Of a DNA stretch of 36,360 nucleotides, positions 1 through 36,360 are shown in pieces (the first letter of the stretch is position 1; each line of letters starts with the position of its first letter). The stretch spans positions 1 through 36,360 of the forward strand of contig JAAFIB010000023.1 in assembly GCA_013297725.1 (NCBI GenBank), in the 5' to 3' direction. The stretch comes from Sphingomonadales bacterium. GTDB lineage: Bacteria > Pseudomonadota > Alphaproteobacteria > Sphingomonadales > Sphingomonadaceae. The notes beneath the pieces were generated by a model. It did not search any database and had not been told where the DNA came from. It worked only from the letters and a program-made list of their open reading frames with translations. A program made the position numbers and the translations under genes.

Positions 1-1
1 G

Positions 2-2182
2 TTTGGTGCAAGTGCAATGGGCGGTGCTGTCCGCTACATTACAAACAAGCCAAACCTCACCGATTTTTCCGCTGGTTTCAATGCTAGCTATGCCTTCACC
101 AAAGGCGGTGACGAAAGTGTAGCGGGCGACGCCTTTATCAACGTCCCTATCATCAATGATAGGCTGGCGCTTAGGGCGGTGATCTACACTGACCGGCAGG
201 GTGGCTATATCGACAATGTCGCAGGCACTTTCCAGATGCCGTTCAATGGCAATGTGGGTATTGCTGGCAGGCTGCCGACAGGCAACCCATTGCTGGTGAG
301 GCGCGCATTGCAATCTTGCGCTGCTGTCGTCAATTGCACAGGAAGCGGCTATCAGGCGCCAATTCGTCAATCCATTAACAATGACGCATTTGTTGAGAAG
401 GACTATAACGACGCGACCTATCGCGGCGGACGTTTGGCGTTGACCTTCAAGCTGAGCGATGATTGGTCAGTGGATCTGATGCATGTTCGCCAAGAGCTCG
501 ATACTGACGGTGTATTCGATTTCGAACCCGATGTCGGCGATCTGAAAGTTACCAAGTTCAACGACAATACGCTTCGCGATAAAGCAGATCTGTCCACGCT
601 GACAATCAATGGTCGGCTTGGTGCTCTAGACCTGATCTACACAGGATCTTATTTGAAGCATCGCGCCACGCAAGTTGCCGACTATGCCGGTTATTCGAAC
701 ATCGGCCTCTATCTGCCCTATTATGAATGCGATGCGGGCGTTTATTACGCCAACGTTGCGCGCGGGAACACTTGCTACGCTCCGACCAAGAGTTATCAGA
801 CCCGCAACCGCACCAAGCGTTTCACGCAAGAGTTCCGCGTGACAACGCCTGCAGAAAATCGCCTCCGCGGTACCTTCGGTTTGTTTTATGACAACAACAA
901 GCTGTTCGACAATACCGATTGGTCTTACCTAAGCGAAGCTGCGGGCTTTATTTATCGTCGTGCGCCGAACCCTGTGGTTGATGCCAATGACACCAGCATT
1001 CGCCCGGTGAAAGTCGGTTTCTTTAATGACGTTCAGCGTAAGGATAAGCAGTTCGCCGCCTATGGTGAAGCATCGTTCGATATCGTTCCGGAAAAGCTGA
1101 CCATCACCGGTGGTTTGCGTTATTATAACGAAAAGGCATCCATAAACGGGTCATCGAATACAAGCTTTGATGGCGTTTCTCGCGGCGTCTACAATCCAGC
1201 AACAGGTACGTATTCGCCAGTCGCTACCCCACCGCAATTTTTTGGTGTCAGCGCTAACTTGAATCAACTGTATGCCGACGCGTCGCCTGCCAAATATACA
1301 GGTGTGCTGTTCAAGGGTAACTTGACCTATCGGTTCGGTGAAGGCTCGCTTGTTTATGCAACTTACTCAGACGGTTTCCGTCCGGGTGGTTTCAACCGTC
1401 GTCCCTGCCGCGTTCCAAGCGCGATCTGCCCGACCAATGCAGACTTTGTCCGTCTCGGCACCTATGTACCTGATAAGGTAGCAAACTACGAAATCGGCGG
1501 TAAATTCGCACTGTTTAATCGCCGGATGCAGTTGAACATTGCCGCCTATCAGATCGACTGGAGCAACATCCAGATAACAGTGTTTGACCAGAACATCTCT
1601 AACCAGACGTTCACCACCAATCTGCTTGATGCACGGATTAAGGGTGTTGAAGGTGATCTGACCTGGCGCGCTACGCCAGAATTCACGATCAACAGCGCAT
1701 TCTCGTTCAACGATTCCGAATTGTTGCGGTATCGCAAGAACACAACGGTGCTGCGTCCTTTGGGCGGACCATTGGCGCTTAGCCCCAAATTCCAGTTCAA
1801 CGCTCGTTTGCACTGGGAGAAAGAGTTGAGCTCGGGTCTGGCTCCATTTGCCAGCCTTAGCTTCCATCATGTCGGCAAGAGCATTTCGGACGTGATCGAC
1901 AATGTGGACATTCGTTATTCGGGACCTACGGTTACTTATAATGGCGTCGTTGTGCGGGCTGGTGATGTCGTATCGCCGATACCGGCTGCACAACAGCTTG
2001 ATTCCTACAGCACCATCGCAGCGTCATTCGGCGTTTCGAAGGATGAGTGGCGGCTTGAGGTCTTTGGCGACAATTTGACCGATGAACGCCCTGAATTGTA
2101 CAAGAGCGCAAATGATGGTGAGCTTCGTACGACGACATCGCGACCGCGCACCATCGGTCTGCGTTTCTCGTACAAGATGTAA
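2..2182 (+). CDS. TonB-dependent receptor, 5'-truncated by window edge
   Basis: Outer-membrane, TonB/ExbBD-energised importer. The frame is open from base 2, upstream of the first ATG (17), and the residues there (FGASAMGGAVRYITNKP) match the end of the plug domain, where receptors usually have a GGAINIVTKKP-like stretch. The signal peptide, TonB box and most of the plug are therefore outside the window. The rest is a beta-barrel with alternating polar/hydrophobic strands, for example LTITGGLRYYNEKAS and GSLVYATYSDGFRPGGFNRR, and a C-terminal region typical of the family (VFGDNLTDERPELYK, then RPRTIGLRFSYKM). The barrel ends in Met rather than the usual Phe. A strong terminator follows, so the downstream operon is separate. 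The neighbouring TPR-sulfotransferase is a partner often seen beside such receptors in sphingomonads and Caulobacter relatives. The substrate is not identifiable. Confidence 0.93.
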   Translation, partial: FGASAMGGAVRYITNKPNLTDFSAGFNASYAFTKGGDESVAGDAFINVPIINDRLALRAVIYTDRQGGYIDNVAGTFQMPFNGNVGIAGRLPTGNPLLVRRALQSCAAVVNCTGSGYQAPIRQSINNDAFVEKDYNDATYRGGRLALTFKLSDDWSVDLMHVRQELDTDGVFDFEPDVGDLKVTKFNDNTLRDKADLSTLTINGRLGALDLIYTGSYLKHRATQVADYAGYSNIGLYLPYYECDAGVYYANVARGNTCYAPTKSYQTRNRTKRFTQEFRVTTPAENRLRGTFGLFYDNNKLFDNTDWSYLSEAAGFIYRRAPNPVVDANDTSIRPVKVGFFNDVQRKDKQFAAYGEASFDIVPEKLTITGGLRYYNEKASINGSSNTSFDGVSRGVYNPATGTYSPVATPPQFFGVSANLNQLYADASPAKYTGVLFKGNLTYRFGEGSLVYATYSDGFRPGGFNRRPCRVPSAICPTNADFVRLGTYVPDKVANYEIGGKFALFNRRMQLNIAAYQIDWSNIQITVFDQNISNQTFTTNLLDARIKGVEGDLTWRATPEFTINSAFSFNDSELLRYRKNTTVLRPLGGPLALSPKFQFNARLHWEKELSSGLAPFASLSFHHVGKSISDVIDNVDIRYSGPTVTYNGVVVRAGDVVSPIPAAQQLDSYSTIAASFGVSKDEWRLEVFGDNLTDERPELYKSANDGELRTTTSRPRTIGLRFSYKM

Positions 2183-2216
2183 AGTGCAACAATCCTGGCA
2201 AAGCTAGGGTCGCAAA

Positions 2217-2258
2217 GGTGGGCCAGTCGCCAAAGGGAGACTGGCCCACCATTTGTTT
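2217..2258 (+). terminator. Rho-independent terminator after the TonB receptor
   Basis: GGTGGGCCAGTC (2217-2228) and GACTGGCCCACC (2239-2250) form a perfect 12-bp GC-rich stem with a 10-nt loop, followed by the T-rich tail ATTTGTTT. It lies 35 nt after the receptor stop codon. Confidence 0.85.
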
Positions 2259-2350
2259 GAAATAGGTGAGGAGCCAAGCCGGAATGCCCACAATTCCCCT
2301 TAAATTTGGCGAGAATTGCGGTATCAGCAATCATAGGGTGAGGATGATTG

Positions 2351-4354
2351 ATGAGTGAAACTTTGGCGGCTGCAAAAGATTTTGACGCGATGATCGGTGA
2401 CGCTCGGTCGTTGCTGAAAAATGGACGTGTCACTGATGCAGCAATTTTATCACAGCAAATTTTGGATGCTGAGCCGCATAACGGCGATGCGCTTTATATT
2501 GCGGCAGTCGCACGCCGCCTCGAAAAAAAGTTTGATGATGCGCTTGCGCACACTGACGCGCTGATCGCGCTTGATCCCGCCAATGGCCGGGCATATCAAG
2601 AGATGGCGCATTGCCGGCGTGATATGGGCGATCTTGATGGTGCATTATCGGCCTATCAAGAAGCCGTCGCGCGCAACAGCGCTCTGCTTGGCAGCTGGCA
2701 GATGCTTGAACGGCTGCACGGGCAGGCTGGACGCGAAGCCGCGGCCGACTTTGCAGCAGCGCAAGTGGATTATCTGTCGTCGCTACCCCCGCAATTGCTA
2801 ACCGTTGCCAGCCTGATTCAAGAGGGCAAGATGTACAAAGCCGAGCAGCTTTGCCGGCACTTCCTGCAAACGCAGGGTCATCATGTAGAAGGCATGCGGT
2901 TCCTTGCCCAAATTGGGATGAGCTTTAACGTCCACGATGAAGCGGAATTCTTGCTTGAGTCAGCTGTCGTGCTTGATCCCGAAAATACGGGTGCACATTT
3001 TGACTATGTTGGCACATTGCAAAAGCGCCAGAAATTCTCCGAAGCGCTCGAGCAAGCCCGGTTGCTGCGTGATAAAGACCCCGAGAATCCCCAAGTCGAC
3101 ATGCTCTATGCCAACCAAAATTTGGCTGTCGGCAATTTCGACGAGGCACTCCGCATTTACCGTGACCGTGCCGAGGATACGCCAAACAACCCCGGCATAC
3201 ACCTGACGCTGGGTCATGCGTTGAAGACTACAGGAGAGCAAGAGGAGGCGATCAAAGCGTATACGCATGCCTATACGATCAAGCCCGATTTTGGCGATGC
3301 TTATTGGAGCCTAGCCAACCTGAAAACCTATAAGTTTAACGAAGCACAGATCGCATCGATGCGCGAACGTGAAGCCGCATCTGCAACGCAACTTGGCGAC
3401 CGCTATCATCTGTGTTTCGCGCTTGGCAAAGCGCTGGAAGATCACGGTGCCTATGAAGAATCTTTCACCTATTACGAACGCGGCAACCGGCTGAAACGTG
3501 AGGAAGTCGGCTATGATTGGCGGCGGATCACGCAGGAAATCGATCGGCAGATTGAGCATTGCACCCCCGCGCTTTTCGCTGACAAGGCTGGATCAGGTTG
3601 CGCGGCAAGCGATCCGATTTTCATTCTGGGTCTGCCGCGCGCAGGATCGACTTTGCTTGAACAAATCCTCGCCTCGCACAGCCAGGTTGAAGGCACGATG
3701 GAATTGCCCAATATATTGGCGCTTGCGCACAAATTGGGGGGCCGTAGACGGATTGATGAGGAACCCGAATACCCGGCAAACCTTACCGAACTGACGCAGG
3801 ACGAACTGACCGAATTTGGCGAAGCGTTCATCCGCGATACGATGATCCACCGCAAAGCGGGCACGCCATTTTTCATTGATAAAATGCCCAACAACTTCCG
3901 GCATATCGGGCTAATCCACATGATCCTGCCGAATGCCAAGATCATTGACGCGCGCCGCAGCGCAATGGGTTGCTGCTTTTCCGGCTTCAAACAGCTGTTT
4001 GCCGAGGGGCAGGAGTTTACTTACGGGCTTGAGGAAGTCGGCCATTATTACAGCGACTATGTGCGGCTGATGGATCATTGGGACAGCGTGCTACCCGGCA
4101 AAGTGCTGCGCGTGCGGTACGAGGATGTTGTTGCCGACCTTGAAACACAGGTGCGCCGCTTGTTGGAATATTGCGAGCTGCCCTTTGAAGAAGCCTGCCT
4201 GAATTTCCACCAGAATGAACGGGCGGTGCGCACCGCCAGTTCGGAACAGGTGAGGCAACCGATTTACAAAACTGGCGTCGACCAATGGGAAAATTATTCG
4301 CCTTGGCTCGATCCATTACGCGAAACATTGGGGCCGACATTGTCGGCGAGTTGA
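2351..4354 (+). CDS. TPR-repeat sulfotransferase family protein
   Basis: 667-residue protein. The N-terminal half (about residues 10-385) is helical tetratricopeptide repeats, e.g. ALIALDPANGRAYQEMAHC, AVVLDPENTGAHFDYVGTL and THAYTIKPDFGDAYWSLANL. The C-terminal third is a PAPS-dependent sulfotransferase: the 5'-phosphosulfate loop is seen in ILGLPRAGSTLLEQIL (near residue 425), and a 3'-phosphate-binding-like segment in DARRSAMGCCFSGFKQLF. ATG 2351 is chosen over the in-frame TTG at 2348 because GTGAGG lies 7 nt upstream. It is the first gene of an operon with a transporter and oxidative enzymes, 13 nt before the MFS start. Proteins of this type are frequent next to TonB receptors; whether they sulfate a substrate, a glycan or a protein is not known. 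No signal peptide is visible. Confidence 0.85.
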   Translation: MSETLAAAKDFDAMIGDARSLLKNGRVTDAAILSQQILDAEPHNGDALYIAAVARRLEKKFDDALAHTDALIALDPANGRAYQEMAHCRRDMGDLDGALSAYQEAVARNSALLGSWQMLERLHGQAGREAAADFAAAQVDYLSSLPPQLLTVASLIQEGKMYKAEQLCRHFLQTQGHHVEGMRFLAQIGMSFNVHDEAEFLLESAVVLDPENTGAHFDYVGTLQKRQKFSEALEQARLLRDKDPENPQVDMLYANQNLAVGNFDEALRIYRDRAEDTPNNPGIHLTLGHALKTTGEQEEAIKAYTHAYTIKPDFGDAYWSLANLKTYKFNEAQIASMREREAASATQLGDRYHLCFALGKALEDHGAYEESFTYYERGNRLKREEVGYDWRRITQEIDRQIEHCTPALFADKAGSGCAASDPIFILGLPRAGSTLLEQILASHSQVEGTMELPNILALAHKLGGRRRIDEEPEYPANLTELTQDELTEFGEAFIRDTMIHRKAGTPFFIDKMPNNFRHIGLIHMILPNAKIIDARRSAMGCCFSGFKQLFAEGQEFTYGLEEVGHYYSDYVRLMDHWDSVLPGKVLRVRYEDVVADLETQVRRLLEYCELPFEEACLNFHQNERAVRTASSEQVRQPIYKTGVDQWENYSPWLDPLRETLGPTLSAS

Positions 4355-4367
4355 GGGGAGAATGATT

Positions 4368-5669
4368 ATGGCAAGTGCACCACCAGTGAGTGCAGACAGC
4401 GTTTCGACCGTAGGGCAGCGCTGGTACGTCCTGTTCATCATGATGCTGGTCTACACAATCAGTATTGCTGATCGGTATGTGTTCTCCCAAGTCCAAGACC
4501 AGATCAAGGCGGAGCTGCAGCTGACCGATTTCGGGATCGGTCTTGTCGGCGGTGTGTCGCTTGGGCTGTTCTATGTGACCATGGGCATTCCCTTGTCATG
4601 GCTTGCGGACCGCAAGAATCGTCGCAATCTGCTCGCCATTTCGATTACCCTGTGGTCGGCAGCGACCGCGCTGTGCGGCCTTTCGAAAACCTTCTGGCAG
4701 TTGCTCTTTGCGCGGATCGGCGTCGGCATAGGCGAAGCTGGCGGGACGCCGCCGTGCAATTCGATCGTCGCCGACTATTTCCCTGCGGCACGCCGACCGA
4801 TGGCGATGACCATTTTCGCCCTGGGCGCGCCGATTGGTGCCTGGCTTGGTGCTGATTTTGCCGGTGCGATCAGCCATGCATATGGCTGGCATATGGCCTT
4901 TATAGTGCTGGGCGTCCCCGGGGTGTTCCTCGCAGCTGTCATTATGCTAACCATCAAAGAGCCTGAGCGCGGCCGACTTGACGCGGTGTCAAGCACGGAA
5001 ACCCCGACTTTAATGGAAACGCTGCGCTTCCTGCGCACTCAAAAGGCGGCCCTGCACGGTATGATGGGCGGGGGGCTTTCGGCCTTTTGGGGCTGGGGGC
5101 TGATGTGGTTTACGGCACCCTTCCTGCAGCGCAATTTCCAACTTAACGAAGCACAGGCAGGCGCGATCACTGGGCCAATTCACCTGTGGATGGGCATCGG
5201 CGCTTCGCTGTTGACCGCTTGGGTTCTGACCAAACCGGCTTTTGCCAGTCCGAAGCGGGTCGTTCAATTGCTGAGCGTGGTCACAGCCTTAGCGACTATT
5301 CCGTCGATTATCGCCTATTACACTCATTCGCTTCCGCTCGCGACTGCGATGCTTTGGGTATTCATTCCGGCGATTTACTTTTATATCGGCCCCACCTTTG
5401 CGATGGTTCAGAATTTGGCTCCACCAAAAATGCGTGCGATGTTCGTAGCCATCGCACTCCTGTTTGCAAATGTCCTGAATCTGGTCGTGATCCCGCCACT
5501 GATCGGCTTCCTAAGCGACAGCTTTGCCGGCCCCTCAGGCGCTGACGGGGAATCCCTCAGGCTTGCTTTGCTTATCCTAGCGCCGACCGGATTCTGGGCC
5601 GCATATCATTATTGGGCAGCAGGCAAGACCATCATTGAAGATCAAAAGAGAGCAGTTGGATATGTCTGA
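4368..5669 (+). CDS. MFS transporter
   Basis: About 433-residue, 12-helix major facilitator superfamily permease of the inner membrane. The first helix contains IMMLVYTISIADRYVFSQV, and the loop 2-3 signature appears as GIPLSWLADRKNRRNLLAIS. The loop between helices 4 and 5 carries GIGEAGGTPPCNSIVADYFP, typical of MFS members often annotated Spinster-like in sphingomonads. ATG 4368 is preferred over ATG 4362 because the Shine-Dalgarno GAGGGGAG ends at 4360, leaving 7 nt. The last 8 bases overlap the aldehyde dehydrogenase start (ATGTCTGA), implying translational coupling. It probably imports the compound that the next three enzymes convert; the substrate is unknown. Confidence 0.9.
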   Translation: MASAPPVSADSVSTVGQRWYVLFIMMLVYTISIADRYVFSQVQDQIKAELQLTDFGIGLVGGVSLGLFYVTMGIPLSWLADRKNRRNLLAISITLWSAATALCGLSKTFWQLLFARIGVGIGEAGGTPPCNSIVADYFPAARRPMAMTIFALGAPIGAWLGADFAGAISHAYGWHMAFIVLGVPGVFLAAVIMLTIKEPERGRLDAVSSTETPTLMETLRFLRTQKAALHGMMGGGLSAFWGWGLMWFTAPFLQRNFQLNEAQAGAITGPIHLWMGIGASLLTAWVLTKPAFASPKRVVQLLSVVTALATIPSIIAYYTHSLPLATAMLWVFIPAIYFYIGPTFAMVQNLAPPKMRAMFVAIALLFANVLNLVVIPPLIGFLSDSFAGPSGADGESLRLALLILAPTGFWAAYHYWAAGKTIIEDQKRAVGYV

Positions 5670-7101
5670 GGCACCGCTTAAATCCTATATAAATGGCGAA
5701 TGGGTGTTGCCTGCAACGTCGATGGCGACAGTCGATGCAATCAACCCTGCGACAGAAGAAGTATGCGCAACTGTAGCGATTTGCGGGCATGATGATGTCG
5801 AACGGGCGGTGCAGGCAGCCCGGGCAGCGTTCGATGGTTATGCAGCGACGACACTGGATGAACGTGTTGCTTTGGTTGAGAAACTGATCGCCATTTTTGA
5901 ACAGCGCTATGGCGAGATGGTCACTGCCATCTCGACCGAAATGGGCGCGCCTTATGATCTGTCGCATGATGCGCAAGCCGAAAGTGGCCCCGGCCATTTG
6001 CGTGCAACGATTAAGGCTGTGCGCGAAATGACGTGGGAGTATGATGTCGGCACCGACGGGATTGTCGTGCATGAACCCATTGGCGTCTGCGTGCTGATCA
6101 CGCCTTGGAACTGGCCGATCAACCAGATTGTCTGCAAGGTCGGCCCGGCGCTGATCACAGGCTGCACGATGGTGCTAAAGCCCAGTGAAATGGCGCCATT
6201 GTCCGCTCAGCTTTTTGTAGAGATGGTCGACGAGGCAGGCTTTCCAAAAGGCGTGTTCAACATGGTTCACGGCACAGGCCCAGCTATCGGCGATGCGCTG
6301 ACCAGCCATCCCGAAGTCGATATGATTTCCTTCACGGGTTCAACGCGGGCGGGTGTGCAGATTGCAAAAAATGCTGCTGATACGGTTAAGCGGGTCGCGC
6401 AGGAATTGGGCGGAAAGTCTGCCAACATCGTTTTTGCTGACAGCGATTTGGAGGCGGCCGTCACGCGCGGCGTGCTGCATTGCTATGGCAATACCGGACA
6501 ATCCTGCAACGCGCCAACGCGGATGCTGGTTGAGGCATCGGTCTATGATCAGGCGGTCGCGATTGCCGCTCGCGTTGCCAAGGAAGCAAAGCTTGGTGAT
6601 CCCATGGAGAAGGGCGACCATTATGGCCCTGTGGTCAGCAAAGCTCACTATGACAAGATCCAAGGCTTGATACAGGCAGGCATTGATGAAGGCGCGCAAT
6701 TGGTTGCGGGCGGCACAGGCCTTGCCGATGGCTTTGACCGCGGTTACTATGTGAAGCCCACGGTGTTTGCTGGCGTCCACAACAAGATGACTATCGCACA
6801 GGAGGAAGTATTTGGCCCGGTCCTGGTCTTGATTCCTTTCAAAGACGAAGCCGAAGCCATCGCGATTGCCAATGATTCCCCTTACGGCCTCTATGCTTAT
6901 GTGCAGACCAGTGACATGGCGCGGGCGCGCCGTATAGCGCGGTTGATGCGCGCAGGCGGGGTTAGCATTAACGGCACCTCGCAGGATTATATGGCCCCCT
7001 TTGGTGGCTATAAACAATCAGGCAATGGCCGCGAATATGGCGAGTTTGGCGTGCGCGATTTTCTTGAGATCAAATCGATCAGCGGATTTCGCGCGCCGTG
7101 A
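5662..7101 (+). CDS. NAD(P)-dependent aldehyde dehydrogenase
   Basis: 479-residue ALDH-superfamily enzyme oxidising an aldehyde to a carboxylate in the cytoplasm. Visible motifs: oxyanion Asn150 in TPWNWP, cofactor-binding KPSEMAP, the Rossmann turn FTGSTRAGVQI, general base Glu248 in QELGGKSAN, nucleophile Cys282 in GNTGQSCNAP and EEVFGPVL near residue 390. Length is normal. ATG 5662 gives the usual N-terminus (MSEAPLKSYINGEW); a TTG 27 nt upstream would add nine residues not expected for the family. Its start lies inside the end of the MFS gene and its stop overlaps the MR/MLE start (GTGA). It is placed between a transporter and an enolase-superfamily enzyme plus a GMC dehydrogenase, so it probably oxidises the aldehyde made by the GMC enzyme or a sugar aldehyde. 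Betaine-aldehyde dehydrogenase is an alternative. Confidence 0.93.
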   Translation: MSEAPLKSYINGEWVLPATSMATVDAINPATEEVCATVAICGHDDVERAVQAARAAFDGYAATTLDERVALVEKLIAIFEQRYGEMVTAISTEMGAPYDLSHDAQAESGPGHLRATIKAVREMTWEYDVGTDGIVVHEPIGVCVLITPWNWPINQIVCKVGPALITGCTMVLKPSEMAPLSAQLFVEMVDEAGFPKGVFNMVHGTGPAIGDALTSHPEVDMISFTGSTRAGVQIAKNAADTVKRVAQELGGKSANIVFADSDLEAAVTRGVLHCYGNTGQSCNAPTRMLVEASVYDQAVAIAARVAKEAKLGDPMEKGDHYGPVVSKAHYDKIQGLIQAGIDEGAQLVAGGTGLADGFDRGYYVKPTVFAGVHNKMTIAQEEVFGPVLVLIPFKDEAEAIAIANDSPYGLYAYVQTSDMARARRIARLMRAGGVSINGTSQDYMAPFGGYKQSGNGREYGEFGVRDFLEIKSISGFRAP

Positions 7102-8285
7102 AGCTAACTGACATAGAGACGTTCGTCGTCGGCAACCCGCCACCGCATTTTGGCGGGCGATACTTTGTGTTTGTAAAGATCACGACAGACACCGGTGTAT
7201 CGGGCATTGGTGAGGCCTATTGCGTTCCCTTTGATCCGCATCTGGTTGCGAAAATGATCGAGGATGTCTTTGCCCGCTATGCGGCGGGGCAAGATCCGCA
7301 CGACATCGAAAATCTGTGGCGGCGGGTGTATTCTAGCGGATTTACCCAGCATCCGGACTTGACGCTGATGGGTGTTCTGTCTGCGCTCGAAATGGCCTGC
7401 TGGGATATCATTGGTAAGGAAGCGAATAAGCCTGTTTACAAATTGATGGGCGGGCAAGTGCATGAGCGGCTGCGCGCCTATACTTATATCTATCCGCGTC
7501 CCGGCGACCAAAGCGACGTCTATCACGATCCCGATTTGGCAGCAGAGCGCGCCGCGGAATATCTGGCGCAAGGCTTCACCGCGCTGAAGTTCGATCCTGC
7601 TGGGCCGTACACCGCCTTTGATGGGCGGCAATTGTCGCTGGAGGCGCTCGACCTTTGTGAGCGTTTTGCCAAGCAATTGCGCGACGCTGTGGGTATGAAA
7701 GCGGATCTGCTTTTCGGCACCCATGGCCAGATGACAGCAGCGGGGGCGATCCGCCTTGCCAAGCGATTAGAGCCCTATGATCCGTTGTGGCTGGAAGAAC
7801 CCGTCCCGCCTGATGCGCCCGATGAAATGGCAAAGGTTGCCCGCGCCACCAGCATCCCGATTGCAACGGGCGAGCGGCTCACCACCAAATATGATTTCGC
7901 GCGTTTGTTAAAGGCCGGAGCAGCAGCGATCCTGCAAATGAATTTAGGCCGGGTCGGCGGCTTGCTGGAGGCCAAAAAGATTGCGGGCATGGCCGAAGTC
8001 CATCACGTCCAGATCGCGCCGCATCTTTATTGCGGGCCTGTCGTGGGCGCTGCCAACATCCAGATCGCAACCTGCTCGCCCAACTTCCTGATTCTGGAAA
8101 GCATCGAAAGCTGGGGCGGGTTTCATAGCGAGATATTGAAGACGCCGATCCAGTTTGAGAATGGCCATGTCATTCCATCTACTGCACCCGGACTCGGCGT
8201 TGAGCTGAACGAAGAGGTGGCGCGCGCTAACCCCTATACCGGCACGATGCTGCATCTGGAAATGACGCAGCATCCGGCAACATGA
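7098..8285 (+). CDS. Enolase-superfamily (mandelate racemase/muconate lactonizing) enzyme
   Basis: 395 residues from a GTG start that overlaps the ALDH stop (GTGA). The N-terminal capping domain (1-125) includes VSGIGEAYCVPFDP. The TIM-barrel domain has ALKFDP on strand 2, LFGTHGQ (His209), WLEEPVPPD (metal ligand Glu233), ATGERLT (Glu259), LQMNLGRVGG and APHLYCGP (His309). The family abstracts a proton alpha to a carboxylate to dehydrate, cycloisomerise or racemise acids; the layout is closest to sugar-acid dehydratases such as galactonate dehydratase. The usual first metal-ligand Asp, two residues before the strand-3 His, reads as Gly here. With an ALDH just upstream it could dehydrate or isomerise the aldonate that enzyme makes. 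Specificity is not predictable. The stop overlaps the next start (ATGA). Confidence 0.88.
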   Translation: MKLTDIETFVVGNPPPHFGGRYFVFVKITTDTGVSGIGEAYCVPFDPHLVAKMIEDVFARYAAGQDPHDIENLWRRVYSSGFTQHPDLTLMGVLSALEMACWDIIGKEANKPVYKLMGGQVHERLRAYTYIYPRPGDQSDVYHDPDLAAERAAEYLAQGFTALKFDPAGPYTAFDGRQLSLEALDLCERFAKQLRDAVGMKADLLFGTHGQMTAAGAIRLAKRLEPYDPLWLEEPVPPDAPDEMAKVARATSIPIATGERLTTKYDFARLLKAGAAAILQMNLGRVGGLLEAKKIAGMAEVHHVQIAPHLYCGPVVGAANIQIATCSPNFLILESIESWGGFHSEILKTPIQFENGHVIPSTAPGLGVELNEEVARANPYTGTMLHLEMTQHPAT

Positions 8286-9919
8286 CCCAAGAATTTGACT
8301 ATATCATCGTCGGCGCAGGCACGGCGGGGTGCGTGCTCGCCAATCGCTTGACTGAGGATGGCAAATACTCCGTCTTATTGCTGGAGGCAGGCGGCAGCGA
8401 CCGATCGATCTGGATCCAGATGCCGATCGGTTATGGCCGTACCTTTTTCGATAAGCGCATCAACTGGATGTACGATACCGAACCGGTCGAGGCTTTGGGC
8501 GGCAGGCGCAGCTATTGGCCGCGCGGTAAAGTGATTGGCGGATCAGGTTCGATCAACGCAATGGTGTATGTGCGCGGGCAGCCGCGCGACTTTGATGATT
8601 GGCAGGCGCTTGGCAATCCCGGTTGGGGCTGGGATGATGTGTTGCCCTATTTCAAAAAGTCAGAGGATTTTGATTGGCATAGCGCGCATCACGGGCGCGG
8701 CGGGCCTCAGCATGTGACCGACATCTCGCCTTTTGTGCATCCTGTGTGCCATAGCTTTGTCGAAACTGCACAGGCGCTTGGGTTTCCGGCAAGCAGTGAT
8801 TTCAACGGCGGCAATCCAGAAGGCGTCGGCTATTATCAGATCAACACACGCGGCGGTTGGCGCGCATCAACGGCGAACGCGTTCCTGCATCCGGCGCGCA
8901 AACGCAAGGCCTTGACGCTGCAAACTCATGCGCACGCGACGCGGATTTTGTTCGAAGGGAGACGTGCATCGGGCGTTGCTTACACACGCAAAGGCACCGC
9001 ATTTGAAGCGAAAGCGCGCCGTGAAGTGATCCTGTCGGGAGGCGCAGTCAACTCGCCGCAGCTGCTGATGTTGTCAGGAATTGGTGACGCTGCTCATTTG
9101 AAAAAGGTCGGTATAGAGCCACTGGTTGATGCCAAAGCAGTGGGCCGCAACTTGCAGGATCATATTGCGGTATCCTATTTCTATAAAGTCCGCACTGCGA
9201 CGCTGAACGATGTGCTGCATCCTTTGTTGGGAAAGGTTCGTGCAGGCTTGCGTTACATGGCGGATCGCGCTGGTCCACTGTCGCTGAGCGTCAACCAAAG
9301 CGGCGGCTTTGTGCGCAGCGATTCGACTAAGCACCATCCCAATCTGCAACTGTATTTCAGCCCCGTCAGCTATACCAAGACGCCGCTTTCAGAACGCAAG
9401 CTGCTGAACCCCGATCCGTTTTCCGCATTCCTGCTGTCGCACAACCCATGCCGCCCGACCAGTCGGGGGCATATCGAGCTGGGGTCCGCTGACCCTGCGG
9501 CACACCCTGTCATCCATCCCAATTATCTGTCGACACAGGCGGACATAAACGATGTGCTCGCAGGCAACCGGCTTTTGCGCCAACTCGCCCGCACCCGGCC
9601 CTTGGCAGATATCATTACCGAAGAGCTTATTCCCGGCAATGAGGTTGATGGCGATGAAGCTTTGCTCGCCGATTTTCGCGCGCGTGCCGATACCGTCTAT
9701 CATCCGACCAGCACCTGCATGATGGGCTCCGATCCGGCGACGTCGGTTGTTGACGCTCGTCTGCGCGTTCATGGGGTGACAGGCCTGCGGGTTGTTGACG
9801 CATCCGTCTTTCCTACAATCACATCAGGGAACACCAATGCCCCCACGGTTATGGTCGCGGAAAAAGGTGCCGCCATGATCCTTGAAGATGCCAAAGGCCA
9901 AGCCAGCACCGACATGTGA
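8282..9919 (+). CDS. GMC-family FAD oxidoreductase (choline/alcohol dehydrogenase-like)
   Basis: 545-residue glucose-methanol-choline oxidoreductase. FAD-binding GxGxxG is in YIIVGAGTAGCVLANRL at the N-terminus, GMC signature 1 in PRGKVIGGSGSINAMVYVRG, signature 2 in SGGAVNSPQLLMLSGIG, and the catalytic pair is His474 (TVYHPTSTCMMG) and about Asn519 (SGNTNAP). It oxidises a primary or secondary alcohol with FAD, passing electrons to a quinone or similar acceptor. Length matches BetA and polyethylene-glycol dehydrogenase-type relatives. It is the last gene of the coupled operon, overlapping the MR/MLE stop. The pairing with a TonB receptor, permease and ALDH resembles the sphingomonad PEG-utilisation layout, but the MR/MLE enzyme does not belong to that pathway. 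The substrate is open. Confidence 0.92.
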   Translation: MTQEFDYIIVGAGTAGCVLANRLTEDGKYSVLLLEAGGSDRSIWIQMPIGYGRTFFDKRINWMYDTEPVEALGGRRSYWPRGKVIGGSGSINAMVYVRGQPRDFDDWQALGNPGWGWDDVLPYFKKSEDFDWHSAHHGRGGPQHVTDISPFVHPVCHSFVETAQALGFPASSDFNGGNPEGVGYYQINTRGGWRASTANAFLHPARKRKALTLQTHAHATRILFEGRRASGVAYTRKGTAFEAKARREVILSGGAVNSPQLLMLSGIGDAAHLKKVGIEPLVDAKAVGRNLQDHIAVSYFYKVRTATLNDVLHPLLGKVRAGLRYMADRAGPLSLSVNQSGGFVRSDSTKHHPNLQLYFSPVSYTKTPLSERKLLNPDPFSAFLLSHNPCRPTSRGHIELGSADPAAHPVIHPNYLSTQADINDVLAGNRLLRQLARTRPLADIITEELIPGNEVDGDEALLADFRARADTVYHPTSTCMMGSDPATSVVDARLRVHGVTGLRVVDASVFPTITSGNTNAPTVMVAEKGAAMILEDAKGQASTDM

Positions 9920-9952
9920 ATTTTATTTACCAGTCGGGTCCGGCACGCTACG

Positions 9953-9969
9953 CTCTCCGTTCTGGAGAG
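9953..9969 (+). promoter_or_regulatory. Short inverted repeat over the lysR ribosome-binding region
   Basis: CTCTCC (9953-9958) and GGAGAG (9964-9969) are perfect inverted repeats with a 5-nt loop, ending 10 nt before the LysR ATG. The right arm contains the likely Shine-Dalgarno sequence, so the hairpin could hide it; a protein-binding site is also possible. Confidence 0.35.
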
Positions 9970-9979
9970 AGCAGCATAG

Positions 9980-10903
9980 ATGGCCAACAAGTTTGAATTG
10001 CGAAGACTACCTCCGCTTAAGGCCTTGCGCGGCTTTGAGGCGGCGACGCGTCATCAAAGCATCCGCGATGCTGCGGACGAGCTTTGCCTCACTCATCCCG
10101 CTGTCAGTCATCAGGTGCAGCTGGTTGAGGAAGCATTGGGCGTCGCGCTGTTCGCGCAGGAAGGGCGGCACATCGTCTCGACCGAAGAGGGACGCGCGCT
10201 TTACCCCTATGTCCGCGGCGCATTCGAATCGTTGCTTGAGGGTGTAGAGGCGGTCCACCGCCATGCGCTTGACAAGCCGCTGCGCGTCCAGACTTATGTA
10301 ACGGCATCGATCCGCTGGCTAGCAAAGCGCGTGCCGCATTTCTTGCACGACCATCCCGAAGTGACGTTGACCCTCAGCACCTGTGCGGTCGAATGGGAGT
10401 TTGACGATGTCCATGCCGATGTTGGGTTGGTCTATTGCGAGACAGTGCCAGACCCGACCAAATATCACTGGGTACCCTTGTTCGAATATCCGCTTTTCCC
10501 GGTATGCAGCCCGTCGCTTCTCAAAAAAATGGGCGATGCAGTATCAATCGAGGCGATGATGGAGCGGCCTTTAGTTGCGGTCTACACAGAGGTTAGAAAC
10601 TGGGATGCCTGGGTTCTATCAACAGGGCTAGAGCTAAAGCCGACGACGCCGTTCCTGATGGTCGACACGCTTGCCGTTGCGTTGGAAATGGCGCTCGACG
10701 GCGAAGGGATCGCGCTGGTCAATGGTCCCTTTGCGGATCAGGATTTGGCTGATGGCCGTTTAGTCAAACCTGTTGCGCATAAAGCCGTTTGCCCCGGAGA
10801 TTGGGGCCTGATTTGCCGGAAAGATATGCGCGAGAATTTGCGAATTAGAACTTTTATGGATTGGATTGCGGCGCATGTCGACGCGGCGGCCCGTCCCAAT
10901 TAA
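9980..10903 (+). CDS. LysR-family transcriptional regulator (GcvA-like)
   Basis: 307 residues. An N-terminal winged helix-turn-helix (about residues 8-67: LKALRGFEAATRHQSIRDAA, then LTHPAVSHQVQLVEEALG and the wing up to TEEGRALYP) is followed by a linker helix and a periplasmic-binding-like effector domain. The HTH wording is typical of the GcvA subgroup. It begins 60 nt after the GMC gene on the same strand, so it may be partly cotranscribed and probably senses the substrate or product of that operon. Its stop overlaps the stop of the convergent dehydrogenase gene by 3 nt. Confidence 0.92.
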   Translation: MANKFELRRLPPLKALRGFEAATRHQSIRDAADELCLTHPAVSHQVQLVEEALGVALFAQEGRHIVSTEEGRALYPYVRGAFESLLEGVEAVHRHALDKPLRVQTYVTASIRWLAKRVPHFLHDHPEVTLTLSTCAVEWEFDDVHADVGLVYCETVPDPTKYHWVPLFEYPLFPVCSPSLLKKMGDAVSIEAMMERPLVAVYTEVRNWDAWVLSTGLELKPTTPFLMVDTLAVALEMALDGEGIALVNGPFADQDLADGRLVKPVAHKAVCPGDWGLICRKDMRENLRIRTFMDWIAAHVDAAARPN

Positions 10904-11853
10904 CGTTTAGGCACGACCTCATATCCCGATTCTTCGGGCTCATCATCGACCATCTGATCTGGAAAGCCGGTGCCGAGAACTTTTATACCCAGCGGTTCTT
11001 CATAACGGCGGATGATGTTGGGTGAAAATTCGCGTGATCCATATGCCGCTTCACCTTCTTTAAACAGTCGAACGATCAGCGGCGACATTTCGACAGGGAC
11101 GCCAGCTTCTTGCGCGATTTTGTCAAACAGGCCGATATCCTTTGAAACCAGATCCATCGTAAAATTGATGTCGCGGCTTCCGTTCAGGATCACTTGGCTC
11201 TCAGTTTCATGGACGAAACTGTTGCCGGACGAAATCTTGATCGCTTCATATGTGGTGTTCATGTCAAGACCGATGGCTTTGCATGTGGTGAGTGCCTCGG
11301 CCAGCGCAACCAGATGAACCGTGCACAGATAGTTGGTCATCACTTTCAGCTGCGATGCGGTTCCCAGGTCGCCTGTGTGCAATATACGGCGGCCCATGGT
11401 GGTCAGCACCGGCAGCACAGTTTCAAATGCGGCGCGCGGGCCACCGGCAAAGATCGCTATGTTACCCGTATCGGCACGGTGACATCCGCCAGAGACCGGG
11501 CATTCCATGAATAGCGCGCCGCGTGCCTCGACCAGTGCACCCAGCCGGATAATTTCGCTGTAATCGGTTGTGCTCATTTCCAACCAAACTTGGCCGGGGC
11601 GCATCACTTGCAAAAACCCATCTGAGCCTTCTGCAACCGCACTGCTTGCCGCAGGGGATGGCAGGCAGGTGATGATCAGATCGACTGCTTCACCCAGTTC
11701 CATCGGGGATGCTGCCGCCTTGGCACCGCGCGCGACATATTCGGCGACTAACGCTTCATCAAGGTCGCGCACCACGACATCATGGCCGTTACGGATCAGG
11801 CTACCGGCGAGTTTGCCGCCAACATTGCCAAGGCCGATAAATCCTATTTTCAT
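10900..11853 (-). CDS. NAD(P)-dependent beta-hydroxyacid dehydrogenase (3-hydroxyisobutyrate dehydrogenase family)
   Basis: 317-residue protein beginning MKIGFIGLGNVGGKLAGSLI, a Rossmann GxGxxG dinucleotide site directly at the N-terminus; ATG 11853 is therefore chosen over further-upstream starts. The substrate-binding motif is ECPVSGGCHRADTG, and the catalytic Lys lies in GTASQLKVMTNYL, followed by the helical C-terminal domain. The family reduces or oxidises short beta-hydroxyacids or semialdehydes (3-hydroxyisobutyrate, tartronate semialdehyde, threonate). It is encoded convergently to the LysR gene and 209 nt downstream of the acyltransferase gene on the same strand. A role with the sugar-acid-like operon is possible but not shown. 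Confidence 0.88.
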   Translation of the reverse strand: MKIGFIGLGNVGGKLAGSLIRNGHDVVVRDLDEALVAEYVARGAKAAASPMELGEAVDLIITCLPSPAASSAVAEGSDGFLQVMRPGQVWLEMSTTDYSEIIRLGALVEARGALFMECPVSGGCHRADTGNIAIFAGGPRAAFETVLPVLTTMGRRILHTGDLGTASQLKVMTNYLCTVHLVALAEALTTCKAIGLDMNTTYEAIKISSGNSFVHETESQVILNGSRDINFTMDLVSKDIGLFDKIAQEAGVPVEMSPLIVRLFKEGEAAYGSREFSPNIIRRYEEPLGIKVLGTGFPDQMVDDEPEESGYEVVPKR

Positions 11854-12062
11854 ACGCGCCAAAATTATTCCCCAAGCGATCAGGGTTTTCCCCCATTTTA
11901 ATGTAGAGATTAAGCCGCGAGCGCCACCGCGCCACAATTGAAAAATTTGGCAAAAGGGGTCAAAATTTTTGCGAGTAAGCTGCGGCTGCCGGGAAGCTAG
12001 TCAAGTTGAACAATTTCCACCGGCAAGTTCATTGGTGCCATCAAAGGTTAACTGCCCCGATC

Positions 12063-12821
12063 TCACGCCATGGCTGACAGGATGCGCTGACGCGCTTCGG
12101 CACAAACTTCCTTGCGGTCGGCGAGGGTGCTTGGATCAAACGGTTCAAGGAAATGGACATCAACGATATAGCTGCCGGGGCGTGTGAAGGCACGCCATGC
12201 GCTTTCCCCACCCGTCTCTTCGCCCAGCCATGCAATGTCGGGACCAGCAGCGCCAAAATCGAGCAAAACCGGTTGGATCAGCATCGGCTTTGGCGGCGGC
12301 GCGAGTGTCGCAAAAAGAGAAGGCTTAAACGGCAAAAGTCCGCGACCGTCCGATGTTGTGCCTTCCGGAAACAGCGTGACTGACCAGTTCTCTGCAATCG
12401 CATCGCGTAATTCAGATACCTGCCCAGCGACATTCTGTTTTTCGGTGCGACTGACAAAGATTGTTCGATTCTGGGCCGCCAGCCAGCCAACGACTGGCCA
12501 TTTGCGGACCCCATCCTGAGCAACAAAAGCGGTCCCGGTAATCCCGCCTAATATGGGGATGTCATGCCACGATATATGGTTTGCGACAAAAAACACGTTT
12601 TTGCGCAGGCGCTTTCCATGGACTTTGACACGGGCGCCCAGCACGCGTGAGACTATCCGTAGATAGAGCATCGCCCATGGAGAGGGCTGTTTAAGCAGCT
12701 GCCACAGCAGATGAAGCGGCAGCAGCACCGCAAGCGGCAATGCAATCAGCAGCACACGCGCCGCACACAGAATATATGCCAGTGGTTCCTCTTTAGGAAT
12801 TCTGATCGAAAGAGTGGCCAC
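12063..12821 (-). CDS. 1-acyl-sn-glycerol-3-phosphate acyltransferase family protein (PlsC-like)
   Basis: 252 residues from a GTG start with GGAG 6 nt upstream. A hydrophobic N-terminal anchor (about 15-42: ILCAARVLLIALPLAVLLPL) precedes the acyltransferase domain. The HX4D catalytic motif is NHISWHD near residue 82, and the phosphate-binding block is FPEGTTSDG near 152. It transfers an acyl chain to lysophospholipid or a similar acceptor (phosphatidate or ornithine-lipid synthesis) at the inner membrane. It is unrelated in function to the catabolic neighbours and looks like a core gene flanking the demethylation operon, with which it is divergent. Confidence 0.88.
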   Translation of the reverse strand: MATLSIRIPKEEPLAYILCAARVLLIALPLAVLLPLHLLWQLLKQPSPWAMLYLRIVSRVLGARVKVHGKRLRKNVFFVANHISWHDIPILGGITGTAFVAQDGVRKWPVVGWLAAQNRTIFVSRTEKQNVAGQVSELRDAIAENWSVTLFPEGTTSDGRGLLPFKPSLFATLAPPPKPMLIQPVLLDFGAAGPDIAWLGEETGGESAWRAFTRPGSYIVDVHFLEPFDPSTLADRKEVCAEARQRILSAMA

Positions 12822-13052
12822 TTTTTACTCCGATGCGACGTTACTCAACCAAATGTGTGTGTAGACGATTTGTGTGACGCTGTGGTGACTTTTTATAGCC
12901 TGTATAGCTTCGCTCTGTTCCAGCTTAAAAAACATACGCTATCCACCAACGTGAAAATTTTTTGAACCAATGCCGCTATAATCCCCATTTGTCTCTGGTC
13001 TGTCATGCAGCCTAATGTCTGTGTAAATATTGCCATGAGGAGCGGGCATTTC
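12822..13052. promoter_or_regulatory. Divergent intergenic region with candidate promoter and direct repeat
   Basis: 231 nt between the PlsC-like gene and the demethylation operon, AT-richer than its flanks. It holds a direct repeat, AATGTGTGTGTA (12852-12863) and AATGTCTGTGTA (13014-13025), identical at 11 of 12 positions. A consensus-like -10 hexamer TATAAT is at 12977-12982, but no good -35 lies at the right distance. AGGAG at 13038-13042 is the likely ribosome-binding site for the ATG at 13053. A regulator binding the repeats is only a possibility. Confidence 0.35.
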
Positions 13053-15470
13053 ATGCAAACATCAGCGCGGGTTGTCATCATCGGGGGCGGGATCATGGGG
13101 GCGTCACTGCTTTACCATCTCGCTGAGCTTGGCTGGACGGATTGCCTGCTGATTGAAAAGGATGAGCTGACCTCCGGCTCCACATGGCACGCCGCAGGGC
13201 AATGCCCCAACATCACCGGCAGCTATAACCTGGCGAAAATGCACGCTTATTCGAACGAGCTGTACCCCCAGTTGGAGGGGCTGACCGGGCAATATGTCAG
13301 CTGGCATAAATCAGGCGGCATCCGGCTGGCGACCAATGAGCGTGAGCTATCGTGGATGCGCTATATTCAGGGCTTTTCCAAGGTCATCGGCTTTGACATG
13401 GAGATCATACCGCCTGAGGAAATCCTGAAGCATAATCCGTTCATGACCCTTGAAGGTGTGATCGCAGGTGCGCGAACGACCGAGGATGGCCATGCCGATC
13501 CTTCGGGTATATGCAATGCGCTGGCCATTGGTGCGAAGAATATGGGCGCGAAGATCGTCCGCAAGAACCGCGTTACCGGCCTGACCCAATTGCCATCGGG
13601 CGAATGGGATGTGGAAACGGAAAAAGGCACCGTCCGCGCTGAAATCGTTGTGAATGCTGCGGGCTGTTATGCACGGCAAATCGCGCAAATGGCGGGTATC
13701 GACATCCCTGTGACCAATATGGAGCATCACTACGTCGTCACTGATCCCATTCCTGCATTTAAAGATCGCGACGAAGAAATCCCCGTTATGCGATGCCCGC
13801 ATGTGTCCGGCTATTTCCGGCAGGAACAGAAAAGCGGGCTGATCGGCGTTTATGAGAGCACCGGTTTGGCCGAAGCATGGGCACCGCGCGGCGGGCATCC
13901 CGAATGGGAGTCGACCAGCGAGCTCTTCCCCGAAGATCTGGAGCGGATTTACCCTTGGTTGGAACGGGCGATTGAGCGGATGCCGATATTTGGCGAGGTC
14001 GGGCTTCGCCGTTTCGTCAATGGCGCGATCCCGCATACGCCCGATGGCGGGCCGTTGCTTGGGCCAGCGGTTGGCCTAAAGAATTTCTGGCATTGTTGCG
14101 GCACCAGCTTTGGCATTGCCCAGGGCGGCGGCGCTGGCAAATATATGGCGCAGTGGATGGTGTTTGGTGATGCCGACATTAACATGACCGAGTTCGATCC
14201 GCGCCGTTATGGTCCCTATGCTGATGAGCAGTATAGCCGTGACAAGGTGTTCCTCGATTACCGGATGACCTTCACCACCCGCCTGCCGGGTGAAGAAGAG
14301 CCCGATGGCCGCCCGCAAAAGATGAGTGCGCTTTATGCAAAGCTGAAAGATCAGGGCGCGGTGTATGGCGAAACCTATGGTTGGGAACGGCCGAAATACT
14401 TTGCGCTCGATGGTGCCGAAGAAATAGGCGGCTATCACCGGACCAACAGCTTCGATGCCGTCGCGGCCGAAGTAAAAGCGGTTGCCGAGCGGGTGGGTGT
14501 GCTCGATCTGTCGGGCTTTGCCAAATATGATGTCAGCGGCCCTGATGCCGAGGCTTTCCTCAACCGGATTTGTGCCAACCGCATGCCCAAAAAGGCTGGC
14601 GGGATTGGCCTTGTCCATCCGCTGTCGGTGCAGGGGCGCATCTATGGCGAGATGACCGTTACGCGTTTTGCCGATGATCATTTCTATTGCCTTTCTGCTG
14701 CCGCAGCCGAGCAACGCGATTGGGATTTGCTGATCCAGAGCAAATTGCCAGAAGAGGATGTGACGATTCGTAACCTGACCATGGATCTGGGTGTGCTCGT
14801 GATGAATGGCCCGCGTTCGCGCGATGTGCTGGCGAAGCTGACTAATGCCGACCTGAGCAATGAAGGCTTCCGCTGGCTAAGTGGTCAGGAGATTACGCTG
14901 GCCGGTATCAAGATGCGCGCGTTGCGAGTGTCTTACGCAGGCGAGTTGGGCTGGGAATTGCACCCTGCAATGAGCGATCTGGCTGCGCTTTATGACGCGG
15001 TTTGGGAAGCGGGACAGGAATTTGGCATCGTCAATTACGGCCTCTACGCCGCCAATTCGATGCGGACTGAAAAAGCCTATAAGGCCTGGGGGTCCGAACT
15101 AACCAACGAGTTGACGATGATCGAAGCTGACCTGCCGCGCTTCATCAATTTCAAAAAAGAGGATTTCGTCGGTAAACAGGAAACGCTTGATGCGCCGGAC
15201 CGGTTCCGCATTGTGTACGGCGAAGTCGATGCGTCGAATGTCGATGTGCGCGGCGCGGAACCTTGCATGATCGGCAATACGTGCATCGGGCTTACGACGT
15301 CGGGCGGCTATGGCCACCGCGTTGGCAAGAGCTTGTTCTTCGCTTGCGTGCCGATTGAGAACGCTACGCCTGGATCAAGTTTTGACATCATGCTGCAGGG
15401 CGAGCTTCGCAAAGGCACGGTGCTGGAACACCCCGCCTATGACCCTGACAATGCAAAAATGAAGGCGTAA
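13053..15470 (+). CDS. Dimethylglycine/sarcosine dehydrogenase-like FAD-GcvT fusion protein (first copy)
   Basis: About 805 residues. The N-terminal DAO-type FAD domain has RVVIIGGGIMGASLLYHL and the TSGSTWHAAG motif, whose His is the site of covalent FAD attachment in DMGDH/SARDH. An FAO-type linker follows around 370-430, then GcvT folate-binding domains (about 440-800) with SYAGELGWELHPAM and TTSGGYGHRVGKS. Such enzymes oxidatively remove an N-methyl group and pass the C1 unit to tetrahydrofolate as 5,10-methylene-THF. ATG 13053 is used because AGGAG lies 10 nt upstream and it directly precedes the FAD motif; ATGs at 13005 and 13035 are less well placed. First gene of a seven-gene operon, 5 nt before its paralogue. 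The N-methyl substrate is unknown. Confidence 0.9.
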   Translation: MQTSARVVIIGGGIMGASLLYHLAELGWTDCLLIEKDELTSGSTWHAAGQCPNITGSYNLAKMHAYSNELYPQLEGLTGQYVSWHKSGGIRLATNERELSWMRYIQGFSKVIGFDMEIIPPEEILKHNPFMTLEGVIAGARTTEDGHADPSGICNALAIGAKNMGAKIVRKNRVTGLTQLPSGEWDVETEKGTVRAEIVVNAAGCYARQIAQMAGIDIPVTNMEHHYVVTDPIPAFKDRDEEIPVMRCPHVSGYFRQEQKSGLIGVYESTGLAEAWAPRGGHPEWESTSELFPEDLERIYPWLERAIERMPIFGEVGLRRFVNGAIPHTPDGGPLLGPAVGLKNFWHCCGTSFGIAQGGGAGKYMAQWMVFGDADINMTEFDPRRYGPYADEQYSRDKVFLDYRMTFTTRLPGEEEPDGRPQKMSALYAKLKDQGAVYGETYGWERPKYFALDGAEEIGGYHRTNSFDAVAAEVKAVAERVGVLDLSGFAKYDVSGPDAEAFLNRICANRMPKKAGGIGLVHPLSVQGRIYGEMTVTRFADDHFYCLSAAAAEQRDWDLLIQSKLPEEDVTIRNLTMDLGVLVMNGPRSRDVLAKLTNADLSNEGFRWLSGQEITLAGIKMRALRVSYAGELGWELHPAMSDLAALYDAVWEAGQEFGIVNYGLYAANSMRTEKAYKAWGSELTNELTMIEADLPRFINFKKEDFVGKQETLDAPDRFRIVYGEVDASNVDVRGAEPCMIGNTCIGLTTSGGYGHRVGKSLFFACVPIENATPGSSFDIMLQGELRKGTVLEHPAYDPDNAKMKA

Positions 15471-15475
15471 TCCGC

Positions 15476-17920
15476 GTGGCTGAACTCCCCAAAAAAGCGA
15501 AGGTCGTTATCGTTGGTGGCGGTGTTATCGGCTGTTCCATTGCGTATCATCTGACCAAGATCGGTTGGGACGATGTTGTGCTGCTGGAACGCAAGCAATT
15601 GACCAGCGGCACCACTTGGCATGCGGCGGGTCTTGTCGGGCAACTGCGCCCGTCGATCAACATGACCAAGCTCGCCAAATATACCGGCGAGCTTTACCGC
15701 GGGCTAGAGGCCGAGACGGGCCAAGCAACCGGATACCGGCAGTGCGGTTCGATCTCTATGGCGACCAATCAGGAACGGTTCGAGGAACTGAAACGCAGTG
15801 CGTCGATGGCCAAGGTATTTGATCTGCCCGTCCATGTCGTGACGCCAGACGAGATCAAGGCGATGGCAAACATCGTCAATGTCGACGATGTCGTCGGCGG
15901 CATCCACATCCCCAGCGATGGCTATGCCAATGCGGTCGACATAACACAGGCACTGGCCAAGGGCGCGCGGACCGGCGGCGCAAAGATATTTGAGAACACC
16001 AAAGTCACTAAGATCCGCCACAATAATGAACGGGTAACCGGCGTTGATACCGATGAAGGCAGCATCGATGCGGACTATGTCGTCATTTGCGGCGGCATGT
16101 GGACGCGCGATCTCGCGGCCAGCATTGGCGTCGCCGCCCCCCTGCACGCTTGCGAGCATTATTATGTGCTGTTCGAAGGCGTTGAGGGCATCGACAACAC
16201 GCTACCCGTGCTGCGCGACTACGACTATTGCGGTTATTACAAATACGATGCGGGCAAGCTGCTTGTGGGCGCCTTTGAGCCCAATGCGCGGCCCTGGGGC
16301 ATGGACGGCATCTCCGAAGATTTCTGCTTCGATGAAATCGCCGGTAGTTTTGAACATTTCGAACCGTTGCTGATGGACGCCATGCGCCGCGTGCCTGCAC
16401 TTGAAAAAGCAGGCATCCAGAAATTCTTCTGCGGCCCCGAAAGCTTCACGCCCGATGTGCGCTATCATTTGGGCGAGGCTCCAGAACTCAAAGGCTGTTT
16501 CGTTGCTGCTGGCCTCAACTCCATCGGCCTGCAATCGGCGGGCGGCGTGGGCAAAGTGATGGCGGACTGGATCCGCGATGGCATTCCGCCTGCGGACTTG
16601 TGGACTGTCGATATCCGCCGCAACATGCCGTTCCAGATCAACCGCAAATATCTGCGCGAACGTGTGACCGAAAGTCTCGGCCTGCTGTACGCGACGCACT
16701 ATCCGTTCAAGCAGTATGAAACCGCGCGGGGCGTGCGGAAATCTGCATTGCACGACCGGCTGGTCGCAGCAGGCGCTTGTTTTGGCGAAGCATTCGGCTG
16801 GGAACGTGCGAACTGGTACGGCGAACCGGGCAGTACACCCAAATATGAATATAGCTATGGCCGCCAAAACTGGTTCGATGCCAATGCCGCCGAATGCAAA
16901 GCGGTGCGGGAAGCGGTCGGTCTGTTCGACCAATCAAGCTTTGCCAAATTCCGTCTTGAAGGCCGCGACGCGATGACTGTGCTCAATCGCGTCTGCGCCA
17001 ATGATGTCGATGTCGCACCGGGCAAACTGGTTTATACACAGTGGCTGAATGAGAAAGGCGGCATTGAAGCGGATCTTACCGTCACCCGCCTTTCGGAAAC
17101 CGCCTATCTAATCGTGACGGGCGCAGAGACTGAGACCAAGGATTTCAACTGGCTGAAACGTCACACGCCAGCTGATGCGCATGCGGTGCTGACCAACATA
17201 ACATCTGGCATGGGTGTCATCTCGATAATGGGACCGAACAGCCGTGCATTGTTACAGTCGCTGACCCCCAATGATCTGTCGCATGAGGCGTTTCCGTTTG
17301 CGACCAGCCAAGAGATCGAACTCGGCTACGCCATCGTGCGGGCATCGCGGATCACCTATGTCGGGGAGCTAGGTTGGGAGCTTTATATCCCCACCGAATT
17401 TATGACCGGAGTGTATGACGAGATCGTTGCGGCGGGCGCGGCATTTGGCCTGAAACATTGCGGCTATCACGCACTCAATGCGCTGCGCATGGAAAAGGGT
17501 TATCGCCACTGGGGCCATGATATCACCGATGAAGATACCCCGTTGGAGGCTGGCCTTGGCTTTGCAGTGAAGATGGACAAAGCGGGCGGCTTTATCGGTC
17601 GCAATGCGCTTTTGAAGCAAAAGGAAGAGGGGCTGAAACAGCGGCTTGTTCAATTCCTGCTCAAAGACCCGCAGCCTATGCTCTATCATAACGAACCCGT
17701 CTGGCAGAGCGACCGCATCGCGGGCTATATCCGTTCGGGCATGTACACTCATGGCCTCGGCGGAGCGTGCGGGCTTGGTTATGTCACTGCGGCTGACGGC
17801 GGCGTAGTCGGGCCGATTGGTCCTGACGACTTTGAAATCGAAATTGCGGGCGTGCGCTATCCTGTCACTGCATCGCTGAAACCTATGTACGACCCCACAA
17901 ACACCCGGATCAAAATCTGA
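15476..17920 (+). CDS. Dimethylglycine/sarcosine dehydrogenase-like FAD-GcvT fusion protein (second copy)
   Basis: 814 residues from a GTG start, 5 nt after the first copy. Same architecture: KVVIVGGGVIGCSIAYHL, covalent-FAD motif TSGTTWHAAG, FAO domain (about 365-425) and GcvT domains with TYVGELGWELYIPTE and MYTHGLGGACGLGYV. The sequence after the FAD-His (LVGQLRPSINMTKLAKYT) is the form seen in ordinary sarcosine/dimethylglycine dehydrogenases, whereas the first copy has QCPNITGSYN there. The two copies therefore probably act on different intermediates of one pathway, for example successive N-methyl groups, or form a pair. Electrons would go to electron-transfer flavoprotein; no etf genes are in the window. 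Confidence 0.91.
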   Translation: MAELPKKAKVVIVGGGVIGCSIAYHLTKIGWDDVVLLERKQLTSGTTWHAAGLVGQLRPSINMTKLAKYTGELYRGLEAETGQATGYRQCGSISMATNQERFEELKRSASMAKVFDLPVHVVTPDEIKAMANIVNVDDVVGGIHIPSDGYANAVDITQALAKGARTGGAKIFENTKVTKIRHNNERVTGVDTDEGSIDADYVVICGGMWTRDLAASIGVAAPLHACEHYYVLFEGVEGIDNTLPVLRDYDYCGYYKYDAGKLLVGAFEPNARPWGMDGISEDFCFDEIAGSFEHFEPLLMDAMRRVPALEKAGIQKFFCGPESFTPDVRYHLGEAPELKGCFVAAGLNSIGLQSAGGVGKVMADWIRDGIPPADLWTVDIRRNMPFQINRKYLRERVTESLGLLYATHYPFKQYETARGVRKSALHDRLVAAGACFGEAFGWERANWYGEPGSTPKYEYSYGRQNWFDANAAECKAVREAVGLFDQSSFAKFRLEGRDAMTVLNRVCANDVDVAPGKLVYTQWLNEKGGIEADLTVTRLSETAYLIVTGAETETKDFNWLKRHTPADAHAVLTNITSGMGVISIMGPNSRALLQSLTPNDLSHEAFPFATSQEIELGYAIVRASRITYVGELGWELYIPTEFMTGVYDEIVAAGAAFGLKHCGYHALNALRMEKGYRHWGHDITDEDTPLEAGLGFAVKMDKAGGFIGRNALLKQKEEGLKQRLVQFLLKDPQPMLYHNEPVWQSDRIAGYIRSGMYTHGLGGACGLGYVTAADGGVVGPIGPDDFEIEIAGVRYPVTASLKPMYDPTNTRIKI

Positions 17921-19170
17921 TGTCTGAAACGCAAAGCCAATTAATGCAGCGCCTCGCCGCCAATACGCGGGTGGGGTATAGCTTTGACCAAGAATTCTAC
18001 GCAAGCGATGCGGTGTTCAAGGCCGACATGGACCAGATCATCAGCCGCAAATGGATCGTCGCAGGTCATGTTTCTCGCATCCCCAACAAGGGCGACTATT
18101 TCCTGTTCAAAATTGGCGGTGAACAGATTATCGTCATCCGCGAGAATGCCGACAGCGTCCGTGCGTTTTTCAATGTGTGCCGCCACAGGGGGTCGACTAT
18201 CTGTCAGGCGGAAAGCGGAAACGCGCCGCGCCTTGTCTGCCCTTATCACGCTTGGACCTTCGGGTTGGATGGACGCCTGATCTCCGCACGGCTGATGCCA
18301 GAGGATTTTGACAAGGCCGAAAACAGTCTGTTTCCTTGCCATATCCGCGTTTTCCATGGGCTGATCTTCATCAACATGAGTGAGGATGAGCTCGATGATT
18401 TCGACGAGACTTTTGGCGATTTGGGACCAATTCTCGACTATCATGGCATGGCTGAAGCGCGCATCGCGCATGCGGGCAGCTACCCGACCACCGCCAATTG
18501 GAAACTGGTGATCGAGAATTTCTTCGAATGTTATCACTGCGTGCCGTCACATCCCGAATTTTGCTCCATGCATGCATCGGAATCGATTGTTGCGGTGGGT
18601 GCCGGGCCAAGCTCCGGACCCGCCGACGCAATTGCTAGCTTCGCGCCCAAGTTAAAGGCATGGGAAGAAAGCGCAGCAGCACTTGGCCGCCCTATCGGTA
18701 CGATCGACGATGCGCCGGGCAGCAGCCACCTGCGCATATTGATGCAGCGGATGAACAAAGAAGGATGGGCCGCCGAAACGCAAGACGGAACTGCGCCGTC
18801 GCCGTTGATGGGCAAGCGTACCAAGCCCGATGGTGGGCGCATGCACCTAAGTTTTAGCCCGTTTAGCCAGATTGTCGCGGACGATCATTTTGTCATCCTG
18901 TTCCAGTTCACGCCGCGCAGTGCGCTTGCCTCTGACGTTGAAATGATCTGGCTTGTCGATGGCCGCGCAACCGAGGATCAGGTCGATATCGACAAGATGA
19001 TCTGGGGCTATCACGCCACCACCACGCAGGACAAAATCATCACCGAGAATAATCAAAATGGCATCATGTCCAGCAGATACCGTCCGGGCCGCTATTCAGA
19101 GCAAGAGGGCAGCGTGATCAACTTTCAGAAATGGTATCTCAACCAATTCGGGCTTGAGCGCGCCGAGTGA
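17920..19170 (+). CDS. Rieske non-heme iron oxygenase, alpha subunit (betaine demethylase-like)
   Basis: 416 residues; the ATG overlaps the previous stop by one base (TGATG). The Rieske [2Fe-2S] ligands are Cys87/His89 (CRHRG) and Cys107/His110 (CPYHAW). The mononuclear iron site is His206 and His211 in FFECYHCVPSHPEF, with an Asp near 371 in TTTQDKIITENN. The ECYHCxxxH wording is that of GbcA glycine-betaine and stachydrine demethylase-type oxygenases, which hydroxylate an N-methyl group so that it leaves as formaldehyde. Between N-demethylating flavoproteins and C1-transfer enzymes, an N-demethylation role fits well. No ferredoxin or reductase gene (GbcB-type) is encoded beside it, so electrons must come from a partner elsewhere. 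Confidence 0.92.
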   Translation: MSETQSQLMQRLAANTRVGYSFDQEFYASDAVFKADMDQIISRKWIVAGHVSRIPNKGDYFLFKIGGEQIIVIRENADSVRAFFNVCRHRGSTICQAESGNAPRLVCPYHAWTFGLDGRLISARLMPEDFDKAENSLFPCHIRVFHGLIFINMSEDELDDFDETFGDLGPILDYHGMAEARIAHAGSYPTTANWKLVIENFFECYHCVPSHPEFCSMHASESIVAVGAGPSSGPADAIASFAPKLKAWEESAAALGRPIGTIDDAPGSSHLRILMQRMNKEGWAAETQDGTAPSPLMGKRTKPDGGRMHLSFSPFSQIVADDHFVILFQFTPRSALASDVEMIWLVDGRATEDQVDIDKMIWGYHATTTQDKIITENNQNGIMSSRYRPGRYSEQEGSVINFQKWYLNQFGLERAE

Positions 19171-20246
19171 GCATTGCAACCACCATGCACGCGGTATTAC
19201 TGACCGGTCATGGCGGGTATGAAAAGCTCGTGTTGCGGGATGATGTGCCCGTGCCAATGCCCGGACAAGGCGATGTCCTGATCCGCATTGGCGCAGCGGC
19301 AGTCAACAACACCGACATCAACACGCGGATTGGCTGGTATTCAAAGGCTGTGGCTGAGGCGACCAATGCGAGTGCAGCAACCGGCATAGACGGCGCGGGC
19401 AATGATGGCTGGTTGGGTGCAGCTTTCGCCTTTCCGCGCATTCAGGGGGCGGATGCTTGCGGACGGATTGTTTCAGTGGGGCAGGGTGTTGACCCGGCGC
19501 GGATTGGCGAACGGGTGCTGGTCGAGCCTGCATTTCGCGGCAACAGCAAATATGACATCCGCTATTTCGGTTCTGAAGTCGATGGAGCCTTTGCCGACTA
19601 TGCCTGTGTCCCTTCGGCCCACGCCCACGCGATAGAATCGCCGCTCTCCGACGTAGAGCTCGCAAGCTTTCCCTGCGCTTATGCCACCGCTGAAAACATC
19701 CTCACCCGTATCGGCCTGATGGCAGGAGAGTGCGTGCTGATCACCGGCGCATCTGGAGGCGTGGGTTCCGCCGCTGTGCAGCTCGCCAACAGGCGCGGAG
19801 CGGAGGTGATCGCGATGGCCAGCAGCGACAAGGCCGAAGCCGTCCGTGCTCTGGGTGCAACGCATATTATCCCTCGCGATGCTGATCTGGTCGCGCTGTT
19901 CGGCCAAGAGCATTTCGACGCCGCTGTCGACATCGTTGGCGGTATACAGTTCGGCGCTATCCTGAATACACTCAAACGTGGTGGCCGCTATGGCGTGTCG
20001 GGCGCAATCGCAGGCCCCATTGTCGACCTTGATCTGCGGACGCTTTACCTGAAAGACCTGCGCTTAATTGGCTGTACAGTTCTGGAGCCTGAGGTTTTTG
20101 CAAAGCTGGTCGGCTATATCGAACGCGGCGAGATCAGGCCTATGGTCGCGGCAGCCTTTGGACTGGCCGATATCGTTGCGGCGCAGGAAGCATTTTTGAC
20201 TAAGCAACATGTGGGGAAGATAGTTTTGACCGGCTGGTCCGACTAG
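19167..20246 (+). CDS. MDR-family NAD(P)H:quinone oxidoreductase / zinc-type alcohol dehydrogenase homologue
   Basis: 359 residues from a GTG start overlapping the Rieske stop (GTGA). A GroES-like N-terminal domain (MHAVLLTGHGGYEKL, then GDVLIRIGAAAVNNTDI) is followed by a Rossmann domain with VLITGASGGVGSAAVQLA. The four-Cys structural zinc loop of alcohol dehydrogenases is absent, so the protein is nearer the quinone-oxidoreductase / acryloyl-CoA reductase side of the family. An insertion near residues 60-75 (SNASAATGIDGAGND-like) is unusual for short quinone reductases. It probably reduces an unsaturated or carbonyl intermediate of the pathway. Confidence 0.86.
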   Translation: MSIATTMHAVLLTGHGGYEKLVLRDDVPVPMPGQGDVLIRIGAAAVNNTDINTRIGWYSKAVAEATNASAATGIDGAGNDGWLGAAFAFPRIQGADACGRIVSVGQGVDPARIGERVLVEPAFRGNSKYDIRYFGSEVDGAFADYACVPSAHAHAIESPLSDVELASFPCAYATAENILTRIGLMAGECVLITGASGGVGSAAVQLANRRGAEVIAMASSDKAEAVRALGATHIIPRDADLVALFGQEHFDAAVDIVGGIQFGAILNTLKRGGRYGVSGAIAGPIVDLDLRTLYLKDLRLIGCTVLEPEVFAKLVGYIERGEIRPMVAAAFGLADIVAAQEAFLTKQHVGKIVLTGWSD

Positions 20247-20281
20247 GGCAATCGGATTAATGACAACGGAGAGGGAGCAAA

Positions 20282-20317
20282 ATGACAATATCAGATCGAG
20301 GTTTAGCCAATGGCTGA
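20282..20317 (+). other. Eleven-codon upstream ORF overlapping the enoyl-CoA hydratase start
   Basis: ATG 20282 has a strong Shine-Dalgarno (GGAGAGGGAG, ending just upstream) and encodes [11 protein letters not shown] before TGA at 20315-20317, which overlaps the next gene's ATG (20310). The strong ribosome site belongs to this mini-ORF rather than to the hydratase, which has only GAGG 8 nt upstream. It could couple translation across the 63-nt gap or be chance. Confidence 0.3.
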
Positions 20318-21107
20318 CACACTACCCAATTTGAATTTCATGCTGGCCGCGGCACAAGGCGATGTCCTTGTCGTCACGCTCAATCGTGCGGATAAACGCA
20401 ATGCGCTCTCCGCTGCATTCATTGAAGAAATCTGTTCTTTGTTCGAATGGGTCCGCCGCACCGAAGCCGTCCGCGCTGTCGTGATGAAGGCAGATGGCAG
20501 CGTCTTCTGCGCAGGGCTGGACCTGATCGAGCATCATCTGGAAGACCGCAGCGCAACCGACTTCATGTATATCTGCCGCCGGTGGCATGCCGCTTTTGAT
20601 GCCATTCAGCATTGCGGAAAGCCTGTGGTGGGCGCGCTGAACGGTGCCGTTGTCGGCGGTGGGCTGGAGCTCGCATCATCCTTCCACATCCGTGTAGCAG
20701 ACCAGACGACTTACTTTGCCCTACCCGAAGGGCAGCGCGGCATCTTTACTGGTGGCGGTGCCACAGTTCGTGTGGCTGGCCTCGTTGGCGAAGCGCGGAT
20801 GGTCGATATGATGCTCACCGGCCGGGTCTATTCGGGCGATGAGGCTGTCAATGTAGGCCTATGCCAATATCTGGTCGAGGGATCGAGCTTTGACAAGGCG
20901 ATGGAGATCGCCAGCAAAGCGGCGGAAAACCCGCCGCTGTCCAACTTCGCAATCACATCCGGCATCGCGCATATCGGCAATATGGCATCGGGCGATGCCT
21001 ATTATGCCGAGGCCTTTATCGCAGGGATCACCAACACCCAGCCTGCGTCAAAGGACCGTCTGGCCGCCTTTATGAACAAGACGGCCGCCAAAGTGGTAAA
21101 GGAGTAA
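20310..21107 (+). CDS. Enoyl-CoA hydratase/isomerase (crotonase) family protein
   Basis: 265 residues. Crotonase oxyanion-hole segments are FCAGLDL (near 70) and [12 protein letters not shown]. Both acid/base glutamates of true hydratases are present with the usual 20-residue spacing: Glu120 in GGGLELA and Glu140 in ALPEGQRG. It would add water to, or isomerise, an acyl-CoA made from the demethylated or deaminated carbon skeleton. No CoA ligase or acyl-CoA dehydrogenase is encoded nearby. In the DMSP demethylation pathway the crotonase DmdD hydrates methylthioacryloyl-CoA, and crotonobetainyl-CoA hydratase is another onium-linked crotonase, so both are alternatives. It lies 7 nt upstream of the DmdA-like gene. 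Confidence 0.9.
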
Positions 21108-21114
21108 AAAGCGC

Positions 21115-22218
21115 ATGTTCTCATTCTCTCCAACTTTGCGCGTGCGGCCATCGCCCTTTTTTGACTCAGCCGTGGCTGAAGGGATGGTCTCGGCAAATAT
21201 CTATAACCGCATGATCATGCCGACATCCTATGGTGATCCGGAGGGAGAGTATTGGCGGCTGATCAACGGCGTGTCGCAATGGGACGTAGGCGTAGAGCGC
21301 CAAGTGCAGCTAAAGGGTCCGGATGCGGGTACGCTGGCGCAGATTCTCAGCCCGCGTAACCTGTCTAAATGCAAGGTTGGCCAGGGCAAATATGTGCCGC
21401 TATGCAATCATCGTGGCACCGTCATCAACGATCCTATTTTACTGAAACTGGCTGATGACTTGTATTGGTTTTCAATTGCGGACAGTGACATCTGGTTCTG
21501 GGCGAGCGCGATTGCGGCGGAGCGCGGGCTTAATGTAGAAATCAGCGAGCCCGATGTCTCACCCATGGCTATTCAGGGGCCAAAGGCCGAAGATGTCGTT
21601 GCCCACGTGATGGGCGATTGGGTGCGTGACATCAAATATTTCTGGTTCAAAGAAACCGAGATCAATGGCATTCCTGTAGCCGTGCAGCGATCCGGCTGGT
21701 CAAAACAGGGCGGGTTTGAAATCTATCTGAAAGACGGCAGCCGCGGCACCGAACTGTGGAACATCTTTAAGGAGGCTGGGCAGTCCTGGGGCATTGGCCC
21801 AGGCGCACCTGCCACACCAGAACGAGTTGAAAGCGGCCTGGTATCGGTTGGCGGCGATACGGATGAGAACACAAATCCATTTGAAGTGCGGCTTGGCCAG
21901 TATGTAAATCTTGACGTCCCAGATGATGTGATAGGGATAGAAGCGCTGCGGCGGATCAATCAGGAAGGCGTAAAGCGCCATCAGCTGGGCATTATCTTGA
22001 ACGGAGACACGCCTTCACCGCTGGGCATTCGCACCGAAGAGATTGTCCATAATGGGTCTGTCGTGGGCAAAATGACCATCTGTGTTTGGTCCCCACGCAT
22101 GAAAGCCAATATCGGCTACGCGTTGATTTCATCCTCCGTCCCGGTGGGCGAGGTCGTTATTGTCGCGCGCCCAAGTGGCCCGGTGAATGCGCAGCTTGTT
22201 GAGCTCCCGTTCCTGTGA
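21115..22218 (+). CDS. DmdA-like GcvT-family tetrahydrofolate methyltransferase
   Basis: 367 residues, the size of DmdA (DMSP demethylase) and shorter than the LigM/DesA O-demethylases. DmdA-like wording runs through the protein: NRMIMPT near residue 30, WDVGVERQVQLKG, SPRNLSKCKVGQGKY, FSIADSDIWFWA and, centred on Trp195, SGWSKQGGFEIYL. These enzymes move a methyl group from an onium or methoxy donor to THF, giving 5-methyl-THF. The stretch that I recall as SYGND in DmdA reads VSVGGDTDEN here, so a substrate other than DMSP is quite possible. AAAGGAG lies about 10 nt upstream. The MetF-like gene overlaps its stop, matching its expected product. Glycine-cleavage T protein is unlikely, because no gcvH or gcvP is present. 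Confidence 0.82.
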   Translation: MFSFSPTLRVRPSPFFDSAVAEGMVSANIYNRMIMPTSYGDPEGEYWRLINGVSQWDVGVERQVQLKGPDAGTLAQILSPRNLSKCKVGQGKYVPLCNHRGTVINDPILLKLADDLYWFSIADSDIWFWASAIAAERGLNVEISEPDVSPMAIQGPKAEDVVAHVMGDWVRDIKYFWFKETEINGIPVAVQRSGWSKQGGFEIYLKDGSRGTELWNIFKEAGQSWGIGPGAPATPERVESGLVSVGGDTDENTNPFEVRLGQYVNLDVPDDVIGIEALRRINQEGVKRHQLGIILNGDTPSPLGIRTEEIVHNGSVVGKMTICVWSPRMKANIGYALISSSVPVGEVVIVARPSGPVNAQLVELPFL

Positions 22219-23081
22219 GCGTTGAGCCGGCGTTTGATACAATAGCGCGCAGCGTCACTGCGCATTACTCGCTTGAGGTGACGGCAAAGGATGTCCCGGC
22301 GCTGCGCGATGCAGCGCCGATGATCCCGGCAGGCACGCCACTCTCCGTCACCTTCCTGCCCGACGAAGAGTCCGTAGCGCGCATCGCGGCGGTCGTTGCT
22401 GCGCGCAAGATGGGGTTTGAGCCGATGCCGCACTTTTCGGCACGGCGGATCGCCTCACAAACCGATTTTGAGGGTTATCTGCGCGGCGTTGTTGAACAGG
22501 CTCAAGTCACACGCTGTTTCATTGTGGCGGGCGATCCTCCGGCCGCATTGGGGCCGTATTCGGATACGATGTCGCTCATCCAAATCGGCGCTTTTGAAAA
22601 AGTGGGCATAAAGTCGATTGGGATTGGCGGGCATCCCGAAGGGCATCCGATCATGTCGACCGACGAATGCTGGGCGGTGTTGAGCGCGAAAATGGAAGAG
22701 ATTGAGCGGCGCGGCATGGCAGCCTTGATCGTGACTCAATTTGGCTTTGACTCAGATAGAGTGCTGGCGTGGCTTAAGGAACTGCGTGCCCGTGGGATCG
22801 AGGCCCCGGTGCGCATCGGCATTCCGGGCCCGGCCAGCATCCGCCTCCTGCTCCGCTTTGCCACTCGGTGCGGCGTCGGCGCGTCCGCTGCTGTGATGAA
22901 AAAATACGGTGTTTCGATCACAAATTTGTTGGGATCGGCAGGACCGGACAAATTGGTAAACGACTTCGCCAAGGCACTTGGCCCTGATCATGGAAAGGTT
23001 CGGCTGCATTTCTATCCGTTCGGCGGCCTAGTCAAAACGGTCGAGTGGATCAACGGCTACGAGGCGCTGCGCGGGCTTTAA
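22215..23081 (+). CDS. Methylenetetrahydrofolate reductase (MetF-like)
   Basis: 288 residues from a GTG start overlapping the DmdA-like stop (GTGA). It is a TIM-barrel flavoprotein of the MetF family: Glu21 in YSLEVTAKD corresponds to the family's catalytic Glu near the N-terminus, and Asp107 in IVAGDPPA to the folate-binding GD motif. SIGIGGHPEGHP and LIVTQFGFD are typical strands. It interconverts 5-methyl-THF and 5,10-methylene-THF. Last in the demethylation operon, it would run in the oxidising direction to feed methyl groups taken by the DmdA-like enzyme into the C1 pool, as MetF does beside ligM in the vanillate-degrading sphingomonad SYK-6. Confidence 0.9.
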   Translation: MSVEPAFDTIARSVTAHYSLEVTAKDVPALRDAAPMIPAGTPLSVTFLPDEESVARIAAVVAARKMGFEPMPHFSARRIASQTDFEGYLRGVVEQAQVTRCFIVAGDPPAALGPYSDTMSLIQIGAFEKVGIKSIGIGGHPEGHPIMSTDECWAVLSAKMEEIERRGMAALIVTQFGFDSDRVLAWLKELRARGIEAPVRIGIPGPASIRLLLRFATRCGVGASAAVMKKYGVSITNLLGSAGPDKLVNDFAKALGPDHGKVRLHFYPFGGLVKTVEWINGYEALRGL

Positions 23082-23147
23082 TACTCAACGGTTCTGACAT
23101 GGTCGCCTCTTCGGTGCCAACAAGTTTATCCCATGCCGTTCGCTTAA

Positions 23148-23176
23148 TTGACACCGGTGTCTTTTTTGGATAATAT
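23148..23176 (+). promoter_or_regulatory. Sigma70-type promoter with overlapping LacI-type operator, lyase operon
   Basis: TTGACA (23148-23153) and TAATAT (23171-23176) are separated by exactly 17 bp. The 12-bp perfect palindrome GACACCGGTGTC (23150-23161) overlaps the -35 box, so a bound repressor would block the polymerase. The same palindrome occurs before the FAH gene and, degenerate, before the second TonB receptor. Confidence 0.75.
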
Positions 23177-23248
23177 TCTTGTTATTGGGGTAAAACGCGA
23201 TGTTATGCGAAACGCATCGACCCGTATTTCGACTGAAAGGTAATTGCC

Positions 23249-24961
23249 ATTTCGAAGCTTATCGGCCTTTCGCTGCTAGCGGTCTCGTTTCTCATCGGCA
23301 CGAAAGCGTTGGCGGAGGAAAAGGGTGCCCGCGGTCTACGTCTGATAACGGCTCCTGCGACTATGGCGGCCAATCCGATCCCTGATTTCAGTTACGCAGG
23401 TTACGGCTTTGGTGTTGCTCCGATTCCGACTGATGGTGGCACCATCATCAGCGTCATCGATCATGGTGTGATCCCAGACGATAATAAGGATGATGCAAAG
23501 GCCATCCTAAAAGCGCTGGACGCAGCGGACCAAATACAAGGACGCGTCACTATTCGCTTTCCCAAGGGGCGGATACAGATTGGCGAGATCATTCCGGTTG
23601 AACGCAGCGACATTGTTCTGGATGGCGCTGGTAGTGGAAAGGAAGGCGGGACCGAATTCTATTTCCCGCGCCCCCTTAAAATCGTCGATACATCCGATCG
23701 CGAGGATGATCTGCGTGAATATCTAAAGCGTGAGGCGAAGTATCAAGTTGAGCCGGACCAGAATATCAACTTCCTGTTTTCGGAATACAGCTGGTCGGGT
23801 GGGTTTATCTTGGTCGGGCCGAAAAAGTCGCAGGCGGTGAGCTATTCGGCTAACAACGAGAAACGCGATGCTGTTCTAGCGCAGGCGGTTTCGGGTAAGC
23901 AGTTTGCCCAGCAGTTAACGGTATCGGACACAACAAAGCTGAAGGTTGGCCAAGTCGTGCAGCTGCAATGGTTTGCCACGGCGGGCGAAAACAGCCCGAT
24001 CCTGAAATCACTCTATGGCGATATCAGCGGCTGGAATGCCAAGCAAACTGATCCGAAGATGAAGATGAACATCGGTCAGCGGCACTGGGAGTTCGCCAAT
24101 CGGCCCACGGTGGCGCAATCGACGCGGATCACGGCGATCAAGGGCAATGTCGTGACGCTGGGCGATCCGCTGCTGCACGATGTTTCCGCCACCCAGCCCG
24201 CGCAGATCGCCAACTGGCAACACCTCAGCAATGTTGGCATCCAGAATATCCGCTTCACTTTCCCCTATAGCCCATGGTTCGGGCACCATCTGGAGCAGGG
24301 CTATAACGCTATCTATTTGACCGGGGTGTTCGATGGCTGGGCGAAGAACCTTGTGATCGAAAATGCCGACAGCGGCATCCTGACTGATAATGCGGCGTCG
24401 CTGACCATCGCCAACATCACCACCACGGGCAATCACAAGGCGCATTATTCGGTGCATGTGGGCGCGGTGCACAATGTGTTGGTACAGGATTTGCAGGTCG
24501 AAAATCCGGTCATCCACCCGCTATCGGTCAATACCCGCTCCACCCGTTCAGTCTACCAACGCGCTACGGTTCTGCGTGACGGCATTATCGACCAGCATAG
24601 CGGATCGAACCACCAGAATCTGTTCGATCAGATTGTGATGGATGTGAAGCCCAAGAAGCGCGATGGCAGCTGGACTTTCCCGCTATGGGTTGCGGGCGGC
24701 GCGCCCTATTGGAAGCCTGGCCACGGCCTGATGAACACGCATTGGAACATCCGGCTGAACTTTGAAGAGGGCGTCCCCGAAGGCCAGACAGTCCGGGTTT
24801 ATAGCGGCCTCGAAGGCCCCGGCGCACGGATCGTCGGCCTACACGGCAATCGCCCAGTTGAGGTCGATTACAAACCCGACGCTTATGTTGAGGGTACCAA
24901 CGCCGCGCCGTCCATCCCCTCGCTCTACGATTACCAACTCGCCAAGCGCCAAAAGCGCTAA
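23249..24961 (+). CDS. Secreted right-handed beta-helix protein, probable polysaccharide lyase
   Basis: About 570 residues if translation begins at ATT 23249; without a canonical start until TTG 23309 the protein would lack its signal peptide. Codons 23249-23314 read as a classic export signal (SKLIGLSLLAVSFLIGTKALA, then EE), with the in-frame stop at 23234 and AAGG 8 nt before the ATT. The mature part begins with a pectate-lyase-3-like segment (VISVIDHGVIPDDNKDDAKA, RVTIRFPKGRIQIGEII) and continues as parallel beta-helix coils (VGIQNIRFTFPYS, VHNVLVQDLQVENPVIHP). Such folds cleave uronic polymers by beta-elimination; a PL31/DUF4955-like family is a guess. Followed by isomerase and KduD genes, so the product is probably an unsaturated uronate. 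Located in the periplasm or outside the cell. Confidence 0.82.
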   Translation: MSKLIGLSLLAVSFLIGTKALAEEKGARGLRLITAPATMAANPIPDFSYAGYGFGVAPIPTDGGTIISVIDHGVIPDDNKDDAKAILKALDAADQIQGRVTIRFPKGRIQIGEIIPVERSDIVLDGAGSGKEGGTEFYFPRPLKIVDTSDREDDLREYLKREAKYQVEPDQNINFLFSEYSWSGGFILVGPKKSQAVSYSANNEKRDAVLAQAVSGKQFAQQLTVSDTTKLKVGQVVQLQWFATAGENSPILKSLYGDISGWNAKQTDPKMKMNIGQRHWEFANRPTVAQSTRITAIKGNVVTLGDPLLHDVSATQPAQIANWQHLSNVGIQNIRFTFPYSPWFGHHLEQGYNAIYLTGVFDGWAKNLVIENADSGILTDNAASLTIANITTTGNHKAHYSVHVGAVHNVLVQDLQVENPVIHPLSVNTRSTRSVYQRATVLRDGIIDQHSGSNHQNLFDQIVMDVKPKKRDGSWTFPLWVAGGAPYWKPGHGLMNTHWNIRLNFEEGVPEGQTVRVYSGLEGPGARIVGLHGNRPVEVDYKPDAYVEGTNAAPSIPSLYDYQLAKRQKR

Positions 24962-24991
24962 CTGCCAACGCTAAATGGAAAAGAGCCACTT

Positions 24992-25624
24992 ATGAAAATC
25001 GCACTGATTATCGAAAACAGCCAAGCCGCAAAGAGTGCAATCGTCCATGATGCGCTGACCAGCGTCGCTAGCCAGCACGGCCATGAAGTCTTCCATTATG
25101 GCATGTACGCACCAGAAGATAAGGCGCAGCTAACCTATGTGATGAACGGGTTGCTGGCGGGCATTTTGCTCAATTCGGGCGCCGCCGATTTTGTGATCAC
25201 CGGCTGCGGCACGGGCATGGGTTCGATGCTGGCGTGTAATGCAATGCCGGGCGTTTTCTGCGGGCTGGTGATCGACCCGACGGACGCATTCCTGTTCAGC
25301 CAGATCAATGACGGCAACTGCATGTCGATGCCCTATGCCAAAGGCTTTGGCTGGGCGGCGGAGCTGAATTTGCAGGATTGTTACCGCAAGATTTTCGAAA
25401 ATGTCGGTGGTGCCGGCTATCCTAAGGAGCGCGCCGAAATTATGGCGAAGAACCGTGGCATCCTGAAAAGTCTGAAAGCCGCGTCATGCCGGGACATGCT
25501 CGACGTGCTGAAGGCGGTTGACCAAGACCTGCTGAAAGCCGCGATTGCGGGCGAACGTTTCGCCGAATATTTCTATGCCAATTGCAAGGACGAAAGCATC
25601 GCGGACTATTTGCGCGGCCTTTAA
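24992..25624 (+). CDS. RpiB/LacA/LacB-family sugar isomerase, probable DhuI-like uronate isomerase
   Basis: 210 residues. The RpiB active-site segment is ADFVITGCGTGMGSMLACNA with Cys72, followed by PGVFCGLV and the QINDGNCMSM stretch matching the HNDAN segment of RpiB. It is about 60 residues longer than ribose-5-phosphate isomerase B, with an extra helical C-terminus. Lying between a lyase-like gene and KduD, it most likely isomerises 4-deoxy-5-keto-uronate to 3-deoxy-2,5-diketo-gluconate. That step is done by the cupin KduI in enterobacteria and by the RpiB-fold DhuI in streptococci. Ribose-5-phosphate isomerase remains the alternative. Cytoplasmic; same operon as the lyase, 30 nt downstream. 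Confidence 0.87.
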   Translation: MKIALIIENSQAAKSAIVHDALTSVASQHGHEVFHYGMYAPEDKAQLTYVMNGLLAGILLNSGAADFVITGCGTGMGSMLACNAMPGVFCGLVIDPTDAFLFSQINDGNCMSMPYAKGFGWAAELNLQDCYRKIFENVGGAGYPKERAEIMAKNRGILKSLKAASCRDMLDVLKAVDQDLLKAAIAGERFAEYFYANCKDESIADYLRGL

Positions 25625-25639
25625 TTGCGGAGATATCTG

Positions 25640-26395
25640 GTGACACATCCATTCGATCTCAGCGGCAAAGTCGCTCTCGTTACCGGAGCCAATACCGGCA
25701 TCGGCCAAGCCATCGCGTTGGCGCTTGCAGAGGCTGGTGCTGACGTTGCGCTTGCTGGCCGTTCGCGTGCGGAGGAGACACTGACAGGTGTTCGCCGCTT
25801 GGGGCGCAAGGGCTGCATTATCGAGGCGGATTTGTCGACAACCGAGCCGGTCTCTGGCGTAGTCGCGCAAGCCTTGGCTGAACTTGGCGGGCTCGACATC
25901 CTTGTTAACAATGCAGGCATCATCCGCCGCAACGATGCGATCGACTTTACCGAGGCTGATTGGGACGCGGTGATCGACACCAATTTGAAAACGCTCTTCT
26001 TCCTCAGCCAAACCGCCGCGCGGCATATGATCGCGCAAGGTAGCGGCAAGATCATCAACATCGCTTCGATGTTAAGCTTTCAAGGCGGCGTCCGCGTGCC
26101 AAGCTATACCGCCTCCAAATCGGGCGTCGCGGGGTTGACCAAGGCGCTGGCGAACGAATGGGCGGCAAAAGGCCTGAACGTCAACGCCATCGCGCCGGGC
26201 TATATCGCCACCAACAACACCGCCGCATTGCAGGAAGACGAGGTACGCAACCGCCAGATTATGGAGCGGATCCCGGCAGGCCGATGGGGCGCGGCAAGCG
26301 ACATTGGCGGGGCGGCGGTGTTCCTTGCGTCATCGGCTTCGGATTATGTGAACGGGCATGTGCTGGCGGTGGATGGCGGCTGGCTGGCACGGTGA
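25640..26395 (+). CDS. kduD: 2-deoxy-D-gluconate/2,5-diketo-3-deoxygluconate dehydrogenase (SDR)
   Basis: 251-residue classical short-chain dehydrogenase. Cofactor site VTGANTGIGQAIALAL, NNAG, catalytic Ser in NIASM, Tyr156 and Lys160 in SYTASK. The start region FDLSGKVALVTG, GIIRR after NNAG and the C-terminal YVNGHVLAVDGGWLAR are KduD wording. It reduces 3-deoxy-2,5-diketo-gluconate to 2-keto-3-deoxygluconate with NADH. GTG 25640 is chosen because GGAG lies 8 nt upstream; the TTG at 25625 has no such site. Last gene of the lyase operon; its product is the substrate of the kinase at 35444. Confidence 0.93.
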   Translation: MTHPFDLSGKVALVTGANTGIGQAIALALAEAGADVALAGRSRAEETLTGVRRLGRKGCIIEADLSTTEPVSGVVAQALAELGGLDILVNNAGIIRRNDAIDFTEADWDAVIDTNLKTLFFLSQTAARHMIAQGSGKIINIASMLSFQGGVRVPSYTASKSGVAGLTKALANEWAAKGLNVNAIAPGYIATNNTAALQEDEVRNRQIMERIPAGRWGAASDIGGAAVFLASSASDYVNGHVLAVDGGWLAR

Positions 26396-26419
26396 CGGGT
26401 GGCGATACAATGTGAAAGG

Positions 26420-26433
26420 CACGCAATTGCGTG
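26420..26433. repeat. Palindrome after kduD
   Basis: CACGCAATTGCGTG is a perfect 14-bp palindrome, flanked at both sides by the direct repeat GTGAAAGG (26412-26419 and 26431-26438). It could be an operator or a weak hairpin; no T-run follows. Confidence 0.45.
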
Positions 26434-26487
26434 AAAGGTCACACTAAAGTCTCACCTGAACGGGTTTCAAGTGTTGTAAGGACACCC

Positions 26488-26525
26488 CAAAGTTTACCAT
26501 GACGAACCCACATGTGTAAACTTTG
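26488..26525. repeat. Inverted repeat with 18-nt spacer
   Basis: CAAAGTTTAC (26488-26497) and GTAAACTTTG (26516-26525) are exact inverted copies. They resemble the paired ends of a vanished small element, or an operator, but no transposase remnant is seen. Confidence 0.45.
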
Positions 26526-26716
26526 CGGCTTTGGACACAGAGGCTCAGCCACAGAGTTTCTGCAAGTGCGCGATACCAACAATATCAAAGAACGGTGGAA
26601 CAATATAGAAACATTGATCGAATGTCAAGCTGCAAGCGATTGGGATTTGCAGAATTGAAATGTCCGATGCCGACCAGTTTTTGGTCATTCAGTGATTGAA
26701 ACGAACGCCGCATGAG

Positions 26717-26733
26717 CGGCCATGAAATGGCCG
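26717..26733 (-). terminator. Short hairpin downstream of the TetR gene
   Basis: CGGCCAT gaa ATGGCCG is a perfect 7-bp stem with a 3-nt loop, about 40 nt beyond the TetR stop on the minus strand. A proper U-tract is lacking, so termination is only possible. Confidence 0.3.
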
Positions 26734-26771
26734 TCGCTCCGTCGAACTCCGTAAAAGCAATCATTCTTGGG

Positions 26772-27359
26772 TCACGTCAGTCTCAATCCATTTACAATAG
26801 CTTCCAGCTCTTCGAGGTAGGCCTCGGCCGCTTCGGCGAAGTCCTCACTGTTTGCGCAGTCGATAGCAGCCTCGGTTATCGCACCAAGAAGCAAATGGGT
26901 GAGCGGATCAATCGGGCGCCTCTCGATAACGCCAACTTCCATTGCAGCAAAAAGCCCATTCCTGACCATGGCGCCGAAGTGACTAGCATCGATCTCCCGC
27001 CAACGATGCCATCCGAGGACTGCCGGACCGTCCTTAAGGAAAATCTGAGCGAACTGTGGGTTGGCGCAAGAGGAAAAAAACGCGCGGTTGCCCGCGAACA
27101 TCGCAGCCAGAATGTCCGATTGCTGCATCAATGTCGCCTGCACTTCCGCCAAAATCTGTGAGGCGACGCCCTGCAACACAGCCTCGAACAAATCTGCCTT
27201 AGCTGGAAAATGATGATAGATAGCGCCCTTTGCCACTTTGGCGTCGGCTGCAATCTCGTCCATCGTAACATTGCTATATCCAAAAGAGCCAAAGCGAATT
27301 TGCGCCGCCGACAAAACTGCATTGCGCGTTGCCTCCCGTCGCTCCTTCTGCGTTGCCAT
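26772..27359 (-). CDS. TetR/AcrR-family transcriptional regulator
   Basis: 195 residues. The N-terminal helix-turn-helix spans about residues 10-55 (ATRNAVLSAAQIRFGSFGYS, DEIAADAKVAKGAIYHHF), followed by a helical ligand domain including FLKDGPAVLGWHRWREID. ATG 27359 has AGAGGAAAG upstream; ATG 27377 would add six residues and overlap the operator edge. It is divergent to the NTF2-like gene, with a tandem palindromic operator between them. It probably represses itself and the three-gene cassette in response to a small lipophilic ligand. Confidence 0.92.
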   Translation of the reverse strand: MATQKERREATRNAVLSAAQIRFGSFGYSNVTMDEIAADAKVAKGAIYHHFPAKADLFEAVLQGVASQILAEVQATLMQQSDILAAMFAGNRAFFSSCANPQFAQIFLKDGPAVLGWHRWREIDASHFGAMVRNGLFAAMEVGVIERRPIDPLTHLLLGAITEAAIDCANSEDFAEAAEAYLEELEAIVNGLRLT

Positions 27360-27377
27360 CGGCTTTCCTCTTGACAT

Positions 27378-27415
27378 ACCGACTGAGAGTCGGTTAATAC
27401 CGACTTATAGTCAAT
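27378..27415. promoter_or_regulatory. Tandem TetR operator in the divergent promoter
   Basis: ACCGACTgagAGTCGGT (27378-27394) is a perfect 7-3-7 palindrome. A second copy, ACCGACTtatAGTCAAT (27399-27415), keeps the left arm and four bases of the right. The copies start 21 bp apart, two helical turns, as expected for cooperative TetR dimers. Confidence 0.75.
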
Positions 27416-27444
27416 ATTCTGTTTCTATATCGAAGGGACTTCGC

Positions 27445-27966
27445 ATGGCAACCGCATCTTCCATGTCCATTGATCCGCGTAGGATGGGAGTAGTCGATGT
27501 TAAGTCGGACGTTGCTCGCAACCGCAGAACTGTCCAGGCGATGGTCGATAGGTTTGCCAAACAGGACATTGATGGCATCATGGCGCTGATTTCAGACGAC
27601 GCAGTCTTTTGCGACATTCTCGGGAAAGGCGCTCGTGGTGACGAGCATAAGGGCAAGGATGCCATAAGAAAGGCCTTTGTCCGTCAGTTCGAGTTGGCCG
27701 GAAGGCACAGCTACCACAGTGCCAACATCGTGGCCGACGGCGATTACGCCTTTGCAAGTTGGACGATGGTGATAGGCGATTCTGCCGACCCATTGGCAGC
27801 CAGATTTGAAGGTATCGACGAGTTCGCTTTCAATGCAGCGGGGCTAATCATTCTCAAGAAGGCGTGGCTCAAGGGGCAGTCTCGGCTAAGGCGCACGTTG
27901 CTTGCGCACAACCCAGCCGGTGTGTTTCGCCACTTTGGCTATTCGCTCAGATCGTGGGCACGCTAA
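27445..27966 (+). CDS. NTF2-like / SnoaL-type small-molecule binding or isomerase protein
   Basis: 173 residues from ATG 27445 (GAAGGGAC upstream); the reading frame is open further upstream, but that part overlaps the operator and the TetR gene. The SnoaL/NTF2 fold is suggested by VQAMVDRFAKQDIDGIMALI, DDAVFCDILGKG, YAFASWTMVIG and LIILKKAWLKG. Members are polyketide cyclases, ketosteroid isomerase relatives or hydrolases with a conical pocket. A C-terminal tail of about 25 residues (HNPAGVFRHFGYSLRSWAR) extends past the domain. First gene under the TetR operator; exact role unknown. Confidence 0.75.
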   Translation: MATASSMSIDPRRMGVVDVKSDVARNRRTVQAMVDRFAKQDIDGIMALISDDAVFCDILGKGARGDEHKGKDAIRKAFVRQFELAGRHSYHSANIVADGDYAFASWTMVIGDSADPLAARFEGIDEFAFNAAGLIILKKAWLKGQSRLRRTLLAHNPAGVFRHFGYSLRSWAR

Positions 27967-28026
27967 GCAAACAACAACCGCTAGAATCCATCTTATCGCA
28001 CCTAAGCTGATCATGGGGGCCGGGAA

Positions 28027-28443
28027 ATGACGACAGCTCAGAATATCATTTGCGGATCAGGACTCCTGCTTTTCGCTCTGGGTTTGCTCAATGGCGTCAT
28101 CATTCCGAAAACGAAATCTCCACGGCTCAGCCTTTCGGCACATCTTACCGCCGTTCAAAGTGGAACGTTTCTCATCTCAATTGCTTGGGCATGGCCCCAT
28201 TTCGAAATGGCCGCGTCGACGTCCATCTTCGTCGCATATAGCCTTTGCGGCTCGCTTTACGTCCTTTGGCTCGCTTTTTTGCTAGCTGGAATTTGGGGCG
28301 CAGGACGCAATCTGGCAATTGCAGGCCAGAACTATGAGGCCGCCCCAGTGCGGCAGGCCGTCGTAACAGTATGTCTTGGTCTAGGGGTTTTGGGAACGAT
28401 GGGTGCCAGTTCCCTTCTTCTATTCCAGTGGATCAGATTTTGA
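28027..28443 (+). CDS. Small four-helix membrane protein, hydroxylaminobenzene-mutase-like
   Basis: 138 residues with four predicted membrane helices (about 8-26, 40-62, 68-92 and 112-134). The stretch GLLNGVIIPKTKSPRLSLSA, then HLTAVQSGTFLI, resembles the hydroxylaminobenzene mutase family, where an NPRxxLxAHLxGxxNG segment is typical; the later polar loop AIAGQNYEAAP also fits. That family rearranges hydroxylaminoarenes to aminophenols, but most homologues are uncharacterised. The start has GGGGGCCGGG immediately upstream. Located in the TetR cassette with a VOC protein, hinting at aromatic or xenobiotic handling. Confidence 0.6.
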   Translation: MTTAQNIICGSGLLLFALGLLNGVIIPKTKSPRLSLSAHLTAVQSGTFLISIAWAWPHFEMAASTSIFVAYSLCGSLYVLWLAFLLAGIWGAGRNLAIAGQNYEAAPVRQAVVTVCLGLGVLGTMGASSLLLFQWIRF

Positions 28444-28482
28444 AAAAGCAAATTATCATCGATTGAAAGGGAGCATTATGCC

Positions 28483-28947
28483 ATGGACGTCTTTCGAAAA
28501 GCCCTGTTCGCAATCCTGCTGGGTTCGTCCGTGATGTCGGCGCCAGTCGCCGCGGAGCCAGTCGGGCAGATCACGGGCGTTGGGGGTATATTTTTCAAAA
28601 GTAAGGACCCTAAGGCACTAATGGCGTGGTATCGAGACGTGCTCGGTATCAACGTAGAAGCATGGGGCGGGGTGCAAATGCGCTACGATGCACCCAACCA
28701 TCCGCCCGCATTGGTGCTGACAGCGTTCGATCTAGCTACAAAAGAGCTGGAACCGTCACGGCGCGAATTCATGCTTAACTTTGCCGTCGACAATCTTGAT
28801 GCCTTTCTCGAACGCCTGAAAGCGAAGGGCGTCGTTGTGCTGACTCGCGACGACGATGATCCCTTTGGGAAGTTTGCGTCGATTGTTGATCCGGATGGCA
28901 CGAAACTCCAATTCTGGGAACCGAAGCCGGAAGCAGTGAGTAATTAG
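28483..28947 (+). CDS. Periplasmic VOC (glyoxalase/dioxygenase-fold) protein
   Basis: 154 residues. An export signal (FRKALFAILLGSSVMSAPVAA, cleavage near residue 24) is followed by one vicinal-oxygen-chelate domain: ITGVGGIFFKSKDPKALMAW, YRDVLGINVEAWGG, MLNFAVDNLDAFLERL and FASIVDPDGTKLQFWEPK. The terminal Glu in FWEPK is a usual metal ligand. Most VOC proteins are cytoplasmic, so an exported one is notable. ATG 28483 is used; an ATG at 28478 is out of frame. Substrate unknown (glyoxalase, resistance protein or ring-cleavage relatives). Confidence 0.82.
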   Translation: MDVFRKALFAILLGSSVMSAPVAAEPVGQITGVGGIFFKSKDPKALMAWYRDVLGINVEAWGGVQMRYDAPNHPPALVLTAFDLATKELEPSRREFMLNFAVDNLDAFLERLKAKGVVVLTRDDDDPFGKFASIVDPDGTKLQFWEPKPEAVSN

Positions 28948-29129
28948 TCTGCTTGGCAGCATGTGCTCTGAACCTTGTTGTTAGGAAGCTGATCGGCCTG
29001 CCCCGGATGTCGGATTTCAGCTCATGGCAAGAAAAAAACCGGCAGATTGAAAACTGACGCTATGGCGGCTTCTGATGTATCCAGTTCAAAACCGGACAGT
29101 CAGCACACCCCCACAAACCCTCCGTTCAG

Positions 29130-30167
29130 CTACCCCGCAACAACCCCAACCGTATCCCTCTCAATCACCGCTGAGCTCAAAGTCGTCGGCACAGCCTTTG
29201 CCTCGTCATGCCCCAGAAACCGGCCCGCCAGTTTCTCTGCGGCCAGTTCGCCCATTTCCACCAGCGGCCAGCGCACGGTGGTGAGGGAGGGCCAGATGTG
29301 TTGCGCGGTGGGGCTGTCGTCGAAGCCGATGACGGACAAATCGCCGGGGATCGAAAGCCCCATGCCGAGCGCGACGTGCATTACGCCAGCGGCCATTTCG
29401 TCGTTGCTGGCAAAGATTGCGGTGGGGCGGTCCGGGCGGTTCAGCAACTTTTCACCCGCCGCAATCCCGGATTCGAACCGGTAATTGCCTGCTGCGCATA
29501 AGCTGGGGTCCAGCTTCAGCCCTGCCGTGCGGATCGCAGCTTGAAACCCGGCCTCGCGTTCGGCGGCTGAACGGAATCCTTCTGGGCCGCGGACAAAACC
29601 TATTCTTGTGTGCCCTGCGGCGGTGAGGAGGCGGCAGGCGGCGGCGACGGCTTCGCTATCGTTGCTGGCAACGCAGCGGTCCGGCGCATCGAGCAAAGCT
29701 GAACCGATGCGGACATAGGGCACATCCAGTTCGCTGCACAATTGCGCCAGATCGTCTCGTTCGGAAATCGGCGGCAGAATCAATACACCCAGCGGCCGGT
29801 GGCGCGTAAGGAACGCGCGGACATCATCAAGCATACGATCCGACCGGCGATCGACGGGGCGCACCGCAAGCGCAAGGTCGCTGTTCGCAATCGCGCGCAG
29901 CACGCCGTTCTGGAAATTCAGCACCGTCTGCGCATTCGGGTTATCGTGCAGCAGTACCAAAGTCATATTGCGGCGCAGGGCAAGGGCGCGCGCCTGCGGG
30001 TTGGGGACATAGCCAAGTTCCGCAATAGCGGCCTGCACCCGTTCGCGCGTCGCGCCTTTCAGCCCCTCTTCGCCATTGATCACACGGCTGACGGTTTTTT
30101 TCGAAACGTCTGCGTGCGCCGCAACGTCGTTGATCGTGGGCTGACCAGAGCGGGGCTTTATCGACAT
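29130..30167 (-). CDS. LacI-family transcriptional regulator of the uronate genes
   Basis: 345 residues. LacI-type HTH and hinge helix at 10-65 (PTINDVAAHADVSKKTVSRV, GYVPNPQARALALRRN), then a periplasmic-binding-protein-like sensor domain with TAIFASNDEMAAGVMHVA and VIGFDDSP. It is transcribed divergently from the FAH-like gene, and the 141-nt gap contains one perfect 14-bp operator that could control both directions. The ligand is expected to be a uronate-derived intermediate such as KDG, from the genes carrying the same operator. The Shine-Dalgarno is weak. Confidence 0.93.
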   Translation of the reverse strand: MSIKPRSGQPTINDVAAHADVSKKTVSRVINGEEGLKGATRERVQAAIAELGYVPNPQARALALRRNMTLVLLHDNPNAQTVLNFQNGVLRAIANSDLALAVRPVDRRSDRMLDDVRAFLTRHRPLGVLILPPISERDDLAQLCSELDVPYVRIGSALLDAPDRCVASNDSEAVAAACRLLTAAGHTRIGFVRGPEGFRSAAEREAGFQAAIRTAGLKLDPSLCAAGNYRFESGIAAGEKLLNRPDRPTAIFASNDEMAAGVMHVALGMGLSIPGDLSVIGFDDSPTAQHIWPSLTTVRWPLVEMGELAAEKLAGRFLGHDEAKAVPTTLSSAVIERDTVGVVAG

Positions 30168-30256
30168 CAGCTAACGGTGTTTCATCAGGTTCATACACAG
30201 GACTAAGCAAGGACTGCTGCTAACATCAAGAAAATTCATGCGCTACGCATTGATAT

Positions 30257-30286
30257 TTGACACCGGTGTCATTTTGACGATACAGA
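30257..30286 (+). promoter_or_regulatory. Promoter with LacI-type operator before the FAH-MFS operon
   Basis: TGACACCGGTGTCA (30258-30271) is a perfect 14-bp palindrome overlapping a -35 box TTGACA (30257-30262). A -10-like TACAGA follows at 30281-30286 with 18-bp spacing. Its place between the divergent regulator and the operon allows autoregulation as well. Confidence 0.72.
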
Positions 30287-30308
30287 ATAAGGCAGGGAGA
30301 GAGAATCA

Positions 30309-31112
30309 GTGCAAGCATCCATTGCCAAAGCCTTTGTCGACGCGCGTTCGACAGGTGCCGTCATCGCCGATTACCCCGGCGATATTCCGGTGGCGCTGGA
30401 CGATGCCTATCAGATTCAGGACACCGGTATCGCGCTGACGGGCAAAGCTGTGGGTGGCTGGAAAGTTGGCCGCATTGCAGAGCCGCTGATCGGAACTTTT
30501 GGTTCTAACCGGCTCGCCGGGCCGATATTCTCTGACCAAATTGTTGATGCAGATGCTGGCGGTACGCCTGACATGCCCGTGTTGGCAGGGTTTGCCGCGA
30601 TTGAGGCTGAATTGCTGTTGCGCGTTGGCCGCACACCGCCATCGGGGCTGACGCTGGATACCGCGCGCGACTATGTCGATGACGTCCGCTTTGGGCTAGA
30701 GGTTGCCAGCTCGCCGTTCCCGGGCATCAACGATCATGGCCCTGCGGTTACGATAACCGATTTCGGCAATAACTTTGGGCTCGTGCTAGGGCCGCGGATT
30801 GAGGATTGGCGCACGCGTGATCTGTTGAGCGCGCCCGTATCGCTGTCGATTGACGGCAATGTCGCAGGGCAGGCGCGGCTGGCGCAGATGCTTGACGGCC
30901 CCTTTGGTGCTCTGTGTTTCCTTGTTGATAGCCTTGCCAAGCGCGGACTGCAGCTAGCACCCGGCCAATGGGTATCAACAGGTGCAATCACCGGCGTTCA
31001 CCCGATCACAGTCGGACAGAAGGCCAATGCCAGCTTTGACGGTGACTTCTTGGTTTCCTGTCGCACAATTGCTTACAGCGGTTGCGAAAATTCTACAGGG
31101 GGCAAAGTATGA
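30309..31112 (+). CDS. Fumarylacetoacetate hydrolase-superfamily protein (2-keto-4-pentenoate hydratase-like)
   Basis: 267 residues from a GTG start with GGGAG 9 nt upstream. The fold's metal-binding acidic cluster is seen in AAIEAELLLRVG and RFGLEVASSPFPG, and GGWKVG near residue 50 and GNNFGLVLGPRI are MhpD-like. Members hydrate or decarboxylate 2-keto-enoic acids, or hydrolyse acyl-pyruvates, with Mg2+ or Mn2+. In a uronate locus it may act on a deoxy-keto-sugar acid rather than an aromatic meta-cleavage product. Coupled to the transporter by an ATGA overlap. Confidence 0.85.
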   Translation: MQASIAKAFVDARSTGAVIADYPGDIPVALDDAYQIQDTGIALTGKAVGGWKVGRIAEPLIGTFGSNRLAGPIFSDQIVDADAGGTPDMPVLAGFAAIEAELLLRVGRTPPSGLTLDTARDYVDDVRFGLEVASSPFPGINDHGPAVTITDFGNNFGLVLGPRIEDWRTRDLLSAPVSLSIDGNVAGQARLAQMLDGPFGALCFLVDSLAKRGLQLAPGQWVSTGAITGVHPITVGQKANASFDGDFLVSCRTIAYSGCENSTGGKV

Positions 31113-32506
31113 GCGACACAACTGGCACACCGCCGCGCACCGGGCGTTATCGCTGGACCATCGTCGCGCTGCTCTTTTTTGCGACCACAGTGAACTATAT
31201 CGACCGCACAATGCTGGGGCTTTTTAAGGCAGACCTAACAGGCGAATTTGGTTGGTCAGAAAATGATTATGGTAACATCGTTACTGCATTCCAAGCCGCC
31301 TATGCTCTAGGCTTCCTGATAATGGGGCGGCTTATCGACCGATATGGCCCCAAAATCGGATATCTAATTGCCATCATAATATGGACCGTCGGGCATGTCA
31401 TGCACGGTATACCTGAACTAATCGCGCCATTGGCCAACACAATTTTCGCGCCTATTCTTGTGTTCATATTAACAATCTACAACGCGATTGCGGGCCTATT
31501 TGGGGGCGGCGGCGATATAGTCATTCCTGCTGCAACCGTGCTTTCCTTTATGCTTGCCCGTGTTGTTCTTGGGCTGGGCGAAGCGGCTCATTTCCCAACT
31601 GTCGTGCGCGCAGCCAGCGAATGGTTTCCGCAAAAAGAACGGTCATATGCGATTGGCTGGGTTAACTCAGCAACCACAATCGGCGTCATCCTGACTGCGC
31701 CGACGATCTGGATATTCAAAGAAATTTTCAACCTCGAATGGCGCGATGTATTTGTGTATTCGGGTGTTTTCGGCTTTGCCTTGCTGGCGCTTTGGTGGTG
31801 GCATTATTCCAATCCACGCGAATCTGGCAAAGTAAGCGAAGCCGAACTGAGTTGGATCGAGCATGATCCACCAGAAAAAATAGAACAGGTTGGCTGGCTT
31901 AAACTCGTTACCAAGAGGGAGGCTTGGGCCTTTGCTCTAGCGAAATTCCTGACTGACCCTGTGTGGTTCTTCTTTCTTTTCTGGCTGCCGGGCTATTTCA
32001 AGGAAGCGTATCAGGTGGATCTGAAGGTTGTGCTTCTTCCCATGATTGTCATGTATCTGATCTCAGACGTGGGCAGTATTATGGGTGGATGGCTATCATC
32101 CAAGTTGATCCAGAATGGAAAGACGCCAAATTTTGCACGAAAAGTGACAATGATAGTCGCCGGGCTTTGCGTGCTGCCACTGCTATTCGTCAGCGGCGCT
32201 GGCAACATATGGGTAGCGACCTTGATCATCGGACTGGCGCTGGCGGGGCATCAGGCATTTTCAACCAACCTGCTGTCGCTGCCGCCGGATATGTTTCCAA
32301 AGCGCGCGGTTGGTTCGGTAATTGGCCTTGGCGGTTTCATGGGCGGCATTGGCGGCATGATCATGGCGAAGTCCACCGGCCTAGTGCTTGATGCGACCGG
32401 CGGCGATTACACTGTCATCTTTGCTGTCTGCACCACCGTTTATTTCATCGCGATTGCCGCGATCCATACGCTGTCGCCAAAGCTGGCACGGGTCGAAATC
32501 GCATAG
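31109..32506 (+). CDS. MFS transporter, hexuronate (ExuT/ACS) type
   Basis: 465 residues from ATG 31109, which overlaps the previous stop (ATGA). Anion:cation symporter wording: FFATTVNYIDRTMLGLFKAD, FLIMGRLIDRYGPKIGYLIA, VLGLGEAAHFPTVVRA and SEWFPQKERSYAIGWVNS. About 46 residues (101-146) lie between helix 3 and the helix-4 GLGEAAHFP motif, where ExuT has about ten, and they include a hydrophobic stretch and a GGGGD run. It would import uronate or unsaturated uronate from the periplasm. The operator and TonB receptor that follow support joint regulation. Confidence 0.9.
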   Translation: MSDTTGTPPRTGRYRWTIVALLFFATTVNYIDRTMLGLFKADLTGEFGWSENDYGNIVTAFQAAYALGFLIMGRLIDRYGPKIGYLIAIIIWTVGHVMHGIPELIAPLANTIFAPILVFILTIYNAIAGLFGGGGDIVIPAATVLSFMLARVVLGLGEAAHFPTVVRAASEWFPQKERSYAIGWVNSATTIGVILTAPTIWIFKEIFNLEWRDVFVYSGVFGFALLALWWWHYSNPRESGKVSEAELSWIEHDPPEKIEQVGWLKLVTKREAWAFALAKFLTDPVWFFFLFWLPGYFKEAYQVDLKVVLLPMIVMYLISDVGSIMGGWLSSKLIQNGKTPNFARKVTMIVAGLCVLPLLFVSGAGNIWVATLIIGLALAGHQAFSTNLLSLPPDMFPKRAVGSVIGLGGFMGGIGGMIMAKSTGLVLDATGGDYTVIFAVCTTVYFIAIAAIHTLSPKLARVEIA

Positions 32507-32549
32507 GACAAGACGGGAGAGGTCGGAGCCATGACATATTCATCAAAAA

Positions 32550-32563
32550 TGACACCGGTTACC
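32550..32563 (+). promoter_or_regulatory. Degenerate LacI-type operator before the second TonB receptor
   Basis: TGACACCGGTTACC keeps the left half and centre of the palindrome TGACACCGGTGTCA and differs in the right arm. It lies 45 nt before the receptor start, in the leader. A clear -10 box could not be placed. Confidence 0.55.
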
Positions 32564-32608
32564 ATTGACGACCGGAATAGAGTAGATAACGAACACGGGA
32601 GCAGGAAA

Positions 32609-35302
32609 ATGACATTGAAAAACATCTTGATGGGCACCGCTGCGGTCCTGACGCTACAAGGCCAAGTTGCCTATGCGCAGGATCAGGCGCCGAAAGAGGG
32701 TGAGCAAGCTGGCGAAGAGATCGTCGTCACCGGTATCCGCAGCTCGTTAGAAAAGGCCGCACAGATAAAGCGTGATGCTGATCAGATCGTAGATGTCATT
32801 ACCGCTGAAGATGTCGGCAAGCTGCCCGATGCAAACGTGGCCGAGGCGCTGCAACGCGTGACCGGCGTTCAGATTACCCGCGTGTTCGGCGAAGGTCAGG
32901 CGGTTAACATCCGTGGGCTTCAACAAGTGCGCGTCGAAGTTGACGGCCGTACGTTGCTTGGCTGGTCCGCCCGAGTTTCACCACCGGAAAATGATAACCT
33001 CGGCCGTTCGTCGGGCCTTGACGCTGTGCCATCATCGCTGTTCGGGCGTCTCGAAGTGCGCAAATCTCCACTGGCCAGCAATGTCGAAGGCGGGCTTGGC
33101 GGTACAGTCAATCTGATGACGCCAAAGCCGTTTGATTTCAAGAAAACCACGCTCTCTCTGCGTGCGCAGGGCACTTATTCCGATCAAGCCGACAAGCTGG
33201 AACCCAATCTTTCGGGGCTATTCACCACCACGTTTGCAGATGGCAACATTGGCGTGTTGCTGTCGGCAGAATATCAAAAGCGGACATCGAGCCTGCAGCT
33301 GTTTGAACGCAATAACTGGTTTGCGGCGCTCAATGGTCAACCGGCTCTGACGGCTGGTCAGCCAACCACGCGCATTCTTGTGCCGCGCCTGCTGCAGTAT
33401 GAAAACACCGATATCGATCGCACCCGCTTTGGCATCAATGGTGCGCTGCAGTTTCGGGCGGGCGATGATCTGACGATAACATTCGACGGGCTGTATTCAA
33501 AACAGAATGCCAATCGTACCAACCAGTTCATCGCGCTAAACCTTGCCAACACACAGACTGGCCTTGTCGTCACCAACCCCGTTATTGAAAATGGATATGC
33601 TGTTGCGGGGATCGCACGCGGCAATATCCGCACAGGCAGCCAGGTCCGCAAAGATCCGACCGTCAGTATGTTGTTCGGCGGGAACGCTAAATATGACGAC
33701 GGCAAATTCTTCGCCAATGTCGATGCCTATTACAGTAATGGCACGCTGCGGCAGAAGATTGAGGTGATTACGCTGCAAACCGCCAACAATGCGGTTGATG
33801 GCGTCTATGATTTCCGTAACGGCACTGTACCAAGCCTCAGCGTCGTAACGCCGGGAAGTGTTACGGCAGCCAATCCTTCGGGCACGCCTTTCAACTTGAC
33901 TGCAACCACCAGCTTTCCGTTGCCGCGCACTGATCGGCTGACTTACCGCGCTAACCAGCTTCCCGGCGATCTGGACGAAATCACCACCAAGGTTGATGCA
34001 GGTGTTGATCTTGAATCGGGCGTGAAGATCACCGGCGGTCTGCGCTTTGTAAAGCTTGATGCGAAGTCAGAGGCCTTTCGCAGCCGCGCGAATGGAGTCT
34101 ATGTCGATGGCCTGGTCAATGGTGTGCAACAGCCCGGGCTGACCCCGTTCCTGAATACCGGTTTGCCCAATTTCCTGTCGAGCATCCCCGGCAATTTCCC
34201 GCGCGCTTTTCTAACTGCGACAGCAGACACGCAGTTCATTCTTGACCGCGTGCTTACCCCGGTAGTTGGCGAGCTGCCACTGGCAGGCGACCCGCTGTTC
34301 CGCAATTCAGCGCGCGACTATGACCTTACCGAAAAGACCGTCTCGGGCTATTTGATGGTCGATATCGAAGGCGACATGTTCGGGCGTCCTGCTAAATTCA
34401 ATGCAGGTGCGCGTGTTTCCAACACCAAATTTCAGGTGCTCACCTTCTCGCAAGTCGGCACTGGGCCGCTGGTCCCACGGCTTGACAAGAACAACTACAC
34501 CAACCTGCTGCCGAGTGCGAACTTCAGCCTGAACATTACCGATGATTTCCTGATGCGTCTGTCGGCATCGCAAACCATGCAGCGTGCAGGGCTTGCCGAC
34601 CTTGCGCCGTCAACATTTGTCGATGCAACAAACCGCACGTCCAGCGGCGGCAATGCACAGCTGACGCCTCCAATCTCGACCAACTTCGACGCCTCGTTCG
34701 AATATTATTTTGGCAAAAGTTCGTTGCTGTCGGCGGCGTTGTTCAAAAAGAAGGTTGAAGACTTCATTATCACTAACACCACGCAACAGATCGTTGCGGG
34801 CTTTGAAAGCCTCGGTACGATCCGTGTGCAGCGTCCCGAAAATGTCGCGTCCGCAACGGTTACGGGATTTGAGGTCGGAGCGCAGCTCTTCTTCGATTTC
34901 CTGCCTTCGCCTTTTGACGGTTTTGGAATGATCGCCAACTACACTTATGCGGATTCAAAGGACAGCAACGGCTTCCCGTTGGTCGCGACATCAAAGCATA
35001 GCTACAATCTAGTCGGATTGTTTGAGAAAGGACCGTTTTCCGCTCGCATCGCTTATAACTGGCGCGACGATGCGGTGTTCGAATTCACTGAAGGCCGCCC
35101 AGATGTGATCGCCGCACGGTCGCAACTCGATGCGCAAATTGGCTTCGATATTACTAAGCAGTTTGCTTTGTCCTTTCAGGCACAAAACCTGATCCCGAAG
35201 GATTCAGCGACGGTTGAGATCAGCAATTTCAACAACACTGCACTGAACAGCTATGCTTTGTCCGAACGCCGCTTCACTTTCGGCATCCGGGCAAAATTCT
35301 GA
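32609..35302 (+). CDS. TonB-dependent receptor, uronate/oligosaccharide uptake
   Basis: 897 residues. ATG 32609 is chosen over ATG 32531: GGGAGCAGGA lies just upstream and it gives a clean signal peptide (MTLKNILMGTAAVLTL, cleaved after AYA). A TonB-box-like EEIVVTGIRSSLEKA follows, then the plug (IVDVITAEDVGKLPDANVAE, ALQRVTGVQITR) and a 22-strand-type barrel ending RRFTFGIRAKF with the usual terminal Phe. The wording matches the large Xanthomonas/Caulobacter-type carbohydrate receptors. With the operator upstream and a hexuronate MFS before it, uptake of uronic oligosaccharides is likely. A strong terminator follows. Confidence 0.94.
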   Translation: MTLKNILMGTAAVLTLQGQVAYAQDQAPKEGEQAGEEIVVTGIRSSLEKAAQIKRDADQIVDVITAEDVGKLPDANVAEALQRVTGVQITRVFGEGQAVNIRGLQQVRVEVDGRTLLGWSARVSPPENDNLGRSSGLDAVPSSLFGRLEVRKSPLASNVEGGLGGTVNLMTPKPFDFKKTTLSLRAQGTYSDQADKLEPNLSGLFTTTFADGNIGVLLSAEYQKRTSSLQLFERNNWFAALNGQPALTAGQPTTRILVPRLLQYENTDIDRTRFGINGALQFRAGDDLTITFDGLYSKQNANRTNQFIALNLANTQTGLVVTNPVIENGYAVAGIARGNIRTGSQVRKDPTVSMLFGGNAKYDDGKFFANVDAYYSNGTLRQKIEVITLQTANNAVDGVYDFRNGTVPSLSVVTPGSVTAANPSGTPFNLTATTSFPLPRTDRLTYRANQLPGDLDEITTKVDAGVDLESGVKITGGLRFVKLDAKSEAFRSRANGVYVDGLVNGVQQPGLTPFLNTGLPNFLSSIPGNFPRAFLTATADTQFILDRVLTPVVGELPLAGDPLFRNSARDYDLTEKTVSGYLMVDIEGDMFGRPAKFNAGARVSNTKFQVLTFSQVGTGPLVPRLDKNNYTNLLPSANFSLNITDDFLMRLSASQTMQRAGLADLAPSTFVDATNRTSSGGNAQLTPPISTNFDASFEYYFGKSSLLSAALFKKKVEDFIITNTTQQIVAGFESLGTIRVQRPENVASATVTGFEVGAQLFFDFLPSPFDGFGMIANYTYADSKDSNGFPLVATSKHSYNLVGLFEKGPFSARIAYNWRDDAVFEFTEGRPDVIAARSQLDAQIGFDITKQFALSFQAQNLIPKDSATVEISNFNNTALNSYALSERRFTFGIRAKF

Positions 35303-35341
35303 CGGTGCAGCAGCGATAGTAAGATAGTGGACACCTCCCTA

Positions 35342-35387
35342 CTGGTCAGGAATGCACAACATGGCGCATTCTTGGCCAGTTTTTTTT
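35342..35387 (+). terminator. Rho-independent terminator after the second TonB receptor
   Basis: CTGGTCAGGAATGC (35342-35355) pairs with GCATTCTTGGCCAG (35366-35379), a 14-bp stem with two G-U pairs and a 10-nt loop, followed by eight T. The kinase gene downstream therefore needs its own promoter or readthrough. Confidence 0.9.
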
Positions 35388-35443
35388 GAAGCTAACCGGC
35401 AACTTTCCGATCCGGCAGCCTTTGATATGGTAATTAACGCACC

Positions 35444-36307
35444 ATGACGCGCATAGTTTTCATCGGTGAAGCCATGGTCGAACTCTCCAGCAATGGAGGG
35501 CAATCGCTTGCTGGCTATGGCGGAGACACGCTGAACACCGCGATCCATTTAGCGCGCATGGGGCATGATGTTGCCTATCTGACCGCGCTAGGCAGCGACG
35601 AAAGTAGCGCTGAGCTTAAGGCCAAATGGACCGCAGAAGGCCTTGATACCTCGCTAGTTCTTCAGCATCCGACGCGCAGCACTGGGCATTACGCGATTGC
35701 AAACGATGCTAACGGTGAGCGTAGCTTTAGCTATTGGCGAGACAGCAGCGCAGCGCGTGAGATGTTTTCGTTGCCGGGAATTGACACCGCACTTGCTGCT
35801 GCGGCGAAAGCTGACCTGATCGCTTATTCGTTGATTACCTTAGCGATTCTACCAGAAGCAGCGCGCGCGCAGTTGCTTACGCTTAAGCCGCGGCTTGCGT
35901 TTGACGGCAATTACCGCCCCGGTCTGTGGCCCAATGCGACCTGTGCGGCTAGCGCGCGTGATGCGGCAATATCGCGGGCAAGCATCGGCCTGCCAACGCT
36001 TGAAGACGAGATGCAGATTTCGGGCGAAAGTTCTGCCGAAGATGTTGCCCGCTATTGGCAGTCATTGGGTTGCGCGGAAACCGTCGTCAAAATGGGCGCT
36101 AAAGGATGTTTGTTGCCTGACGGTGATATCATCCCGCCGCCGCAGGTGTTGTCTCCCATCGATACCAGCGGCGCTGGGGATGCGTTTAATGCCGGCTATC
36201 TGCACGCCCGCCTGTCCGGTGCAACGCCGCAAGAAGCTGCACAAGAAGGACATAGACTAGCCGGGTGGGTCGTAATGCGGCCCGGTGCTATTCCGCCTCA
36301 CGATTAG
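35444..36307 (+). CDS. kdgK: 2-keto-3-deoxygluconate kinase (PfkB family)
   Basis: 287-residue PfkB carbohydrate kinase. Substrate site GYGGDTLNTAIHLARMG near residue 25, YWRDSSAAREMF, AFDGNYRPGLW near 150 and the ATP/anion-hole motif DTSGAGDAFNAGYLHA with catalytic Asp246. GGDTLN and DGNYRPGLW are KDG-kinase wording. It phosphorylates KDG to KDPG for the Entner-Doudoroff aldolase, which is not in the window. It completes the pathway started by the isomerase and KduD genes. Separated from the receptor by a terminator; no copy of the LacI operator was seen in the 141-nt gap. Confidence 0.9.
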   Translation: MTRIVFIGEAMVELSSNGGQSLAGYGGDTLNTAIHLARMGHDVAYLTALGSDESSAELKAKWTAEGLDTSLVLQHPTRSTGHYAIANDANGERSFSYWRDSSAAREMFSLPGIDTALAAAAKADLIAYSLITLAILPEAARAQLLTLKPRLAFDGNYRPGLWPNATCAASARDAAISRASIGLPTLEDEMQISGESSAEDVARYWQSLGCAETVVKMGAKGCLLPDGDIIPPPQVLSPIDTSGAGDAFNAGYLHARLSGATPQEAAQEGHRLAGWVVMRPGAIPPHD

Positions 36308-36360
36308 CAATCTGTGCCTCTCGCCACATTCTGGTGAACAGCATAGCAAAGAAAAGGTTG

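Follow-up and report, generated by a model that had tools for sequence, protein, structure and literature searches.

A sphingomonad gene run that may join a betaine N-demethylation operon to a DMSP demethylation-like module

Seven genes for the removal of methyl groups follow one another on the forward strand of a Sphingomonadales contig of 36,360 nucleotides (JAAFIB010000023.1, analyzed over its whole length and called the window here), raising the question of whether they serve one compound or more. A sequence-only reading had proposed a single pathway that strips methyl groups from one onium or polymethylated compound by three chemistries, with the crotonase and the MDR enzyme working on the remaining skeleton. 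We lean towards a different account, in which a betaine N-demethylation operon took in a module of the DMSP-demethylation type, with a demethylase lineage that may be new, the two modules being joined in this strain.

Organization of the gene run

Open frames and Pfam matches place all seven genes where the sequence-only reading had them, in the families it described. FG1 and FG2 denote the two FAD-GcvT genes, DMDA the DmdA-like gene, and METF the MetF-like gene. FG1-FG2-Rieske-MDR is referred to as the core (module 1) and crotonase-DMDA-METF as the added module (module 2).

13053..15470, + strand: FG1, FAD (DAO)-GCV_T two-domain protein of the dimethylglycine dehydrogenase type; core (Pfam DAO, 210 bits; GCV_T, 224 bits)
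15476..17920, + strand: FG2, second DAO-GCV_T protein, dimethylglycine/sarcosine dehydrogenase type; core (Pfam DAO, 243 bits; GCV_T, 279 bits)
17920..19170, + strand: Rieske oxygenase, quaternary-ammonium (Group V) type; core (Pfam Rieske and Ring_hydroxyl_A)
19167..20246, + strand: MDR-superfamily oxidoreductase, no role assigned; core (Pfam ADH_N and ADH_zinc_N)
20247..20309, + strand: 63-base gap between MDR and crotonase, the widest in the run; boundary of core and added module (coordinates, sequence)
20310..21107, + strand: DmdD-like crotonase of the methylthioacryloyl-CoA hydratase type; added module (closest solved structures: 4izb and 4izc)
21115..22218, + strand: DMDA, DmdA-like THF-dependent methyltransferase of a non-canonical clade, 367 residues; added module (NCBIfam, solved structures, tree, AU test)
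22215..23081, + strand: METF, small MetF-like methylene-THF reductase, catabolic type; added module (solved MTHFR 7xg9)

The Pfam assignments are, in order, DAO plus GCV_T (twice), Rieske plus ring-hydroxylating alpha subunit, MDR, crotonase, GCV_T, and MTHFR. The first frame opens upstream, at 13005; the start at 13053 is favored because 805-residue homologues occur in two other loci (L111 and L264). The junctions had been described as mostly start/stop overlaps, which is true of three of the six (1, 4, and 4 bases), the other three being gaps of 5, 63, and 7 bases. The gene after METF begins 227 bases downstream. Across the seven genes, GC content is 0.547 to 0.594 and third-position GC is 0.611 to 0.668. 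The near-continuous spacing is consistent with a single transcript in this strain. Consensus scans of positions 12700 to 23500 returned 6 promoters (6.5 in shuffled sequences) and 8 terminators (10.0 in shuffles); neither exceeds the shuffles, and these signals were dropped as operon evidence. A promoter-like site in the MDR/crotonase gap (20260 to 20289) is within chance expectation.

The core resembles Group V demethylation systems

Both FAD-GcvT proteins match DAO, FAO_M, GCV_T, and GCV_T_C over their full length, the architecture of dimethylglycine dehydrogenase (DMGDH). The best solved match of each is DMGDH 4p9s (596 bits and nearly full length for FG1, 510 bits for FG2), and both contain a TWHAAG motif, the histidine of which (His46 in FG1, His49 in FG2) we take to be the covalent FAD-binding residue of DMGDH. 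The Rieske oxygenase has the CxH...CxxH cluster motif at residues 87 to 110 and an E-C-x-x-C sequence at 203 to 207, as found in Group V. According to the excerpt of PMC10952381, only some Group V members have this Cys pair at the iron site. The cluster motif, the E-C-x-x-C pair, and the DMGDH-type enzymes liken the core to the systems of GbcA, Stc2, and CntA (Group V; glycine betaine and stachydrine demethylation). It differs from them in that the oxygenase scores 282 bits against the NCBIfam GbcA model, below the cut-off of 670, and in that the run lacks a ferredoxin-type reductase and has the MDR gene in its place. Judged by its gene families, this widespread four-gene core probably serves to demethylate a nitrogen compound, for instance glycine betaine.

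AcuI, the gene of which neighbors dmdA in roseobacters, was rejected as an identity for the MDR protein, which reaches 58 bits against NCBIfam NF051456 (cut-off 440) and belongs to the core. An upstream enolase-superfamily gene, which we had taken as a pointer to a hydroxyproline-betaine cluster, was likewise dropped; its solved relatives are unnamed racemase-family proteins, from which no substrate follows, and a literature search on this theme returned nothing about the gene set.

The core occurs without the added module in related genomes

The search covered 58 genomes from two genera, 45 from the strain's own genus and 13 from a sister genus. FG2 orthologues are present in 29 of the 45 (92 to 96%, own genome included) and in 9 of the 13 (88 to 96%). 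Core loci were read in 35 of the 37 relatives with an FG2 orthologue, leaving out two with cut FG2 genes (G691 and G704). FG1-FG2-Rieske is kept in all 35, although FG1 of two sits on a neighboring stretch or contig, and MDR immediately follows Rieske in 32. Neither DMDA nor METF was found in any of the 35 loci, and none has the seven-gene order or the full gene set, conservation of the set outside this strain having been named beforehand as the test of a joint pathway. Some of these loci end just past MDR; the genome-wide searches for the crotonase and DMDA cover the same 58 genomes.

Window-type DMDA is present in three of the 58 genomes: that of the window and two others (L134 and L281). 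METF adjoins it in all three, and in the other two the pair lies with a divergent LysR gene, away from the core. The two modules are therefore independent units, and because the full gene set is not conserved in relatives, one pathway for one compound is not supported. In one relative (G653, locus L264), the crotonase gene sits within the core operon, flanked by Rieske and MDR and overlapping the MDR gene by 4 bases; given this position, the crotonase may be tied to the core in function or regulation.

The crotonase is closest to DmdD

Among solved structures, the crotonase matches 4izb (344 bits), which we take to be DmdD, and 4izc (341 bits) ahead of the next at 215 bits. It is 61% identical to Phaeobacter DmdD, and all 30 plasmid matches listed, out of 114 records, are annotated dmdD. 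Glu120 and Glu140 are kept, in the motifs GGGLELAS and LPEGQRG common to P. inhibens DmdD. The catalytic Glu pair also occurs in other crotonases. Five of the 58 genomes carry the window-type crotonase, among them all three with window-type DMDA (chance of 3e-4 by simple count); G718 and G581 have it without DMDA. Since it is DmdD-like, the crotonase more probably serves a sulfonium branch than the betaine skeleton. The MDR gene is part of the conserved core, and the earlier idea that these two enzymes process one remaining skeleton is not supported.

DMDA lies outside the canonical DmdA clade

Against the curated NCBIfam DmdA model (PRK12486), DMDA scores 355.6 bits, short of the cut-off of 410; of ten further proteins scored, a set that excludes P. 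ubique and P. inhibens DmdA, only L136 passes (585). The best solved match is 3tfh (258 bits, full length). In a tree of 94 rows, DmdA of P. ubique and of P. inhibens falls in one clade and DMDA in a separate one, both starred, with 3tfh as a long branch, and the AU test rejects one common clade of DMDA and canonical DmdA (p-AU of 0.0018). Because the cut-off is missed and the tree separates the two, canonical DmdA was rejected as the identity of DMDA. Records in the window clade come from Rhizobiaceae-group, Rhodobacterales, SAR116, sphingomonad, and actinobacterial sources.

DMDA is 39% identical to P. inhibens DmdA, and the active-site loop SGWSKQGG is common to DMDA and canonical DmdA. Its Tyr93, Ser120, Trp195, Glu202, and Tyr204 match Tyr95, Ser122, Trp197, Glu204, and Tyr206 of 3tfh, so that the folate-binding and DMSP-linked residues are present, as paired by spacing with the published numbering. 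The DMSP-linked Trp is not diagnostic, because the equivalent of Trp195 is Tyr in five of six canonical DmdA rows. The "non-DmdA" homologues of PMC7487153 are comparable in lying outside the DmdA clade and keeping the Trp that the paper links to DMSP. The excerpt of that paper gives them no function, whereas here a clade of this kind shows a tie to dmdB, dmdC, and dmdD.

This tie comes from the neighborhoods. Within 4 kb of the DmdA-like gene, dmdD is present at 8 of the 25 loci of the window clade, at 0 of 64 from other non-canonical clades, and at 2 of 5 canonical ones. The Fisher value for this comparison disregards relatedness; on the tree there are seven changes. The remaining 17 window-clade loci have none within 4 kb, many being cut by contig ends, and no shared theme was found around them (ABC permeases, POR/DUF6537, CoA transferase, aldehyde dehydrogenase). 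In Marivivens, an 84% DMDA orthologue heads an A-B-C-D operon whose B, C, and D share 62, 58, and 77% identity with their counterparts in the Phaeobacter dmd operon, against only 40% for A. Ahrensia sp. R2A130 has window-type DMDA and dmdD; in PMC6309047, two Ahrensia isolates gave no detectable methanethiol from DMSP. Other DmdA-like clades adjoin CoA ligases, some of these with a different crotonase (25 to 29% type), and have no dmdD.

Neither dmdB nor dmdC was found in the window, which thus holds no complete dmdABCD operon. Other contigs of the same genome encode DmdC-like proteins (46% and 41%) and, at best, DmdB-like ones of 34 to 36%. Like the dmdA-dmdB-dmdC-dmdD operon of Phaeobacter inhibens DSM 17395 (pPGA1_262, L226), the added module has a DmdA-type THF methyltransferase adjoining a DmdD-type crotonase, and the genome has DmdC-like dehydrogenases and weaker DmdB-like ligases, but elsewhere. 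Unlike in that operon, A belongs to another clade, B and C are missing locally, and a MetF gene accompanies the set, which comes after a betaine operon. The dmdABCD pathway is reviewed in PMC5395565, where a DmdD structure is cited, supporting 4izb as DmdD. In gene content, the added set is rare and looks like an unrecognized version of this marine DMSP demethylation pathway.

METF and folate-dependent demethylation loci

METF scores weakly in Pfam (30 bits, cut-off 24), reaches 31 bits against the NCBIfam equivalog (cut-off 294), and matches the solved small MTHFR 7xg9 at 307 bits. In all four sphingomonad plasmid regions opened, its relatives (56 to 66%) lie beside a LigM-size GcvT-like gene with purU and folD nearby, which likens METF to the THF-dependent O-demethylation loci of sphingomonads (LigM-type gene plus metF, purU, and folD). 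The partner at those loci is about 465 residues long, presumably the size of LigM/DesA, whereas in the run it is the shorter DmdA-like protein, with no purU or folD nearby. Since MetF-like neighborhoods across the class (40 loci) are mostly without DMDA, with DMDA in four (L055, L056, L062, and L077), MetF alone is a poor marker.

Two modules and their alternatives

In the two-module account, module 1 would be an operon of long standing at the level of the genus that removes N-methyl groups from a betaine by oxidation. Going by their families, a first methyl would leave as formaldehyde through the Rieske oxygenase, and the DMGDH-type FG1 and FG2 would remove the next two as methylene-THF. DMDA would pass one S-methyl to THF from a sulfonium acid, DMSP being the likeliest, and METF would oxidize the methyl-THF to methylene-THF, so that both modules, presumably co-transcribed, would supply one C1 pool. 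The DmdD-like crotonase would hydrate and cleave methylthioacryloyl-CoA formed later, the ligase and dehydrogenase steps (DmdB, DmdC) being encoded elsewhere. The folate logic proposed earlier carries over, as it fits the families: FAD-GcvT enzymes yielding methylene-THF, DmdA-like enzymes methyl-THF, and MetF linking both.

Several observations count against this account and its DMSP step: the missed DmdA cut-off with the clade rejection, the lack of local dmdB and dmdC and the low identity of the best dmdB-like genes, the crotonase in the G653 core and its occurrence without DMDA, the window-clade loci without dmdD, and the Ahrensia isolates. Module 2 could be real and separate yet act on a different methylated acid, be it another sulfonium compound, an N-methylated acid, or a methoxy acid, the skeleton passing through a CoA ligase, a dehydrogenase, and the crotonase. 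We consider this rather unlikely. The placing of DMDA, the other DmdA-like clades beside CoA ligases, and the small MetF family, which in sphingomonads is mostly in O-demethylation-type loci, agree with it, but the crotonase beside window-clade DMDAs is DmdD-like and not of the 25 to 29% type, Marivivens B, C, and D are near a characterized-type DMSP operon, and the SGWSKQGG loop is shared.

A single pathway for one onium compound by three chemistries, with crotonase and MDR acting on the skeleton, would account for the tight spacing with its three overlaps, the even base composition, and the crotonase overlapping MDR in G653. It is nevertheless improbable, given the unshared gene set, the off-core position of DMDA and METF in both other carrier genomes, and the absence from the run of a CoA ligase to make the crotonase substrate. 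We give very little credence to the junction being a metagenome-assembly artifact or a passive neighborhood without shared expression. The assembly comprises 148 contigs, one of which is the entire window, and the widest gap falls exactly at the module boundary; yet completeness is 99.99 and contamination 1.28, GC and third-position GC match on both sides of the boundary, and the crotonase is joined to this operon in another genome as well, albeit elsewhere in the gene order.

Implications

Searches of one open-licence library, on homarine, sphingomonad DMSP, and Rieske/DMGDH among other topics, turned up neither the seven-gene set nor the DMDA clade beside dmdBCD. It is quite possible, if somewhat short of probable, that window-type DMDA is a second DMSP demethylase, of separate origin from canonical DmdA, which it would have replaced in dmdBCD operons, overlooked because annotation names it a glycine cleavage T protein, and here wired into a betaine operon that would feed S- and N-methyl groups into one folate pool. 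Two osmolyte-demethylation modules head to tail would then be a natural operon capture. Such an enzyme could account for bacteria that demethylate DMSP although they have no recognized dmdA. In PMC6309047, Erythrobacter sp. LZB006 produces methanethiol from DMSP, with no dmdA amplified and none in genomes of the genus; the DMDA clade is a candidate for this activity. As dmdA is the marker gene for DMSP demethylation, surveys of canonical dmdA would, if the DMDA clade demethylates DMSP, miss a lineage spread over the Rhizobiaceae group, Rhodobacterales, SAR116, sphingomonads, and actinobacteria.

Two modules in one gene run

Seven genes lie on the forward strand at 13053-23081, as the sequence-only reading described them: FG1 and FG2 (both FAD [DAO]-GCV_T two-domain proteins), a Rieske protein, an MDR protein, a crotonase, a DmdA-like tetrahydrofolate (THF) methyltransferase (DMDA), and a MetF-like reductase (METF). 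Neighboring frames overlap at three of the six junctions; the others are separated by 5, 63, and 7 bases, with the widest gap (63) between MDR and the crotonase. The genome (3.0 Mb; completeness, 99.99) comprises 148 contigs, and the window is one entire contig.

The first four genes constitute a conserved core. An FG2 orthologue is present in 29 of 45 genus genomes (92 to 96% identity), the window's own counted, and in 9/13 sister-genus genomes; a thirtieth match within the genus, in G709, reaches only 45%. FG2 and Rieske occur together in all 35 core loci read from these relatives, FG1 is on the same stretch in 33 (in L109 and L271, on an adjoining stretch or another contig), and MDR directly follows Rieske in 32. 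Among the remaining three, L242 and L259 show no MDR between Rieske and the contig end, and L264 (genome G653) carries a crotonase between Rieske and MDR, overlapping the latter by 4 bases. This is the only one of the 35 loci with a crotonase within the core; here, in another genus, the gene entered this operon at another position than in the window. Neither DMDA nor METF adjoins the core in any of the 35, and the proposal that all seven genes form one demethylation pathway for a single compound is therefore not supported. The run consists of two mutually independent modules, and the best reading, which we favor slightly, is a two-module operon with a noncanonical DmdA-like enzyme.

In L263 (G688), the FG2 gene was read as two adjoining frames, which may reflect a break or an assembly error. 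Most relatives have an SDR gene (34 to 39% identity to the window's KduD) between FG1 and an upstream acyltransferase gene; it is missing there in the window and some other relatives.

Nearly all of FG1 (596 bits) and of FG2 (510 bits) aligns with dimethylglycine dehydrogenase, and both have the TWHAAG motif intact. In the Rieske protein, the cluster motif is present along with the E-C-x-x-C pair that PMC10952381 describes for Group V, whose members are Rieske oxygenases of the quaternary-ammonium type; the protein scores 282 against the GbcA cut-off of 670. Assignment of MDR as AcuI was ruled out (58; cut-off, 440).

Distribution of the added module

Of the 58 genomes of both genera, three carry window-type DMDA: that of the window itself, G699 (80%), and G653 (89%). 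In the latter two, it precedes METF (72% and 80%, respectively) behind a divergent LysR gene, away from the core. Window-type crotonase (85 to 92%) occurs in five (the same three, G718, and G581), so that all three DMDA genomes also have it (chance, 3e-4 by a simple count uncorrected for relatedness). G709, which is 7% contaminated, has a more distant crotonase (58%) inside a dmdC-dmdD-dmdB-dmdA-like cluster. Across the family, any DMDA at E 1e-40 is found in only 4/397 genomes. The crotonase shows DmdD affinity: its nearest solved proteins are 4izb (344 bits) and 4izc (341 bits), the next scoring 215, and the best 30 of 114 plasmid records are all annotated dmdD.

DMDA is not a canonical DmdA

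DMDA scores 356 bits, below the DmdA cut-off of 410, as do 9/9 noncanonical relatives; L136, of the same family, scores 585. In a 94-row tree, the DmdAs of P. ubique and P. inhibens and four others form one clade, and DMDA falls in a separate clade of 24 rows; the P. ubique branch is long and its own position less sure. Forcing DMDA together with canonical DmdA was rejected (p-AU, 0.0018), which, with the separate clades, rules out a canonical assignment. The window clade retains Tyr93, Ser120, Glu202, Tyr204, and the SGWSKQGG loop. In the accessible text of PMC7487153, non-DmdA homologues are described that resemble DmdA in structure and whose function had not been tested.

A dmdD neighbor (at least 45% identical, within 4 kb of DMDA) accompanies 8/25 window-clade DMDAs, 2/5 canonical ones, and 0/64 others (8/25 versus 0/64, Fisher 1.5e-5, uncorrected for relatedness), with at least seven state changes on the tree; it is absent near the other 17 of the 25. 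dmdB and dmdC lie near 4/25 and 3/25, respectively. Marivivens sp. LCG002 has an 84% DMDA orthologue as the first gene (A) of an operon that continues with an AMP-binding ligase (B), an acyl-CoA dehydrogenase (C), and dmdD (D). The B, C, and D proteins share 62%, 58%, and 77% identity with those of the P. inhibens DSM 17395 operon, but the A protein only 40%; the simplest reading of these sequences is that A was exchanged and the remaining pathway retained. A related LysR gene lies divergently upstream of 10/25 window-clade DMDAs, including the five nearest the window's. That LysR is missing upstream of DMDA in the window, where DMDA follows the core and crotonase and may have come under the control of the core.

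Another DmdA-like clade (L229, L230, L184, L191, L196, and L199) is accompanied by a CoA ligase and a crotonase distinct from the window's (25 to 29% identity); on Phaeobacter plasmids, its neighbors also include an Lrp regulator and an OsmC-family gene. These loci are a further putative methyltransferase operon.

Proposed reactions and substrates

METF matches the small solved MTHFR 7xg9 (307 bits). In all four sphingomonad plasmid regions opened, METF relatives (56 to 66%) adjoin a divergent GcvT-like gene of ~465 residues, which we take to be of the LigM type; purU and a folD-type gene also lie nearby, the latter in 4/4. These regions match THF-dependent O-demethylation loci, which suggests that METF runs from methyl-THF to methylene-THF.

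In the proposed route, Rieske would remove one N-methyl as formaldehyde, and FG1 and FG2 two further methyls, yielding methylene-THF. DMDA would transfer an S-methyl to THF, and METF would bring this methyl to methylene-THF. The crotonase's substrate may be methylthioacryloyl-CoA, supplied by DmdB- and DmdC-like steps encoded elsewhere; PMC5395565 gives the DMSP pathway, with DmdD specialized for it. The genome holds DmdC-like candidates of 46% (contig C63) and 41% (C116). DmdB-like candidates reach 34 to 36% at best, a real gap in the route.

The boldest reading the data allow, that DMDA is a DMSP demethylase of separate origin, is tentative, at slightly under even chances. PMC6309047 reports that Erythrobacter sp. 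LZB006 makes methanethiol from DMSP with no dmdA found, which fits this reading; two Ahrensia isolates reported there gave no detectable methanethiol from DMSP, which does not help it.

At 17-11937, the window encodes a TonB receptor, a TPR-sulfotransferase, an MFS protein, an aldehyde dehydrogenase (424; cut-off, 669), an enolase-superfamily protein, a choline-dehydrogenase-like GMC protein (568 bits; cut-off, 605), a LysR regulator, and a HIBADH-like protein, a set syntenic beside the core in relatives. PMC12478193 describes a betaine route that depends on cobalamin, found in other marine bacteria. Contig C77 of the window's own genome (L115 and L116) carries a second betaine-type locus, with two GbcA-like Rieske genes, three GCV_T genes, several DAO oxidoreductases, and a BCCT transporter. 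If this locus is the glycine betaine route, the window's core may serve another betaine.
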